The translations under genes and the position numbers were made by a program. A DNA stretch of 64,000 nt from Desulfitobacterium dehalogenans ATCC 51507 (GTDB taxonomy: Bacteria; Bacillota; Desulfitobacteriia; Desulfitobacteriales; Desulfitobacteriaceae), in assembly GCF_000243155.2 (NCBI RefSeq), contig NC_018017.1:1364001-1428000 (forward strand), read 5' to 3'. The notes below the pieces were generated by a model that had not been told where the DNA came from, ran no database searches, and was given only the letters and a program-made list of their open reading frames with translations. Within the stretch, counting starts at the first letter, position 1, and the number at the start of each line of letters is the position of its first letter. Below, one piece after another: positions 1 through 64,000 of this stretch.

Positions 1-38
1 CATGCTTAGGACGAATTAAGTAAAGTTTTGGCATGTAA

Positions 39-1973
39 TTATTCAATGATCTTTTTTAACAGGCTATCACTAACAACTCCACTCCCACCGATGATTTGTA
101 CATTTTGGTCATTTAACCCCTTTGAAGACAAATAAGACTTGGCTTCATTAGTCAGGTTAGTGCCCGCTAAGAGAATCGGAGATTTCATCTGAGCGGCTAG
201 AACAGAACCGGAGAGGGCATCAGGATAATTGGTTCCGGTGGCCAGGTAGGCAGTATTACCGGTAAAAGACAAACTGAACTCCTCAAGGATGGCCAGGTTG
301 GTTTCGTAACGGTCATTTCCGGATAAACGTTTGGCACGAGGGAGTTGGTTGAAAACATGATTGCTAATAACCCCTGTTCCCCCCACCACATAAGGTTGGG
401 TTGGGTCATGGTCTTCGATAAACTCTAAAAACCTTTCTGGTAATTTATTGGACGGTGTGAGCAGAACTGGCATGCCTTCGCTAGCAGCCACTGCAGCTGC
501 AGATAAAGCGTCAGGAAAGTTTTCACCGGTACAGACGAAGAACTCCTTGAAATTGCCCAGTTCCTTAGCAATGGCTAAGGAGGTTTCATAACGGGAAGTA
601 CCCTCGATTCTGCGGACAGAGATTCCTTTACTTTTTAGGGATTCTTCGATCCCTTGGGAAACCGCCCCGGTCCCACCGATAATGATGATGTTTTTAGCTC
701 CTAAACGCTTGATCTCAGCTTTGGTATAGAGGTCAAGGGTTTTGGAGGAGGTCAAGAGAATGGGCGCATTATATTTTTGGGCTAGGGGAGCAGCGGAGAG
801 AGCATCCGGGAAATTTTCACCGGTCACAAGGATGGCACAAGCGGAGCCCTGAGGAAAGGTTTCTTGGGATATAGCGACGGAGGTTCTATAGCGATCGATT
901 CCACAGATTCTTTGACCGGGGAACACATAAGAAAAGTAATTTTCGGGATGGTTCAAATCAATCTGGATGTTACTGGACACGGCATTGCCGCTTTGGTCCA
1001 TGACAATAAGTTTAACTAAGATGTCCTCAACACGATCCTCCCTTAATTGTTTTCTGCTGAGGGAGGATTTATATTGATTGTTTTCCTTAGTAATATTCAT
1101 CAGGTATTTGACGGTAGAGTCTTTAGTAGGTTGAGTTACGCCTACCACAGAATAGGTGAGAGGCCCACAGGAGTCATCCATGGATTCTTCCCATTGGAAA
1201 AAGAGCCCACTGGGCGTTACTTCGGTTAATTGGAGCAAGGGTTTACTTGGAGCCTCCTGGTCCTTTTTGCCTTTTAGCCCTGAAAGATTAACAAAATAAT
1301 CATAGAGCCCGGGAACTTCCCAGGCTAAGGGGATATGGGTATTTTCTTGGGGGGTATACTGATAGGAGCGGATCCGAATTAAATCTGGGCTGCCAAAAAG
1401 CTGTACGTAGTCTTCAGCAGCAATTTCCAAGACCGACCAGCAGTGATCACCGTTATTGACTTCTGCATAATAAGTGAGATTGCGGATTTTTGCATAGTGA
1501 GAATCAAGGTAATTAGTGGTTATACCTTCTTTTTTATTCAGATAATAATAGAGAAAATGGTGGCCGTATTCATGGGAAAGGGTGTTTAAGACATAGGGGT
1601 TATCGTCTCCCACTCCAAAGAGGTCAATATAGCGCCCTGGAGCGAGTTGGTCTCTAAACCATTCCCCATACCACATACCTACAGTATCAGTTCCTCTGGG
1701 ATAATCTGGGTAGAGATTGATATGAGATAAATAGGTGATTTCCTCACCTATGGTATTCTTCGCGAACTCATTATATATTTCTTCGAGCTTGTCTAGGTCA
1801 TAACCCGGCACATAGCTGCGAATTTCCACACCATTGGCTCCCTTATAGGTTAGGAGGGGAGATTCCGGAGTATCCTGGGGAGCGAATGTACTTGCTTCAA
1901 GGTTATTTCCTCCCAGAAAAGTGAAAAAGACCATGAGAATTGAAATGAGTAAAGTTCGTTTTTCTTGTTTCAA
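39..1973 (-). CDS. secreted CWB2-repeat protein with HEYGHH metallopeptidase-like domain
   Basis: Predicted exported, cell-wall-bound protein. The TTG at 1973 is preferred because GGAGAGG lies 8 nt before it; the longer frame to 2018 has no such site. A hydrophobic signal segment follows a basic N-terminus (KQEKR). The N-terminal half contains LSHEYGHHFLYYYL, an HExxH zinc-peptidase signature, and a later AAEDYVQLF stretch that could give the third ligand. The middle resembles an Ig/Fn3-like segment. The last ~290 residues are three tandem CWB2 (PF04122) repeats, each with a DRYxT..A and a (T)GxNFPDALS motif, which in clostridia bind secondary cell-wall polymer. No partner gene is adjacent. 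The HExxH is visible; peptidase activity and substrate are inferred. Confidence 0.85.
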   Translation of the reverse strand: MKQEKRTLLISILMVFFTFLGGNNLEASTFAPQDTPESPLLTYKGANGVEIRSYVPGYDLDKLEEIYNEFAKNTIGEEITYLSHINLYPDYPRGTDTVGMWYGEWFRDQLAPGRYIDLFGVGDDNPYVLNTLSHEYGHHFLYYYLNKKEGITTNYLDSHYAKIRNLTYYAEVNNGDHCWSVLEIAAEDYVQLFGSPDLIRIRSYQYTPQENTHIPLAWEVPGLYDYFVNLSGLKGKKDQEAPSKPLLQLTEVTPSGLFFQWEESMDDSCGPLTYSVVGVTQPTKDSTVKYLMNITKENNQYKSSLSRKQLREDRVEDILVKLIVMDQSGNAVSSNIQIDLNHPENYFSYVFPGQRICGIDRYRTSVAISQETFPQGSACAILVTGENFPDALSAAPLAQKYNAPILLTSSKTLDLYTKAEIKRLGAKNIIIIGGTGAVSQGIEESLKSKGISVRRIEGTSRYETSLAIAKELGNFKEFFVCTGENFPDALSAAAVAASEGMPVLLTPSNKLPERFLEFIEDHDPTQPYVVGGTGVISNHVFNQLPRAKRLSGNDRYETNLAILEEFSLSFTGNTAYLATGTNYPDALSGSVLAAQMKSPILLAGTNLTNEAKSYLSSKGLNDQNVQIIGGSGVVSDSLLKKIIE

Positions 1974-2163
1974 GTGAATCACCTCTCCATAGTTAATATA
2001 TTCACAATAAACTTCCAAAATCCTTTTTCTTATATAGAATCTTAGAGGTTTTTTATATAAGAATATACAGCGTTATTTTGGGGGGGAGTGATTTTAAGGA
2101 GAACTTGTGTAAAAAACGAATTTATTGACAGTGCCTTTGGAAGGACGCAGAGATTCTAGTTGC
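1974..2163. other. divergent spacer between the CWB2 gene and the pur leader
   Basis: No gene is visible. It carries an AT-rich inverted repeat (TCTTATATA at 2028-2036 and TATATAAGA at 2054-2062) and a G-run near 2080. It must hold the minus-strand promoter of the CWB2 gene, but I cannot place one convincingly. Confidence 0.4.
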
Positions 2164-2210
2164 AAAAGCCGAACGATTTAACTCAAAACAAATAAAATGT
2201 TCGAAAAAGT
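2164..2210. promoter_or_regulatory. candidate PurR operator (inverted PurBox pair)
   Basis: AAAAGCCGAACGATT at 2164-2178 and the inverse AAATGTTCGAAAAAG at 2195-2209 resemble the B. subtilis PurBox (AWWWCCGAACWWT), facing each other with 24 nt between the CCGAAC and GTTCGA cores. They lie immediately upstream of the -35 element. PurR in Bacillus binds such pairs and is released by PRPP. That this organism has a PurR is inferred. Confidence 0.5.
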
Positions 2211-2211
2211 G

Positions 2212-2240
2212 TTGACCGTTGAATTAAGAAACGGTACAAT
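2212..2240 (+). promoter_or_regulatory. sigma-A promoter of the pur operon
   Basis: TTGACC at 2212-2217 and TACAAT at 2235-2240 are separated by exactly 17 nt. This places the transcript start near 2247, about 40 nt ahead of the guanine aptamer. Confidence 0.75.
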
Positions 2241-2288
2241 TATTCCAGAAGGTAGTTTCTACAAAGATACGTAAAAATTTAAATAGGG

Positions 2289-2359
2289 CGTTCATATAAT
2301 CGCGGAGATAGGGTCTGCAAGTTTCTACCAGGCTGCCGTAAATGGCCTGACTATGAGCG
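2289..2359 (+). ncRNA. purine riboswitch aptamer (guanine type)
   Basis: The conserved purine-riboswitch core is present: ATATAATC, AAGTTTCTACC, CCGTAAAT and GACTATG. P1 is closed by CGTTCAT (2289-2295) with ATGAGCG (2353-2359). The J3/1 base is C (GACTATG, not GATTATG), which specifies guanine rather than adenine. It lies just ahead of a second aptamer and has no terminator of its own. Confidence 0.93.
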
Positions 2360-2361
2360 AA

Positions 2362-2548
2362 AGTGTGCCTAGGGTCTTACCCGAGCGGCACAGGTCTGAT
2401 GGCTGTGTGTACTAAGGTGGCTTCTCAAAGGAGTGGACCTTAGCTTGCTGTTGGATTACAACTTTTCGCTGCTTGCACCCGCTAAAGAGCTGGAGCCTAG
2501 TGGTGAATGGTCGTGGACAAAAAGCCCAGGCGGGTAGGTTTCACTCTT
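2362..2548 (+). ncRNA. PRPP riboswitch (ykkC subtype 2b), tandem with the guanine aptamer
   Basis: The ykkC hallmark elements are readable: GTGCCTAGGGTCTTACCCG near 2364 and the 3' conserved ACAAAAAGCCCAGGCGGG near 2518. Subtype 2b members upstream of purine genes bind PRPP, and tandem guanine-PRPP aptamers sharing one expression platform have been described (Breaker laboratory, 2018). The 3' strand GCGGGTAG is also the 5' arm of the terminator, so aptamer folding should antagonise termination. Subtype is assigned by context; ppGpp (2a) and guanidine (1) types share the core. Confidence 0.8.
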
Positions 2549-2580
2549 TTAGTCAAGTGGAATCTACCCGTTTATTTTTT
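2530..2580 (+). terminator. riboswitch-controlled intrinsic terminator of the pur leader
   Basis: GCGGGTAGGTTTCAC pairs with GTGGAATCTACCCG around a short loop, followed by TTTATTTTTT. Its 5' arm overlaps the last conserved element of the PRPP aptamer. The expected logic is that PRPP allows read-through and guanine opposes it. Confidence 0.85.
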
Positions 2581-2643
2581 AGCCAATTATGGTTTCATTG
2601 TTTATGAGTCATATCATAGAAGACATAGAATAGGGAGGGTATC

Positions 2644-5600
2644 ATGGAACTGCAAACTGTAAAACGTATTTATGTGGAGAAGAAGCCCGGTTTTAATATC
2701 GAGGCCCAGGGATTATTGCAGGATCTTCAGGAAAATCTGGGTATCAAAGGCTTAAAAGAGCTAAGAATCATTAACCGATACGATGTGGCAGGTATTACAT
2801 CTGAGGAATACGCTCAGGCCAGAACGATCATTTTTTCCGAACCGACCGTGGATTGGATCTATGATGAAGAACTCGTGCTTTCTTCCCAAGACCACGTATT
2901 TGCCATGGAATACCTTCCAGGTCAATATGACCAACGGGCTGATTCGGCGATCCAATGCGTTCAGATCCTCACCCAAAAAGAGCGTCCGGAGATCGCTTCC
3001 GCCAAAGTGGTTGTTCTTAAGGGGCAGATCACGGAAGATGAACTGGAACGAATTAAGCAATATTGTATCAATCCTGTGGAATCTCGGGAAGCTGGTCTAG
3101 AAAAACCTGAAACCCTCGCTTTTGTATCTGAACTTCCTGAGGATGTCGAAATTATTGAGGGTTTTATCGGAATGAAGAAGGTAGAGTTGGAAGAATTCTA
3201 TCAGGGAGCAGGCTTGGCCATGAGCCTGGAGGACCTGGCTTTCTGTCAGGGGTATTTTCGGGATGAGGAAAAACGGGACCCCACCATCACGGAAATTCGA
3301 GTCATTGATACCTATTGGTCGGATCATTGCCGCCATACGACCTTTTTTACACAATTGCAAAATATCTCCATCGAGGAAGGAGAGTTTGCGGCGCCTATTC
3401 AGAAAGCCTATGAGGAGTATATGGGATCCCGGGAGCTGGTTTATGGGGAAAAAGCTCAAAGCCGGGATGTCTGTCTGATGGATTTGGCCGTTATCGGAAT
3501 GAAGGAGCTCAAAAAGAAGGGGCTTCTTCAAGATCTCGACGAGTCCGATGAAATCAATGCGTGTAGTATTGTTGTCAATGTGGATGTGGATGGCAAGAGT
3601 GAAGAATGGCTAATTATGTTTAAAAATGAAACCCATAATCATCCCACAGAAATCGAGCCCTTTGGGGGAGCTGCTACCTGTCTCGGCGGGGCCATACGGG
3701 ATCCTTTATCCGGGCGGACTTATGTCTATCAGGCCATGCGGGTTACCGGAAGCGGCGATCCCCGGACAAAAGTGGAAGAAACCCTACCAGGAAAACTGCC
3801 CCAAAGAAAGATCACTACAGTTGCAGCAGCTGGTTACAGTTCTTACGGCAACCAAATTGGTTTAGCCACTGGGCAAGTTGCAGAAGTTTATGATGAAGGT
3901 TTTATCGCCAAACGGATGGAGATCGGTGCAGTCATCGCTGCAGCCCCTAGGAAAAATGTGGTCCGGGAAGCACCGCAGCCCGGAGATGTCGTGGTTTTAG
4001 TGGGAGGGCGTACAGGCCGGGACGGCTGCGGAGGAGCTACGGGCTCTTCCAAAGAGCATACCATGGAATCATTAGCCAGCTGTGGAGCGGAAGTACAAAA
4101 AGGGAATCCTCCTACAGAGAGAAAAATTCAACGCCTCTTCCGTAACCCTAAAGTCAGCACTATGATTAAAAAATGTAATGATTTTGGCGCAGGTGGAGTA
4201 TCGGTGGCCATTGGAGAATTGACGGATGGTTTGGAGATCAACCTGGACGCAGTTCCCAAAAAATATGAGGGCTTGGATGGTACGGAGCTGGCCATCTCTG
4301 AATCCCAGGAGCGAATGGCGGTGGTCATCGCAGCAGAAAACTTAGAGGCCTTCGTCGAGTATGCAGATGAGGAAAATCTTGAAGCCACTTTAGTTGCCAA
4401 GGTCAGTGAGAATCCTCGCTTAAATATGACCTGGCGAGGCAAAACCATTGTGGATATCAGCCGGGAGTTTCTAAACACTAACGGTGTAAAACAAAAAGCG
4501 GATGTGTCGGTGCTGCTTCCTGAAAGCAAAGAGAACCATTTTAGTCGGTTGCCGAAAGCCGTTGAAGAGAAGCTCGGGAAACATGCTTCAGGCGATAATG
4601 CTCTATATGAAGCTTGGTTGGCTAATTTAGAAGATCTGAATGTCTGCAGTCAAAAAGGTCTGGTAGAACGTTTTGACAGTACTATTGGAGCGAATACAGT
4701 ACTGATGCCCTTCGGCGGAAAATATCAAGCCACCCCAGCTGAAGGAATGGTGGCGAAGATTCCTGTAGAGTCTGGGGATACTCATACAGCTACAGCTATG
4801 ACCTACGGATATAATCCCCAATGTGCTAAGTGGAGTCCTTTCCACGGCGCTCTGTATGCAGTGGTGGAAGCAGTTACGAAAATGGTAGCAATGGGAGCCG
4901 ATTATCGAAGCATTCGTTTAACCCTGCAAGAGTATTTTGAAAAACTGGGCAAGGAACCTCAAAAATGGGGAAAACCTTTCTCCGCTCTCTTAGGAGCCTA
5001 CTATGCCCAAAAGAAGCTGGAAATTCCGGCCATTGGTGGTAAGGACAGTATGTCAGGAACGTTTATGGATCTGCATGTGCCCCCCACCTTGGTGGCTTTT
5101 GCAGTGGGGGTATTAAATACAGGCGATGTAATCTCCCAGGAGTTTAAACAAGCAGGCAGCCAAGTGGTCCTGATTCCTGCAAGGCGGGATAAAGAAGAAG
5201 TAGTTGATTTTGAACATCTAGCTGCTAATTATGATAAGGTTCATGAACTCATTCGTTCAGGTAAAGTCCTGTCTTCCCACACTGTAAGAATGGGGGGACT
5301 GGCCGCCGCTCTGACCAGGATGGCCTTTGGCAATCTGGTCGGCATGAGGTTCTGTTCGCCTATGGTCGTGGCAGACTTGTTCCGGACGGATTACGGATCC
5401 ATCATTTTAGAAATTCCTGCAGCGGTTGATCTTCAGGATGCTTTTGGTGAAGTCAAGTATGTGGTTCTGGGCAGCACTCAAGAAAAGCCTGCCATCGAAC
5501 TCAATGGAGTCGAAATCTCCTTAGATGAAGCCTTTAAAGCTTGGGAAAAACCATTAGAAAGAATTTTCCCCACAAAAACTAAAAGTGCGGGACAGCCTCA

Positions 5601-6453
5601 AAGGATGTCCTTTGAGGAACGGAATTTACAAAGGCCATCTACTAAGATTGCCAAGCCCAGGGTGTTTATCCCTGTTTTTCCAGGTACGAATTGTGAGTAT
5701 GATTCGGCACGAGTCTTCACAAAGGCGGGGGCTTTGGTTGAGACCTTAGTCATTCGCAATCTGACCCCTGATCATGTGGAGCAATCCATCGCCGGAATTG
5801 TCAAAGGGATAGAACGAGCACAAATGGTCATGCTGCCCGGTGGTTTCAGTGCCGGGGATGAGCCTGACGGTTCTGGGAAATTTATCGCCACGATGTTCCG
5901 CAATCCCCGAATTAAGGAAGCGGTCATGAGATTGCTTAACCAAAGAGATGGATTAATGCTGGGAGTCTGTAATGGGTTCCAAGCTTTGATTAAATTAGGT
6001 TTATTGCCTTATGGAGAAATCATGGATCTGGATGAAGATGCTCCAACTCTAACCTATAATAAAATCGGACGCCATATTTCCTGTATGGTGCAGACCAAAG
6101 TGGTCTCCACCTTATCTCCCTGGTTCAGCGGTATGGAGTTAGGAGATATTCATACTATCCCCGTATCCCATGGGGAAGGACGGTTTGTGGCCAACCCGGA
6201 TGTGATCCGAAAGCTGATGGAGCGGGGGCAAGTGGCTACTCAATATGTGAACCACCAAGGTCATCCCAGCAATGATGTCCTTTATAATCCCAATGGCTCC
6301 TATGAGGCTATCGAAGGGATCACTAGTCCTGATGGCCGCGTCTTAGGTAAGATGGGGCACTCCGAACGTGTGGGTGAAGGTGTGGCCATTAATATTAGCG
6401 GGAATAAATATCAGCCGATTTTCGAAGGCGGCGTGAATTATTTTAGGGGATAA
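2644..6453 (+). CDS. purL: phosphoribosylformylglycinamidine synthase, single-chain PurL with PurQ-like glutaminase domain
   Basis: Converts FGAR, glutamine and ATP to FGAM (purine step 4). The 1269-residue length matches the large single-chain enzyme (E. coli about 1295 aa) rather than the three-part PurS/PurQ/PurL of Bacillus. The ATP/FGAR domain has ETHNHPTEIEPFGGAATC and two AIR-synthetase-like halves. The glutamine amidotransferase domain begins near residue 1005 (FIPVFPGTNCEYDSARVF), with the catalytic Cys in GVCNGFQ at about residue 1109 and His/Glu in HGEGRF at about 1176-1178. The ATG has GGAGGG 8 nt upstream. It is the first gene of the operon, behind the riboswitch leader. Confidence 0.97.
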   Translation: MELQTVKRIYVEKKPGFNIEAQGLLQDLQENLGIKGLKELRIINRYDVAGITSEEYAQARTIIFSEPTVDWIYDEELVLSSQDHVFAMEYLPGQYDQRADSAIQCVQILTQKERPEIASAKVVVLKGQITEDELERIKQYCINPVESREAGLEKPETLAFVSELPEDVEIIEGFIGMKKVELEEFYQGAGLAMSLEDLAFCQGYFRDEEKRDPTITEIRVIDTYWSDHCRHTTFFTQLQNISIEEGEFAAPIQKAYEEYMGSRELVYGEKAQSRDVCLMDLAVIGMKELKKKGLLQDLDESDEINACSIVVNVDVDGKSEEWLIMFKNETHNHPTEIEPFGGAATCLGGAIRDPLSGRTYVYQAMRVTGSGDPRTKVEETLPGKLPQRKITTVAAAGYSSYGNQIGLATGQVAEVYDEGFIAKRMEIGAVIAAAPRKNVVREAPQPGDVVVLVGGRTGRDGCGGATGSSKEHTMESLASCGAEVQKGNPPTERKIQRLFRNPKVSTMIKKCNDFGAGGVSVAIGELTDGLEINLDAVPKKYEGLDGTELAISESQERMAVVIAAENLEAFVEYADEENLEATLVAKVSENPRLNMTWRGKTIVDISREFLNTNGVKQKADVSVLLPESKENHFSRLPKAVEEKLGKHASGDNALYEAWLANLEDLNVCSQKGLVERFDSTIGANTVLMPFGGKYQATPAEGMVAKIPVESGDTHTATAMTYGYNPQCAKWSPFHGALYAVVEAVTKMVAMGADYRSIRLTLQEYFEKLGKEPQKWGKPFSALLGAYYAQKKLEIPAIGGKDSMSGTFMDLHVPPTLVAFAVGVLNTGDVISQEFKQAGSQVVLIPARRDKEEVVDFEHLAANYDKVHELIRSGKVLSSHTVRMGGLAAALTRMAFGNLVGMRFCSPMVVADLFRTDYGSIILEIPAAVDLQDAFGEVKYVVLGSTQEKPAIELNGVEISLDEAFKAWEKPLERIFPTKTKSAGQPQRMSFEERNLQRPSTKIAKPRVFIPVFPGTNCEYDSARVFTKAGALVETLVIRNLTPDHVEQSIAGIVKGIERAQMVMLPGGFSAGDEPDGSGKFIATMFRNPRIKEAVMRLLNQRDGLMLGVCNGFQALIKLGLLPYGEIMDLDEDAPTLTYNKIGRHISCMVQTKVVSTLSPWFSGMELGDIHTIPVSHGEGRFVANPDVIRKLMERGQVATQYVNHQGHPSNDVLYNPNGSYEAIEGITSPDGRVLGKMGHSERVGEGVAINISGNKYQPIFEGGVNYFRG

Positions 6454-6503
6454 TAGTGTCACCTATTGATTAAACAAAGGACAAAGTAATAGGAGGAAGC
6501 AGT

Positions 6504-7010
6504 ATGAACTTAGTTGGTATCGTCATGGGCAGTGACTCGGATTTTAACGTGATGGAGGATGCTATCAAAGTCCTGAAGGAATTCGGGGTGAGTTTTGAGG
6601 TTAAGGTGTCCTCTGCTCATCGAACGTTGGAAAGAACCTTAAATTGGGTTAAGGAGTTTGAAGGACAGGGCGGTAAGGTGATTATTGCAGGAGCGGGGAT
6701 GGCTGCTCACTTGCCCGGCGTTGTGGCAGGGGCGACGACATTACCGGTTATCGGGGTGCCTATTCGGAGCGGTGCCTTAGAGGGTGTGGATGCCCTGTAT
6801 GCTATCGTCCAGATGCCGCCTGGTATTCCTGTGGCAACAGTCGGTATCAACGGTGCTAAAAATGCCGGACTCTTAGGAGTCCAAATGTTGGCTAATGCTG
6901 ATGAACATCTGAAAGAAGCTTTGAAAAATTACCGCATTAAGATGGCACAAGGGGTGGAAGAAAAGGATAGAGCGCTACAGGAGATTTTAGATAATCGAGA
7001 GAGGAAATAA
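6504..7010 (+). CDS. purE: N5-carboxyaminoimidazole ribonucleotide mutase
   Basis: Moves the carboxylate of N5-CAIR to give CAIR. Length 168 aa is standard for class I PurE. GIVMGSDSDFNVM at the N-terminus is the nucleotide-binding loop, SSAHRT carries the conserved active-site His, and GAGMAAHLPGVVAG is the second family motif. AGGAGG lies 8 nt before the ATG. It follows purL by 50 nt and is only 3 nt from purB. No purK is in the operon; its partner must lie elsewhere if this is a true N5-CAIR mutase. Confidence 0.95.
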   Translation: MNLVGIVMGSDSDFNVMEDAIKVLKEFGVSFEVKVSSAHRTLERTLNWVKEFEGQGGKVIIAGAGMAAHLPGVVAGATTLPVIGVPIRSGALEGVDALYAIVQMPPGIPVATVGINGAKNAGLLGVQMLANADEHLKEALKNYRIKMAQGVEEKDRALQEILDNRERK

Positions 7011-7013
7011 CCC

Positions 7014-8309
7014 ATGATTGAACGATATACCCTCCCAGAGATGGGGCGAATCTGGACCGATGAACATCGGTTGGAGCTTTGGCTCAAGATCGAAATAGCA
7101 GCCTGTGAAGGTTGGGCAAAGCTTGGGAAGATTCCGGAAGATGCGGTCAAGATCATCCGTGAAAGAGCAGGGTTTTCTTGGGAAAGAGTCAAAGAAATTG
7201 AAGAAATCACCCACCATGACGTTCTGGCTTTTACCACTAATGTAGCGGAACATGTAGGGGAGGAAGCAAAATATATTCATCTCGGTCTTACCTCTTCAGA
7301 TGTTCTGGATACGGCTTTATCCTTGCAGATGGTGGAAGCCGCAGACATCTTGCTTGAGAAGCTGGTGCGGCTGGAAGTAGCGCTAAAAAAGAGAGCCCTT
7401 GAGCATAAGGATACCTTGATGATGGGAAGAACCCATGGCATTCATGCCGAACCCATCACTATGGGTCTTAAGTTTGCTTTATGGTACGAAGAAATTAAGC
7501 GTCACATCGGCCGTGTCCAGTTCGCCCGGGAGGAGATTCGGGTCGGAAAAATCTCCGGAGCAGTGGGAACCTTTGCTAATGTGGAACCCTTTGTAGAAGA
7601 ATGGGTCTGTGAGTCCTTGGGATTAAAGCCGGCTCCCATCTCTACTCAGGTAGTGCAGCGTGACCGGCATGCCTTTTATATGACCACACTGGCCGGGGTT
7701 GCCAGCAGTTTGGATAGAATAGCTACGGAACTGCGAAATCTCCAGCGTACCGATGTCCATGAAGTGGAAGAACCTTTTGCCAAAGGTCAAAAGGGCTCCT
7801 CGGCAATGCCCCATAAGAAAAATCCCATAACCGGTGAAAGAATCTGCGGCATGGCAAGGGTCATACGTGGCAACGCTCAGGCTGCTTTGGAGAATGTCGC
7901 TCTTTGGCATGAACGGGATATCTCTCATTCTTCTGCTGAGCGGATTATTCTGCCCGACAGTACCATTGCTCTGGATTATATGTTGGATAAGATGATCAAG
8001 CTTATCGAGGGACTTCGGGTCTTTCCAGAAACCATGCAGGAAAATATCGATAAAGTAGTAGGGCTGATCTTCTCCCAAAGGGTCATGCTGACCCTGGTGG
8101 AAAAAGGCCTGAGCCGGGAGACGGCTTACGCCTGGACCCAGCGCAATGCTTTGCAGGCTTGGGAGACCAAGGAGTCTTTCCAATCCTTGGTGCTTAAGGA
8201 TCAAGACATTCGGAATTATTTAGATGAAGAAGAAATCGCTGAACTCTTTGATTACAGCTATCATACGAAGCATGTGGATACAATTTTCAAGAGAGTCGGG
8301 CTTCTTTAA
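7014..8309 (+). CDS. purB: adenylosuccinate lyase
   Basis: Fumarase/aspartase-superfamily lyase acting twice: on SAICAR to AICAR and on adenylosuccinate to AMP. The signature GSSAMPHKKNPITGE is at about residues 261-275, with the catalytic Ser in its mobile loop. GRTHGIHAEPITMG and TSSDVLDTALS supply the other two conserved regions. Length 431 aa fits the short bacterial (B. subtilis type) form. It starts 3 nt after purE, so the two are probably translationally coupled. Confidence 0.96.
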   Translation: MIERYTLPEMGRIWTDEHRLELWLKIEIAACEGWAKLGKIPEDAVKIIRERAGFSWERVKEIEEITHHDVLAFTTNVAEHVGEEAKYIHLGLTSSDVLDTALSLQMVEAADILLEKLVRLEVALKKRALEHKDTLMMGRTHGIHAEPITMGLKFALWYEEIKRHIGRVQFAREEIRVGKISGAVGTFANVEPFVEEWVCESLGLKPAPISTQVVQRDRHAFYMTTLAGVASSLDRIATELRNLQRTDVHEVEEPFAKGQKGSSAMPHKKNPITGERICGMARVIRGNAQAALENVALWHERDISHSSAERIILPDSTIALDYMLDKMIKLIEGLRVFPETMQENIDKVVGLIFSQRVMLTLVEKGLSRETAYAWTQRNALQAWETKESFQSLVLKDQDIRNYLDEEEIAELFDYSYHTKHVDTIFKRVGLL

Positions 8310-8371
8310 TAAACTTAGAACCTTAGAAACCGGCGGAAATCGATTAGGCGATTGAAGAGGGAGAGTGAGCT

Positions 8372-9088
8372 ATGGAAAAAGGCGAAATGTTATATGAAGG
8401 AAAAGCCAAGAAAGTTTATGCAACTGATCAAGAAGAAATCTATTGGGTAGAGTACAAGGATGATGCCACTGCTTTTAACGGGGAAAAGAAGGGGACCATT
8501 GAGGATAAAGGAGTGGTCAACAATCGTCTTTCCGCCCTCTTTTTCGAAGTTTTAGAAAAGGTTGGGATCCCTACCCATTTTCTAGAATTGCTTAATGAGC
8601 GGGAAATGCTGGTACGCAAGCTGAACATGATTCCCTTGGAAGTGGTGGTACGCAATATCGCAGCTGGCAGCTTGGCAAAGCGCTTAGGGGTGGAAGAGGG
8701 GTTTAAATTATCCCGCCCTGTGGTGGAACTATACTATAAGGACGATGCTCTGGGTGATCCCTTCGTGAATGAGTTCCATTCCTTAGCGATGGGGTGGGCT
8801 GAAGAATCGGACCTTAAAGAAATTCAAGAACTGGGGCTTAAAATTAATGGAGAGTTACAGAAGATTTTAGACCAGGCGCGAATTATTCTGGTAGACTTTA
8901 AGCTGGAATTCGGCAAAGCGGATGGTAAAGTCTATTTAGGGGATGAGATTTCACCCGATACCTGCCGCTTTTGGGATAAAGAGACTCAGGAAAAGCTGGA
9001 TAAGGATCGCTTCCGTCGTGATCTGGGCAAGGTTGAAGAAGCCTATGCGGAAGTCTATCGACGTGTTAAAGAAGTTCTTAACAATTAA
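8372..9088 (+). CDS. purC: SAICAR synthetase
   Basis: ATP-dependent ligation of aspartate to CAIR. Conserved blocks are [10 protein letters not shown] near the start, [36 protein letters not shown] and [12 protein letters not shown]. Length 238 aa is normal. The start has GGGAGAG 8-10 nt upstream. It lies 62 nt after purB and 18 nt before purF. Confidence 0.97.
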
Positions 9089-9106
9089 AATTAGGAGGGT
9101 ATCGCT

Positions 9107-10525
9107 TTGAGAGAACCCTGGGATGATAAACCCCATGAGGAATGTGGAGTATTCGGTATTTATGCTCCCGAGCAGGAGGTTGCTCGCCTAACCTATTTCG
9201 GGCTCTATGCCTTACAGCACCGGGGGCAGGAAAGTGCAGGGATTGCCGTATCCAACGGGAGGGATATTCAAGTCCATAAAGGAATGGGATTGGTCGCCGA
9301 AGTTTTTTCGGAAAGAATTCTTAAGGAACTTGAACAGGACGGAAAAATGGCCATTGGCCATGTACGTTATTCAACCACAGGTTCCAGTCTCTTAACTAAT
9401 GCCCAACCTTTAGTGGTTCATTACCAAAAGGGTATGATGGCTCTGGCCCATAATGGCAATTTGACCAATGCGGGAGAATTGCGGGAGGAATTGGCTAAGG
9501 AAGGGGCAGTATTCCAGACCACTGTGGACTCGGAAGTGATCGTTCAACTGATTGCCCGCTATGGCCGGGGGAGTTTAGAAGATGCTCTGGTCAAAACCAT
9601 GCTGGATTTGCAGGGGGCCTATGCTTTAGTAGTGGCTGCGGAAAATAAGATTCTGGGGATGCGTGACCCTCATGGAGTACGCCCTTTATGTATTGGTCAA
9701 CTGGAAGGTCGGTATGTTTTAGCTTCAGAAAGCTGTGCCTTGGATACGATCGGAGCTGAATTTGTGCGGGATGTTCAGCCAGGTGAGATTATTACTATCG
9801 ATGAGGAGGGACTTCATTCACGGCAAGGGTTTCCGGCCCAAAAGACAGCCGTCTGTTCCTTTGAATATATTTATTTTGCTCGTCCCGACAGTACGATAGA
9901 TCAATTGAACGTGACAGAAAGCCGTCGGAGAATGGGTGTCGAGCTGGCACGGGAATATCCTATCGATGCAGATATTGTCATACCGGTACCTGACTCGGGA
10001 ATGACCGCTGCCCTTGGCTACGCTGAGGAATCCGGTATCCCCTTTGCCCAGGGATTACTGAAGAACCGGTACGTGGGGAGAACCTTTATTCAGCCCACCC
10101 AAGAGATGCGGGAAGTAGCTGTTCGCCTGAAACTCAATGCCAATGCTCAAGTGATTAAGGGAAAAAGAGTCATTATGATTGATGATTCCATCGTGAGAGG
10201 GACCACCAGTTCCCGGATCGTCGAGTTGCTGAGAAAGGTAGGGGCCAAAGAGGTCCATCTTCTCATCTGCTCTCCGCCGGTTCTTTATCCCTGCTACTAT
10301 GGCATAGATACGGCGGAGCGGGAAAAACTGATTGCCACGCAGTTGGATCGGGAAGGGATACGTGAGTATGTAGGAGCAGATTCTCTTCATTATTTATCTG
10401 AAGAAGGTGTCCAACGGGCCTTAGGCGGACTGTCGGTCTGTTTGGCCTGCTTTAATGGGGATTACCCTGCTGGAATACCTGCGGGTACCAAGGAGAAATG
10501 GGAAGAATTTAAAGGTAAGTGTTAA
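9107..10525 (+). CDS. purF: amidophosphoribosyltransferase (glutamine PRPP amidotransferase)
   Basis: Committed step of purine synthesis, PRPP plus glutamine to phosphoribosylamine. Translation starts at TTG 9107, with AGGAGGG 7 nt upstream. The first 12 residues are a propeptide ending before Cys13 in EECGVFGIYA; this Cys becomes the N-terminal nucleophile after processing. The PRPP-binding loop is MIDDSIVRGTTS. Cys residues in VCSFEYIY, LICSPPV and CLACFNGDYP match the [4Fe-4S] cluster ligands of the oxygen-sensitive B. subtilis type. Length 472 aa. Confidence 0.97.
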   Translation: MREPWDDKPHEECGVFGIYAPEQEVARLTYFGLYALQHRGQESAGIAVSNGRDIQVHKGMGLVAEVFSERILKELEQDGKMAIGHVRYSTTGSSLLTNAQPLVVHYQKGMMALAHNGNLTNAGELREELAKEGAVFQTTVDSEVIVQLIARYGRGSLEDALVKTMLDLQGAYALVVAAENKILGMRDPHGVRPLCIGQLEGRYVLASESCALDTIGAEFVRDVQPGEIITIDEEGLHSRQGFPAQKTAVCSFEYIYFARPDSTIDQLNVTESRRRMGVELAREYPIDADIVIPVPDSGMTAALGYAEESGIPFAQGLLKNRYVGRTFIQPTQEMREVAVRLKLNANAQVIKGKRVIMIDDSIVRGTTSSRIVELLRKVGAKEVHLLICSPPVLYPCYYGIDTAEREKLIATQLDREGIREYVGADSLHYLSEEGVQRALGGLSVCLACFNGDYPAGIPAGTKEKWEEFKGKC

Positions 10526-10566
10526 GAGATAACGATGAGTAGGTTGCATAGAAAGGTGGTTCTATC

Positions 10567-11586
10567 ATGGGATATTCTTATCGGCAGGCCGGAGTGGACA
10601 TTGATGCAGGAAATCAAGCGGTGGAATTGATGAAGCCCGCAGTAAAACGGACCATTCGCCCAGAAGTCATGGGCGGACTGGGTGGATTTGGCGGGCTCTT
10701 TGCTTTGGATCTTAAAAAATACCCCGAGCCGGTTCTGGTCTCAGGAACGGATGGCGTGGGAACGAAGCTTAAGCTGGCGTTTCAGATGAACCGCCATGAT
10801 ACCATTGGCCAGGATGCAGTAGCTATGTGTGTCAATGATATTTTGGTTCAAGGCGCGGAGCCTTTGTTCTTTCTTGATTATCTTGCTGTAGGAAAGCTGG
10901 TTCCTGAGCGGGTAGCCGAGGTTGTGGGCGGAATAGCCAAGGGCTGCGAATTGGCAGGCTGTGCCCTGATTGGAGGGGAGACTGCGGAGATGCCGGGGTT
11001 TTATTCCGAAGGGGAGTACGATATTGCTGGTTTTGCAGTAGGGGCTGTGAATCGTCCTGACCTGATTGATGGGTCACAAATTCAGGAAGGGGATGTTCTG
11101 ATCGGACTTCCTTCTTCAGGCTTTCATAGCAATGGGTATTCCTTGGTCCGTAAAATTTTTACTCCCGATCTCTGGGAGAAAGACTATCCGGAACTGGGGG
11201 AAACCTTAGGTGAAGCTTTGATTCGGCCCACCCGGATTTATGTCAAAAGTGTCCTTCCTCTCATAGAAAGCCGCAAAGTTCTTGGCATGGCCCATATTAC
11301 CGGGGGAGGTCTTACTGAAAATATTCCTCGGATTCTCCCTGAAGGGTTGGGGATAAAGATTGATCGTTCGGCTTGGCAAGTCCCGGCCCTCTTCACCCTT
11401 TTGCAAAAGATGGGTGAGGTGGAGGAAGCCGAAATGTTGCGCACCTTTAATATGGGTATTGGCTTTGTTTTTATCGTTCATCCTCAAGATGTCGACTTTA
11501 TTCGTACTCAGCTCCAAGCAGCTGGAGAGAAGTGCTTTGTCCTGGGAGAGGTAAGGGGACAAAGCAAAGGAGTGAGTTACAGTTGA
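10567..11586 (+). CDS. purM: phosphoribosylformylglycinamidine cyclo-ligase (AIR synthetase)
   Basis: Closes the imidazole ring, FGAM plus ATP to AIR. Starts [16 protein letters not shown], typical of PurM, and continues with [15 protein letters not shown], the [20 protein letters not shown] block and [11 protein letters not shown]. Length 339 aa is standard. Its stop codon shares one base with the purN start (TGATG), indicating translational coupling. Confidence 0.97.
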
Positions 11587-12185
11587 TGCGGATCGGAGTC
11601 CTTGCTTCCGGACGTGGGAGCAATCTACAAGCATTGATTGAGGCGTGGAAGCATGGAGAATTAAATGGGGAACTGGTGGCTGTCGGGTCGGACAAAGAAG
11701 GAGCTCTGGCTCTCAAAAGAGCAGAAGAGGCCGGTATACCCCATGCGACCTTTCCTTTGAGCCACTTTCCTTCCCGCAAGGAGCAAGAAAACGCTATCCT
11801 GAATTGGCTGCTGGAGCAAAAGGTAGAGCTTCTGGCTTTGGCTGGGTTTATGAAGGTTTTAAGCAAGGAGTTTCTCCATGATATTCAGATCCCTATACTT
11901 AACATCCACCCATCCCTTTTGCCCTCTTTTCAAGGATTGCATGCTCAAAAGCAAGCCCTTGAATACGGGGTCAAGATATCCGGATGCACAGTGCACTTTG
12001 TGGATGAAGGTCTGGACAGCGGTCCCATTATTGCACAAGAGGCAGTACCCGTCTTGCCGGAGGATACGGAAGATTCCTTGTCTGCCCGTATTCTGGAGGC
12101 AGAACATCGCATTTATCCGGAAGCAGTAGGATGGGTGTCCAGTGGACGGATCAAAAGAAATGGGCGTATCGTAGTTAAACTATAG
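11586..12185 (+). CDS. purN: phosphoribosylglycinamide formyltransferase (10-formyl-THF dependent)
   Basis: Transfers formyl from 10-formyltetrahydrofolate to GAR. The start is the ATG at 11586 overlapping the purM stop; [17 protein letters not shown] is the normal PurN N-terminus, and the open frame reaching back to 11532 is just purM in another frame. NIHPSLLPSFQG holds the catalytic Asn/His and VDEGLDSGPII the catalytic Asp. Length 199 aa. Confidence 0.96.
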   Translation: MRIGVLASGRGSNLQALIEAWKHGELNGELVAVGSDKEGALALKRAEEAGIPHATFPLSHFPSRKEQENAILNWLLEQKVELLALAGFMKVLSKEFLHDIQIPILNIHPSLLPSFQGLHAQKQALEYGVKISGCTVHFVDEGLDSGPIIAQEAVPVLPEDTEDSLSARILEAEHRIYPEAVGWVSSGRIKRNGRIVVKL

Positions 12186-12203
12186 AGTTGGGGAGGCTTT
12201 TTA

Positions 12204-13754
12204 ATGAATCGTCGAGCTGTGCTTAGTGTTTCTAATAAGACAGGAATTGTGGAATTCGCTCAAGGGCTTGTTGAGTTGGGCTTTGAGTTGGTTTCTACCG
12301 GTGGAACCTTTAAAACCTTGACCGAAGCAGGATTACCTGTTCGCTATGTTACTGAGATTACGGAATTTCCGGAGATTTTGGATGGGCGGGTCAAGACCCT
12401 TCATCCGAAGATTCATGGCGGCATTTTGGCCAGAGCTACGGAAGAACATTTACAGCAGCTCAAGGATAATGATATCGGCCTGATTGATCTTGTGGTGGTG
12501 AATCTATATCCCTTTAAAGAGACCATTGCCAAACCGGGAGTCCAGTTTCAGGAGGCCATTGAGAATATTGATATTGGCGGTCCTTCCATGGTTCGTGCGG
12601 CAGCAAAGAATCAGGAACGGGTGGGTATTGTCGTCAATCCGCAGCGGTACTCAGAGGTGCTTCAAGCCCTACGTGAGCAGGGGGAAATCCCTTATGCTAT
12701 GCGTAAACGCTTGGCAGCAGAGGCCTTTGCCCATACCGCCGAATATGATCAGTGTATTGCCGCGTATTTGACGGCGGAGCTTGCTGGGGAGTCCATCTCC
12801 ACCTCTCCTTTCCCCGATACCATAACACTCTCTGCCCAAAAGGTTCAGGATCTTCGCTATGGGGAGAACCCGGACCAGAAAGCTGCTTTTTATCGGGGAG
12901 TAGAAGCAATGGGCACATTGGCCCATGGCGAGCAGATTCAGGGGAAAGAACTCTCCTATAATAATTGGACGGATATGGACGCAGCCTGGAGTATCGTCCA
13001 GGATTTCAATGATCCGGCCTGCGCTATTATTAAGCATACCAATCCCTGCGGTACAGCTTTGGGAAAAACGGCTCTGGAAGCGTATGAAAGGGCTCTGGAA
13101 GCGGATCCGGTGTCGGCATTTGGAGGAATTATCGCCTTTAACCGTGCTATCGATGCTGAATGTGCCGGCGCACTTAAGGCTCACTTCTATGAAGTCATCG
13201 TTGCTCCTGAATTCAGCTCTGAAGCCAGGGCAATACTACAGGAAAAGAAGAATCTTCGTCTAGTCAAGGTAGCTCAGGACGGGAATCCAACGATCACGCC
13301 CTGGAAGGTTCGTTCCATCCAAGGTGGATATTTAATTCAGGAAGAGGATGAAGGGACTACACCGGTCTCAGAATGGCAGGTAGCCAGTAAGCGCCAGCCC
13401 ACCCCTGAGGATCTTCGCGAATTGGATTTTGCCTGGCGGGTGGTGAAGCATGTCAAATCCAATGCTATTGTACTAGCCAAAAATGGCCAAACCCTTGGGG
13501 TGGGAGCGGGTCAGATGAATCGGGTCGGCTCAGTCAAGATTGCCTTGGAACAGGCGGGAGAAAAAGCTCAGGGAGCTTATCTGGCCTCCGATGCCTTTTT
13601 TCCGTTCCCGGATTCTTTGGAGGAAGCGGCAAAAGCAGGTGTGCGAGCTGTGGTTCAGCCGGGCGGCTCGGTCAGAGATGCGGAAGTCATTGAAGCGGCT
13701 GATCGCTTGAACCTGATTATGGTGTTTACTCATCGTCGCCACTTTAAGCATTAA
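12204..13754 (+). CDS. purH: bifunctional AICAR transformylase / IMP cyclohydrolase
   Basis: Last two steps to IMP. The N-terminal MGS-like cyclohydrolase domain (about 1-150) has VSTGGTFKTL and DGRVKTLHPKIHGG. The transformylase domain has LRYGENPDQKAAFY, IKHTNPCGTALG and VVQPGGSVRD. Length 516 aa is normal. It starts 18 nt after purN. Downstream, 649 nt of dispersed repeat separate it from purD. Confidence 0.97.
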   Translation: MNRRAVLSVSNKTGIVEFAQGLVELGFELVSTGGTFKTLTEAGLPVRYVTEITEFPEILDGRVKTLHPKIHGGILARATEEHLQQLKDNDIGLIDLVVVNLYPFKETIAKPGVQFQEAIENIDIGGPSMVRAAAKNQERVGIVVNPQRYSEVLQALREQGEIPYAMRKRLAAEAFAHTAEYDQCIAAYLTAELAGESISTSPFPDTITLSAQKVQDLRYGENPDQKAAFYRGVEAMGTLAHGEQIQGKELSYNNWTDMDAAWSIVQDFNDPACAIIKHTNPCGTALGKTALEAYERALEADPVSAFGGIIAFNRAIDAECAGALKAHFYEVIVAPEFSSEARAILQEKKNLRLVKVAQDGNPTITPWKVRSIQGGYLIQEEDEGTTPVSEWQVASKRQPTPEDLRELDFAWRVVKHVKSNAIVLAKNGQTLGVGAGQMNRVGSVKIALEQAGEKAQGAYLASDAFFPFPDSLEEAAKAGVRAVVQPGGSVRDAEVIEAADRLNLIMVFTHRRHFKH

Positions 13755-13798
13755 GAATGGATTTGTCTGCTGCTGTTGCGGTATCAGCAGAGAATGTC

Positions 13799-13996
13799 CG
13801 GGTCGCGTAGCTTTACGCACAACGCTTACTCCATAGCTCCGGGGCTGGTTCACTCGCTTTCTTAACAGCCGAGCCAAACCCCGCTGCTGTCTGCATGTGA
13901 ACCAGTGGCTCGGCTAAGTTAAGAAAGCCTTGTTCACCCGACCGTCCCTCCGCTAAATCTGTTCGCTTTTGTACGTAAAGCTACGCCTTGCGGGTC
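13799..13996 (-). repeat. dispersed palindromic repeat R1, copy A
   Basis: A ~200 bp element with imperfect terminal inverted repeats: GGTCGCGTAGCTTTACGCAC at 13801 and GTACGTAAAGCTACG near 13971. Inner inverted arms are GCTTTCTTAAC and GTTAAGAAAGC. It is the reverse complement of the R1 modules at 36376, 39886 and 61822, sharing blocks such as CGGAGGGACGGTCGGGTGAA (as read on the minus strand). Confidence 0.85.
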
Positions 13997-14111
13997 TTTT
14001 TTAGTTTTTCTTTGGGTACCCGACCCTGCCGCTTAAGCGGCGTCGGCAAAGACGGAAAAAGCGACTTGAGTCAAGCAACTTACTCCACATTTCCCACAAC
14101 GCCCGCTTGCT

Positions 14112-14364
14112 CAAACCCGAAAGATAAGCCCAAGGATTTTGCTTTACAAAAGGGAGCGGATTTAAGCGAGCAGGTAAGCAATCTTCGCGAAAAGACTGCA
14201 GCGGAGTCGGGTTGGAAACAGGACGTTTCCAACCGGCTATGAGGCAGGAGCCGATTTAGCCGGGAACCCGACGCAGCGGAGGTCTTGAGCGATTAGATTG
14301 CTCCGCGCAGCTTATGGAGCGGCCGGTGTAAAGCAAAATCCTGGAGAATCAGCTTTCGGGTTTT
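14112..14364 (-). repeat. dispersed palindromic repeat R2, copy A (with linking hairpin at 14024-14054)
   Basis: A ~250 bp element with ~33 bp imperfect terminal inverted repeats containing AAGGATTTTGCTTTACA (left) and TGTAAAGCAAAATCCT (right), plus a central hairpin GGTTGGAAAC / GTTTCCAACC. Between R1 and R2 is a short hairpin around GCCGCTTAAGCGGC. The order is inverted relative to copies C and D. It ends 39 nt before purD. Confidence 0.85.
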
Positions 14365-14403
14365 CCTAAAGCAGTCTAAATCAAATTGTAAAGAAGGTGT
14401 CCC

Positions 14404-15663
14404 ATGGGTAAGAAGGTTTTGGTGGTAGGCAATGGAGGCAGAGAACATGCCCTGGCCTGGAAAATAGCCCAAAGTCCGGAGGTCGGAAAACTGTATGTTG
14501 CCCCAGGAAATGCCGGAACTCTGGAATGGAATGTGGCGATTTCGGCTACAGATATCCCCGGCTTGCTTGAATTTGCCCAAAAAGAGGGCATTGATTTAAC
14601 CATTGTGGGTCCTGAGGCTCCTTTGACTTTAGGGATCGTGGATGCTTTCCAAAAAGAGGGGCTAAGGATTTTTGGACCTACTCAAGGAGCCGCTCGACTG
14701 GAAGGAAGCAAGTCCTTTGCCAAGGAAATTATGGAAGAGGCAGGGGTACCCACGGCTCAAAGCCGGGTGTTCTCTGAACCTGAGAAGGCCAAGGAATATA
14801 TTAAGCACATGGGAGCACCTATTGTCTTAAAGGCCGATGGCCTAGCAGCCGGCAAGGGAGTGATTGTAGCCATGGACTTGGACACGGCGTTGAAGGCTGT
14901 GGATGAGTTAATGGGCGGCTCTTTAGGTGAGTCGGGAAAATTGCTCTTGATTGAAGAATATATGGAAGGGCAGGAAGTCAGCTTACTCTGTCTCTGTGAC
15001 GGTGAACATGCGGTCGCTCTGGTTCCTGTTCAAGACCATAAACGAGCTTTGGACGGGGACCAGGGTTTGAACACCGGCGGAATGGGTACTTATAGTCCTC
15101 CACCTTTTTGGAATGCGGAGATGGAAGAAGAGGCATTAAGAACAATCGTGCACCCCACTTTAAAAGTCATGAAGGATAAGGGGATGCCCTTTCAAGGGGT
15201 TCTTTTTGCCGGTTTGATGCTGACCAAAAATGGTCCTAAAACGCTGGAATTCAATGTCCGCTTCGGTGATCCGGAAACCCAAGTGGTTATGGCCCGTATG
15301 GAATCGGATTTATTCGAGGTTCTTTGGGCTTGTACTGAGGGGCAGCTTAAGGATATAAAGTTGGAATGGAAAAAAGAAAAAGCTATCTGTATCGTTATGG
15401 CCGCACCAGGGTACCCTATGGCCTATAAAAAAGGCATTCCCATCGCCTTGCCGGAAGTCTTTGAGCAAGGACAAGTGATTTTTCACGCCGGAACCTCCCT
15501 TTCCCAAGATGGAGAGCTGCAGAGCTCTGGTGGAAGGGTTTTGGGGGTAACGGTTTTGGGAGATGATCTTAACCAGGCACGTCAGTTGGGGTATGCCTTA
15601 GTAGAAAAAATAGACTTCCCCGGAGCTCATTATCGTAAAGATATTGGGGTAAAAGGTCTTTAG
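14404..15663 (+). CDS. purD: phosphoribosylamine-glycine ligase (GAR synthetase)
   Basis: ATP-grasp ligase joining phosphoribosylamine and glycine. MGKKVLVVGNGGREHALAW is the typical N-terminus, VLKADGLAAGKGVIVA the ATP-grasp loop, NTGGMGTYSPPP and FNVRFGDPETQ the metal and substrate blocks. Length 419 aa. It is probably the last gene of the pur operon, but is split from purH by repeat copy A, so its expression may depend on read-through of that structure or on an unseen promoter. Confidence 0.97.
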   Translation: MGKKVLVVGNGGREHALAWKIAQSPEVGKLYVAPGNAGTLEWNVAISATDIPGLLEFAQKEGIDLTIVGPEAPLTLGIVDAFQKEGLRIFGPTQGAARLEGSKSFAKEIMEEAGVPTAQSRVFSEPEKAKEYIKHMGAPIVLKADGLAAGKGVIVAMDLDTALKAVDELMGGSLGESGKLLLIEEYMEGQEVSLLCLCDGEHAVALVPVQDHKRALDGDQGLNTGGMGTYSPPPFWNAEMEEEALRTIVHPTLKVMKDKGMPFQGVLFAGLMLTKNGPKTLEFNVRFGDPETQVVMARMESDLFEVLWACTEGQLKDIKLEWKKEKAICIVMAAPGYPMAYKKGIPIALPEVFEQGQVIFHAGTSLSQDGELQSSGGRVLGVTVLGDDLNQARQLGYALVEKIDFPGAHYRKDIGVKGL

Positions 15664-15744
15664 TTTCGGCTTTTCCCTCTGTGACTTCAGTTTGTCCCGT
15701 CTTCATATAATGAAGACAGGACGACGTTCAAAGGGGGGAAGGGT

Positions 15745-16299
15745 GTGTACATCTATCGAAAAAGGTTCTTTTATCCTATCCATGTGGAAGGGCCTGATCC
15801 GGTCCTGGCCAAAGAATTGTTGGAGCATTATGGTGGAAAGGATGGAGAGCTCACTCAGGCAGTTCAATACTTAAATCATCAGGTTAATATAGACAACCGT
15901 TTTTTACGTGAACTTTTAGGGCTCATCATGGCTGAAGAACTTGCTCACTTGGAAACTTTATCGGCAATGATTATTAAGCTGGGCGGGGAGGTCAATCGCT
16001 TAAGCGACCATAAGAACTCCCCTTGGTCTCTTTCCTATGTAAACCAGTATTCTGAACCGGATAAACTTTTAAGAGCTAATGCTGCCTTGGAAAAGAGAGC
16101 ACGCCTTTTGTATGAGAAGCATGCTTCCATGACCCAGGATCCTGGAGTTAAACGTCTGCTTACCTTTTTAGCCCGGCGGGAAGGGATTCATCAAAGGCTC
16201 TTATATCAAAGTTATAAGGTCTTAACTGAAGGAGGTACTTCAGAGCAATATATGGAGATTATCTATGAGTACAAAATGAGTTTACAGGTACTGGAATAG
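15745..16299 (+). CDS. CotJC-like manganese-catalase-family protein
   Basis: 184-residue ferritin-like protein close in layout to B. subtilis CotJC (inner spore coat, Mn-catalase family). The start MYIYRKRFFYPI, then LLEHYGGKDGEL, AEELAHLE (ExxH metal motif) and RREGIHQRLL match that family. GTG start at 15745, with AAGGGGGG 6 nt upstream. It stands alone between purD and an MFS gene and has its own terminator. A short inverted repeat (GTCTTCAT / ATGAAGAC) lies 40 nt upstream. The CotJA/CotJB partners are not here, so a spore role is inferred from family only. Confidence 0.8.
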   Translation: MYIYRKRFFYPIHVEGPDPVLAKELLEHYGGKDGELTQAVQYLNHQVNIDNRFLRELLGLIMAEELAHLETLSAMIIKLGGEVNRLSDHKNSPWSLSYVNQYSEPDKLLRANAALEKRARLLYEKHASMTQDPGVKRLLTFLARREGIHQRLLYQSYKVLTEGGTSEQYMEIIYEYKMSLQVLE

Positions 16300-16325
16300 A
16301 TGGCATAAAATTTAAAAAGCAAAAA

Positions 16326-16358
16326 AGAAGCTTAATCTGCAAGCTTCTTTATTTTTTT
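16326..16358 (+). terminator. intrinsic terminator after the CotJC-like gene
   Basis: AGAAGCTT / AAGCTTCT stem with a 7-nt loop, followed by TTATTTTTTT. Confidence 0.85.
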
Positions 16359-16414
16359 ACTAATTTTTGCTAAACTATATGAAATTATCATCGCTTCTTT
16401 CAGGAGGATAAAAG

Positions 16415-17770
16415 ATGAGTATATCACAACGAATAGAAAACCTACCGGTTAAGAGATTTCACTATATACTTCTTATTTCTGCAGGTTTAGGATGGATGTT
16501 TGATTCCATGGATACGGGCATTATTTCCTTTGTTCTGCCGGTATTGATGAAGACTTGGGGATTAACCCCGGAACAGGTGGGGAATATCGGGAGTGTCGGC
16601 CTGTTAGGAATGGCTCTGGGAGCTATTCTGTCCGGGAGTGTGGCGGACCGGATCGGAAGAAAAAAGGTCTTTGCTTTTACTTTGGTTATGTATTCTTTAG
16701 CTACTGGATTATGCGGCTTAGCATGGAGTTATAGCTCCCTTTTGTTTTTTCGTTTTCTCGTGGGGTTTGGTTTGGGAGGACAACTGCCTGTCGCCGTGAC
16801 TTTGGTTAGTGAGTTCACTCCTGCTAAGCATCGGGGGAAATTTCTCGTCCTTTTGGAAAGCTTCTGGGCCATAGGATGGCTCTTGGCATCCGTTATTTCC
16901 TACCTGATCATTCCCAACTATGGTTGGCATATTGCTTTTTTTATTGGTGCAATTCCTGCTCTTTATGTTTTCTATCTCTGGAAGTACATCCCGGAGTCAC
17001 CGCGGTTTCTTGAGGAACAGGGAAGAATACAAGAGGCTGAGGCAGTGTATCGCATGGTCGCCGGGGAGGCAGGCTTTGATGTAAAAGATAGTAGAATTGA
17101 TAAAAAAGTAAAACGTGAAAGAGAGCTGCCAAAGCAAGAGAATCCTAATACCAAAGTACTGCACCGGGTCACAGTAGCGGAATTGTTTTCCCGGAAGTTC
17201 CTGCGCAGAACGGTATTTCTCTGGCTTCTTTGGTTCGGAATTGTGTATTCTTACTATGGGATTTTCACATGGCTGCCCTCTATTCTTGCTTTAAAGGGTT
17301 TCTCTCTGACCAAGAGTTTTAGCTATGTTATTATTATGACCTTAGCTCAGATTCCCGGTTATTTTAGCGCGGCTTTTTTGGTCGATCGCATTGGGCGCAA
17401 GCCTACCTTGACTGCTTTCGTTTTAGGTACGGCGATGAGTGCTTATTTTTTTGGTCAGGGAAACAGTGTAACAATGATTCTTATCTTTGGCTCCCTTATG
17501 TCTTTCTTTAATCTTGGAGCATGGGGAATTCTCTACACCTATACCCCTGAGCTTTATCCTACCAGAGCTCGTGGAACCGGTGCCGGTTGGGCTGCAGGGT
17601 TTGGCCGTATCGGCGGCATCTTAGCCCCTATGGTGGTAGGCCGCATGCTAGGAGCAGAAATACCTACAGAAACGGTTTTTCTGATGTTTGCCGGAGTGCT
17701 TATATTAGTTGTCTTTAATGTTCTCGTTCTAGGTGAAGAGACGAAAGGCCGACCCATGGATGAGCTATAA
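16415..17770 (+). CDS. MFS transporter, NiaP-like (niacin or aromatic acid:H+ symporter family)
   Basis: 451-residue carrier with about 12 membrane helices. The loop 2-3 MFS motif is GSVADRIGRKKVF and is repeated in the second half as FLVDRIGRKPTL. The region LVSEFTPAKHRGKFLVLLESFWAIGW closely resembles B. subtilis NiaP (YceI), a niacin permease, hence the tentative substrate. Metabolite:H+ symporters for aromatic acids share the same motifs, so the substrate is not proven. AGGAGG lies 8 nt before the ATG. The 3' end overlaps the convergent gene by 6 nt. Confidence 0.85.
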   Translation: MSISQRIENLPVKRFHYILLISAGLGWMFDSMDTGIISFVLPVLMKTWGLTPEQVGNIGSVGLLGMALGAILSGSVADRIGRKKVFAFTLVMYSLATGLCGLAWSYSSLLFFRFLVGFGLGGQLPVAVTLVSEFTPAKHRGKFLVLLESFWAIGWLLASVISYLIIPNYGWHIAFFIGAIPALYVFYLWKYIPESPRFLEEQGRIQEAEAVYRMVAGEAGFDVKDSRIDKKVKRERELPKQENPNTKVLHRVTVAELFSRKFLRRTVFLWLLWFGIVYSYYGIFTWLPSILALKGFSLTKSFSYVIIMTLAQIPGYFSAAFLVDRIGRKPTLTAFVLGTAMSAYFFGQGNSVTMILIFGSLMSFFNLGAWGILYTYTPELYPTRARGTGAGWAAGFGRIGGILAPMVVGRMLGAEIPTETVFLMFAGVLILVVFNVLVLGEETKGRPMDEL

Positions 17771-18466
17771 AATCTCCTTTGCGCGATAATCCCAGAAGCG
17801 ATTGGACACCAGACGGAGGCAGAAGGGGTGTTTGCTCCAATTTTCAATGTTATCCAGGGAGAGCAGCAAAGCATAGGCCTGTCGGCAGGTGCCGAGCAAA
17901 GGATAGTTTTTGCATAGATAAGCAAGATTGGAGAGAATGGCTTCCTGGCGTTCCTGGTGGAACAGGTTCTGCACATAGCGGCGGCTTAAAGGGCTAAGGC
18001 GGTATTGAGCTAGTTCTGAGGCTAAGGGCCTCAGTTCATCTCTGCTGAAATGAATGACCGTCAATTGAGGTAAATCAGCGATCAGATCCGCACCCTCTAA
18101 AAAGTTGAGAAGATGTTCTTGAATAATAAAGGGGGAAAAAGGAAAAACTCCTGGAGTTTCGGCAAGGATGCGGATACGCAATAGATTCGCCCGCAGAAAA
18201 TCGGACTCATGAGGAACCGGACTGATGGGCGCCTTTTCCAGGTCGCGAAGGATTTGTCCTAAATATGCATTGCCTTCGCAAGCCAGGTATTCCCACTGGG
18301 GAAGCAGGGAAAGAAGAAGTTGGCTGAGATAGGCTCCTTTGGATTCAAACACTTTATAGCGCGTTAAGGTCGTGAGAGTCTCTTCATTGGGCTCGGTTAA
18401 AATGTTGCGCAGCATCTCAGGATGCATGCGTAATCGGGTCTGGATTTTTTTATCGAAGGAATTCAT
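17765..18466 (-). CDS. hypothetical protein (about 233 aa)
   Basis: I do not recognise a family. The start at 18466 (MNSFDKKIQTRLRMHPE) has AGGAG 9 nt upstream; a longer frame to 18511 has a poorer site. The protein is soluble-looking, Leu-rich and mostly helical by composition, with no signal peptide or membrane segment. It runs toward the MFS gene and overlaps its last 6 nt. A cytoplasmic role is all that can be said. Confidence 0.6.
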   Translation of the reverse strand: MNSFDKKIQTRLRMHPEMLRNILTEPNEETLTTLTRYKVFESKGAYLSQLLLSLLPQWEYLACEGNAYLGQILRDLEKAPISPVPHESDFLRANLLRIRILAETPGVFPFSPFIIQEHLLNFLEGADLIADLPQLTVIHFSRDELRPLASELAQYRLSPLSRRYVQNLFHQERQEAILSNLAYLCKNYPLLGTCRQAYALLLSLDNIENWSKHPFCLRLVSNRFWDYRAKEIL

Positions 18467-18750
18467 AGAGATATTCTCCTCATAGTCCAAGATGTTGACT
18501 AAGTTCTTCATCCTGGGTAATTTGTCTATAGTGTGTGAGGAGTGACCCGTTCTATGCCATCAAAAATATGGTAATCGGAGATGGGTTTAAGTGGATTTGT
18601 AGTTGGGTTAATCTAGGGGATAAGATATGATTATTCCATTCCTAGGAATAAGGATGTGGATTCATGGATAATGAGAAGTTTCAGGATCTGATGGTAAGAG
18701 CGAAGATTAAATCGTTAAGATTAAAATAGACATAGAGTGCATAGCAATGA
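18467..18750. other. spacer with no clear gene
   Basis: It holds one 21-codon frame (18664-18729, MDNEKFQDLMVRAKIKSLRLK) that reads like the tail of a lost protein, but no convincing ribosome site or promoter is visible. Confidence 0.3.
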
Positions 18751-18786
18751 GAAAAGCCGCCCTCGGTTTGAGGAACGGCTCTTTCT
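18751..18786 (-). terminator. intrinsic terminator after metQ
   Basis: On the minus strand, GAGCCGTTCCTC pairs with the GAGGGCGGC side around CAAACC and is followed by TTTTC. It ends the metNIQ transcript. Confidence 0.75.
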
Positions 18787-18808
18787 TTATGAGTTGAAGT
18801 AGTAATGC

Positions 18809-19654
18809 TTAGAAGGCAGGAACGACAGCACCTTTGTAGGTATCTTCAATAAACTGCTTAACTTCTGGGGAGTTCAAAGCATCTACTAATTTTTTGAGAT
18901 TGGGATCGTTTTTGCGATCTTCTTTGGCTACCACGATGTTGGCATAAGGAGAATCTTTGCCTTCAAGGACAATGGCATCCTCAGTGGGATTGAGGCCGGC
19001 TTCTAAAGCGTAGTTGGTGTTGATGACAGCTCCAGCAATTTTGGGGTCAGTAAGAGCGTGGGGAAGTTGAGCAGCCTCAATGGCTTGAATTTTTAGCTTT
19101 TTAGGGTTTTCAACGATATCCAATTCTGTTGCGGTGACACCGGCACCGTCTTTGAGTTTAATCAATCCGGCTTGTTCTAAGACGGCTAAAGCGCGGCCGC
19201 CATTGGAGGGATCGTTAGGGATGGCAATAGCATCACCGTCTTTGAGCTCATCGATTTTGGTTACTTTTTTAGAGTAGAAGCCCATAGGCTCAATATGCAC
19301 GGTGCCGATGATTGCCAGCTTCATGCCTTGAGCAAGGTAGGTATCCAGGTAAGGAGTGTGTTGGAAGAAGTTGGCGTCGATGACTCCGTCGTTAACGGCT
19401 GGGTTAGGAAGAGCGTAATCCGTAAAATCGACGATTTCCAGATTGATACCTTGTTCTGCTAATTTAGGTTGGACGAATTCAAGAAGTTCGGCATGGGGAA
19501 CGGGAGTAGCGCCTACTTTGATTGTCACAGGCTCATTAGCATTACCGGAGTTGGGCGGAGTATCGGCTTTTTGAGGGGTGCTTCCGCACCCGGTAAGTAC
19601 CAAGGATAGGGCTACTACGGAGCCGATAATTAAAGTCGAGAGTTTACGTTTCAT
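18809..19654 (-). CDS. metQ: methionine ABC transporter substrate-binding lipoprotein (NlpA family)
   Basis: Binds D/L-methionine outside the membrane and delivers it to MetNI. ATG 19654 with AAGGAGG 7 nt upstream is the start; the frame extending to 19792 is not a real N-terminus. The signal peptide ends with lipobox LVLTGC (Cys23). The mature protein has the NlpA blocks VGATPVPHAELLEF, VDFTDYALPNPAVNDGVIDANFFQHTPYLD and NDPSNGGRALAVLEQAGLI. 281 aa. Third gene of the SAM-riboswitch operon. Confidence 0.95.
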   Translation of the reverse strand: MKRKLSTLIIGSVVALSLVLTGCGSTPQKADTPPNSGNANEPVTIKVGATPVPHAELLEFVQPKLAEQGINLEIVDFTDYALPNPAVNDGVIDANFFQHTPYLDTYLAQGMKLAIIGTVHIEPMGFYSKKVTKIDELKDGDAIAIPNDPSNGGRALAVLEQAGLIKLKDGAGVTATELDIVENPKKLKIQAIEAAQLPHALTDPKIAGAVINTNYALEAGLNPTEDAIVLEGKDSPYANIVVAKEDRKNDPNLKKLVDALNSPEVKQFIEDTYKGAVVPAF

Positions 19655-19819
19655 TCTTATTTCCTCCTTAAATTCTTCTTTCTTTTCCTCTGAAGATACA
19701 CATGAAGACATTTCTGTGAGATACCCTTTAGAAGATATATGCTCAAGCCTTCTCCTCAAAGAACATGACGGGGTACCGGTATCGCCCGGCATGAATTTGA
19801 GTGAGAGCTTGGAACATGC

Positions 19820-20497
19820 TTAGTGGTGATTAATCCGGCGAGCCAGTTTGGTGCCAAAGAGTTGGACGAATTGGACGATGATCACAAGGATGATGACGGT
19901 CATAAACATAACATCGGTCCGAAAACGGTGTTGTCCATAGCGGATGGCGACATCTCCCAAGCCGCCGCCTCCTACGGCTCCCGCCATGGCGGTATACCCA
20001 ACGACACTGATGGTAGTGATAGCGACGCCTAAGACGAGAGAGGCTTTAGCCTCGGGTAAAAGTACTTTACAGATAATTTGCCAAGGGGAAGAACCCATGG
20101 ATAAAGCTGCTTCAATGACTCCATAAGGAACTTCTTTCAGTGAATTCTCCACCATGCGGGCTACGAAAGGTGCAGTGGCAATGACTAAAGGTACTATTGC
20201 CGCCGTTGTACCGATATAGGTGCCGACAATGGCCTGAGTGACGGGAATCAAGAGCAAGAGCAAAATGATGAAGGGTATTGAACGGAAGATGTTGATCACC
20301 GTCCCGAGGGTGCGTTCTATCCAGGGATTGGGTGAGATATGCTCGGGGGAAGAGATGACCAGAATAACCCCAAGGGGAACGCCCATAAGATAGGCCAGCA
20401 GAGTGGAGACGATAACCATATATAAAGTATCTCCCGTGGCAGGGACCAGAAGTCGATAGATGGTTTCCCAGTATTGGGGATTGGTAAAATCAAACAT
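19820..20497 (-). CDS. metI: methionine ABC transporter permease
   Basis: 225-residue inner-membrane permease with about five helices. The binding-protein-dependent transport motif is around the EAALSMGSSPWQIICKVLLPEA region, the EAA loop that docks on MetN. VGYTAMAGAVGGGGLGDVAIRYG is typical of MetI. It overlaps metN by 8 nt, so translation is coupled. Confidence 0.95.
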   Translation of the reverse strand: MFDFTNPQYWETIYRLLVPATGDTLYMVIVSTLLAYLMGVPLGVILVISSPEHISPNPWIERTLGTVINIFRSIPFIILLLLLIPVTQAIVGTYIGTTAAIVPLVIATAPFVARMVENSLKEVPYGVIEAALSMGSSPWQIICKVLLPEAKASLVLGVAITTISVVGYTAMAGAVGGGGLGDVAIRYGQHRFRTDVMFMTVIILVIIVQFVQLFGTKLARRINHH

Positions 20498-21512
20498 GCT
20501 TGATCACCTCCACTTTAAGTTCGCGCTGAGCAAGATATTGATGAGCTGAAGCCAACTGCTCGGGCTCTCCTTGCAGCTCCAAAGTCAGGGTGCCAAAGAG
20601 AGTGGAGCGGAGGTGGTCGATACTTCCGTAGAGGATGTTGGCCCGAACTTCACATTCTTTCATAAGATCGGCAATGATGGGGTCCGAGGCCCGTGAGCCT
20701 AAGAATTGGATGCGTACGATCTGGGAATTGGGATGTGTGGCCAGTTCACGGAGCAAATCCCCAGGCAGCTCATTAGGAAATACGGTAGAGATAAATTCTT
20801 TGGCAACACTGGACTGGGGGTGAATAAAAACGGATTCCACAGGCCCTTGTTCAGCGATTTTTGACTCATGGATGACGGCCACATCGGTGCAGATCTCTTT
20901 AACCACTTTCATTTCGTGAGTAATCATGATGATGGTTAAGCCGAAGCGTTGATTGATATCCTTTAAGAGATCCAAGATGGATAAAGTAGTTTGGGGGTCA
21001 AGGGCGGAAGTAGCTTCATCACAAAGGAGTACTTTGGGATTGGTGGCCAATGCACGAGCGATCCCCACTCTTTGCTTTTGACCGCCGCTGAGCTGGGAAG
21101 GATAGGCATAAGCTTTATCTTCTAAACCGACTAAGGGGAGAAGCTCCTTAACTCGTTCTTCTATCTCCAGTTTTTTAAAACCGGCAATCTCTAAGGGAAA
21201 GGCAATATTATCAAAAACGGTGCGGGACTGGAGCAGATGGAAGTGCTGAAAGATCATGCCGATCTTTTGGCGGGCTTGCCGGAGCTCAGGAGCAGACATC
21301 GCCGTCAAGTCCTGACCATCGATCACGATTTTACCGCCGGTAGGCTCTTCCAAGCGATTGATGCAACGGACCAGGGTACTTTTACCCGCGCCGCTTAAAC
21401 CGATGATGCCGTATATAGCGCCTTTGGGAATATGAAGGGAGATATCTTGAATGGCTACAACTTGCTCTTTGCGGGAGGTGTAAACCTTTGTTAAGTTCTC
21501 AATTCTAATCAA
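20490..21512 (-). CDS. metN: methionine ABC transporter ATP-binding protein
   Basis: 340 aa. Walker A is GLSGAGKSTL, the Q-loop follows, the ABC signature is LSGGQKQR and Walker B is VLLCDEATSALD. The last ~75 residues form the NIL domain (VRIQFLGSRASDPIIADLM), which in E. coli MetN senses cytoplasmic methionine and blocks transport. It is the first gene after the SAM-I riboswitch. Confidence 0.96.
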   Translation of the reverse strand: MIRIENLTKVYTSRKEQVVAIQDISLHIPKGAIYGIIGLSGAGKSTLVRCINRLEEPTGGKIVIDGQDLTAMSAPELRQARQKIGMIFQHFHLLQSRTVFDNIAFPLEIAGFKKLEIEERVKELLPLVGLEDKAYAYPSQLSGGQKQRVGIARALATNPKVLLCDEATSALDPQTTLSILDLLKDINQRFGLTIIMITHEMKVVKEICTDVAVIHESKIAEQGPVESVFIHPQSSVAKEFISTVFPNELPGDLLRELATHPNSQIVRIQFLGSRASDPIIADLMKECEVRANILYGSIDHLRSTLFGTLTLELQGEPEQLASAHQYLAQRELKVEVIKHV

Positions 21513-21549
21513 CGCTGTTCCTCCTCGTTAGGTTCTAACTCAATATAAT

Positions 21550-21580
21550 AAAAAACTCCACGAGGAAATCCGCGGAGTTA
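21550..21580 (-). terminator. SAM-riboswitch-controlled terminator
   Basis: On the minus strand, AACTCCGCGG pairs with the CGTGGAGTT side and is followed by TTTTTTATTAT. It lies just after the S-box aptamer and before metN. Confidence 0.85.
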
Positions 21581-21592
21581 TAGTCGGGTTTC

Positions 21593-21695
21593 CTCTCATC
21601 TCCCAGTATTTCCTGCAGGATTTAGCACCGTGCATTTTCATGTCGGTTGCCGGGTTTCATCGGGCCAGTCCCTCCACCTACTCTGGATAAGAGTG
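21593..21695 (-). ncRNA. SAM-I (S-box) riboswitch aptamer
   Basis: Read on the minus strand, the core is CTTATCCAGAGTAGGTGGAG, GGGACTGGCCCGATGAAACC, CGGCAACC, GGTGCTAAATCC and finally GAGATGAGAG, closing P1 with the 5' CTCTTATC. This is a textbook S-box. High SAM should stabilise it and terminate transcription ahead of metNIQ. Confidence 0.96.
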
Positions 21696-21741
21696 TTTAT
21701 TGATTTTTAGCCAAGTTTCAGTCGAAATCTTGATAGACAAT

Positions 21742-21771
21742 ATACTAACATAGAACATAGGGTCTTGGCAA
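21742..21771 (-). promoter_or_regulatory. candidate sigma-A promoter of metNIQ
   Basis: On the minus strand TTGCCA (21771-21766) and TAGTAT (21747-21742) are 18 nt apart, about 45 nt upstream of the riboswitch. Confidence 0.5.
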
Positions 21772-21850
21772 GTAATTTTTACAACAGTTCTTATTATGAT
21801 CAAAGGACATTTCTTTTTTAAACAAATTTTCTTAAGAAGGATTATGAATA

Positions 21851-21886
21851 TTGACAAGGACCTCATACTTTAATAAATTAAAGTAT
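21851..21886 (+). promoter_or_regulatory. yerC-hisZ promoter with palindromic operator
   Basis: TTGACA at 21851-21856 and TAAATT at 21874-21879 are spaced by 17 nt. The -10 lies inside a perfect palindrome, ATACTTTAAT-AA-ATTAAAGTAT, at 21865-21886. The same ACTTTAAT / TTAAAGT arms recur near the hisG promoter (33245-33264). Its placement over the -10 fits a repressor site. Confidence 0.7.
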
Positions 21887-21910
21887 AGAAGTATAAGGAG
21901 ATGATCGATA

Positions 21911-22249
21911 ATGAATGAATATAATGACGATGATTTTAAGGGAATTGATCAGCGCTTGCGTGATTCCTTAACGGATGCGCTTTTTGACGCTCTTTTATTA
22001 TTAAAGGATCGGGAAGAATGCTATAGGTTCTTTCAGGATATCGCTACGGTGGCGGAGATTAAATCCCTGGCTCAGCGCCTGGAAGTGGCCAAACTCCTTG
22101 AAAAGAATGTGACCTACACCACCATTGCTCAATCCACAGGTGCCAGCACGGCTACTATTAGTCGGGTCAAGCGGTGCCTGTACTTTGGGGCCGACGGTTA
22201 TCAGATGGTCCTGAAGCGTCTGGAGGAGAAGGAAAAGGAGGAGGACTAA
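21911..22249 (+). CDS. TrpR-family regulator, YerC/YecD type (probable HisR)
   Basis: 112-residue all-helical DNA-binding protein. The tail of the TrpR-like HTH is clear: VAEIKSLAQRLEVAKLL then YTTIAQSTGASTATISRVKRCL, followed by YGxDGY-like FGADGYQMVL. YerC-type proteins next to his genes are predicted histidine regulators. It is separated from hisZ by a single base and shares its promoter with hisZ, and the operator-like palindrome at both his promoters supports autoregulation and control of the pathway. Effector (histidine) is inferred. Confidence 0.85.
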   Translation: MNEYNDDDFKGIDQRLRDSLTDALFDALLLLKDREECYRFFQDIATVAEIKSLAQRLEVAKLLEKNVTYTTIAQSTGASTATISRVKRCLYFGADGYQMVLKRLEEKEKEED

Positions 22250-22250
22250 T

Positions 22251-23402
22251 ATGCCGCGAAGTTCTTTGGGCTTAAGAATCCCGGAAGGGATGCATGATAT
22301 TCTTCCAGATGAGTTAGCCTTACAAGAGCGGGCAGAGGCCTCTGCGCTGGATTTATTCAAAGCATGGGCTTATCAGAAGGTTGTCACTCCGACCTTGGAG
22401 TATGGGGCATGCATCCAGCCGGTCGAAGAAGAAGGGGATAGTTTCTTTAAGCTCTTTGATCGTCAGGGCCATGTCCTGGTGCTGCGTCCGGAGTTAACCA
22501 CTCCCATCGCCCGGATGGTCAGCACCCGGATGCGGGGGACTGCCTTTCCTTTGCGATTATGTTACGCAGCGGATGTCTTCCGCTATTCTAAATCTCATAA
22601 ACAAGAATTCAGGCAAGTAGGAGTAGAGCTTATCGGATCAGCCTCCCCTGCGGCGGATGCCGAAGTAGTCGCCTTAGCGATTGAAGCTCTCCGCAAAATC
22701 GGCGGAATGGGTTTTCAAATCAATTTGGGACATATGGGTATATTTAAAGGTATTATGGCTGAGTTGGGAGTTCCTCAGGAATTTAAATTCAGCTATCAAG
22801 AAAAGCTTGCCCGCAAGGATTTCGTGGGGATCGAAAGATTGGTTAAGGACTATGGTTTTGAATTCAGAGTCGAGGAGATTCTTTTAAAGCTTCCTCACCT
22901 TCATGGTAAAGAGGATATGTTGGATCAAGTTCTTGAATGGAGTCAGCAGCCCTCATTACTGGAAGCGGTGGATGCCCTGAGGCAGGTGTATCAATACTTA
23001 AAGGATTTCGGAGTTCAGGACTATGTGTCCCTGGATCTGGGGATTTTACGTGGCTTTAGTTATTATACGGGTGCAGTCTTTGAAGGCTATGTTCCCGGAG
23101 TGGGCTTCCCTGTTGTTGAAGGAGGGCGTTATGACTCCCTATACGGTGAATTTGGGGAGGATGCCCCTGCTACAGGGTTTGCTATCAATCTAAAGGCTAT
23201 CATCGAGCAAATGACCTGCTCCAATGCTGAAATCCCGGAAGTTCTTGTCTATGGCAGTGATGTTTCAAAAGTTATCGCTGAAGCCCGGAAACTCCGCCAA
23301 CCAGGAAAACGTGTGGAGATGTGTCTGGAAAGCTTTACACAGGAACAAGCTGTGGAATCGGCTAACCGCAAAGGAATCAAGGAAGTAGTTTGCGCAAGGT
23401 GA
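22251..23402 (+). CDS. hisZ: ATP phosphoribosyltransferase regulatory subunit
   Basis: Class II HisRS-like protein without tRNA-charging function that pairs with the short HisG and confers histidine feedback. Conserved pieces are GLRIPEGMHDILPDE, VVTPTLEYG, VLRPELTTPIARMV, QEFRQVGVELIG and LDLGILRGFSYYTG. Length 383 aa. It is translationally coupled to yerC. In this genome it is cut off from hisG by the accessory island that starts right after its stop codon. Confidence 0.95.
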   Translation: MPRSSLGLRIPEGMHDILPDELALQERAEASALDLFKAWAYQKVVTPTLEYGACIQPVEEEGDSFFKLFDRQGHVLVLRPELTTPIARMVSTRMRGTAFPLRLCYAADVFRYSKSHKQEFRQVGVELIGSASPAADAEVVALAIEALRKIGGMGFQINLGHMGIFKGIMAELGVPQEFKFSYQEKLARKDFVGIERLVKDYGFEFRVEEILLKLPHLHGKEDMLDQVLEWSQQPSLLEAVDALRQVYQYLKDFGVQDYVSLDLGILRGFSYYTGAVFEGYVPGVGFPVVEGGRYDSLYGEFGEDAPATGFAINLKAIIEQMTCSNAEIPEVLVYGSDVSKVIAEARKLRQPGKRVEMCLESFTQEQAVESANRKGIKEVVCAR

Positions 23403-23960
23403 TTCAATAAAAAGGTTTATGATGATTCCCGCTCTCCCATGCCTTGCAATTCCCCTCAAAAAAGCTATAATTAGAAATAGGTGGAAATTAAAAAGTCGCC
23501 GTGACCTGAAAGTGTTGGAGCACTTCCAGGCACGAGCAGGTGTGTTGGCACCTACACGTAACAGTCAAGCTGTCCACGACGACATTCTTATTATACAACG
23601 CTGCCCGTTTCTGCACAAGCAAAGTGCCTGTGCTGCGGGTGAGGTGGGTATAGTGGGATGGGGCGGGGAGCAGACTGTGCGGCTTCACGCAGCAGGAGAT
23701 TCAGCCTATTCCTGACCCTGGCAGCGGAAAGGAACTGTTCGCATACCGGTTATGCGGATTGCTTTTCTGTTTACAGCCGGTTTGCTTCCGGTTGAACGGG
23801 GTTAGGTGTTTAGGATTCAGCAGATAACGAAGCATAGCGCATGTGTAGGGTGAAAAAAACCTCGCATGTGCTTTTTAATTTCCCCTATAAAAGCAGACGG
23901 CAGGACCGGGTCAAGACCTGGAGCCTTGCCGCTGCTTGAAATAGGGGGGTATAGATTAAA
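23403..23960. other. left edge of accessory island, non-coding
   Basis: No protein I can support. The G+C-rich block 23490-23700 has open frames on both strands, but they carry no ribosome site and no recognisable family. The segment 23840-23950 leads into the small element ORF and has a GGGGGG ribosome-site-like run at 23943. Confidence 0.4.
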
Positions 23961-24128
23961 ATGACGGATTATGAAAAGATGTATTTTCAACTGGCGGCTA
24001 AAGTCGCCGATGTCATGGATATCCTTTTAAAAGCGCAGCAGGAGGGCGAAAAGGAATTCATGGACGGGGAGAGTCTTTCGAAGGGGAAAGTCATGGTCAT
24101 TCCGGATGAACGCGGTGAGTGTGACTAA
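23961..24128 (+). CDS. small mobile-element ORF (55 aa)
   Basis: Starts MTDYEKMYFQLAAKVADV and ends VIPDERGECD, a type of short protein found ahead of recombinases in clostridial elements. A G-run ribosome site lies 11 nt upstream. C-terminal fragments of the same ORF occur at 29271-29330 and 32934-33076; aligned residues include DI..., QEGE.EF..GE, and VVI.DE. This is the only complete copy. Function unknown. Confidence 0.6.
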   Translation: MTDYEKMYFQLAAKVADVMDILLKAQQEGEKEFMDGESLSKGKVMVIPDERGECD

Positions 24129-24177
24129 GGACGTTTGGGCTCTGATTAGTAAAGCGGAGGGAACGGGGTTTGTCCTC

Positions 24178-24215
24178 AAATGCGACAACGTTGTCGTGTT
24201 TGGGGACATGTTTAT
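24178..24215. repeat. palindrome sharing its core with 33077-33122
   Basis: TGTCCTCAAATGCGACAAC pairs with GTTGTCGTGTTTGGGGACA with three mismatches. The core GCGACAACGTTGTCGTGTT is shared with the right-hand palindrome. It lies 50 nt after the small element ORF. No T-run follows, so it is not an obvious terminator. Confidence 0.75.
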
Positions 24216-24305
24216 TAGGCTATTCAGGTTTTTTCTGCCGGTTTCTATAGGCTACTTAATATTGGCTATTACGTTAACGGTTGATCAGAAACTAAGGAAT
24301 GTAAG

Positions 24306-24506
24306 ACACTGAAAGCAGCAGGTCGGATCGAAATTCTTTTTGCATTGTTCCCGTTCAGCTACTATAAAATTAAAATCCAATTCAGGGATTTTTCCGATGG
24401 AGCCATCTTCTTTGATTAATTAGCTTAGGTTTGATTTTATTAGAGGAATCAGCTTATAGTCTTGTACCAAGAAGGTTTGGTAAGCCGGCCATACGTCAAT
24501 TGAGAA
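24306..24506 (-). pseudogene. decayed reading frame of unknown origin
   Basis: On the minus strand one frame reads DVWPAYQTFLVQDYKLIPLIK, a stop, then LIKEDGSIGKIPELDFNFIVAEREQ. It reads like protein but has an in-frame stop and no start. Possibly part of a transposase; I cannot name it. Confidence 0.35.
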
Positions 24507-24554
24507 TTGGGGGTTTAAATTGATCATTCTTCAACAATATAACGGTGATCGTTG

Positions 24555-24665
24555 AGACCATAATCCTGCTGTAACGTCAAAACGCTTGCTATAAGCGGGA
24601 TCGCAGGATTGTTGTTGAAATATGCTTTGACGTGAAAGGATGATGCTTTCACGTCTTTTCTTTTG
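24555..24665 (+). repeat. recombinase-leader sequence with hairpins
   Basis: GAGACCATAATCCTGCTGTAACGTC is followed by inverted arms (AATCCTGC / GCAGGATT and GACGTGAAAG / CTTTCACGTC). A second copy of the leader occurs at 29326-29430. It lies just ahead of the broken recombinase. Confidence 0.6.
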
Positions 24666-24729
24666 GAGTCCCAGGGGATTAAAACTGTAACCGGCAAAGA
24701 GGTTTGAGATACGAAAACGATTTAGAAGA

Positions 24730-25269
24730 TGTTGAAGAACGAAAAGTACAAGGGTGATACGCTGTTACAAAAGATTTTTACCGAGGACTTTATGACCGGA
24801 AAGAAAAGCAAAATTATTGGATAACGCTATCGGTATTACGTAAAAGACAGCCATCCGGCGATTGTTTCTGCTGAAGTGTTTAATAAAGTTCAGGAAGAAA
24901 TGGCAAGGCGTAGAAGATTAGTTTATAAAGAGGATGGCACAGTAGAACCCAGTGGAAGCAAATACAACGAAAATATCTTTTGGGGGATTTGCTCGTGTGT
25001 GTGATTGCTGAGCATCTTATTGGAGAAGAACAGAAAGGGGCAAGGTGGTTTGGAGATCTGCTATGAGGATGGAGGAAAAGAACAGTGACATGTTCTAATT
25101 CCCCTACATTGGATGAAATGTGGCTCAAGGGTGTCTTGGTGAAATGGTTTGCGAACATGGTATTTATGAGGAAGCTTTTATCAGGAATACCATTGAAAAT
25201 ATACTGGTTTTTGAAGAGAATATTTCAATTTGCTATGAAGATAAATTGTGTATTAATATCAAAGTTTAA
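24730..25269 (+). pseudogene. serine recombinase C-terminal remnant (frameshifts and stops)
   Basis: Readable pieces in changing frames are MLKNEKYKGDTLLQKIFTED, RYYVKDSHPAIVSAEVFNKV, QEEMARRRRLVYKEDGT, KYLLGDLLVC, WRRTERGKVVW and EEAFIRNTIENILVFEENIS. These match the Recombinase and zinc-beta-ribbon domains of large serine recombinases. The N-terminal catalytic resolvase domain is missing and at least three frame changes plus in-frame stops are present, so it cannot be active. Confidence 0.85.
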
Positions 25270-25471
25270 CAATATGAAAGGATTGTCAGGGGCGGTGAGG
25301 GCAATAATGAACGTGTTGAAATGTTCGCTAAATCATCTGTCATTTCTGTCCAGAATATGGCATAATATAAGAAAATTCTCATTCTCTGGTCATAAAGTAT
25401 TGTTTATAATAAACATAGGTCTTCATGCGATTTTATCAAAAGATGTTGAAGAAGGCGCAATAGGAGGTATT

Positions 25472-26122
25472 ATGGGAAGGCTATTTAAGTGGAATATGTT
25501 CTTCACGTCATTTCTTCCCTTGTGGTGTTCGATTATTTTAAGCGACTTTTGGAGTATCGGAAATCATGCAGTACTATACCTTGTTTCCCTGGAACTTGCA
25601 GGAATGCACTGGCTGTGTGTAATTAGTGAATTCTTATGGAAAATAAAGATAGAAGCAATCACGGTTATACTACTGATTATCTATATAATTATCAGTATTC
25701 ACCAAATAAACAAGATAATCAGTGAACAGGAAAGGGCTGCAAACCCAGAGCGTGGCACTATAAAAAGAGCTAAAAGAGCAAATAAATTAACCGCTGAATT
25801 TTTATTGGCGTATATCCTCCCAATGATAGCGTTTGATTTCAGTAATTTAAAAAGCATTGTACTATTTTCAATTTACTTTTCTGTGTTAAGTTTCTTATGC
25901 GTTAGAAACAGCAACGTTTATACTAATATTCTCCTTGAATTTAAGGGATATCGAATGTATGAATGCGATATAGAGTGTGGTGTTATGAATAGTAAGCATC
26001 TGTATACAGATTGCTTGATTATCAGTAAAAATAATTTAGCGCAGACAGTTCCACACGAGATAAGCTATTTCGATTTTGAAAACTATATATACATTGAAAT
26101 AGGAGATAGTGCAAATGAGTAA
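25472..26122 (+). CDS. KwaA-like membrane protein (candidate Kiwa defence subunit)
   Basis: 216 aa. ATG 25472 has AGGAGG 5 nt upstream; a longer frame back to 25085 runs through the recombinase relic and is not real. About four membrane helices occupy residues 8-150, for example FFTSFLPLWCSIIL and ITVILLIIYIIISIHQI. A Lys/Arg-rich loop (NPERGTIKRAKRANKL) lies between the second and third pairs, and a soluble tail follows. The stop overlaps the next gene's start by 8 nt. Kiwa consists of a four-helix KwaA and a DUF4868 KwaB, which this arrangement mirrors. The assignment leans on the partner gene. Confidence 0.6.
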   Translation: MGRLFKWNMFFTSFLPLWCSIILSDFWSIGNHAVLYLVSLELAGMHWLCVISEFLWKIKIEAITVILLIIYIIISIHQINKIISEQERAANPERGTIKRAKRANKLTAEFLLAYILPMIAFDFSNLKSIVLFSIYFSVLSFLCVRNSNVYTNILLEFKGYRMYECDIECGVMNSKHLYTDCLIISKNNLAQTVPHEISYFDFENYIYIEIGDSANE

Positions 26123-27053
26123 AGAATTTCTTTTAAATACATTTCGGAATGTTAATGGTGGTTCATACTCATGGAATTTGTATTTTCTTAAAATCAATCA
26201 TCGGTTTAGAGGTAATCCTTACTATGTCTACAAACACACATTTAGAAATGCTACATATTTATCGGATTACATATCTGCTTTGCTTGATTTGGTAATACAA
26301 TATCAAATCGAACCATTGGAATCTGTGCAGGATTACAACGGTGAAAATAGCAAGACTTCATGCGATAAATTGGATATTCATAACGATTTAATTGAAGAAC
26401 AATGGAGTGAGCTTGTTGGTTCAGTTGTCGGTGCGCCAAGAGAACAAATCACCGGAAAATATCAGGGGTATATTCTTGATGGACAGCCAACAGCTGAAGA
26501 ACTGCCACAGATCACTATAGTGAAGGCAGGAAATCCAATTATTTCTTTGGATAAAAAGAATTCAAAGGTGTTCAAACATACAGTAAATGGCGAATTAGAG
26601 CAACTCACAGATGAATTATGTCGCTTATATTTAAATGCCGACTTTTTTGTGATTGCAGATACTTTATATTCATTCAACCATAGTTTTGAAGGAATGTTCA
26701 ATCTTGAAAAAACATTGCATAGGTTGAAAATGCAGGCAGTTGAAAGCATAATGGGCACAAACGTATTTCAGGATGCAGAAAAAGTGCGTGGCTTTATGAA
26801 GAGTTATACGTCACCTAAAACATTTTTAACCTTAAAACAACAGCGAATGAACAAACTTCAGACATCGGAAGGACGAATTGAAATTGCAGAAAGGTTGAGA
26901 ATTAACACCACTGAATCTAATGATTTAATTATTGTTAATCAGGAGCAAGCCAATCAGCTTATTAAATATCTGTGCTATAAAATCTTTCAAGATAAGGAAA
27001 CAGATAATCTCATTGAAGTTAACTCTGTTATAAACGACAATGTTTTTGGATAA
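26115..27053 (+). CDS. KwaB-like DUF4868 protein (candidate Kiwa defence subunit)
   Basis: 312 aa, starting at ATG 26115 inside the end of the kwaA-like gene. Layout fits DUF4868: a divergent N-terminal half, then NADFFVIADTLYSFNHSFEGMF-type strand and FE motif around residues 185-205, and a helical tail with a lysine-rich patch (LKQQRMNKLQTSEGR). In Kiwa, KwaB is a DNA-associated effector recruited by membrane KwaA. No catalytic residues are identifiable by eye. The A+T-rich coding sequence differs from the flanking his genes, which suggests transfer. Confidence 0.6.
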   Translation: MSKEFLLNTFRNVNGGSYSWNLYFLKINHRFRGNPYYVYKHTFRNATYLSDYISALLDLVIQYQIEPLESVQDYNGENSKTSCDKLDIHNDLIEEQWSELVGSVVGAPREQITGKYQGYILDGQPTAEELPQITIVKAGNPIISLDKKNSKVFKHTVNGELEQLTDELCRLYLNADFFVIADTLYSFNHSFEGMFNLEKTLHRLKMQAVESIMGTNVFQDAEKVRGFMKSYTSPKTFLTLKQQRMNKLQTSEGRIEIAERLRINTTESNDLIIVNQEQANQLIKYLCYKIFQDKETDNLIEVNSVINDNVFG

Positions 27054-27217
27054 TAGAAAATTTAAAAATGCTGCTCGTAAAATATAGGTTACTTCAAATC
27101 ATTTGTTGTGTTTACGCCATGAACTTCTCTTAACATAGATAATACGAATAGCAATACTGCAAAGCCGGCTTCAATAAAAGAAATAGATATTAATTAGTTT
27201 TTTAAGCTGAGGTCGAT

Positions 27218-27445
27218 GTGAAAATTTCGTCTATGTATATTCAGAATTTTCGAAAGTTGTGGCAGTGCCGTATTGAGTCAGAAAGAAGACTACTTTATTT
27301 GCTGGTGCTAACAAAGCGGAAAAGGGTCTGCCATGGAAGCACTTGAAAAACTATTAGCGGGATGAAGTTTTGTTTTTAATGATCTACCAAAAGGTAGAAG
27401 AAAGCTGATTGATCTAGTTAAGGAGGGGCTTATATTTCCCTATAT
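27218..27445 (+). pseudogene. OLD-family AAA ATPase N-terminal relic
   Basis: Starts VKISSMYIQNFRKLWQCRIE, the usual opening of OLD/RecF-like ATPases. After a frame change it reads KTTLFAGANK (a decayed Walker A), then SAMEALEKLLAG, a stop, and FVFNDLPKGRRKLIDLVKEG. At least two frameshifts and a stop are present. The rest of the protein is gone. OLD-like ATPases are common in defence islands. Confidence 0.65.
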
Positions 27446-27476
27446 ATAAAATACTAATGATTGGCGGGGGAAAAGC

Positions 27477-28004
27477 ATGTATATGACAGAGCAACATATA
27501 AAGGAGCAATTAAGCAAAGCATATGCGAATGCAATTGCCGCTAACGCAGGGATGATTTTCAGGGATTACGGAAATATGGACTATGGGCTAGATGGAAAAT
27601 TTTCGGATGTTGATGTTTATCGTGATAATAAAGATCGTTGTCGGTATAGTGAAACCGGATATGGCATAGAATTTCAACTCAAAGCAACAGTAAATATTGT
27701 GGCCAGAAGTGGGACGGTATACTATGATCTAGAAATGAAAAATTATCTCGACTTAATTCGCACTGATATTGGTACTCAAAGAATTTTGATTATCTATTCT
27801 TTACCAAAAGAACGAGATAAGTGGTTAGAAATCAATGATGATGGTGCGGTATTACATAGATGTGCATGGTGGTGCTCATTACGCGGAAAACCGCATGAAA
27901 GTAATAGAACAAAAGTTAGAATTGAGATACCTGAAAGACAATTGTTTACTTCTGAAGAACTAAAAAGATTGATAAAACTCGTAAAAGGAGGGGATATTCT
28001 ATGA
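27477..28004 (+). CDS. DUF4365 protein, PD-(D/E)XK nuclease-like
   Basis: 175 aa. The N-terminus EQLSKAYANAIAANAG and the DYGLDGKF segment match DUF4365. The series D (in YGLD), E-x-Q-x-K (IEFQLKAT, residues about 62-70) looks like a PD-(D/E)XK nuclease core. GGGGG lies 7 nt before the ATG at 27477; an ATG 6 nt further in is an alternative. The stop overlaps the next start (ATGA), so the two products probably act together. Known DUF4365 proteins occur in defence islands; no named system is claimed here. Confidence 0.65.
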   Translation: MYMTEQHIKEQLSKAYANAIAANAGMIFRDYGNMDYGLDGKFSDVDVYRDNKDRCRYSETGYGIEFQLKATVNIVARSGTVYYDLEMKNYLDLIRTDIGTQRILIIYSLPKERDKWLEINDDGAVLHRCAWWCSLRGKPHESNRTKVRIEIPERQLFTSEELKRLIKLVKGGDIL

Positions 28005-29122
28005 ATGAAGACACAAAAAGAATGTTTCATGGAATAAGTACTACCTCTATCGAGCGATATTTACTATTGAAAGGCTGGGATAGAGACTATCAATTTAAGA
28101 ACCCAAATTTGTTGAGTTTTATTTATAAGCCCCTGAATAAGCGAATTGCCATATCTGCTAGTGATAAATTTCAAGATTTTTATTTTACACTAGAGAGTGC
28201 ATTACAAACAATATCTCTTATACAAAATAAAAGTATTGGTGAGATTATTAAAGAAATATCTAATGTTTATTTTGATAAAATGGAGTTCAGAATTATTTCT
28301 AGTCTTACTGAGGATGGCAAAATGCCTTTAAAATATGCATCCGAGTGCATTGAGGGAATAACAGAATTGATATTATACTCTGCTTGTGCTGAGCAAAATG
28401 CGCAGCCTATTTGTTTTCGTGCTACTAATTTTGCAAAAGATTACTTACAGAATTTTAAACTAGCTCAAACAGATGTTGGGAGCTTTGTTATAAATGTAGA
28501 TATACAAGTTGTTGACGATGTTGAAGAACAACTTGTGCTTGAAGGCTGTACGCCACCTATACCGTTTGAACATAAAATTGTTGAACGTATTTTTACAGCT
28601 ATTGAACAAGTAAACGATATTGTTGAGCGCCAACAAGTGATCAGTGATGTTGCAGAAACCGCATATAAAACAGGAATTACTGCCAATATGTGTGATGCTC
28701 TATTGAAGATGAAGCCAGAAAATGGTGAGGCAGAAATTAATGCGACTTTAAAGTATGCTTCATTATTAACGATAGGAAAAGATGAGAGCAAAAGTATTGA
28801 TATTGGAAATCATCACTTTTGGACTATTGATGAATTAGCTAAGATTTATCGTGATAAAGTGCTTTATGACGATGTCATTCTAACAGGGGTAGTCAAATCT
28901 CTTTCAAAAAAGGATGTAGAAGAAACGACTGAAAAGACAATACGGCTACTTACAAATTATAACGGTAAATACCGGGTTATATTTATGGAATTGCCTGATG
29001 AAGAGCATCGAATTGCTTGTGACGCATATCGAGATGATTTAGAAGTTGAAGTTTCTGGGGAACTTGACATGAGTAATAGAACATGGGTATTAAGCAAAAT
29101 AAAATACTTCAAAATCATATAA
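28001..29122 (+). CDS. unknown partner of the DUF4365 protein (373 aa)
   Basis: I do not recognise a family. AGGAGG sits 9-10 nt upstream of the ATG, which overlaps the DUF4365 stop. No membrane segment or signal peptide. The C-terminal ~85 residues (LTGVVKSLSKKDV... VEVSGELDMSNRTWVLSKIKYFKII) look like an OB-like beta-barrel. The middle is helical. Tight coupling and island context suggest a sensor or adaptor for the nuclease-like protein. Confidence 0.55.
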   Translation: MNEDTKRMFHGISTTSIERYLLLKGWDRDYQFKNPNLLSFIYKPLNKRIAISASDKFQDFYFTLESALQTISLIQNKSIGEIIKEISNVYFDKMEFRIISSLTEDGKMPLKYASECIEGITELILYSACAEQNAQPICFRATNFAKDYLQNFKLAQTDVGSFVINVDIQVVDDVEEQLVLEGCTPPIPFEHKIVERIFTAIEQVNDIVERQQVISDVAETAYKTGITANMCDALLKMKPENGEAEINATLKYASLLTIGKDESKSIDIGNHHFWTIDELAKIYRDKVLYDDVILTGVVKSLSKKDVEETTEKTIRLLTNYNGKYRVIFMELPDEEHRIACDAYRDDLEVEVSGELDMSNRTWVLSKIKYFKII

Positions 29123-29803
29123 GTATGATACCCTGCCGTCAAGGCCCTAACAAGGTTCAAGTTTTTGACACTTATCGACGGCTTCTTAAGGTTGAGATGA
29201 AATTGTAGCGTGTCTATGTTTACATATGAGTGTGGCAGCCATATGCCGTAGTTTATACGTAGACAATCCTTCCGCCAAGGAGCCAGTAGGTCCTCATGAC
29301 ATCTTTCTTGTATCCTCAAGGCACGTGGAGACCATAGTCCTGTTGCATCGAAAAAATAGCTGAAATTAATGACTAGACAATAACGCGAGGATTAAGGATA
29401 TGAGAGTAGATGCTTCATGTCCTTTTTTGTTGAGGGAGAGGATTGAGCGGATCAATTGTTTATCAAAAATATCTAGTCGTAAAAGGAAAAAATAATGCGG
29501 AATGGATAATTCAAATTTAGATTTTATGAATGTTCAATCTGTTGTTTCGAGAAGAAAATAAAATAGTATGCACGATTCAAATTAGAATTGGTGCATAGAT
29601 GGCAATATTTCCAAATAGTAGTTCAAAAATTGTTGTTAAAATATTCTCATAATAGTAAAATATAAATATGATATTGTTATACGTATCGAGGGGGAGAAAA
29701 CGCCTAATGAGAATGAGAATGTTTAATTAGATTAGGCAGCAGTAAATTATCAAATCTATTAGTCTAAATTTGTGAGAATAACTTCAAGATGGGATGTTGC
29801 GGT
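29123..29803. other. element-fragment spacer before the SEFIR gene
   Basis: At 29271-29330 is a fragment of the small element ORF (AKEPVGPHDIFLVSS), fused directly at 29326-29430 to a copy of the recombinase leader (GAGACCATAGTCCTGTTG). The recombinase itself is absent. The rest (29440-29800) is very A+T-rich with no gene and presumably holds the promoter of the next operon; AGTAAAATATAAATATGATA near 29655 is a possible AT-rich -10 region. Confidence 0.5.
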
Positions 29804-31480
29804 ATGCCAAAAAAGAAAATATATTTTAGTTATAGTTGGGAAGAGAAAGAGAATAAAAAATGGATAATCCGCTTAAAAAATGACTTAAGCAATGAAGGTT
29901 TAGAGATAATTTTTGATCAAGATGAATTAGATAAAGGGACGATTAACATAGATCGTTTCATATCAGATAATATGAATGATGCAGATTTTATTATTATTGT
30001 CATAACTCCTTCATACATAAACAAATCAAATATTAAAAATGATGGAAATGGAAATAGAAAAAGGAGTTGGGTGGAAATTGAAAACGACTATATTATAAAA
30101 AGGAAACATAATAATAGCAAGTCACTTATTCCAATAATTATGAAGAAGAAAGAGAGTAATTTACCAGATAATATTTCAGGATTAACTTATTACGACATGT
30201 CGAATGAAAATTTATACAAGGAAGAATTACAGAAAATTAGGAATATAATCCATTCTGAAAAAGTAAAAACCGATATTCCGTTAATCACAAGAGAGCACCC
30301 AATATCTAATTTGATTGAGAATATAGATATATTATTTAACTACCAGGATAATCCGCCTCAAGTTAGTGCCGTTGTTCAATATGGTGAAGCAAGTCTCTAT
30401 TTAGAACAAAATCAGGTATTATCTCTATTTATAATGGTTTCAAAAAACAATACTTGCAAAACTGAAGACACTTCAGATACTAAAGTATTAAGCACTGAGT
30501 ATTTTGCTCTACCAATAAGACAAAACCAATATACAGAAGTCTTAATTAAAATAGAACAAGGTGTAAACGAATACCTTAAACGAGTAATTAACTATGAAGC
30601 ATTGTTCGAAGTTGATAAATTTGAACTCTTAGATGAGTCGTATTCCTATAAATTATTAAGTGTACAAAGAAGTTATTGGAATATGTTAATTAGTGTTGCT
30701 AATCAATTTGATTGGGATAATGGGAAAACAGAATGGAATATTTTTCAACGTAATAATTATTATATTCATGTGTTTTCACCAATAATTTCATATAATAAAA
30801 GATACAATAGTGGAGAACATGCTATATATAGAGTCAAGAAGAATGAAGACATTAATAATGATATAGTAGATATCTACGTAAGTGTTCGCGATATTATAGG
30901 ATTTTCTCAAATAGAAATTTCAGAACGAAAATCATGGGGGATTCGTAAAGCATATAATTGGTTAAAAGAGGAATTTATACCCTTTGTCTGTTTAAAGAAA
31001 AATTTAATAGTCAATGATGTCATCTATAGAGACTTCTGTAAGAGTGAAGAAGATGTGTTTTCACAAATGCAATATTTCTATATGTGTTCAAAGGCGTATG
31101 TCAATTATGATGAAATTATTATATTAAGAAATGCATTATGTTTTTGCTTAAGAAAACAATACCCCAAAGAGGACTTCAATTATATTATATCTAAGTTGGG
31201 ATTAAGTGGAATAAATCTACAAAGAGAACCATTTGAAATTTCTGAGTCAGTAATAGAAAATTTGTATAATGATAAGTTTATCAGCAAGATTGAAAAGAAT
31301 CATAATAATTGTTCCCTAGCAGATGATATCCTAAGATGTATAAAGGTATTTACTGATGACCTTAGTAGATATAAGTTAAATGATTTTGAAATGAGCTACA
31401 TTATAAGAATTTCAAATAGTTTAATTGAAAAAATGCACAAAGTGGAAATGTTAGAAAAATATAAAGATAAAAAATATTAA
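29804..31480 (+). CDS. SEFIR/TIR-domain protein (558 aa)
   Basis: The N-terminal ~155 residues are a SEFIR (STIR-superfamily) domain: KKIYFSYSWEEKENKKWIIR, LSNEGLEIIFDQDEL, DADFIIIVITPSYI, then WVEIEND and LIPIIM. The remaining ~400 residues are unrecognised, Lys/Glu-rich and without membrane segments. ATG 29804 gives a start right at the domain; ATG 29789 is possible and neither has a strong ribosome site. It is followed at 40 nt by the caspase-like gene. SEFIR domains mediate homotypic signalling and some TIR relatives use NAD; a catalytic Glu cannot be assigned with certainty. Confidence 0.75.
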   Translation: MPKKKIYFSYSWEEKENKKWIIRLKNDLSNEGLEIIFDQDELDKGTINIDRFISDNMNDADFIIIVITPSYINKSNIKNDGNGNRKRSWVEIENDYIIKRKHNNSKSLIPIIMKKKESNLPDNISGLTYYDMSNENLYKEELQKIRNIIHSEKVKTDIPLITREHPISNLIENIDILFNYQDNPPQVSAVVQYGEASLYLEQNQVLSLFIMVSKNNTCKTEDTSDTKVLSTEYFALPIRQNQYTEVLIKIEQGVNEYLKRVINYEALFEVDKFELLDESYSYKLLSVQRSYWNMLISVANQFDWDNGKTEWNIFQRNNYYIHVFSPIISYNKRYNSGEHAIYRVKKNEDINNDIVDIYVSVRDIIGFSQIEISERKSWGIRKAYNWLKEEFIPFVCLKKNLIVNDVIYRDFCKSEEDVFSQMQYFYMCSKAYVNYDEIIILRNALCFCLRKQYPKEDFNYIISKLGLSGINLQREPFEISESVIENLYNDKFISKIEKNHNNCSLADDILRCIKVFTDDLSRYKLNDFEMSYIIRISNSLIEKMHKVEMLEKYKDKKY

Positions 31481-31520
31481 ATAGTAACTATAAAATATTT
31501 TTTTAAAGAGAGGAAGTAAT

Positions 31521-32480
31521 ATGAAAAAAGCATTGATAATAGGTATCGATGAGTATCCAGATGCACGGTTACATGGATGCGTAAACGATGCTAGTGCAGT
31601 TGCAGAGCTCTTAAAAACAAATGGCGATGGTGCACCAAATTTTGACGTTTCGCTAAAGCTTAACGTTAAAACAAAAGCCGAATTATTAGAGATGATAGAT
31701 GGATTATTTAGTGGCGATGCAGGTGCTTCTTTGTTATACTTTTCGGGACATGGAAGTGAGTACGGCCATATTGTAACACCGGATTATAAAGGTAAAGACT
31801 TGGGCGTACTTATGAGTGAGGTTCTAGGGTATGCAAATAAATCAAAATGTAAGAATAAGATAATAATTCTAGACTGCTGTTTTTCTGGGAAATTTGGTGA
31901 ATCACCAGTTATGCAAAGTAATGAATCTACACTTGGTGAAGGTGTTACAATTATGACAGCTAGCTCAAGAGACGAAGTAGCGATGGAAAGTAATGGACAA
32001 GGCCTTTTCACGAGCTTATTTTTACAGGGGTTAAGAGGCAGTGCTGCAGATATAACAGGAAAGATTACACCGGCGGGAATATATGCGTTCATAGATCAAT
32101 CTCTAGGTGCTTGGCAACAACGTCCGGTTTTCAAAACTAATATTTCACATTTTGTTTCAGTCCGTGACATAGAACCAAGAGTCCCTAAAAGTATTCTGCG
32201 TAAATTAGGTCAGTATTTTGTTTCGCCGAGTGATGAATTCAAACTTGATCCTTCATTTGAATTTACAAATAGTCTGGAATATGAACATGAAGTTGTAGAA
32301 CCTTACGCAAAACAAGAAAATGTAAATGTATTTAAAGAACTTCAGTTATTTGAAAGTGTAGGACTTGTAGAGCCGGTAGATGAAGAACATATGTATTTTG
32401 CTGCAATAAAGAGTAAGTCCTGTAAATTGACAGCGCTTGGACTTCACTATTGGAAATTGTCCAGAGATACTAGATTCTAA
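31521..32480 (+). CDS. caspase-like (C14) protease with winged-helix-like C-terminus
   Basis: 319 aa. Caspase fold signatures are complete: KKALIIGIDEYPDARLHGCVND at the start (GIDxY, then the N-D pair), catalytic His77 in LLYFSGHG and catalytic Cys120 in IILDCCFSG. The segment TIMTASSRDEVAMES is the S1-pocket strand. After about residue 215 a separate domain follows, ending with DEEHMYFAAIKSKSCKLTALG, resembling a small winged helix. GAGAGGAAG lies 5 nt before the ATG. It sits between SEFIR and ThsB-like TIR genes, pointing to a protease effector switched on by a TIR-made nucleotide. Confidence 0.85.
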   Translation: MKKALIIGIDEYPDARLHGCVNDASAVAELLKTNGDGAPNFDVSLKLNVKTKAELLEMIDGLFSGDAGASLLYFSGHGSEYGHIVTPDYKGKDLGVLMSEVLGYANKSKCKNKIIILDCCFSGKFGESPVMQSNESTLGEGVTIMTASSRDEVAMESNGQGLFTSLFLQGLRGSAADITGKITPAGIYAFIDQSLGAWQQRPVFKTNISHFVSVRDIEPRVPKSILRKLGQYFVSPSDEFKLDPSFEFTNSLEYEHEVVEPYAKQENVNVFKELQLFESVGLVEPVDEEHMYFAAIKSKSCKLTALGLHYWKLSRDTRF

Positions 32481-32503
32481 GCTAATATAGGAGGAGATAG
32501 AAA

Positions 32504-32887
32504 ATGAAAGTTAATGTGTTTATTCCACATCGCTGGAACAATAATGATTTTGCTGATATTAGTGCGATATTGGATCGTACAAAATTCAGTATTAGAGATT
32601 ATTCTGTGCCAAGTAGTTCGCCATTTGATAGTATTGATAGGAGATTCAATGTTGATCCACAGATTCAGAAGCAAATTAAATACGCTAGTGTTGTTATTTG
32701 CTCAAATCGATCGGCCAATAATTCTGGAATGGCCCTTGATGAAATTAAATTTGCAATTAGTATAGGAAAGCCAGTAGTAGCAGTTAAAATTACGGAAAGC
32801 ACAAGTAGTAGTATTTCAAGTTTAGGTGTACCTGTTGTTGCGAAAAGAAAGGATTCATTGGAAGCATGGATTAGCCAGAATATCTGA
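32504..32887 (+). CDS. ThsB-like TIR protein (MTH538 / DUF1863 family)
   Basis: 127 aa. Matches the MTH538 TIR-like family used as sensor/cyclase in Thoeris: VNVFIPHRWNNNDFADI, FSIRDYSVPSSSPFD, QIKYASVVICSN, then LDEIKFAISIGKPVVAVKI. The Glu in LDEIKFA occupies the position of the catalytic TIR glutamate. GGAGGAG lies 6 nt upstream. Close linkage to a caspase-like gene is the arrangement reported for type IV Thoeris, where the TIR product activates the protease. NAD use is inferred. Confidence 0.8.
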   Translation: MKVNVFIPHRWNNNDFADISAILDRTKFSIRDYSVPSSSPFDSIDRRFNVDPQIQKQIKYASVVICSNRSANNSGMALDEIKFAISIGKPVVAVKITESTSSSISSLGVPVVAKRKDSLEAWISQNI

Positions 32888-32933
32888 ATGATGCAACCAC
32901 AATTTATTAGTTGTATTGAAAGTTTATTAAATA

Positions 32934-33076
32934 TCCGCCAAGGCCTCAATAGGTTCTCACGACATCATTTTTGTCTCCTCAAGGCAAGAGGGAGAGGCGG
33001 AATTCATAAATGGAGAGCCGTATCCTGGGAGCAAAGCCGTGGTCATTCAAGATGAAAACCGTGAGGCTGAATAATC
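32934..33076 (+). pseudogene. 5'-truncated copy of the small mobile-element ORF
   Basis: Frame beginning at 32934 reads SAKASIGSHDIIFVSSRQEG then EAEFINGEPYPGSKAVVIQD and ends ENREAE. It aligns with the C-terminal two thirds of the 55-aa protein at 23961 and with the fragment at 29271. No start codon or ribosome site is left. Confidence 0.65.
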
Positions 33077-33122
33077 AACATGTCCCGGAACGCGACAACG
33101 TTGTCGTGTTCCGGGACATGTT
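33077..33122. repeat. 46-bp near-perfect palindrome at the island's right edge
   Basis: AACATGTCCCGGAACGCGAC pairs with GTCGTGTTCCGGGACATGTT across AACGTT; only one position mismatches. The centre is shared with the palindrome at 24178-24215, and both follow a copy of the small element ORF. No T-run follows. A recombinase or regulator site is possible. Confidence 0.8.
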
Positions 33123-33199
33123 GTTACTTCGGGCAGATCCGAAGCTATGGGTGGAAAAGGCAGAAGATTTGCCAGAAGCCATAAAATATTAAAAAACTA

Positions 33200-33264
33200 T
33201 TGCCAGGGAAAAATGAGATTGCTATAATAAACATAACGCGCTAACACTTTAATTAGTTAAAGTG
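33200..33264 (+). promoter_or_regulatory. hisG promoter with HisR-type operator
   Basis: TTGCCA at 33200-33205, 17-nt spacer, TATAAT at 33223-33228. The palindrome CACTTTAA-TTAG-TTAAAGTG at 33245-33264 lies at about +10 to +30, where a bound protein would block elongation or initiation. Its arms match those of the yerC-hisZ operator at 21865-21886. Confidence 0.75.
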
Positions 33265-33294
33265 ATGAAATGAGTAAAGAGGAGTTGAGGGAGG

Positions 33295-33954
33295 TTGGCT
33301 CGGAATTTCTTAACCATCGCTCTTCCTAAAGGAAAATTATTGACAGACTCTCTAGAGGTTCTGACAAAGATAGGAATCGAATGTCAAGAGGTCAGCGAAG
33401 AGTCGAGGAAATTGGTCTTTCCTTTAGAAAAAGCTCAGGCACAGATCATTATTTGCCGCCCTACGGATATTCCGACTTTTGTGGAATATGGGGCGGCGGA
33501 TGTAGGCTTTGTAGGTAAGGATACACTCTTGGAAGAAAATAAAGATGTCGTGGAGCTTTTGGATCTTGGCTTTGGCTATTGCCGCTTTGTTGTAGCCATG
33601 CCGGAAGAAAAGGTTTCTCCCCGCTTACCGGACGGAAAATTTGATCTGAGTGAGTTAAACCATCAAAGGGTGGCGACCAAGTTCCCCCGGGTAGCTGAAG
33701 AATTTTTTCGCAAGCAGGGTATGCAGGTTCTTCCCATCAAGCTTCATGGAAATATCGAACTGGCCCCTCGGGTAGGACTCTCGGAGATGATTGTGGACAT
33801 TGTTTCCACTGGAACCACACTACGGCAAAATAAGCTGGTTGAAGTCGCTCCCATTCTCGAAGCTACGACGAGATTAATTGCGAATCGCGTCGCTTATCGT
33901 ATGAAATATGAACGCATTAATGAGCTGACTGAGAAGCTTCGTCAGATTCTTTAG
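33295..33954 (+). CDS. hisG: ATP phosphoribosyltransferase catalytic subunit, short form
   Basis: First step of histidine synthesis. 219 aa is the short form that needs HisZ. TTG start at 33295 with GGAG 10 nt upstream; the N-terminus [13 protein letters not shown] fits. Substrate motifs are [14 protein letters not shown] and the PRPP loop [12 protein letters not shown]. It leads the second his transcription unit, with its own promoter. Confidence 0.95.
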
Positions 33955-33982
33955 AAAGCTCATTAAGATGGAGGGAAGAGAC

Positions 33983-35263
33983 ATGGAGATTAAGACCCTT
34001 AAGGAATTGGATTTGACTACTCTAACGCGCAAGTCTTATGGCAATGATCAATTGCTGGAAGATAAGGTAGCCGAGATTCTTTCTGAAATTAAGAAGGAAG
34101 GGGATCTTGCTCTCTATGCTTTAACGGAGAAATTCGATGGGGTGGATCTCCGCGGTTCAGGGCTTCGCGTCCAAAAAGAAGAGTTGACCAGGGCATACGC
34201 CCAGGTGGATGAGGAATTCCTGGAAGCCCTGCGACTTGCCAAAGAAAATATTACTTCTTATCACGAAAAACAAAAGCGTACTTCATGGCTGGATGCCAAA
34301 GAGGATGGAAGTGTCTTAGGGCAGCTTTTACTTCCACTTAAACGGGTTGGTATCTATGTTCCGGGAGGAACCGCCGCTTATCCCTCTTCAGTGCTGATGA
34401 ATGCAGTACCTGCTGTGGTAGCAGGGGTCGAAGAGATCGTTATGGTCAGTCCTCCGCGAAAGGATGGAACCTTATTGCCTGAAGTCCTGGTAGCTGCTGC
34501 GGAAGCCGGAGTCACCGAAATCTATAAGGTAGGAGGGGCTCAAGCCATCGCAGCTTTAGCCTTTGGCACTGAGGGAATCTCCCCTGTGGATAAAATTACC
34601 GGCCCCGGAAACATCTACGTCACCCTGGCGAAAAAGCAGGTCTTTGGTACCGTGGATATTGATATGCTGGCCGGCCCCAGTGAGATATTGATTTTAGCCG
34701 ATGAGTCCGCAAAACCGGAAGAGCTTGCCGCCGATCTTCTTTCCCAAGCCGAACATGACCCGTTAGCTTCGTCCATTTTAGTCTCTCCTGATCGGAAATT
34801 GCTGGAGGAGACAGTGGTGGAAGTGGAACGGCAATTAAATCTGCTTCAACGGCAGGAGATCGCCCGAGCCTCTTGGGAGGCCTATGGGGCAGCGATTTTG
34901 GTTCAGGATCTGGAAGAGGGAATGGACTTGGCCAACCAAATTGCTCCCGAACACTTTGAGCTGGTGGTTAAGGAGCCCTATAGTTGGTTGGGTCGGGTGA
35001 GAAATGCTGGGGCTGTTTTCCTGGGACGCTTCTCGCCGGAACCCGTAGGGGATTATTTTGCCGGTCCCAATCATGTATTACCTACGGGAGGTACTGCCCG
35101 TTTTTATTCTCCTTTAAACGTGGATACCTTTACTAAGAAGGTCAGTGTCATAAGTTATTCGGAAAAAGCTTTGCGGCGTGACGGTCGGCACATTACTCAT
35201 TTAGCTCGTAAAGAAGGACTTGAGGCCCATGCCCGGGCAGTGGAGGCAAGAAAGCTATGGTAG
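33983..35263 (+). CDS. hisD: histidinol dehydrogenase
   Basis: Zn-dependent, two-step oxidation of histidinol to histidine. Start at ATG 33983 with GGAGGG 8 nt upstream; an ATG 15 nt earlier overlaps that ribosome site. Key blocks are [62 protein letters not shown] and the C-terminal [10 protein letters not shown]. 426 aa. Its stop overlaps the hisC start. Confidence 0.96.
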
Positions 35264-36339
35264 ATAAAATGAACCTTGAAGAATGGATCCGACCATCCAT
35301 ACGAGCATTAAAAGCCTATGAAAGCAAGTCCATCCCCGACTGTGTACGCTTGGACGCCAATGAAAATCCTTTGTCTTGGCCTCAAGGAATGATTGAGCGA
35401 TTATTGGGTTCATCCATTGCCTTTAATCGCTACCCTGATGGAGGAGCTCAAGAACTCAAGCAAGCCCTTTCCGGTTATACAGGAGTACCTGGTGAGGGAA
35501 TATTAACGGGAAATGGCTCTGACGAGCTGATCCAGCTGCTCATGACGACTTTTGGAGGAGAGAATCGGGCCGTCGTTGTTCATCCGCCCACATTTAGTAT
35601 GTATGGAGCAGCGGCCAGGGTGACCGGAACTAATGTTCTTGAAGTTCCTCTTCTCCTCACAGAAGATGGGCGGGATTTCCGTCTGGATGTGGAAGGGATA
35701 CTTAAGGCAGCGGCCCAGTCTCAGGTACATATGATTGTACTCTGCAATCCCAATAATCCAACGGGAACCCTATTCCCTCGGGAAGAGATATTCAGGATTG
35801 TGGCAGAATCAGGGAAGATCGTCGTTGTGGATGAAGCCTACGGAGAATTTTCCGGGGAGAGTGTCGTGGATCAGATTCCTCACTGCCCCAATCTCTTAGT
35901 GATGAAGACCTTTTCCAAGCTGTTTGCCATGGCTGCTCTCAGGTTGGGTTACCTTCTGGGGCAACCCTCAATGATCGAAGCATTGAACCGGGCTCGTCAA
36001 CCTTTTAATGTGAATAGCTTTAGTCAAAAGGCGGGAGCCATTGCTCTGAATTATGTTGAGGACTTTGCTGAGCAAGGTCGGACTCTGAGAGCTGAGCTGG
36101 AGAAGATCGTTGAGGCACTGACCGCTTTTGCTTCGGTAAAGGTTTTTGCAACCCGGGCTAATTTCGTTCTTTTTCAGCCCGAGGATCCGGACCGGGTCTA
36201 TCAGGAATTGATCGAGAAGGGGTTTCTGATCCGCAATATGGGGAATCTGCCGTTGGTGGGCAAGGCCTTGCGGTTTAGCGTCGGTTTGCCTGAAGATAAT
36301 GAGAGACTTATGAAAGCACTTCGGGAGATTCTAAAATAA
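35257..36339 (+). CDS. hisC: histidinol-phosphate aminotransferase
   Basis: PLP-dependent, fold-type I. 360 aa. The PLP lysine is Lys221 in TFSKLFAMAALRLGY; VVDEAYGEF carries the PLP-contacting Asp/Tyr, and LDANENPLSWP and RYPDGGAQEL are typical. The ATG at 35257 overlaps the hisD stop, with GGAGG 10 nt upstream. Repeat R1 copy B follows. Confidence 0.96.
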   Translation: MVDKMNLEEWIRPSIRALKAYESKSIPDCVRLDANENPLSWPQGMIERLLGSSIAFNRYPDGGAQELKQALSGYTGVPGEGILTGNGSDELIQLLMTTFGGENRAVVVHPPTFSMYGAAARVTGTNVLEVPLLLTEDGRDFRLDVEGILKAAAQSQVHMIVLCNPNNPTGTLFPREEIFRIVAESGKIVVVDEAYGEFSGESVVDQIPHCPNLLVMKTFSKLFAMAALRLGYLLGQPSMIEALNRARQPFNVNSFSQKAGAIALNYVEDFAEQGRTLRAELEKIVEALTAFASVKVFATRANFVLFQPEDPDRVYQELIEKGFLIRNMGNLPLVGKALRFSVGLPEDNERLMKALREILK

Positions 36340-36375
36340 ATGATCCTACTAACAACTAATTCTATATCTAAAAAA

Positions 36376-36632
36376 GACCTACAAGCGTAGCTTTATGCAC
36401 AAAAGCGGAACGGATTTAGCGGAGGGGCGGTCGGGTCAACGAGGCTTTCTTAACGTAGCGAAGCCACGGTTCACATGCAGAAAACAGCGGGGTTTGGCGT
36501 AGCTGTTAAATAAAGCGAGTTGATCAGCCCTGGAGCTATGGAGAACGTGAGTCTCCGATCAAGAAACCTTCCAGCGGAAGGTTTCAGGAGATCACGCCCG
36601 AAGGTGCGTTGTGCATGAAGCTACTCGACTCG
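36376..36632 (+). repeat. dispersed palindromic repeat R1, copy B (solo, with inserted hairpin)
   Basis: Terminal arms AGCGTAGCTTTATGCACAA and TTGTGCATGAAGCTACT. The same internal blocks as other R1 copies are present (GGATTTAGCGGAGGGGCGG, GCTTTCTTAAC). It has an extra ~55 bp near the 3' end, including a perfect hairpin GAAACCTTCC-AGC-GGAAGGTTTC. No R2 partner. It lies 62 nt before hisB, inside the his operon. Confidence 0.85.
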
Positions 36633-36694
36633 AGTAAACGATTTTTCAGTCATCGCAATAATTAGGATAACACCTTGTAAGTGAGGTTTTTGAA

Positions 36695-37279
36695 ATGCGT
36701 GAAGCACGAATTGAACGTCAGACCAAAGAAACCAAAATTCTGGTTAAGTTAAACCTTGATGGAGCCGGAGAAGCTCAGGTCAATACGGGTATCGGCTTCT
36801 TTGATCATATGCTTGAGGCCCTGGCCCGGTTTGGCTATCTTGACCTGGAAATAGCTGCCCAAGGGGATTTGCAGGTGGATCCTCATCATACTATAGAAGA
36901 CTGTGGTATCGTTTTCGGGCAGGCAATACGAGAAGCCTTAGGAGAGCGTCGTGGAATTGAGCGGATTGGAGATACTCTTCTTCCCATGGATGAAGCACTG
37001 GTTCAGATTGCTTTGGATATCTCCAATCGTCCCTATCTGGTCTGGGATGTGGATTGCCCCGATGGGATGGTGGGAGAATTCCCTGTGGAAATGGCGGAGG
37101 AGTTTTTTCGGGCGGTGTCCGTCCAGGCAGGGATAACCTTGCATATTCGACTGTTCTCCGGCAAGAATCGCCATCATATTCTGGAGGCGATCTTCAAAGG
37201 CTTCGGTCGTGCACTAGGCTTGGCTCTTCGTGAGAATCCCCGGTTCCAAGGAGTTTTGTCGACAAAGGGAGTGCTTTAA
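36695..37279 (+). CDS. hisB: imidazoleglycerol-phosphate dehydratase
   Basis: 194 aa, the monofunctional form (no phosphatase domain). Metal-binding motifs are FFDHMLEALARFG, DPHHTIEDCGI, PMDEA and GKNRHHILEAIFKGFGRAL, all present. It follows repeat R1 copy B and is 17 nt before hisH. Confidence 0.96.
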   Translation: MREARIERQTKETKILVKLNLDGAGEAQVNTGIGFFDHMLEALARFGYLDLEIAAQGDLQVDPHHTIEDCGIVFGQAIREALGERRGIERIGDTLLPMDEALVQIALDISNRPYLVWDVDCPDGMVGEFPVEMAEEFFRAVSVQAGITLHIRLFSGKNRHHILEAIFKGFGRALGLALRENPRFQGVLSTKGVL

Positions 37280-37296
37280 GGAGGTCTTTTTTCTCT

Positions 37297-37926
37297 ATGA
37301 TAGGAATTATCGATTATGGCCGTGGAAATTTGCGCAGTGTAGAAAAGGCTCTCTTAAAATTAGGATATTCGGCTAAGGTTCTGGAATCTCCAGATGAACT
37401 GATGGATACGAAAGGTATCATTCTGCCGGGAGTGGGCGCATTTGCCGATGCCATGGCGGCTCTTGAAGAAAAAGGATGGATTGAGCCTTTAATTCGCTAT
37501 GCCTGTTCAGGAAAGCCCTTTTTGGGGATTTGTCTCGGTATGCAAGTGCTTTTTGAGGTTGGGGAAGAGCATGGGGAACATAAGGGATTAGGATTGCTCC
37601 CCGGGAGAGTAGTGAGGTTCCCTGTGGGGCGAAAGGTTCCTCATATGGGATGGAATACACTTCATCAGGAAAAGCCTTGCCGCCTTCTTCAGGGGATTCC
37701 GGACGAACCCTTTTTTTATTTTGTTCATTCTTATTATGTTTTGAGTGAAGAGCAGGAGATTCTCGCGGGGACGAGTGACTATGGAGTACCTTTTCCCGCT
37801 CTCGTGGGAAGAGATACGGTTTGGGGGGCACAATTCCACCCTGAGAAATCCAGTCCTTGGGGGCTTAAATTATTGGAGAACTTCGGAAAGTGGGTGAATG
37901 AGGATGCGACTATTTCCGGCCATTGA
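37297..37926 (+). CDS. hisH: imidazole glycerol phosphate synthase, glutaminase subunit
   Basis: Class I glutamine amidotransferase supplying ammonia to HisF. The nucleophile is Cys79 in PFLGICLGMQ; the His and Glu are in GAQFHPEKSS. 209 aa. Its last 29 nt overlap hisA, an indication of coupling. Confidence 0.96.
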   Translation: MIGIIDYGRGNLRSVEKALLKLGYSAKVLESPDELMDTKGIILPGVGAFADAMAALEEKGWIEPLIRYACSGKPFLGICLGMQVLFEVGEEHGEHKGLGLLPGRVVRFPVGRKVPHMGWNTLHQEKPCRLLQGIPDEPFFYFVHSYYVLSEEQEILAGTSDYGVPFPALVGRDTVWGAQFHPEKSSPWGLKLLENFGKWVNEDATISGH

Positions 37927-38674
37927 TCTTAAAGAGGGGAAAGCTGTCCGCCTGCTCCAGGGGAGGATGGAGGATGCTACCGTATATGGGGATCAGCCGC
38001 TAGAAGTGGCTCGGAATTTTAAGGCTCAGGGAGCTGATTCTCTCCACGTTGTGGATTTGGACGGTGCCTTCGCCGGCAAACCTATAAATGATGCTGTGAT
38101 ACTTAAGCTTATTCAATCCTCCGGGCTGCGGGTACAGGTGGGAGGAGGAATTCGAACGCTTGAGAGAATAGAGGAGCTCCTGGAGTTAGGGGTTGAAAGG
38201 GTCATCCTCGGTACAGTGGCTGTGCGCCATCCCGAACTGATACAAAAAGCAGCGGAACGCTTTGGGGAAGCCATCGTGGTGGGAATTGACGCGAAGGATG
38301 GCCTGGTAGCGGTACAGGGCTGGGCGGAAAAGACGGAGATAAGGGCCCTGGATTTGGCTTTGAAAATGAAGGAGATCGGGGTGAAGCATCTGGTGTTTAC
38401 GGATATCTCCCGTGACGGGATGCTTCAAGGTCCCAACATTCAAAGCACGGCTGAATTGGCCCGGTTAAGCGGCCTGCAGGTGGTTGCCTCGGGAGGGATT
38501 TCCCGGGTGGAAGATCTCATATTACTCCAAAGGGAGGCAGATAAAGGTGCCTCCATTGAGGGTGCAATCGTGGGCAAGGCACTCTATACAGGTGCCTTCT
38601 CCCTGGCTGATGCCCTTAGGGTTGTTCGTCATAGTGGAGAGGCCGTAGATAAGGACCACAAGGGGGAAGGTTGA
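37898..38674 (+). CDS. hisA: ProFAR isomerase
   Basis: TIM-barrel isomerase. [18 protein letters not shown] contains the first catalytic Asp, VGGGIRT the phosphate loop, and [14 protein letters not shown] the second Asp. 258 aa from ATG 37898; ATG 37904 is equally plausible. Both lie within hisH. Confidence 0.95.
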
Positions 38675-39435
38675 TGTTAGGGAAACGGATTATACCTTGT
38701 CTGGATGTTCATGAAGGTCGCGTGGTCAAAGGGACAAATTTTGTCAATCTTCGCGATGCCGGAGATCCTGTGGAGTTGGCGGCTCTTTATGATCAGGAGG
38801 GAGCCGATGAATTGGTGTTTCTCGATATCTCCGCATCAGCTGAAGGCCGGGAAACCATGGTTGAACTGGTCCGCAGAACGGCGGAACAAGTATTTATTCC
38901 TTTTACCATAGGTGGAGGACTGCGAACCGTTGAGGACATTCGTAAGGTGCTAAGGGCTGGGGCAGATAAGGTCTCTCTGAATACATCGGCTGTCCAGACC
39001 CCTGGACTGATCGAAGAGGGAGCCCATGCTTTTGGCAGCCAATGCATCGTCGTCGCTGTCGATGCCCGGCAGACTCGTCCGGGAGCATGGGAGGTTTATA
39101 TCCATGGGGGACGGACTCCCACGGGGAAGGATGTTTTGGAGTGGGTTAAGGAAGTGGAGCGCTTAGGTGCGGGTGAAATACTGCTGACGTCCATGGATCG
39201 GGATGGGACGAAAAATGGATATGATTTGGACCTTACCCGTGCCGTAAGCAGAGCAACTTCTCTGCCAGTCATTGCCAGTGGCGGTGCAGGAACGCTGGAG
39301 CATCTGGCTGAAGGACTAACGATAGGAGAAGCGGATGCGGTTCTGGCAGCTTCGATTTTTCATTATCAGGAGTATAGCATTGCAGAGGCTAAAGCTTATC
39401 TGGAGGCGCGGGGCATTCCGGTGAGGAAGGCTTAG
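38674..39435 (+). CDS. hisF: imidazole glycerol phosphate synthase, cyclase subunit
   Basis: TIM-barrel lyase/cyclase, partner of His[19 protein letters not shown] has the catalytic Asp; [16 protein letters not shown] has the second; [11 protein letters not shown] is the phosphate site. 253 aa. The ATG shares one base with the hisA stop (TGATG). GGGGGAAGG is the ribosome site. Confidence 0.96.
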
Positions 39436-39453
39436 GTAGATCATTCTGAAAAG

Positions 39454-39700
39454 GACCTGAAAGCTAATTCTCCAGGATTTTGCTTTACACCGGTCGCTCA
39501 ATAAGCTGCGCGGACAAAACTAACGCTCAAGCTCTCCGCTCCGAAAGGTGCCCGGCTAAATCGGCTCCTGCCTCATAGCCGGTTGGAAACGTCCTGTTTC
39601 CAACCTTTCTCCGCAGCGTGCTTTTCGCGAAGTTTTGTTTCCGCTCGCTTAAATTAGCTCCCTTTTGTAAAGCAAAATCCTTGGGCTGCTTTTCGGGTTT
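39454..39700 (+). repeat. dispersed palindromic repeat R2, copy C
   Basis: Inverted ends ACCTGAAAGC...CCAGGATTTTGCTTTACA and TGTAAAGCAAAATCCTTGG...GCTTTTCGGGT, with the central hairpin GGTTGGAAAC / GTTTCCAACC. Same orientation as copy D and inverse of copy A. Confidence 0.85.
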
Positions 39701-39755
39701 GAGTAGGGTGTTGTAGGAAATGTAGGGCAAGTCGCCTGACCAAAGTTGCTTTTTC

Positions 39756-39797
39756 CGTCTTTACCGACGCCGCTTAAGCGGCATGGTCGGCTACCCT
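39756..39797. repeat. linking hairpin of repeat copy C
   Basis: CCGACGCCGCTTAAGCGGC followed by ATGGTCGG. It corresponds to hairpins at 14024-14054 (copy A) and 61758-61795 (copy D, where GCCGCTCCGCGGC keeps pairing by compensating changes). Confidence 0.7.
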
Positions 39798-39885
39798 GAG
39801 AAAGCTACGAGGGCCAAAAAGGCCTTGAAGCTAACCCCAGAAAGTCCTCACAAAAGGCCCTGAGACCCCAAGCGAAAATAAAAGA

Positions 39886-40086
39886 GACCCGCAAGGCGTA
39901 GCTTTGCGCACAAAAGCGAAACGGATTTAGCGGAGGGGCGGCCGGGGTGAACGAGGCTTTCTTAACATAGCGTAGCCACTGGTTTACATGCAGAAAACAG
40001 CGGGGTTTGGCGCAGTTGTTAAGAAAGCGAGTTGACCAGCCCCGGAGCTATGGAGTGAGCGTTGTGCGTAAAGCTACGCGACCCGA
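39886..40086 (+). repeat. dispersed palindromic repeat R1, copy C
   Basis: Ends AGACCCGCAAGGCGTAGCTT and TGCGTAAAGCTACGCGACCC are inverted. Inner arms GCTTTCTTAAC and GTTAAGAAAGC. It ends 82 nt before the hisIE start. An open frame that begins in it at 40007 and joins hisIE is an artefact. Confidence 0.85.
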
Positions 40087-40168
40087 GCAGCTTTTCCCCC
40101 TGCTGGTGCTGTGGCAGAGGCATGACCGTGGCAAAACTAGAAATCATGTACAAAGAGGTGGGGATTTA

Positions 40169-40849
40169 ATGAATACATATAATCCTAAAGAGTCACAGGC
40201 TCAGGTCCCCCAAGGGATACGCTGGAATGCCGAGGGTTTAATTCCTGCCATCGTGCAGGATGTGGATACAAAAGAAGTCCTGATGCTGGCTTATATGAAT
40301 GAAGAAGCACTCAGACTTACTCTTCAGGAGGGAAGGGCTTGGTATTTCAGTCGAAGCCGTCAATCCCTATGGCTGAAAGGGGAAAGTTCAGGCAATACCC
40401 AAGAGGTTATGGATCACCGTTTTGATTGCGATCGGGACACTATTCTGCTGATAGTAAAGCAGAAGGGGGTAGCCTGTCATGAGGATTTTTATTCCTGTTT
40501 TCATTATGGGATCCAGGGAGGAGACTATGTAACTCTTGGACGACCTAAAGAAGTTCCTTTAATTTCCTTAGGAAGGACTATGGAGTTATTGGCAGAGGTC
40601 ATTCACTCACGGAATATAGAACGTCCGGAAGGAGCCTATACAACCTATCTGTTTGACAAGGGGCTGGACAAGATCCTCAAAAAGATTGGGGAGGAAAGCG
40701 CGGAGACAATTATTGCTGCTAAAAATAGTTCGGCTGAGGAGATTCGTTATGAAGTCTCAGACCTCATTTATCACGTGCTGGTAATGTTGGAAGAACGGGG
40801 AGTAAGTTTAAAGGATATCGCCCAAGAGCTGCTCTCACGAAGAAAATAG
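40169..40849 (+). CDS. hisI: bifunctional phosphoribosyl-AMP cyclohydrolase / phosphoribosyl-ATP pyrophosphatase
   Basis: HisIE fusion, 226 aa. The true start is ATG 40169, with GAGGTGGGG upstream; upstream codons of the same frame come from repeat R1. The cyclohydrolase domain (about 1-115) has VLMLAYMNEEAL, DCDRDTILL and the metal motif ACHEDFYSCFHY. The pyrophosphatase domain (about 125-226) has the GEESAETIIAAK helix. Last gene of the his cluster; a histidinol-phosphatase gene is not in this window. Confidence 0.96.
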   Translation: MNTYNPKESQAQVPQGIRWNAEGLIPAIVQDVDTKEVLMLAYMNEEALRLTLQEGRAWYFSRSRQSLWLKGESSGNTQEVMDHRFDCDRDTILLIVKQKGVACHEDFYSCFHYGIQGGDYVTLGRPKEVPLISLGRTMELLAEVIHSRNIERPEGAYTTYLFDKGLDKILKKIGEESAETIIAAKNSSAEEIRYEVSDLIYHVLVMLEERGVSLKDIAQELLSRRK

Positions 40850-40862
40850 TCAGGCAAAAATT

Positions 40863-40915
40863 GAATCCTTGTAAAGAGGGCTTGGAGACCTTCTTTATAA
40901 GGATTCTTTCCTTAA
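40863..40915 (+). terminator. intrinsic terminator after hisIE
   Basis: GAATCCTTGTAAAGA and TCTTTATAAGGATTC form a long stem with a GG...CC inner closing, followed by a weak T-rich tail (TTTCCTT). Confidence 0.65.
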
Positions 40916-41112
40916 TTCCTCCTTTATTTGTATCATATTGGTAGATAGCGCCCATATGCAATTGTTAAGAAAATGTGATTAAAGGATAAGCTATTTTAAT
41001 CTCAGGATTCGTATGGTATTATTTGTAGAGAATTACACTAAAACAGATTAAGGTAATTCTAGATTGGTCACTATAAGCAATAAAGAGGGTATAGATAAAA
41101 AAGGAGCTGGAG

Positions 41113-42192
41113 TTGTTGTTTGACCAAAAAAAACTAAGAAGTAGAAAACTATCGTTTATAGGCATTGTCCTGATAACACTTGGGTTATTAACTGCGTGCA
41201 ATGGGAAACCTGTACAACAGGAAGAAGTTAAAAAGTTTGACAGCACGGATATCGCCATGGGTACGGTCATAAGTCAAAGGGTCTTTGGGGATAATGGACA
41301 GGCAGCAATCGACGAAGCTCTGGAGAAGATCAGGAGCCTGGAGAACCTTTTGACCTTCAATGCTCCAGGGGGAGATGTTAACAAACTCAATGAATATGCT
41401 GGAAAGCAAAGTGTAGAGCTCCAGCCGGAGACATTGCTTATTTTGAAAGAGTCCAAGACAATAGCCGAACTCAGCGGGGGAGCCTTTGATGTAACCGTTG
41501 GTCCTATAGTGAAAAGTTGGGGAATTGGTACGGATAATGCACGAATTCCATCTGAAGCGGAATTAAAAGAACAGTTGCCTCTCGTCAATTATAAGAATTT
41601 GATTATTGAGGGGAACACAGCTTACCTTAAACAAGCGGGCCAGATGGTGGATTTGGGTGGTATTGCCAAAGGGTATGCCGGAGACGCAGCTGTTGAAGTC
41701 TATAAAAAGCTTGGTATTACTTCCGCCTTCATCAATCTTGGCGGTAATGTGGTTACTGTGGGAAGTAAGCCTGATGGCAGCCTTTGGACTGTTGGGGTGC
41801 GTAACCCCCGTCCTGCTAATGAAGAAGACGATCAGATTGTGGGTATGATTACTGTAGCGGATAAAGCGGTTGTGACTGCCGGGGACGATCAGCGTTTTTT
41901 TGAAGTAGACGGTGTACGTTATCACCATATTCTTAATCCTCACACAGGCTATCCTGCCCAATCGGATTTGATGAGCGTCACCTTGGTGACGGATTCTTCT
42001 TTGGTGGCCGATGCCTTGGACACAGCTGTATATATTCTTGGCTTGGAAAAAGGTAGGGCGATGCTCGAAAAGTATGGTGGAGTGGAAGCTGTTTTTATCA
42101 CCAGAGATAAAAAAATCTATATTACAGATGGACTTAAGGATAGTTTCCAATTCTATGATGAAAGCAAGGAATATGAGTTGGTCGAAGAATAA
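41113..42192 (+). CDS. apbE: FAD:protein FMN transferase lipoprotein (ApbE/FmnB)
   Basis: Covalently attaches FMN to Ser/Thr of exported flavoproteins. TTG start at 41113 (or the next TTG), with AAGGAG 6-9 nt upstream. Signal peptide with lipobox LLTAC (Cys29). ApbE hallmarks are MGTVISQRVFG, GGAFDVTVGPIV, VDLGGIAKGYAGDAA, NLGGNVVTVG and HHILNPHTGYPA. 359 aa. First gene of a likely flavin electron-transfer operon whose flavinylation targets are encoded 2.3 kb downstream. Confidence 0.93.
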   Translation: MLFDQKKLRSRKLSFIGIVLITLGLLTACNGKPVQQEEVKKFDSTDIAMGTVISQRVFGDNGQAAIDEALEKIRSLENLLTFNAPGGDVNKLNEYAGKQSVELQPETLLILKESKTIAELSGGAFDVTVGPIVKSWGIGTDNARIPSEAELKEQLPLVNYKNLIIEGNTAYLKQAGQMVDLGGIAKGYAGDAAVEVYKKLGITSAFINLGGNVVTVGSKPDGSLWTVGVRNPRPANEEDDQIVGMITVADKAVVTAGDDQRFFEVDGVRYHHILNPHTGYPAQSDLMSVTLVTDSSLVADALDTAVYILGLEKGRAMLEKYGGVEAVFITRDKKIYITDGLKDSFQFYDESKEYELVEE

Positions 42193-42231
42193 GGCCTATT
42201 AATTGCCGGGTATAGGGGACTGGAGATAAAC

Positions 42232-42621
42232 ATGAAAGCAGAAGGTAAAAGAAAAAAAGGTGATTTGATCATTATTCTGGTCGTTCTCTTAATCGGAGTT
42301 GGTGCGGCAATGCCTTGGCTCTGGAATCAGATTAATCCAGGAGCAAAAAGTGCAGGGCGGGAACATATTGCTGTCATTACCCGGGACGGTAAGGAAGTTG
42401 CCAGAATTAATCTAGATAGTGTAACTGAACCCCAGCATTTTCATTATGAAGATGGAATTGAATTAACGATAGTTGCTGAGAACGGAACGATTCGATTTTT
42501 AGAATCCCAATGTCCTGACCAAATCTGTGTAAGATCCGGAGTTTTGAGTAAGCCCGGTGATTTCGCGGCCTGTTTGCCTGCGGGAACCATAGTGACCATT
42601 GAGGGTGATGAATATGAATAG
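42232..42621 (+). CDS. NusG domain II membrane-anchored protein (EetA-like)
   Basis: 129 aa: one N-terminal membrane helix (LIIILVVLLIGVGAAMPWLW) and an external NusG_II domain with the Cys pair in ESQCPDQICVRSG and CLPAGTIVTIEG. In Listeria, EetA has this architecture and is needed for extracellular electron transfer. The stop overlaps the next gene by 8 nt. Exact biochemical role is unknown in any organism, as far as I know. Confidence 0.8.
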   Translation: MKAEGKRKKGDLIIILVVLLIGVGAAMPWLWNQINPGAKSAGREHIAVITRDGKEVARINLDSVTEPQHFHYEDGIELTIVAENGTIRFLESQCPDQICVRSGVLSKPGDFAACLPAGTIVTIEGDEYE

Positions 42622-43249
42622 AAGTAAGCGCTTTGCGATAATTATCATCCTGGTCACCAATGCGATCATTATATCCTTTCTTGAATCCTTCATTCCCGTA
42701 CCAATTCCTGTACCCGGTATTAAGCTGGGTTTGGGTAATATTATTACCATGATCGCCATTGTTTTTTTGGGATTTAAAGATGTCTTATTTATTGTGTTAG
42801 TCCGTTGTTTTGTAGTGGCTATACTGACCCGGGGCGTAATGATGCTTGCCTTTAGCTTGACGGGAGGTATATTAAGTGCACTGGTCATGTGGCTGCTGTA
42901 CAGAAAACTCTCCAGATTTTTCAGTATTAAGGGAATAAGCATTGCTGGAGCTATCGTTCATAATACGACCCAGATTACCATTGCATCCTTCATTCTTGGT
43001 CAAGCGGTGGTTTTCTATTACTTGCCAATACTTCTTATATCCGCCGTGGTTACAGGCTTGGTCACCGGGAGTATAGGTGAACTGGCAATTAATGAAATAA
43101 ATAAAAAAGAAATTTTCAAAAAAGATCCTGAGCCCCATGAAAGTGCGGAAGAGCAGGTTGCTTTAAAGCCTGGAGATGATCGGGAACTTATCCATACCGG
43201 AACGAATGACAATAAAGAAGTACAGGATTCCGGTGTAGAAGGGAATTAA
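42614..43249 (+). CDS. Gx transporter / heptaprenyl-diphosphate-synthase component I-like membrane protein (EetB-like)
   Basis: 211 aa with about five helices. VPIPVPGIKLGLGNIITMIAI is the signature of the Gx family. ATG 42614 has GAGG 9 nt upstream; an in-frame TTG at 42599 is less likely. The C-terminal ~45 residues are a charged cytoplasmic tail. It overlaps the NusG_II gene and precedes the EcfT-like gene, the order seen for EetA-EetB in flavin-based electron transfer loci. Some Gx proteins are annotated as heptaprenyl synthase subunits, but no partner is here. Confidence 0.8.
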   Translation: MNRSKRFAIIIILVTNAIIISFLESFIPVPIPVPGIKLGLGNIITMIAIVFLGFKDVLFIVLVRCFVVAILTRGVMMLAFSLTGGILSALVMWLLYRKLSRFFSIKGISIAGAIVHNTTQITIASFILGQAVVFYYLPILLISAVVTGLVTGSIGELAINEINKKEIFKKDPEPHESAEEQVALKPGDDRELIHTGTNDNKEVQDSGVEGN

Positions 43250-43282
43250 GATGAAATACAGTAGAAGAGATTTGAGTGGCCT

Positions 43283-44098
43283 ATGGCGAAGGATTTAACA
43301 GCAATACATTCTGACGAAGAAAATAAGGGGTTAAATAAAGCGGAATACTTTAGGATGGATGGACTTGTCAAGCTAATCCTAGCGATTCTGCTTATGGTTA
43401 TGCCCTTTTGGTTCCGGTACCCTTTGAGCTTTGGACTTTTAAGCATTTATTTAATCCTGATCGCATGGGTTTTTAAGGTTGATTTGAGAACAATAGCGAT
43501 CAGCGGGGCGTCCTTTGGAATTATTGTACTTATTCCTTATTTCTTCGGCTTGTTAATGAATGCTCTCTTCTTTTATTTTTCCCGGAATCCCATGTTTGCT
43601 TTCCAAGGGTTTGGCGCGGTTTTCCTAAGGCTTTTTAAGATTTTTGTTATTTGGTATATCAGTATCCTGTATTTCCACACCACGCCAATGAGAACCTTTA
43701 TCGGAATGCTGGATAAATTTTTAATGCCTTTAAAAAGGCTGGGGCTGCCGGTTCAAGATTATTTGAAGGTTGTTATGTGTATCGTAGACCAGCTGAAAGA
43801 TACAGGCTCTGAAGTTAAAAAGAGCTTGGGAGAAAAAATGCGTGCTGTAGTTGGGGAAGAGAGGCGTAAGCTCAGAATTAATGTGAAAGGGATTTCTCAG
43901 ATTATCGTTAATCTTATCGTTGATTCCTTCGAAAAAATTGATAAAATTCAAGAATATGTTGATAAAGTGAGCCCCGAGGAGTTGTACCATTATCGGTTCA
44001 AATTCACTCTTAAGGACGGAGTAGCTCTTGTGAGTTTCGTCGTGTTTCTAGGGATCATTTGGATTATAGAGAATGGAATAATAAATGGGATACTATAG
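43283..44098 (+). CDS. EcfT/CbiQ-like membrane protein (FmnA-like)
   Basis: 271 aa. About five helices, with the cytoplasmic coupling segment (FLMPLKRLGLPVQDYLKVVM and KKSLGEKMRAV) typical of ECF T-components. In Listeria FmnA is such a protein and exports or supplies FAD for ApbE. No ECF ATPase is beside it. It follows the Gx gene by 33 nt and is closed by a terminator, so the FMN-lipoprotein gene downstream has a separate promoter. Confidence 0.75.
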   Translation: MAKDLTAIHSDEENKGLNKAEYFRMDGLVKLILAILLMVMPFWFRYPLSFGLLSIYLILIAWVFKVDLRTIAISGASFGIIVLIPYFFGLLMNALFFYFSRNPMFAFQGFGAVFLRLFKIFVIWYISILYFHTTPMRTFIGMLDKFLMPLKRLGLPVQDYLKVVMCIVDQLKDTGSEVKKSLGEKMRAVVGEERRKLRINVKGISQIIVNLIVDSFEKIDKIQEYVDKVSPEELYHYRFKFTLKDGVALVSFVVFLGIIWIIENGIINGIL

Positions 44099-44117
44099 AA
44101 GTAGTAAGGCTGGAGTA

Positions 44118-44160
44118 TAGCGGTCAAGAGTCCATAAGGGGGATTCTTGACCGCTATTTT
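44118..44160 (+). terminator. intrinsic terminator after the EcfT-like gene
   Basis: TAGCGGTCAAGAGTCC pairs with GGATTCTTGACCGCTA; TTTTGATT follows. Confidence 0.85.
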
Positions 44161-44254
44161 GATTGTTTAATGGGAACTGAAGTTTTGATAATTAGGTTTC
44201 CGAAAATTAATTATCTATTAATTATTTAAATTGAAAGAATTCTAAATTTATGTA

Positions 44255-44283
44255 TTGACAGAAAAACCTCTTTCTGATAAAGT
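44255..44283 (+). promoter_or_regulatory. promoter of the FMN-lipoprotein gene
   Basis: TTGACA, 17-nt spacer, TAAAGT. The ~245-nt leader that follows to the start codon is A+T-rich with repeated ACATNTATTG-like units (44320-44370), possibly a regulator site. Confidence 0.6.
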
Positions 44284-44529
44284 CTATTTGAGAAAAGCTT
44301 GTTGTGACAAATATTGCGAATACATATATTGTCGAAACATGTATTGCAATTACATTTATTGAAGGTGCAAGTATATGTAAGTTTGTGTTTATCTTCTTTT
44401 TCTCTACAAGTGCTTTCTCAAATTACTTTATGAAGACTACGGAAAGGGGGACAGGAGAGGGGCTGTTCTGAAAGACTTAGTTTTCAACAAAAAGTGTATA
44501 AAGGTAGTTTCACAAGGAGGAGGAAGGAA

Positions 44530-45777
44530 ATGAAAAAGATTAAATCTATAATGTCAGTTTTTGCCTTAGGTACTGTTCTCGTATTAAGTGGGTGCACAGG
44601 TGGCCAAACTACACCGGCTACCGCGGTTAAGGATCCGGCTCCTGCTCAAGATGGAAAATATAAAGATGGGAATTATTTTGCACAGCAAGATGCATTTGCC
44701 AAAGGTTGGAAGTATATGGTGACCATCGAAGTTAAAGACGGTAAAATCGCTTCCGCTGATTGGAATGGCGCCAATGAAAAAGGTGGACCGGATAAAGTTG
44801 CATTCTCTGCTTCTGGTCAATATGGTATGAAAAAAGGTGGTGCTCAGGCAGAATGGCATGAGCAAGCCGAAAAAGCAGAAGCCTATCTTGTTCAAACTCA
44901 AGACCCCACCAAGATCAACTATAAGGATGACGCAGGACATAGCGATGACATTGCCGGCGTATCCGTCAGTGTTAAGGATTTCTTCGAACTAGCTAAAAAA
45001 GCTTTGGATGCTGGTCCAGTAGACAAAGGTCCATATAAAGATGGTGCATACTATGCTGAAGCCCCTATGTATGGTAAAGATGGTTGGAAATATTCCGCTA
45101 GCCTTACTGTAGTCAATGGAAATATCGTAGCTGCTGATTGGAATGGCTTAAACGTTAAAGGCGGCAAAGATAAAGATACGTTATCTGCAGATGGCGAATA
45201 TGGCATGAAAGAAAAAGGGAAAGCCCAAGCAGAATGGCACGAACAAGCACAAAAAGCAGAAGCTTACCTCCTGAAAACTCAAGATCCCACTAAGGTTAAC
45301 TACAAGGATGATGCAGGTAAAACTGATGATATTGCCGGAGTATCCATCAAAGTTAAGGACTTCTTCGAGCTGGCTAAAGCTGCTTTAGACAAGGGACCGA
45401 TTGCCCAGGGTTCCTATAAAGATGGTATCTACTACGCCGCTGACGAAAAATTTGAAAAGGGCTGGAAATACATGGCCAGCATCGTAGTTAAGAATGGAAC
45501 TATCGTTGGTGTTGACTGGAACGGTATTCCTGAGGACGCTACCAAGCCAAATAAAGACGTTCAATCCACTAACGGTGATTACAAACTCGCCCCTGGAAAC
45601 CAAGGTGAATGGGCTGTGCAAGCACAAAAAGCAGAAGCTCATCTCCTGAAAACTCAAGATCCGACTAAGATCACCTACAAAGATGATGCCGGTCATTCCG
45701 ATGATATCGCTGGGGTATCCGTAACAGTAGGTGAGTTCTTCAAACTAGCTCAAAAAGCTCTTGAAGGTGCCAAATAA
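44530..45777 (+). CDS. extracellular lipoprotein with three FMN-binding domains (PplA-like)
   Basis: 415 aa from ATG 44530 with GGAGGAGGAAGG upstream. Lipobox LSGC (Cys22). Three repeats of about 120-130 residues each begin G.YKDG.Y and end with DPTK..YKDDAG..DDIAGVS.. V. The DDIAGVS motif fits the ApbE flavinylation consensus (D-x-x-[ST/A]-G-A/V-[ST]), giving candidate FMN sites at Ser145, Ser272 and Ser397. Listeria PplA has two such domains, so this one has an extra. It has its own promoter and terminator and lies between two apbE genes. Likely carries electrons outside the membrane. Confidence 0.88.
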   Translation: MKKIKSIMSVFALGTVLVLSGCTGGQTTPATAVKDPAPAQDGKYKDGNYFAQQDAFAKGWKYMVTIEVKDGKIASADWNGANEKGGPDKVAFSASGQYGMKKGGAQAEWHEQAEKAEAYLVQTQDPTKINYKDDAGHSDDIAGVSVSVKDFFELAKKALDAGPVDKGPYKDGAYYAEAPMYGKDGWKYSASLTVVNGNIVAADWNGLNVKGGKDKDTLSADGEYGMKEKGKAQAEWHEQAQKAEAYLLKTQDPTKVNYKDDAGKTDDIAGVSIKVKDFFELAKAALDKGPIAQGSYKDGIYYAADEKFEKGWKYMASIVVKNGTIVGVDWNGIPEDATKPNKDVQSTNGDYKLAPGNQGEWAVQAQKAEAHLLKTQDPTKITYKDDAGHSDDIAGVSVTVGEFFKLAQKALEGAK

Positions 45778-45806
45778 TAGTTTTTAGGCAAAATAATACT
45801 AATACC

Positions 45807-45846
45807 ATGAAGAAGCGGTTTCTACTGCTTCTTCATTTCTTTCTCC
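45807..45846 (+). terminator. intrinsic terminator after the FMN-lipoprotein gene
   Basis: ATGAAGAAGCGGT pairs with ACTGCTTCTTCAT; TTTCTTTCT follows. Confidence 0.85.
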
Positions 45847-45925
45847 TATTAAAAAACATCAATTCATACTATAATATAGCTTGAGACAGGATTCTTACTC
45901 TCAAAGATGGAGGTTTTCTTATACT

Positions 45926-47026
45926 ATGCGAGCTTTAAGACCGTCACCCTTCAAATCTAGGTTAATTATGATTTTAACTTGTTTATGCTTGAGCTTTTCT
46001 CTAGTGGGATGTTTGGCTACAGAGACCAAGGTGAAGGAGTTTGAACCTGTAGTCGAAACAACTTTTTTGATGGGGACAGTAGCAAAGATCACCATCTACG
46101 ATGAGATTACAGATAAAGAGATCTTTCAGAAGATTTTTGATCGTCTCACAGATATTGAGCAAAGAATGACTATTAATGATGACTATCCAAACAGTGAGAT
46201 TATCCAGTTGAATAAAGCTTCAGGTAAGGAGTTTGTGAAAATAAACGCCGATACATTTTACGTTTTAGAGAAGGCGAAATATTTCGCTGAACTTTCTCAA
46301 GGAAAATTCGATATTACTGTAGGCCCCATTGTAAAGCTTTGGAATATCGGCTCAGATAATGCTCGGGTCCCTGGTGAAGATGAAATAAACGAGAAGTTAC
46401 CTTTGGTTGATTATCATGAGCTTATTCTCGATAAAGAAAGTTCGAGTGCTAAATTGAACCAAGAGGGTATGGTGGTGGATTTGGGGGCTATCGCCAAAGG
46501 GTATGCTGCGGATGAGGCGGCAAAAATCCTCAAAGAGGCTGGAATCAAGCACGCCATTGTTAACCTTGGGGGCAATATTGTGGCTATAAATACCAAACCC
46601 GACGGATCTCTTTGGCGGCTTGGCTTGCAGGATCCTTATGAAATCAGAGGAAAATCCATGGGTGTGGCTCTGCTCAATGACCAGACCATGGTCTCATCCG
46701 GGACCTATGAACGATACTTCGAAGAAGATGGCAAAGTCTATCATCACCTGATTGATCCGGACACAGGCTATCCCGGAGAAAATGGGCTGATCAGTGTTTC
46801 CATCATTACTAAGGAGTCTATTAATGCCGATGGTTTATCCACCGGTACCTTCCTTCTGGGCCTTGAGGAAGGTATGAAAATGATCGAAGAAATGCCCGAT
46901 ACGGAAGCAATATTCATCACCGCCGATAAAAAGGTGTATGTAACGTCAGGCATCAACGACTCGAACTTTGAAATTACAAACCCGGATTATCATCTGCAGA
47001 CCAGCACTTTCTCAGAGGTTAAGTAG
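45926..47026 (+). CDS. apbE: second FAD:protein FMN transferase lipoprotein (ApbE)
   Basis: 366 aa. ATG 45926 is chosen; GGAGG is 12 nt upstream, a little far, and a start at 45968 cannot be excluded. Signal peptide with lipobox SLVGC. ApbE motifs: MGTVAKITIYD, GKFDITVGPIVKLW, VDLGAIAKGYAADEA, NLGGNIVAI and HHLIDPDTGYPG. It differs clearly from the copy at 41113, so it is not a recent duplication. It may serve a different flavoprotein or give redundancy. Confidence 0.92.
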   Translation: MRALRPSPFKSRLIMILTCLCLSFSLVGCLATETKVKEFEPVVETTFLMGTVAKITIYDEITDKEIFQKIFDRLTDIEQRMTINDDYPNSEIIQLNKASGKEFVKINADTFYVLEKAKYFAELSQGKFDITVGPIVKLWNIGSDNARVPGEDEINEKLPLVDYHELILDKESSSAKLNQEGMVVDLGAIAKGYAADEAAKILKEAGIKHAIVNLGGNIVAINTKPDGSLWRLGLQDPYEIRGKSMGVALLNDQTMVSSGTYERYFEEDGKVYHHLIDPDTGYPGENGLISVSIITKESINADGLSTGTFLLGLEEGMKMIEEMPDTEAIFITADKKVYVTSGINDSNFEITNPDYHLQTSTFSEVK

Positions 47027-47071
47027 ATGGTTGATCTCGTTTTGAGTTGGAATAGCATTGAATGACAAAAA

Positions 47072-47110
47072 GAGGGCATCTCAATCCTTTGAGAGCCCTC
47101 CTTTTATTTT
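47072..47110 (+). terminator. intrinsic terminator after the second apbE
   Basis: GAGGGCATCTCA pairs with TGAGAGCCCTC; CTTTTATTTT follows. The facing CoA-disulfide reductase gene may share it. Confidence 0.8.
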
Positions 47111-47152
47111 AAACACCTTTTTTGTTTAAGCACCTTGGCATTTATGAATCCA

Positions 47153-48895
47153 TTAATGCTTGATCATTTGAGTATCTGGGTCGATGGCTGCTTCATCATC
47201 ACAGCAAGGGTAGGGGTTAAATTCTTTTTTGTAGTCATCTAAGGCTTTATTCGGATCAAAGCCTTGGATGGAGTAAGTGGTATAGCCACCGGTGAGATTT
47301 AAGACCCGATAGCCCTTTTGGGAAAGAATCCGGTCGGCGAAATAGCCTCTTAACCCGACTTGGCAATAGACAATAATTAATTTTTCAGGATCCAGCTCTT
47401 GGATACGCTGGCGAAGGTCATCCACGGGAATATTTATAGCTCCTTCCACATGACCCATAGCAAATTCAACTTTAGTCCGAACATCAACAAAAATATAGTC
47501 TTCGTCTATCTTTTTCAGGTCGTCCCAGACCATCATGTGAGCTTTACCGGATAAAACATTCTGAGCCACATACCCGGCCATATTGACAGGGTCTTTAGCT
47601 GAGGAGAAGGGCGGTGCATAGGCCAATTCCAGTTCGGTTAGATCCTCAATGGACCCCCCAAGGCGGATGACCGTGGCGATAACGTCAATGCGTTTATCTA
47701 CCCCATCCCCGCCGATGCCCTGGGCGCCGAAAATCTTTCCATCGTTACCGAAGATGAGCTTTAGGGTCATAGGGTAAGCATTAGGGTAATAGGAAGCATG
47801 GGAAACAGGATGAATATGAATTACATGAAAAGGTAGATTGGCCCGTTGCAGCGTTCTCTCATTAGCACCGGTGCTGGCCGCGGTGAGATCAAAAATCTTG
47901 AGGATTGCAGTCCCCTGAGTGCCCTTGTAGGTTGAATTTAATCCGGCGATATTATCCGCTGCAATTCGTCCTTGCTTGTTAGCCGGACCGGCCAGAGGAA
48001 TGGCCATTTTTGTCTTGGTTATATAGTCCAAGACCTCGACAGCATCCCCCACGGCATAGACATGGGGAATATTCGTTTCCATAGATTCGTTAACGATCAG
48101 ATGGCCTTTGGGTCCCAGTTCTAAACCGCTTTCTTTTAGGAATCCTGTATCAGGAGTGACGCCAATCGCTAAGATGATAAAATCTCCCTGGAGCTTCGTA
48201 TTACTGGCCAGGGTCACTTCAACTTGGTTATCCAGATCTTGAAAGGATTTTACGCCATCACTCAATATGAGGCGAATTCCGTGGTCCACGAGCTTTTTCT
48301 CCGCAAGGACCACCATATCCGTATCAAAGGGGGCGAGGATATGGGGGGCGGCTTCGACGAGAGTCACATTTAATCCCCGTTCCCTGAGGTTTTCAGCCAT
48401 CTCAACTCCCACAAAACCACCGCCAATGACAATGGCGCTGTGAACGCCTTTTTGATCCACTATGCCTTTGATAGCATCCGTATCGGGAATATTGCGGAGA
48501 GTGAGGATTCTCTTGCTGTCTATGCCGGGAATATTGGGTCGCAAAGCCTTTGCGCCGGGGGAGAGAACGATGGAATCGTAACTTTCTTCATAGGTTCCTC
48601 TGGACTGGCTTTTGACGAGAACTTTCTTGTTATCTGTATCAAGCTTTATGACTTCACTGCGAATTCGAACATCAATATTGAAGCGGGCTTTCATATCTTC
48701 CGGGGTCTGAACCATTAATCGCTCCCGTTTATTAATAGCTCCTCCAATATAATAAGGTAATCCGCAATTGGCAAAAGAGATGTAGTCATCACGTTCAAAA
48801 AGGATGATTTCTGCTTCTTCATCCAAACGTCTTAGTCGAGCTGCTGCGGAGGCTCCGCCGGCCACTCCACCGACAATGAGTACTTTTTTCTTCAT
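47153..48895 (-). CDS. CoA-disulfide reductase / NAD(P)H persulfide reductase with C-terminal rhodanese
   Basis: 580 aa. ATG 48895 has AAGGA 9 nt upstream. FAD-binding VLIVGGVAGGASAAARLRRL, then the single redox Cys44 in YISFANCGLPY, typical of CoADR. NAD-binding IVIGGGFVGVEMAENL; FAD-binding YAVGDAVEV. The last ~100 residues are a rhodanese domain with Cys511 in VYCQVGLRG, giving the fused CoADR-Rhd type that reduces persulfides and polysulfide. A CC pair sits near the C-terminus. Downstream of, and probably controlled by, the ArsR gene 18 nt ahead. Confidence 0.92.
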   Translation of the reverse strand: MKKKVLIVGGVAGGASAAARLRRLDEEAEIILFERDDYISFANCGLPYYIGGAINKRERLMVQTPEDMKARFNIDVRIRSEVIKLDTDNKKVLVKSQSRGTYEESYDSIVLSPGAKALRPNIPGIDSKRILTLRNIPDTDAIKGIVDQKGVHSAIVIGGGFVGVEMAENLRERGLNVTLVEAAPHILAPFDTDMVVLAEKKLVDHGIRLILSDGVKSFQDLDNQVEVTLASNTKLQGDFIILAIGVTPDTGFLKESGLELGPKGHLIVNESMETNIPHVYAVGDAVEVLDYITKTKMAIPLAGPANKQGRIAADNIAGLNSTYKGTQGTAILKIFDLTAASTGANERTLQRANLPFHVIHIHPVSHASYYPNAYPMTLKLIFGNDGKIFGAQGIGGDGVDKRIDVIATVIRLGGSIEDLTELELAYAPPFSSAKDPVNMAGYVAQNVLSGKAHMMVWDDLKKIDEDYIFVDVRTKVEFAMGHVEGAINIPVDDLRQRIQELDPEKLIIVYCQVGLRGYFADRILSQKGYRVLNLTGGYTTYSIQGFDPNKALDDYKKEFNPYPCCDDEAAIDPDTQMIKH

Positions 48896-48913
48896 ATTGG
48901 TCAATCCTTTCTT

Positions 48914-49198
48914 TTACACTTCTTGAAGAACATCGCTGACAAGTTGGGTAATTCTTTGATTTTTTATTTTGTAATAAATTTCTAATCCACTCCTGCGGTA
49001 TTCCACGATACCGGCGGAACGCAATTTCTGCAAATGTTGTGATATTGTGGACTGAGGAGTATTGAGACAAGTATGCATGGAGGTTACATTGGACTCCCCC
49101 ATTTCCAGCAACTTGCTTACAATACAAAGTCTTACCGGATGAGCCAAAACCTTGAGTAATTCAGCAACCTCGTTGTATTTTGCGTAACCATGATCCAA
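48914..49198 (-). CDS. ArsR/SmtB-family regulator, possibly thiol or persulfide sensing
   Basis: 94 aa winged-helix repressor. TTG start at 49198 with AGGCGG 7 nt upstream. HTH: TCLNTPQSTISQHLQKLRSAGIV. Metal-site motif ELCVCDL is absent; instead Cys occurs in VRLCIVSKL and in MHTCLNTP. Linked CoADR-rhodanese suggests sulfur species as signal. Persulfide-sensing ArsR proteins also use Cys pairs, though in different positions, so this is inference. Confidence 0.85.
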   Translation of the reverse strand: MDHGYAKYNEVAELLKVLAHPVRLCIVSKLLEMGESNVTSMHTCLNTPQSTISQHLQKLRSAGIVEYRRSGLEIYYKIKNQRITQLVSDVLQEV

Positions 49199-49237
49199 AG
49201 AGATTCCGCCTTTCTATCATGAAGAGCCTATTCTGCA

Positions 49238-49283
49238 ATCTATATTACTATATTCAAATAATATGATATAATAATATAAGTCG
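49238..49283. promoter_or_regulatory. AT-rich inverted repeat between arsR and crp genes
   Basis: ATATTACTATAT and ATATAATAATAT are near-perfect inverted arms separated by a short gap, in the 213-bp divergent spacer. Such AT-rich dyads are typical ArsR operators. It lies 40-80 nt upstream of the arsR start. Confidence 0.5.
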
Positions 49284-49411
49284 TCAAGTGGCTATGATTT
49301 GTTTTGAAGAATTCTTTTCTTGTATTTCTTATGATTTATTCTAAAATTTAACAGGATATTCTTGCACAAGTGTCGAAGCATGCAGCAATAAGAGATCGAG
49401 GAGGATGATGA

Positions 49412-50095
49412 ATGGAAGGTAAAACTAAAGGTATTGTCGAGGAATTAATCGAAACCTTCAGCTTTGCTCGAGAGTTATCCTATAAGCAGATTGAGACATT
49501 AGTGGACCATTCAAATATTCAAGAAGTTCCTGCCGGTACAGTGATTGCAGAAAAGGGATCCTATTGTCATGGCTTAGCACTACTTTTATCCGGTAAATTA
49601 AGGGTGGCCATGAGTTCAGAGGACGGACGGGAAGTGACAATCTATCATATTTTTAAAGGAAGGATTTGTCCTCTATCGGCAGCCTGTGTATTAGGGGATT
49701 TTAAGGGAAACACGGTCACAGTTACAGCAGAGACTGACGTTAAGGTGGTTTGGGTATCCCGCAGGTTTTTGGCGCAGTCGTTTGTAGAATCAGAACCCTT
49801 CTATCGGTTTGTAATCAATGATATTTCCAACCGACTTTTCGAGGCGACAGAGGTCGTGGATAGTATTGCCTTTGTCCCGGTAAGAAAGCGATTGGCACAA
49901 CTCTTATTCTCCAGCAGTAGTGGTGGCAGGTCTCCTATCTACATGACTCATGAAGGCTTTGCTCGAGAGCTGGGTACAGCACGGGAAGTTATTAGTCGGG
50001 AACTAAAAGGGTTTGAACGGTTGGGTATTTTAACGTTATCGCGAGGACGTCTGGATATCAAGGATCCTAAGGAATTAGAAAAACTCACCCAATAG
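49412..50095 (+). CDS. Crp/Fnr-family transcription regulator
   Basis: 227 aa. N-terminal cyclic-nucleotide-type beta-roll (PAGTVIAEKGSYCHGLALLLSG), C-terminal HTH (THEGFARELGTAREVISRELKGFE). The sensor domain contains CPLSAACVLGDF, with two Cys, but no FNR-like four-Cys cluster motif. GAGGAGG is the ribosome site. It precedes the molybdoenzyme operon, whose leader has GTGA-N6-TCAC sites, so local control is likely. Signal unknown. Confidence 0.9.
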   Translation: MEGKTKGIVEELIETFSFARELSYKQIETLVDHSNIQEVPAGTVIAEKGSYCHGLALLLSGKLRVAMSSEDGREVTIYHIFKGRICPLSAACVLGDFKGNTVTVTAETDVKVVWVSRRFLAQSFVESEPFYRFVINDISNRLFEATEVVDSIAFVPVRKRLAQLLFSSSSGGRSPIYMTHEGFARELGTAREVISRELKGFERLGILTLSRGRLDIKDPKELEKLTQ

Positions 50096-50124
50096 GGTTA
50101 TAAAATTTAGATAAAAATCTCCTG

Positions 50125-50171
50125 AAATGTGAAGATAAACTTACTGTTCTTCACATTTTTTTATATTTTTT
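50125..50171 (+). terminator. intrinsic terminator after the crp-like gene
   Basis: AAATGTGAAGA pairs with TCTTCACATTT; TTTTATATTTTTT follows. Confidence 0.85.
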
Positions 50172-50277
50172 GAAGTGATTTGGAGGGGGTAAGAGCAACT
50201 GGCCAAATATTGACTTTTTTCGCAATTGTACTTTAGTCACAGATGAAGTTAAAAAGTTATGTTAGGATAAGAGTAAG

Positions 50278-50388
50278 TTGTGATAAAAGTTACATTATAG
50301 GCAGAATTAAGAACTTTACGAAGGTAAGTTTTATTAGCCGAGCAAGAATCCGGTATTGCCTAGCCTTTATACGTGAATACTATCACAA
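50278..50388 (+). promoter_or_regulatory. two candidate Crp/Fnr-family operators ahead of the molybdoenzyme operon
   Basis: Site 1 (50278-50295): TTGTGA-TAAAAG-TTACAT. Site 2 (50371-50388): ACGTGA-ATACTA-TCACAA, an exact GTGA-N6-TCAC dyad. Site 2 is 35 nt before the first gene. I could not place a convincing -35/-10 between them. Confidence 0.5.
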
Positions 50389-50422
50389 TTACTAATTAGC
50401 ATTGAAGAAGGAGGAGTAGCAA

Positions 50423-51481
50423 ATGAAGCATCGGTTTCGATTTAAGACCCTGCTTGGGATGTCGCTTCTTGCATTTGCTTTGGCAGGGTGTTCCCACACA
50501 AGCCCGGCGGCTGTAATTGAACCGGGTAGTAGTGAAGCGCCTTTGGTGGAACAGTTTGAATCTGTCAGGCAAGTCGTGGAGGATTTTCTCTCAAGTGATA
50601 AAGTGGTCTCTATGACGCCCGAGGAGCTTTATCAAATTGTTCAGGAGCGTAATGATCATTACTACTTAGTGGATATAAGAGCCAATCAGGATTTCATCAA
50701 TAGCAATATCCAAGGCTCAGTCAGCATTCCCTACGCTCAAACTTCTGACCCTGAAAGGCTAGAGGCTTTGCCCAAAGACAAAACCCTGGTGGTTATTGAC
50801 TATAATGGCCATCAGGCAGCGCAAACAGCTGCCACTTGGAATCAGCTGGGATATCAGGCGGTACCGCTTCTCTATGGAGTACAAAGCTGGACACAGGAAG
50901 CATCATCCATCGGTTATGAAGCATTTCCCGGTCAACCCCTTAACAACACTCTAGTTACAGAAGTCAATCCAATAGTCCTTTCGGAGAATACATCTCCAGA
51001 AATTAAATACCCTGAGGGGAAAACCCAGGATTATATAGCTCAGACCACCAGAACGTATCTGGATCGGAATTATAAAGGAGTGATTACTGCGGAAGAACTT
51101 TATGGCGAGCTTCAACAGGGTTCTACAGACCACTACTTTTTAGTGGACATTCGAGACCTGAAGCATTATCAGCAGGGTCACATTGAAGGATCTGTCAATA
51201 TTCCTCTCGATCAATTGGCCGACCCGGATAAGGTTAAGAGCTACTCGCCGGATAAGCGCATAGTCTTGATTGGCTATGACGGTATGGATGCCAGCCAGGG
51301 TTCCCGAAGCTTGGTCACCTTAGGCTATGATTGTGTGGCTCTGAAGTATGGAATGAGCTATTGGAGTGCCGAGGAGGAAGCTACAGGAGTGACTCCGGTG
51401 CACAACCTTGTTAAGGAATATTACCAATTAACTCCGTTGAACTATCTCCCACCGAGTACAGGTGCTGCAGGTTGCGGTTGA
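50423..51481 (+). CDS. lipoprotein with two rhodanese-like domains lacking catalytic Cys
   Basis: 352 aa, signal peptide with lipobox ALAGC. Two rhodanese folds: LVDIRANQDFINSNIQGSVS then VVIDYNGHQAAQTA, and LVDIRDLKHYQQGHIEGSVN then VLIGYDGMDASQGS. In active enzymes the position after the beta strand is Cys (CxxGHxAS); here it is Asp and Gly. It may bind sulfane sulfur or act as a structural partner rather than a transferase. First gene of the operon, 26 nt before the molybdoenzyme. Confidence 0.85.
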   Translation: MKHRFRFKTLLGMSLLAFALAGCSHTSPAAVIEPGSSEAPLVEQFESVRQVVEDFLSSDKVVSMTPEELYQIVQERNDHYYLVDIRANQDFINSNIQGSVSIPYAQTSDPERLEALPKDKTLVVIDYNGHQAAQTAATWNQLGYQAVPLLYGVQSWTQEASSIGYEAFPGQPLNNTLVTEVNPIVLSENTSPEIKYPEGKTQDYIAQTTRTYLDRNYKGVITAEELYGELQQGSTDHYFLVDIRDLKHYQQGHIEGSVNIPLDQLADPDKVKSYSPDKRIVLIGYDGMDASQGSRSLVTLGYDCVALKYGMSYWSAEEEATGVTPVHNLVKEYYQLTPLNYLPPSTGAAGCG

Positions 51482-51507
51482 CGGATTACGGACAAGGAGG
51501 AAAGGTT

Positions 51508-53706
51508 ATGCGGCCAATATCACGTCGGTCCTTTTTAAAAATTGCTGCGGCCACTACAACAGCAGTTGCTCTGCCTCAAGCATTGAATATGAACTTCAAA
51601 GCCTTTGCTCAGGATGCCAAGACTGCAGAAGTCACACGGGTTCCATCACTTTGCAATGGATGCTCCAGTTACTGTGGAGTATGGGCTTATGTGAAGAACG
51701 GCAGACTGTGGAAGATCGAGGGTAATGAAATTCATATGAAATCCAGGGGACATCTCTGTGCGCGGGGGCATGGGATTGCTCAGAATGTGTATAACCCTGG
51801 ACGGGTAACCCAACCCATGAAGCGTGTGGATGACAAAAACAATTTCCAACCTATGACCTGGGAGGAAGCCTTCCAGGAGGTCGGGGCTAAGATGAAAGCC
51901 ATTGTGGAGGAGCATGGCGGCGATAAAATGGTCTGGGCTTGCCATGGGGGTAAGGAAACTTACGCTCAGCAATTTATGGATATTATCGGCTCTGCCACCT
52001 ATATAACCCACTATGCCACCTGCTTTTCAGCTAAGACCAATATCTGGCAAAACATGGTGGGCGGTATGTTTAACCCGGATTTAGATCAAGCCAAAACCAT
52101 GCTCTTTGTGGGAAGAAACTATGCCGGGGGAATTATTCCCGCTGCTATGAAACGGATAACGGAAGCCAAGGCCAAAGGAGCCAGGATCATCGTAGTGGAT
52201 CCCCGTTTCTGTGAATTGGCGACCATCGCCGATGAATGGATTCCTATTCGGCCCGGAACAGACTTAGCCTTCTTTTTAGGAATCGCACACACTTTAATTA
52301 CGGAAAACCTCTATGATAAGGATTTTGTGGAGCAATACGTTTACGGCTTTGACGAGTTCTGGATGCATAATAAGGATTTTAGCGCCGATAAGGCAGCCGC
52401 CATTTGTGGTATTGCTGCGGATAAGATTCGTGAAATCGCCAGGGAATTAGCCAAGAGTGCTCCCCAAGCCTTCCTGGATCCGGGCTATCACGGATTGGCC
52501 GCCCACTACCAAAATTCCAATGAGACCATGATGTTGAATATTATCATCAACGCTCTCCTCGGCAACTTCTGGAAAGCGGGTGGACTATTCCCAGCCGCCA
52601 GCACTACTTTCGGTCATCCTGAGGCCACCTATTACGGGCCTACTGCTGTAAAAGGGATCCGGGCAGACGGTGCCGGTGAAGCCAGAGAATATCCTTTAGT
52701 GGAACCTTCCCGTGGTATTCCCCAGAGGATCCCCGACATGATCGAAAAGGGAAGAGCTAAAATGGTATTCTTTTACTCCTACAATCCTTTGCGTTCAGCC
52801 CCTGAACCGGAATACCAAAAGAAAATTAAAAATGCGGATTTAGTAGTAAGCATTCCTTATGACTGGAATGAAACCTCTCTCTATACCGCCCATTATATTC
52901 TACCTGAGAACCACTATCTGGAGCGGACGGAGCACCCAAAGGTTATCAATGGTAATATCTATTGGCCGGCAGCCCAAGTGGCAACCCGCTTTAAAGCTTT
53001 GGAGAGCACCACCTCGAGTCTTGACCTGTTGGATATTATGAAAGGCTTGACTAAGGCTTACGGAATTGAAAATCTCTATGGCTATACCGTGGAGGAAGAA
53101 TTGGAAGTAGCTTTAGGTCCCATAGGGATCAGTGTGGATGAACTTCGGGAAAAGGGATGTATAGAGCTTATGCCCTCAGTACTACCCAAAGACGAAGGCT
53201 TAACCTTCAGCACCTTTACCGGAAAAATAGAGTTCTCTATAGGAGCCTGGAGGAAGGAAGGGTATCTGGGTGTACCCACATGGGTGCCACCCCTGGTGGA
53301 GCCTAAGGAAACCAACGAGTTCCGCTTGATTCATGGCAAACAACCCTGGCATTCCCATATTATGACTACCAATAATCCGTATTTGATGGCTATCACAGAA
53401 GAGAAAAAGGGAACCACCATGTGGATGAACAGTTCCCGCGCAATTGAGCTAGGTATTCAGGAGGGGGACTGGGTTAAAGTCACCAGTGATATAGCCACTA
53501 AGCAGGTGCAGATTCATGTAACAGAAGGTCTCCATCCGGAATGTGTTTGGATTCCCTCGACTTATGGGACCTTTTCCGAAAAGTTAGAGCTTGGATTCGG
53601 TAAAGGCGTGAATTATAACGATTTTATTCCTGCCCGGATAGATAAGAAGACCGGTCATGTCATGGGACAGGAATGTATCGTGACTATTGCAAAGGGGGGG
53701 AAATGA
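51508..53706 (+). CDS. Tat-exported molybdopterin oxidoreductase, PhsA/PsrA-like catalytic subunit
   Basis: 732 aa. ATG 51508 with AAGGAGG upstream. Twin-arginine signal SRRSFLKIAAA. [4Fe-4S] ligands Cys49, Cys52, Cys56 (CNGCSSYCGV) and Cys84 (GHLCARGHG). Mo ligand probably Cys172 in YATCFSAKT. Molybdopterin motifs follow, and the C-terminal domain has LIHGKQPWHSH. With FeS and NrfD partners this resembles thiosulfate/polysulfide reductases; flanking rhodanese genes favour a sulfur substrate. Arsenate, tetrathionate or other reductases of the family are not excluded. Confidence 0.9.
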   Translation: MRPISRRSFLKIAAATTTAVALPQALNMNFKAFAQDAKTAEVTRVPSLCNGCSSYCGVWAYVKNGRLWKIEGNEIHMKSRGHLCARGHGIAQNVYNPGRVTQPMKRVDDKNNFQPMTWEEAFQEVGAKMKAIVEEHGGDKMVWACHGGKETYAQQFMDIIGSATYITHYATCFSAKTNIWQNMVGGMFNPDLDQAKTMLFVGRNYAGGIIPAAMKRITEAKAKGARIIVVDPRFCELATIADEWIPIRPGTDLAFFLGIAHTLITENLYDKDFVEQYVYGFDEFWMHNKDFSADKAAAICGIAADKIREIARELAKSAPQAFLDPGYHGLAAHYQNSNETMMLNIIINALLGNFWKAGGLFPAASTTFGHPEATYYGPTAVKGIRADGAGEAREYPLVEPSRGIPQRIPDMIEKGRAKMVFFYSYNPLRSAPEPEYQKKIKNADLVVSIPYDWNETSLYTAHYILPENHYLERTEHPKVINGNIYWPAAQVATRFKALESTTSSLDLLDIMKGLTKAYGIENLYGYTVEEELEVALGPIGISVDELREKGCIELMPSVLPKDEGLTFSTFTGKIEFSIGAWRKEGYLGVPTWVPPLVEPKETNEFRLIHGKQPWHSHIMTTNNPYLMAITEEKKGTTMWMNSSRAIELGIQEGDWVKVTSDIATKQVQIHVTEGLHPECVWIPSTYGTFSEKLELGFGKGVNYNDFIPARIDKKTGHVMGQECIVTIAKGGK

Positions 53707-54254
53707 TGGCTGACTATGTGATGTTCATTGACCCCAACAGATGTACAGGCTGCAATGCGTGCCGAATCGCCTGCCAGACCCAGTGGGGTTTAGCACCGAG
53801 TATGAATTTTAACAGCCTTATCGAACAGGAGACAGGGAAATATCCTAAGGTTCAACGGTTTATTACTCCCGTCCAATGTCAGCATTGCGACGATGCTCCT
53901 TGCCAAACCGTTTGCCCAACGGGAGCGACATACAAGAGGGAAGATGGAATCGTTTTAATCGATGCCCAAAAGTGCATTGGCTGTAAATATTGTATGGTGG
54001 CCTGCCCCTACAATGCACGGGTCATTAATGAGCACGGAGTGCCGGAGAAATGCCGATTCTGTGCTGAGTATGTGGTCAATGGGGAAACACCGGCTTGCGT
54101 ATCTACCTGTATGAATGATGTACGCGTTTTTGGTGACCTGGATGATCCCAATAGCCCCCTTCATGAACTTCTCAAGAACCAAGAAGTTGTTCAGCTCCGG
54201 GCTGATCTCCATACCAAGCCGAGAATCTACTATGCCAAGAGTAAACGGATTTAG
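53706..54254 (+). CDS. four-cluster ferredoxin subunit of the molybdoenzyme (PsrB/PhsB-like)
   Basis: 182 aa. The start ATG at 53706 overlaps the upstream TGA, with GGGGGG 5 nt before it. Cys motifs for four [4Fe-4S] clusters: CTGCNACRIAC, CQHCDDAPCQTVCPTGA, CIGCKYCMVACPYNA and CRFC with later CVSTC. Carries electrons from the membrane subunit to the catalytic subunit on the outer face of the membrane. Confidence 0.95.
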   Translation: MADYVMFIDPNRCTGCNACRIACQTQWGLAPSMNFNSLIEQETGKYPKVQRFITPVQCQHCDDAPCQTVCPTGATYKREDGIVLIDAQKCIGCKYCMVACPYNARVINEHGVPEKCRFCAEYVVNGETPACVSTCMNDVRVFGDLDDPNSPLHELLKNQEVVQLRADLHTKPRIYYAKSKRI

Positions 54255-54265
54255 GAGGTGAGCTC

Positions 54266-55414
54266 ATGGAAAAAAGAAAGTATCAGCGAAGTATTTGGAC
54301 CTATTTGTCCCTTCTTTTGTTGGCCTTTGCTGTAGCAGGAGCCATTAATAAGTACCTGATCAGCGGGGAACATGCCTTTGGAGTTACCCCGGACGTTCCT
54401 TGGGGGGCGTTAATTTCCGGCTATGTCTTCTTTGCAGTTGCCGCTACCGGGACAGGGCTTGTGGGTTCCTTAGGCCACGTCTTCCGCATCAAGAAATTCG
54501 AAGTTCTATCCAAGCGCGCTCTACTTGCCTCCATACTCTTGCTTCTTTCCGCTTTCATCGTGCTGGCAGTGGAGCTGTCCAATCCCTTTAAGATGGTTTA
54601 CCTCTTGCTTTTGCCTAATTTGTCCAGTCCAATTCTTTGGATGGGGGTCTTTTATGGGTTCTATCTGGTTTTGCTTTTCGGTGAATTCTTTTTCACCATG
54701 AAAGACAATCACAAAGTCGCTACAGGTATTGCTTATGTGTCCTTTGTTGTTAAATTATCCGCTATCATAAATTTAGGCAGAGTTTTTGGATTCACGACCA
54801 CCCGCAGCTTTTGGGATGGGTATTACTACCCGGCGTATATGGTCGTCTCAGCGGTGGTTTCCGGTGCTGCAGTGCTGTCGATTATTCTCTATCTATCCAA
54901 TAAAAATTCGTACAATTCCTTTGCACAAGACTCTCAAGGAAAAGAGCTATCTAGAACCTTAAGTCAGATCTTAGCAGGTGCCCTGATGGTTTTTGCCCTC
55001 TTCCAGGCTGTAAAGGTAGGCACATCTCTAGGCAGTGAGAATATAACGGTGGCTCAGGCAGCTAAAGCCTTGATATCCGGTCCTATGGCCGTACCTTTCT
55101 GGTTGATGGAAGTACTTGCAGGAATTGTGGCTCCCTTACTGATTCTCTATCGATCCAAATTCTCATCCCCGGGGCTATCCTTCTGGGCCGGAATCCTGAC
55201 CATGCTTGGTCTGCTCTTTTCCAGGCTGGACTTTGTCTACGCCGGTCAAGTGGTGCCCTTACAAATTACAGATGAAGCTACCAAGGCTATGCATGTATTC
55301 AATGCTTATTCGCCAACTTGGAGTGAATGGTCTCTGATTATTGGGGCTATAGGCTTAATTATCCTAGTGTTCGATTATGCCGAGAGCAAATTCTCTCTGG
55401 ATTCTCATCATTAA
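54266..55414 (+). CDS. NrfD-family membrane subunit (PsrC-like quinol oxidase)
   Basis: 382 aa with about 9-10 helices. Segments such as WGALISGYVFFAVAATGTGL, NPFKMVYLLLLPNLSSPILW and PFWLMEVLAGIVAPLLILY are NrfD-like. It should oxidise menaquinol and pass electrons to the FeS subunit. GGAGG lies 7 nt before the ATG; 11 nt after the ferredoxin gene. Confidence 0.92.
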   Translation: MEKRKYQRSIWTYLSLLLLAFAVAGAINKYLISGEHAFGVTPDVPWGALISGYVFFAVAATGTGLVGSLGHVFRIKKFEVLSKRALLASILLLLSAFIVLAVELSNPFKMVYLLLLPNLSSPILWMGVFYGFYLVLLFGEFFFTMKDNHKVATGIAYVSFVVKLSAIINLGRVFGFTTTRSFWDGYYYPAYMVVSAVVSGAAVLSIILYLSNKNSYNSFAQDSQGKELSRTLSQILAGALMVFALFQAVKVGTSLGSENITVAQAAKALISGPMAVPFWLMEVLAGIVAPLLILYRSKFSSPGLSFWAGILTMLGLLFSRLDFVYAGQVVPLQITDEATKAMHVFNAYSPTWSEWSLIIGAIGLIILVFDYAESKFSLDSHH

Positions 55415-55434
55415 GCGAGAATGAAGGTGTGACT

Positions 55435-56097
55435 ATGAATAACACCTGTCCCTCCCCGCAGGCCTTGCAGGATCTGCTACGGCTTTTTGCAGAGTTCTTT
55501 GCGTTTCCCGATGAGGATTTCTGTGAAGCGGTCCGCGGGGGGAGTGTGGACCTACAGGTAAAAGAACTAAGTCAAAGGGCAGGAGTGCCCATTGAAAGTG
55601 AACTCGAGAAGGATGCTCTAAGCTACGAAGAGTGGGTAACCTCATATAATCGCTGCTTCTTGGGAGTTCAAAAGCCTTTTGCACCACCCATTGAGTCCAT
55701 CTATAAACCATGGACCACAGATGAAAGTTTTCAAGTACCCTTTAAAAATCAAAAAGGGTACCTTATGGGGGATTCTGCACAGCATGTTCAACATATCCTT
55801 AAGTCCTTTGGGTTGGAAATCCCACAGGAATACACCATGATGCCGGACCACCTTGTCATCTTGTTGGAATTGTTAGCCTTTCTGGTGGGCAGCGGTTTTG
55901 AAAAAGAGGCCAAGCAGTTATGCCAGGACCATTTTGACTGGCTGCCGGATTTGCAAAAGGCCATTGAAGAACTTCCCGCCAATGGACGTATTTTCATCGC
56001 TGCTCTTAGAGAATTAGAGGACATTCTCCAGGCTTTCATGAGTCATGCTCGGAATCATAGACTTTTGAAAGAGACTATTGACTACTCAAACTTCTGA
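55435..56097 (+). CDS. TorD/DmsD-family molybdoenzyme chaperone
   Basis: 220 aa from ATG 55435; the open frame beginning at 55327 inside the nrfD gene is not a true start. Family features are GVPIESELEKDALSYEEWVTSYNRCFLG and the PP...ES(I)Y motif (PPIESIYKPWT), followed by MPDHLVILLELLAFL. Such chaperones bind the Tat signal and hold the apo-catalytic subunit until cofactor insertion. Its presence in the operon supports a complete, functional export pathway. Confidence 0.9.
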   Translation: MNNTCPSPQALQDLLRLFAEFFAFPDEDFCEAVRGGSVDLQVKELSQRAGVPIESELEKDALSYEEWVTSYNRCFLGVQKPFAPPIESIYKPWTTDESFQVPFKNQKGYLMGDSAQHVQHILKSFGLEIPQEYTMMPDHLVILLELLAFLVGSGFEKEAKQLCQDHFDWLPDLQKAIEELPANGRIFIAALRELEDILQAFMSHARNHRLLKETIDYSNF

Positions 56098-56148
56098 ATT
56101 AAATTGACTCATTACGAGTCGGTTTAAATAATAAAAGGGGGAAAAAGA

Positions 56149-57036
56149 ATGTTTAAACAATCAAAAGCCTTTACTCTGGTTATCTCTCTTCTACTTGTTC
56201 TCAGTCTCATTACAGGTTGCGGATCCGCGACCGCTACCACCACACCTGCTCAACCGCCTTCAAGTCAAGAACCGGCTAAACCGGAAACTCCTGCTCAACC
56301 TGAACAACCGGCTGCAGCTGCTCCTACAGTAGAGTCCAACACCTTAGGCTGGGATGATTGGTCAGCCAAAATGAAAGGCACCATTAACAAAGATTACTAT
56401 ATCGTAGACTTAAGAACTCCCGATGAAATCAAACTGGAGAAAGCCTTAGAAGGATCAATCAATATTGATGCTAATGCAACCCTTGGCACAGGAAATACCG
56501 ATGTTATCGACGAAAAACTGCAAGGTGTATCCAAAGATACAGTCATCCTTGTCCATTGTAAATCCGGTGGAAGAGCTAAAAAGAATCTTCAAGCTTTCTT
56601 GGACAAAGGTTATGTCAATACTTTTGCCCTTGACGGATGGACTGCTTTTGATGCCAAAGGCTATTTTGGTGCCACTAAAATAACCGCCAGCTCTGAGCAA
56701 CTTAAGCCTGATGCTTGGGTAGCGAAAATGCAAGGAACTATTGGTAAAGACTATTATGTCCTCGATGCCCGTGATAAGAGTGAATATGATGCCGGACATA
56801 TTGAAGGCGCATTGAATTTCGGTGTCAGAGATCAATTCACTGTGGATCATGCCGCAACCATCGCCAAAGTGAAGGAAGCCATTCCTAACAAAGATGCTTT
56901 AGTCCTGGTTCATTGCGCAGTAGGCGCCCGTGCGAAAGTGGCTCAGGCTCATCTGAAAGCTGAAGGCTATACCAATGTGGTAACATTGGACAATAAGATT
57001 ACTATTGATGCCAGCGGAAACTATAAGTTTGAATAA
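56149..57036 (+). CDS. lipoprotein with two active-type rhodanese domains
   Basis: 295 aa. Lipobox ITGC, then a Pro/Ala/Gln-rich spacer (about 30-60). Domain 1 catalytic loop is HCKSGGRAK, domain 2 HCAVGARAK; both keep Cys, unlike the rhodanese at the head of the operon. Each domain has the usual D-R/x-E entry (VDLRTPDEI, LDARDKSEYDAGHIEGA). Likely a periplasm-side sulfurtransferase for the molybdoenzyme's sulfur substrate or product. GGGGG ribosome site 9 nt upstream. Confidence 0.9.
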   Translation: MFKQSKAFTLVISLLLVLSLITGCGSATATTTPAQPPSSQEPAKPETPAQPEQPAAAAPTVESNTLGWDDWSAKMKGTINKDYYIVDLRTPDEIKLEKALEGSINIDANATLGTGNTDVIDEKLQGVSKDTVILVHCKSGGRAKKNLQAFLDKGYVNTFALDGWTAFDAKGYFGATKITASSEQLKPDAWVAKMQGTIGKDYYVLDARDKSEYDAGHIEGALNFGVRDQFTVDHAATIAKVKEAIPNKDALVLVHCAVGARAKVAQAHLKAEGYTNVVTLDNKITIDASGNYKFE

Positions 57037-57158
57037 TTTGAGGTTGTTATTTTGCCAGCGTTGCTCATGGGCATATCAACCGCATCATCCCTCTAGACGA
57101 TGACGATGTAATATCACTTTCCCACAATCACAACCCTAGATGAGCAATGTCATGGCTT

Positions 57159-57195
57159 AAACAGGCCGCCGTTTTACTACGGTGGCTTGTTTTGT
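57159..57195 (+). terminator. intrinsic terminator before pcrA
   Basis: AACAGGCCGCCGT pairs with ACGGTGGCTTGTT; TTTGTT follows. Confidence 0.75.
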
Positions 57196-57276
57196 TATGA
57201 AATCTAAAGGAAAGTCTTAAACAAGCTCCCCTTCCTATGATATAATAAAAAGTCGAATAGTGAGGTGGAGTAAGAA

Positions 57277-59544
57277 ATGTATCGTTTAGAGGATTTGAAC
57301 CCGGTTCAGCGCCAAGCGGTAGAGCATCGTGAAGGCCCCTTATTAATATTAGCGGGGGCAGGATCCGGAAAAACACGGGTTTTAACGTATCGTATAGCGC
57401 ATTTAATCGCCCAAGGCGTTGAACCATGGAATATTCTGGCCATTACCTTTACCAATAAAGCAGCTCAGGAAATGCGTGAGCGGGTCTATAGCTTGGTGGG
57501 CAGTGAAGGAAGAGGGCTTTGGGTAGCGACCTTTCACTCCGCTTGCGTTCGGATATTAAGAAGCGAGATCGGCTATCTGCCCGGATATTCGCGGAGCTTT
57601 GTCATTTATGATAGTGGGGATCAGTTGGCCGTAATCAAGTCTTGCATGAAAGAACTGAACCTGGATGAGAAGAAATTCGCGCCTCGGGCCATCGAATCTG
57701 TGATTAGTGATGCGAAGAATAAGCTGCTTACGCCGGAAGATTTTTCCCGCAGAGCTACAGATTACTTCGAGCAAAAGGCCGAACGGGTCTATGAGCTGTA
57801 TCAAAAGAAGCTCCTGGCTAATAATGCGCTGGATTTCGATGACATCATCATGCTGACGGTTCGGTTATTCCGAGAAAATCCTGAGGTGCTGTCCCAGTAT
57901 CAAGATAAATTTCGTTACATCCTTGTGGATGAGTATCAGGATACCAACCATGCTCAATACGCTTTGGTCAATCTTCTGGCTAAGAAATACCGCAACCTTT
58001 GTGTGGTAGGAGATGATGACCAATCCATTTACATGTTTCGTGGGGCAGATGTTCAGAATATCCTGGATTTTGAACGGGATTATCCTGAAGCCAAAACTTT
58101 GAAACTCGAGCAGAATTACCGTTCAACCAAATCTATTCTGCAGGCTGCCAACTCGGTGGTTCAGAATAATACGGAGCGGAAAGAAAAGTCCTTGTGGACG
58201 GAAAATGAGGATGGACAGCCCATAGTCTATTATGTGGCAGACAATGAGCATGATGAAGCCCGCTATATTGCCGAGCGTATTCAACGCTTGCTTAATGTGG
58301 AAGGCCGCAAGTTCAATGATTTTGCCGTGCTCTACCGTACCAATGCTCAATCCCGGGTCATAGAAGAGCGCTTTATGAAGGAAGGAATCCCTTATCGGAT
58401 TTTTTCAGGACTTAAATTCTATGAGCGCATGGAAATCAAGGATATCCTGGCTTATCTGCGGATCCTCCATAATCCGGCGGATCAAGTGAGCTTTTCCCGC
58501 GTTTTAAATGTTCCGAAGCGGGGATTAGGGGAGAGTACTTTAGAAAAGATTCTTGACTATGCTAATGAACAGGAAATGCCTGTTCTGGATGCTATCATGG
58601 AAGCAGACTATATCCCTGAACTTCAGTCCCGGGCTAAGAAGCCTTTGCTGGCCTTTGCCCACCTTATGCAAGAGCTTAAGGCCTTAGCTGTTGCAGAGAG
58701 CTCAGTAACTAAATTGGTCGAAGAAGTATTAAAGCGTACCGGATATTGGGATAATCTGGTTAGTGATAAATCGCCGGAAGCGGAAGCCCGACTGGAAAAC
58801 CTTCGCGAATTCTTATCCGTGACTGCAGAGTATGATGAGAAAGCGGATAATTATGAAAACGTGGTTGCACAGGAGGGGATTGAAGAAGCTCTTGTTCCCG
58901 GATTGGCAGGATTTTTGGAACAAGTATCCTTAGTAGCCCAGATCGACTCCTTAGATCAGGGAGACGATGCTGTGGTTATGATGACCATCCACAGTGCTAA
59001 AGGGCTGGAATTCCCTGTGGTTTTCTTAGGAGGAATGGAGGAGGGGATCTTCCCCAGCAGCCGCTCCATGCTTGACCCGGTACTTTTGGCAGAAGAACGG
59101 AGACTTTGCTATGTGGCCATAACCCGTGCCCGGGAACGTCTCTACCTGGCCTATGCACAGCAGCGGATGCTTTATGGAAGAACTCAATACAATCGCCCTT
59201 CGGAGTTCTTTCAAGAAATTCCCACCCATATCCTCGTGGATCGGGATCCTATCGATCCCCCGCCAGTCCGGGCCCAGAAGCCTCGCTCCTCTATGGCAAG
59301 CGTAGGAACGACCCCGGCAGGGGGGCCATCACCTTGGAGAACTGGGGAGAGAACCATTGGTAATCCTATACAAGATGCCCCTGGGGTAGATTATAAAGTG
59401 GGAGAAAAAGTGGAGCATGCCAAATTTGGCAAGGGCGTGATTGTGGCCATCAAAGGAGAAGGAAACTCTGCTGAACTTTCTGTGGTTTTTGGGGGCGAAA
59501 TCAAAAAGCTAATAGCGGAATATGCTAGACTTGTTAAGCTTTGA
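57277..59544 (+). CDS. pcrA: ATP-dependent DNA helicase PcrA (UvrD/Rep family)
   Basis: 755 aa. SF1A helicase motifs: Q-motif LNPVQRQAV, Walker A AGAGSGKT (about residues 26-33), motif Ia TFTNKAAQEM, Walker B VDEYQDTN, motif III VGDDDQSIYMFRGA, motif IV RTNAQSR, motif V TIHSAKGLEF, motif VI YVAITRARERLYL. The basic, Gly/Pro-rich C-terminal tail ends with a Tudor-like VGEKVEHAKFGKGVIVAI element that in Bacillus contacts RNA polymerase. PcrA and LigA are often neighbours; here a pyrophosphatase gene lies between. Confidence 0.96.
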   Translation: MYRLEDLNPVQRQAVEHREGPLLILAGAGSGKTRVLTYRIAHLIAQGVEPWNILAITFTNKAAQEMRERVYSLVGSEGRGLWVATFHSACVRILRSEIGYLPGYSRSFVIYDSGDQLAVIKSCMKELNLDEKKFAPRAIESVISDAKNKLLTPEDFSRRATDYFEQKAERVYELYQKKLLANNALDFDDIIMLTVRLFRENPEVLSQYQDKFRYILVDEYQDTNHAQYALVNLLAKKYRNLCVVGDDDQSIYMFRGADVQNILDFERDYPEAKTLKLEQNYRSTKSILQAANSVVQNNTERKEKSLWTENEDGQPIVYYVADNEHDEARYIAERIQRLLNVEGRKFNDFAVLYRTNAQSRVIEERFMKEGIPYRIFSGLKFYERMEIKDILAYLRILHNPADQVSFSRVLNVPKRGLGESTLEKILDYANEQEMPVLDAIMEADYIPELQSRAKKPLLAFAHLMQELKALAVAESSVTKLVEEVLKRTGYWDNLVSDKSPEAEARLENLREFLSVTAEYDEKADNYENVVAQEGIEEALVPGLAGFLEQVSLVAQIDSLDQGDDAVVMMTIHSAKGLEFPVVFLGGMEEGIFPSSRSMLDPVLLAEERRLCYVAITRARERLYLAYAQQRMLYGRTQYNRPSEFFQEIPTHILVDRDPIDPPPVRAQKPRSSMASVGTTPAGGPSPWRTGERTIGNPIQDAPGVDYKVGEKVEHAKFGKGVIVAIKGEGNSAELSVVFGGEIKKLIAEYARLVKL

Positions 59545-59622
59545 TTGGGAATGCTTATAGATCTTCTCCGGGCTATTCTCTAAGAGAATCCGATATAATT
59601 AATTAAGAAAGGATAGAACAAC

Positions 59623-61257
59623 GTGCCAAAAAAAATCCATGTAGTAGGTCATCGAAACCCGGATACCGATTCTATTTGCGCAGCTATTGCCTATGCTCGC
59701 TTAAAGCAACGTCTTGGTATGGGCAATGTTATTCCTTATCGGGCTGGAAAAATCAATCGTGAGACAGAATTCGTATTAAATGCTTTCGGAGTGGAGGCTC
59801 CGGAATTTTTGAAGGATCTTCATCTCCGAGTTAAAGATATGCTTAATGGTCCTATTCCTACCGTTAAACCAAGAACTTCTCTTCTGGAAGCTTGGAAGAT
59901 CATGAAGGAGAATAACCAAAAGACACTTCCTGTGGTGGATCATACCGACCAAATGATCGGGATGATCACGGTGGGTGATTTATCCGGTTCCTATATTGAG
60001 AGCATGGCGGATCATGAGTTGGAATCTCTTCATATACCGGTGAAAAACGTAATACGAACACTGGACGGACGATTATTGGTAGGCAGTGAAGAGCAGGACC
60101 TCAAAGGGAATGTTTATGTGGGGGCCATGCGCCATGAGACATTAGAGGCCTATGTGGGTAACGGTAATATTGTATTGATGGGAGATCGGCAGACAGCACA
60201 GGAGAGCGTTCTCCGTCAGGGCGTATCGGCCTTGATCCTTACAGGGGGCGCCACCTTAGCACCGGAGCTGGAGGGCTTAGCCCGTCAGCAGAATTGTGTG
60301 GTCATCTCCGTACCCTATGATACCTTTACGGCAGCCCGGCTTCTGCCTATGACCGCCCCAGTGCAAAATGCCATGCAGACAGAGGGAATTATCTCTTTTA
60401 ATGAAGATGATCTTATCTCAGAAGTCAAAGAGAAGATGCTGGAAACCCGTTTTCGCAATTACCCTGTCCTAGATGAGCAGGGAAAGGTCGTCGGATTAAT
60501 CAGCCGCTATCATCTTCTGAGCTTAAGTCGGAAAAAAGTAATTCTCGTGGATCATAATGAATTTGGGCAAGCTGTGGTGGGAACGGATCAAGCCCAGATT
60601 CTTGAGGTGGTAGATCACCATCGGGTGGGTGGTATCCAAACCGGAGAGCCGATTTTATTCCGCAATGAGCCTGTAGGTTCTACTTGTACGATAGTAGCAA
60701 AATGCTATCGGGATTGGGACATTGTTCCTGAGAAAGCTATAGCCGGAATCATGCTGGGAGCTATTTTATCCGACACAGTCATCTTTAAATCTCCCACCTG
60801 TACAGAGATTGATAAGGAGAATGCTACCTACCTGGCAAAAATCGCCGGAGTAGATCCCAAGGAATTTGGAGTGCAAATGTTCAAGGCGGCTTCAAATCTC
60901 AGGGAACGGCAAGTGGATGAATTGATCGAAGAAGATCTCAAAGAATTTACTATGGGAGATCTCCGGATCGGAATCGGTCAATTCAGCGTCATGGGGCTTG
61001 AAGGGCTGGATCAATTGCGTGTCGAATTATCTCAAAGGCTTGAAGAGATTCGCGGTCAGCGAGCTATGAATTACCTTATGTTGATGGTGACCGATCTGCT
61101 GGAGGAAAACACGGAATTGTTCATCAGCGGTGCCAAACCTGAGGAAATAGCCAAGGCCTTTGATAAACCCTTGGACAAAGGAGGTATCTTCCTGCCTGGA
61201 GTACTGTCACGGAAGAAACAGGTGGTTCCCCCCTTGTCTAAATATTTCCTTCAATAG
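59623..61257 (+). CDS. Mn-dependent inorganic pyrophosphatase with regulatory CBS-DRTGG-CBS insert
   Basis: 544 aa, GTG start at 59623 with GAAAGG 12 nt upstream. DHH-family catalytic domain: HVVGHRNPDTDSICAAIAYA at the N-terminus and DHHRVGG near residue 331. Between them (about 70-300) is an insert of two CBS domains and a DRTGG domain, the nucleotide-regulated CBS-PPase of clostridia (inhibited by AMP/ADP, activated by ATP or Ap4A in family members). Functional and full length. Confidence 0.93.
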   Translation: MPKKIHVVGHRNPDTDSICAAIAYARLKQRLGMGNVIPYRAGKINRETEFVLNAFGVEAPEFLKDLHLRVKDMLNGPIPTVKPRTSLLEAWKIMKENNQKTLPVVDHTDQMIGMITVGDLSGSYIESMADHELESLHIPVKNVIRTLDGRLLVGSEEQDLKGNVYVGAMRHETLEAYVGNGNIVLMGDRQTAQESVLRQGVSALILTGGATLAPELEGLARQQNCVVISVPYDTFTAARLLPMTAPVQNAMQTEGIISFNEDDLISEVKEKMLETRFRNYPVLDEQGKVVGLISRYHLLSLSRKKVILVDHNEFGQAVVGTDQAQILEVVDHHRVGGIQTGEPILFRNEPVGSTCTIVAKCYRDWDIVPEKAIAGIMLGAILSDTVIFKSPTCTEIDKENATYLAKIAGVDPKEFGVQMFKAASNLRERQVDELIEEDLKEFTMGDLRIGIGQFSVMGLEGLDQLRVELSQRLEEIRGQRAMNYLMLMVTDLLEENTELFISGAKPEEIAKAFDKPLDKGGIFLPGVLSRKKQVVPPLSKYFLQ

Positions 61258-61369
61258 CGTCTCCCGAAGAATTGAGTTCCCTTAACGGGTTAGACTATAG
61301 ATGGCGTTGTGAGGGTAACCCACAGCGCCTCTCCTGTAAATGGCTCGGCACGAATGCCAACTTTGAAAA

Positions 61370-61702
61370 GGCCTGAAAGCCAGTTCTCCAGGATTTTGCT
61401 TTCGGCGTTCACTCCATAAGCTGTGCGGAGCAATCTAATCGCTCAAGACCTCCGCTACGTCGGGTGCACCTGCGCCGCTAAGTAATCTCTGTGGCGTGGC
61501 GGCTTGGGCGAAACCCTCACCCGGGTTTCGTGGCTAAATCGGCTCCTCGAAAGCACTGCTTTCGCACTTGTTCTCATAGCCGGTTGGAAACGTCCTGTTT
61601 CCAACCCGACTCCGCTGCAGTCTTTTCGCGAAGATTGCTGACCTGCTCGCTTAGAATCCGTTCTCTGCCTTAAAGCAAAATCCTTTGGCTGCTTTTCGGG
61701 CT
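61370..61702 (+). repeat. dispersed palindromic repeat R2, copy D (enlarged)
   Basis: Same ends as copy C (GCCTGAAAGCC..., CCAGGATTTTGCTTT; AAAGCAAAATCCTTTGGCTG) and the same central GGTTGGAAAC / GTTTCCAACC hairpin. About 85 nt longer than copies A and C owing to extra small hairpins (for example GCGAAACCCTCACCCGGGTTTCG near 61509). Confidence 0.85.
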
Positions 61703-61757
61703 TGGGCAGGCAGATGTAGGATAAAGTTATACGACCCAGATGACACTTTTCATTCTT

Positions 61758-61795
61758 GGCCGGTGCCGCTCCGCGGCATGGCCAGCTACCGGAAA
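61758..61795. repeat. linking hairpin of repeat copy D
   Basis: GGCCGGTGCCGCTCCGCGGCATGGCC. It keeps the position and pairing seen in copies A and C with changed bases, which suggests structure is retained. Confidence 0.7.
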
Positions 61796-61821
61796 ATAGA
61801 CCCGGGAAAGACAATCTTAAG

Positions 61822-62020
61822 GACCCGTAAGCGTAGCTTTACGCACAAGAGTGAACGATTTTAGCGGAAGGGCGGCCGGGTTAACGAGGCTTTCTTAATG
61901 TAGCGGAGCCACCGGTTCACATCGGGTACTACCCAGGGGTTTGGCGGAGCTGTTGAGAGAGCGAGTTGACCAGCCTTGGAGCTACTGAGAGAACGTTGTG
62001 CGTAAAGCTACCTGACCCGG
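61822..62020 (+). repeat. dispersed palindromic repeat R1, copy D
   Basis: Ends GACCCGTAAGCGTAGCTTTA and TGCGTAAAGCTACCTGACCC are inverted. Interior GGCTTTCTTAATGTAGCGGA matches copies B and C. It ends 37 nt before ligA. Confidence 0.85.
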
Positions 62021-62030
62021 ATCTCCTTAG

Positions 62031-64000
<1,970 letters not shown>

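Follow-up and report, generated by a model that had tools for sequence, protein, structure and literature searches.

A candidate locus for menaquinol-fed, PplA-type outward electron transfer and cell-wide flavinylation in Desulfitobacterium dehalogenans

The flavin-based extracellular electron transfer (EET) locus of Listeria monocytogenes comprises FmnA, FmnB, PplA, Ndh2, EetA, EetB, DmkA and DmkB. A locus of Desulfitobacterium dehalogenans ATCC 51507 shares with it a PplA-like lipoprotein, an FmnB-like transferase, EetA, EetB and an EcfT-like FmnA, but differs by two apbE genes and by the lack of Ndh2 and Dmk genes. This raises the question of whether such a locus can serve outward electron transfer and from where the electrons would come. 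We analyzed the locus within a window of 64,000 nucleotides of contig NC_018017.1, to which all positions refer, and compared it with related genomes. With a probability of roughly 60%, we read it as a system for menaquinol-fed PplA-type outward electron transfer that is at the same time the flavinylation hub of the whole cell.

The six genes listed in the initial annotation were all recovered by Pfam and related searches on the plus strand, with unchanged coordinates (Table 1). Its view of the locus as one block holds for the gene content, not for a single transcript: two terminator-like hairpins and a separate promoter of the lipoprotein gene predict separate transcription units, a further difference from the Listeria locus. 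This promoter was kept in an alignment of four genus members, and the leader of the lipoprotein gene contained no convincing conserved RNA structure (covariation term -0.21, three sequences). Listeria-type EET has been operationally defined by a cluster with an Ndh2-type NADH dehydrogenase bearing a transmembrane helix (PMC8238504). As already noticed in the initial annotation, neither such an Ndh2 nor the demethylmenaquinone-synthesis genes dmkA and dmkB were present among the open reading frames of the locus and its flanks. Neither a polyprenyl synthase gene nor ECF ATPases are encoded in the locus; a hepT is situated at 2.82 Mb of the genome. By its predicted gene functions, the locus would thereby combine flavin supply, two transferases and an outer carrier, without a trans-membrane electron path.

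Table 1. Predicted features of the flavin locus and of the downstream operon, the latter given as context (positions in the window)
Feature	Position	Strand	Evidence
apbE1, lipoprotein FAD:protein FMN transferase, orthologue of D. hafniense TCE1 Ftp1	41113..42192	+	Pfam ApbE 2.3e-86
eetA-like, one N-terminal TM and NusG domain II	42232..42621	+	PF07009 4e-27; TM 7-34
eetB-like, predicted ECF-S type flavin (FAD) export subunit	42608..43249	+	PF07456 8e-45; AF2 model
fmnA-like, divergent EcfT/CbiQ transmembrane subunit	43283..44098	+	CbiQ 2.8e-6
Terminator-like hairpin ending the apbE1-eetA-eetB-fmnA unit	44117..44157	+	17 pairs, 8 GC, then TTTGATTGTT
Predicted sigma-A-type promoter of the lipoprotein gene, TTGACA-17-TAAAGT	44255..44283	+	10/12 matches
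PplA-like lipoprotein, three FMN_bind-like domains, DDIAGVS in each	44530..45777	+	NF041941, 2KZX, model
Terminator-like hairpin, gap between lipoprotein gene and apbE2	45807..45836	+	13 pairs
apbE2, FmnB-like FMN transferase, PplA-linked clade, Ftp2 orthologue	45881..47026	+	Pfam ApbE 1e-89
Neighbouring operon, Psr/Phs-type	50423..57036	+	Pfam/NCBIfam; starts 3.4 kb downstream
Rhodanese lipoprotein, first gene of the neighbouring operon		+	
Molybdopterin reductase	51508-53706	+	
4Fe-4S protein	53673-54254	+	
NrfD-type protein	54266-55414	+	
TorD-like protein	55435-56097	+	
Rhodanese lipoprotein, second	56149-57036	+	

For the lipoprotein, the start codon was assigned to the ATG at 44530, not 44494. 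Its score against Pfam FMN_bind falls slightly short of the cut-off (20.4 bits; cut-off 22), and the PplA model NF041941 matches with 1.7e-17 and 63.6 bits, under its curated threshold of 325 bits, while the sequence match to the solved structure 2KZX reaches 1.8e-39. The structural model (mean pLDDT 85.6) contains three FMN_bind-like domains, and its fold matches 2KZX (Z 13.9), 3O6U (Z 13.4) and SaFMN3 (Z 7.7). Fold and 2KZX match mark it as a PplA-like FMN lipoprotein as found in Listeria-type EET, and together with the FmnB-like ApbE2 it bears out the PplA/FmnB-type flavoprotein system proposed in the initial annotation. Both the Listeria locus and the Ndh2-linked homologues examined have two FMN domains instead of three. 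The DDIAGVS motif at residues 139, 266 and 391 departs from the consensus [ST]GA[ST]; the lipoprotein family mostly has SGVS or AGVS. We infer that the lipoprotein is flavinylated, and this three-flavin surface protein probably serves to bring electrons to the cell exterior; with ApbE2, it would form an electron-carrier module on the outside of the membrane. Serial extracytosolic FMN_bind domains are also known from SaFMN3 and CbFMN4 (PMC10339131) and the multi-flavinylated proteins of PMC8238504, from which the protein described here differs by its DDIAGVS motif, its PplA lineage and its own FmnB-like transferase.

Sequence searches with EetB and FmnA against the PDB gave zero matches, and the structure of EetB, which is encoded by a single-copy gene in the genome, was therefore modelled (AF2, mean pLDDT 81). 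Best matches of the model in the PDB were RibU-type ECF-S proteins (5KBW: Z 16.0, 163 residues, rmsd 2.9), non-ECF entries staying far below with Z 8.8 and less, so that EetB is predicted to have the ECF-S fold of an ECF-type FAD exporter. By sequence, the EcfT assignment of the FmnA-like protein is weak (CbiQ 2.8e-6, 27 bits), it being the most divergent of five CbiQ matches in the genome; the EcfT-like partner and the adjoining apbE known from FAD exporters are both present, since apbE1 is adjacent and the synteny is found in 13 relatives. These class members kept the apbE1-eetA-eetB-fmnA module without having any PplA-like protein. In Listeria, EetB-FmnA is a FAD exporter in which EetB binds and exports FAD, and an eetA deletion caused no EET phenotype (PMC9973259). 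Judged from the model and this analogy, EetB/FmnA is a predicted FAD-exporter module, not an electron-carrying membrane part. It resembles the Listeria exporter in its ECF-S-like EetB, its divergent EcfT and the nearby eetA and apbE genes, and differs in that its ApbE1 belongs to a clade of its own across the family and that no EET NADH dehydrogenase is encoded locally. The module would export FAD by an ECF-type transporter with ATPases borrowed from elsewhere in the genome.

A search for ndh2 elsewhere in the genome, suggested as a check by the initial annotation, revealed no Listeria/EET-type Ndh2; the best genome-wide match reached only 27 bits and was rejected as a CoA-disulfide reductase. 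EET-type Ndh2 was likewise absent from every PplA-positive genome of the class. A different candidate for electron entry is NrfC-NrfD, a menaquinol-oxidising pair. Four order-level relatives carry the gene order pplA-apbE-...-small protein-nrfC-nrfD on one strand, which lends indirect support to the plausible, previously assumed supply of electrons from the common menaquinone pool. NrfC-NrfD in these operons and a catalytic-subunit-free pair in the genome of D. dehalogenans (L105) resemble the quinol modules with c-type cytochrome outlets. They differ in the outlet, a small membrane protein of the PplA operons in which the flavinylation-like motifs D..[AS]GAS replace the heme motif in three of four cases, the fourth (L028) containing both. 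This protein was not found in the genome of D. dehalogenans or its genus, and its family gave 0 matches in 398 sampled phylum genomes, a sample that held no known positive. NrfC-NrfD without a catalytic subunit occurs in all four genus members, in D. dehalogenans at 2.82 Mb of the genome, adjoining hepT-tatAC and resBC and unlinked to the flavin locus, and in the NrfD tree the PplA-linked copies were not united to the exclusion of the heme-linked ones. Among the papers searched, none linked NrfD with flavinylation and EET, and neither PMC8238504 nor PMC11334425 refers to Nrf/NrfD in its main text.

In our reading, electrons would enter from menaquinol and not from NADH via Ndh2, most likely through the unlinked NrfC-NrfD pair of the genome, and would hop over three flavins. 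Their acceptors, probably Fe(III) chelates or humic quinones, would be located within the cell wall or outside it. A more detailed scheme, which we offer tentatively, is a quinol-driven branch of flavin-based EET leading from menaquinol via NrfD/NrfC and a small membrane-anchored outlet to a multi-FMN PplA. The outlet of the relatives would represent a heme-to-flavin swap within one protein family, elsewhere a mono-heme cytochrome, and D. dehalogenans would possess this branch too, with its NrfC-NrfD genes located away from the locus, and use it to reduce Fe(III) and humic substances in place of multi-heme cytochromes.

The genome has two apbE genes, and both lie in this locus. The full ApbE domain, Mg-site motif and lipoprotein signal of FAD:protein FMN transferases were found, with lipobox LTAC and motif ADALDTA in ApbE1, which forms a separate clade (18 entries). 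ApbE2 has 7ESA, which we take to be the Listeria FmnB entry, as its best solved relative (298 bits vs 197 for the next); it clusters with other PplA-adjacent ApbEs (100/99) and joins those of PplA-Ndh2 loci more weakly (87/82). The published FTP1-F primer matches exactly at 41200-41220 in apbE1, and the D. hafniense Ftp1/Ftp2 primers have exact or near-exact matches to the locus; these matches and the clustering with an FMN-binding lipoprotein identify Ftp1 and Ftp2 as orthologues of ApbE1 and ApbE2. Work on strain TCE1 (PMC5928378) showed that Ftp1 flavinylates PceC and described an orthologous cluster (DeshaDRAFT_4346-4351) with two ftp (apbE) genes and the lipoprotein gene, called there a cluster without clear function; in the text consulted, no FAD export, PplA kinship or electron source is assigned to it. 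Elsewhere in the D. dehalogenans genome, eleven FMN_bind proteins are encoded, nine of them with the canonical flavinylation motif and several of these nine fumarate-reductase-sized. ApbE1 would attach FMN to extracytosolic proteins. Because both apbE genes and the only eetB sit here, the locus probably serves all flavinylated extracytosolic and respiratory proteins and loads flavin on all extracytosolic flavoproteins of the cell; as sole flavinylation site of the genome, it also differs from the Listeria locus.

The sole apbE/eetB site, the nine other motif-bearing proteins and the action of the orthologous Ftp1 on PceC would also suit a locus serving mainly flavin insertion into organohalide, fumarate-type and NosR/NapH-type respiratory proteins, with the lipoprotein relaying from membrane donors to periplasmic reductases and nothing leaving the cell wall. 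We regard this as unlikely, since every genus and order relative examined has a second transferase, ApbE2, encoded after the lipoprotein, and since the three serial FMN domains resemble multi-flavinylated carriers that have been suggested to act in transfer over distance (PMC8238504). Very improbable is the original assumption of Listeria-type EET in which EetA, EetB and the EcfT-like protein are the membrane electron path, fed directly by the common menaquinone pool: the gene content matches except for Ndh2 and Dmk, but the ECF-S model of EetB, the module in relatives without PplA and the Listeria data on FAD export and eetA (PMC9973259) speak against it.

The neighbouring operon bears on another explanation, in which it forms one Fe(III)- or sulfur-respiration system with the lipoprotein. 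It adjoins the locus in three genus members, those with contigs long enough to cover it, and its gene content equals that of Dhaf_1508-1513, which was induced about 40-fold on Fe(III) in D. hafniense (PMC3306737). This induction in another species also makes the suggested link of the locus to metal reduction plausible; the locus tags are not mentioned in the main text of a D. hafniense DCB-2 proteome paper. A joint system nevertheless appears rather doubtful, as the operon resembles thiosulfate/polysulfide reductases (PhsA 381 bits, below the cut-off), has its own NrfD and FeS subunits, is separated from the locus by three other genes and is not found beside PplA in the order relatives. An operator common to the lipoprotein gene and this operon was considered and rejected; each region has repeats, without a common motif.

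In D. hafniense DCB-2, Fe(III) is reduced although c-type cytochromes are few and multi-heme homologues absent (PMC3306737). For the question of how Desulfitobacterium respires Fe(III) with few cytochromes, menaquinol-fed outward electron transfer through the locus offers testable candidates: the lipoprotein with its three flavins for the outer carrier, the transferase dedicated to it, and, for the donor, a menaquinol module encoded in the genome. Covalent flavin loading of the whole cell, including PceC-type proteins of organohalide respiration, would be placed at one site, so that the extent to which respiration relies on the locus could be probed with a single mutant. The NrfC-NrfD link, if true, would extend the known membrane donors of flavinylated proteins (NQR, RNF, NapH-, MsrQ-, PepSY- and DsbD-like proteins, and Ndh2) by one that draws on quinol.

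All six genes of the locus described in the initial annotation as a Listeria-like system for flavin-based extracellular electron transfer (EET) were present as claimed, in one + strand cluster (41113-47026) of the 4.32-Mb, single-contig genome. They encode ApbE1, a NusG_II protein (EetA-like), a PF07456 protein (EetB-like), a divergent CbiQ/EcfT protein (FmnA-like), an FMN lipoprotein (PplA-like) and ApbE2. The proposed lack of Ndh2 also held genome-wide, the nearest match to the Listeria-type enzyme being a CoA-disulfide reductase (27 bits). Because Ndh2 is absent, the locus differs from the Listeria EET system as operationally defined, and the interpretation was changed to flavin export, with a RibU-like EetB model, combined with two transferases and a three-flavin carrier. 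These functions are predicted, and the locus probably works like the outer half of the Listeria system.

The lipoprotein gene starts at ATG 44530, which is preceded by a conserved ribosome-binding site. Its product scored 20.4 bits against Pfam FMN_bind (slightly below the cut-off of 22), 1.7e-17 against the PplA model (under its strict cut-off) and 1.8e-39 against the solved structure 2KZX. The AlphaFold2 model, built from 35 sequences (mean pLDDT 85.6), contained three consecutive domains with FMN_bind fold and matched 2KZX (Z 13.9; 114 residues; rmsd 3.2), 3O6U (Z 13.4; 107 residues; rmsd 2.1) and SaFMN3 domain 2 (Z 7.7; 86 residues; rmsd 3.1). DDIAGVS occurs in all three domains, and that of domain 2 is aligned with DAISGAT of 2KZX in the sequence alignment. 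Upstream of the gene, the promoter TTGACA-17-TAAAGT is kept in an alignment of four genus members. Terminator-like hairpins were found 3' of fmnA and of the lipoprotein gene; these and one at 40863 were the longest detected, in a region where such hairpins are no commoner than in shuffles. The lipoprotein gene leader (~245 nt) carries 30-bp direct repeats and distant complementary arms, partly conserved in the genus, and is possibly a regulatory RNA or an operator array. Two ordinary riboswitches are located elsewhere in the window (Table).

Coordinates of features in the window and in extracted loci (L); L105, L041 and L046 are from the window's own genome
Feature	Position	Remark
Purine riboswitch	window 2272-2373, +	
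SAM riboswitch	window 21593-21693, -	
Lipoprotein gene leader	window 44284-44529	
Direct repeats	window 44299-44358	in leader
Complementary arms	window 44286-44295 / 44414-44423	in leader
CoA-disulfide reductase with rhodanese domain, ArsR-type regulator	window 47153-49198	divergent from apbE2
FMN_bind protein	L041 5460-6665	
FMN_bind protein	L046 5631-6494	
NrfC-NrfD, no catalytic subunit	L105 8524-10171	genome 2.82 Mb; between resBC and hepT-tatAC
Small D..[AS]GAS protein	L028 3871-4239	between eetB/apbE and nrfC-nrfD
Small D..[AS]GAS protein	L030 12302-12706	between eetB/apbE and nrfC-nrfD
Small D..[AS]GAS protein	L031 5546-5968	between eetB/apbE and nrfC-nrfD
Small D..[AS]GAS protein	L034 11109-11444	between eetB/apbE and nrfC-nrfD
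NrfC-NrfD beside EetA-ApbE1-EetB-FmnA	L186 3834-8858 (G042)	divergent; no PplA
Two NrfC-NrfD modules	L181 2111-16440 (G058)	~9 kb apart

In all strong genus and order relatives, apbE2 directly follows the lipoprotein gene. In a tree of 46 ApbEs, the nine lipoprotein-adjacent ApbE2s formed one clade (support 100/99), separate from the ApbE1 clade (18 rows; 100/99) and neighboring, with modest support (87/82), ApbEs from PplA-Ndh2 loci of Paenibacillus, Fervidicella and Oceanirhabdus. The closest solved relative of both ApbEs is 7ESA (ApbE2 298 bits vs ApbE1 247 bits). Clade position and closer 7ESA match suggest that ApbE2 may act specifically on PplA's GV[ST] sites.

In Listeria, the ECF-S-like EetB binds FAD and, with FmnA, exports it for flavinylation; a ΔeetA mutant has no EET phenotype (PMC9973259). 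Our EetB model (8 sequences; mean pLDDT 81) best matched RibU-type ECF-S subunits, with Z 16.0 for 5KBW (163 residues; rmsd 2.9) and at most 8.8 for non-ECF proteins. ApbE1 occurs with EetA, EetB and FmnA in 13 class genomes in which the search found no PplA-like protein (G006, G011, G012, G022, G028, G030, G033, G036, G037, G042, G044, G045, G056), and this gene group is thus independent of the lipoprotein. The genome contains one eetB, exactly two apbE genes, both in this locus, and eleven other FMN_bind proteins, 9 of them with the canonical flavinylation motif; the two in L041 and L046 have none recognisable under the pattern used. The published D. hafniense ftp1 primer matches apbE1 exactly; the ftp2 primer has two mismatches in apbE2 and an exact match in relative G003. 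Ftp1, the ApbE1 orthologue, transfers FMN to PceC in vitro (PMC5928378). We infer that apbE1-eetA-eetB-fmnA serves every protein that the cell flavinylates.

Fe(III), Mn(IV), U(VI) and AQDS serve as electron acceptors in Desulfitobacterium, and the genome of D. hafniense DCB-2 contains about ten genes for c-type cytochromes and lacks any multi-heme homologue (PMC3306737). In this strain, Dhaf_1508-1513 were induced ~40-fold on Fe(III), and Dhaf_1505, counterpart of the window's CoA-disulfide reductase region, ~5-fold on oxygen exposure (PMC3306737). Gene content downstream of the locus equals Dhaf_1505 to 1513 and, together with the primer matches, points to a Desulfitobacterium genome; the counterpart of Dhaf_1508-1513 starts 3.4 kb downstream of apbE2, and its reductase is similar to thiosulfate reductase PhsA. 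The Fe(III) induction is context for the locus, not evidence for the lipoprotein.

Concerning the electron source, no Ndh2 was found in PplA-positive genomes of the class, strong matches being confined to another family (G074-G081). Genes for Ndh2 and a polyprenyl synthase come after the PplA gene in Paenibacillus, Brevibacillus, Caloramator and others; four same-order relatives (L028, L030, L031, L034) have an operon whose last genes encode instead a small protein, a TAT-type 4Fe-4S NrfC and NrfD. L028 and L030 carry, on one strand, fmnA, histidine kinase, pplA, apbE, eetA, response regulator, eetB, small protein, nrfC and nrfD, with an IS200-type transposase located after fmnA in L030. NrfD-type proteins exchange electrons with menaquinol. 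The NrfC-NrfD arrangement of L105 is kept in all four genus members; its NrfD shares 57% identity with the PplA-linked NrfD of L034 and falls in a clade that forms the sister group (84/84) of the one holding all PplA-linked and heme-linked NrfDs of order relatives. The L105 pair is a candidate donor to the lipoprotein, and menaquinol is most likely the electron supply of the locus. L186 represents a second link between quinol and flavin modules.

The small proteins, none of which was found in the window's genus, are built from a signal peptide, a short linker and, at the C-terminus, a membrane helix. D..[AS]GAS, similar to the ApbE recognition pattern, is present in 4/4 from PplA operons, with three copies in L030 (0.006 expected from shuffles) and one each in L028, L031 and L034 (P 0.0016-0.004); in one motif, just N-terminal of the helix, the residues D, G, A and S are invariant. 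A heme motif is absent in 3/4, L028 having both motifs. Paralogues adjoining other NrfC-NrfD pairs (L113, L114, L181) carry one CxxCH heme motif each, and further pairs adjoin di-heme or multi-heme cytochromes (L178, L181, L183, L192, L193). In L181, one module lies with a six-heme cytochrome, resBC and tatA, the other with a mono-heme anchored protein. Flavinylation is possible at motifs carved into other proteins (PMC10722498). Cytochrome/flavin-domain exchange between systems is already known (PMC8238504); NrfD does not come up in the main text of either large flavinylation survey (PMC8238504, PMC11334425). The paired modules of L181 suggest exchangeable outlets, and this small set with its candidate flavin sites possibly reflects heme-to-flavin exchange within one protein family.
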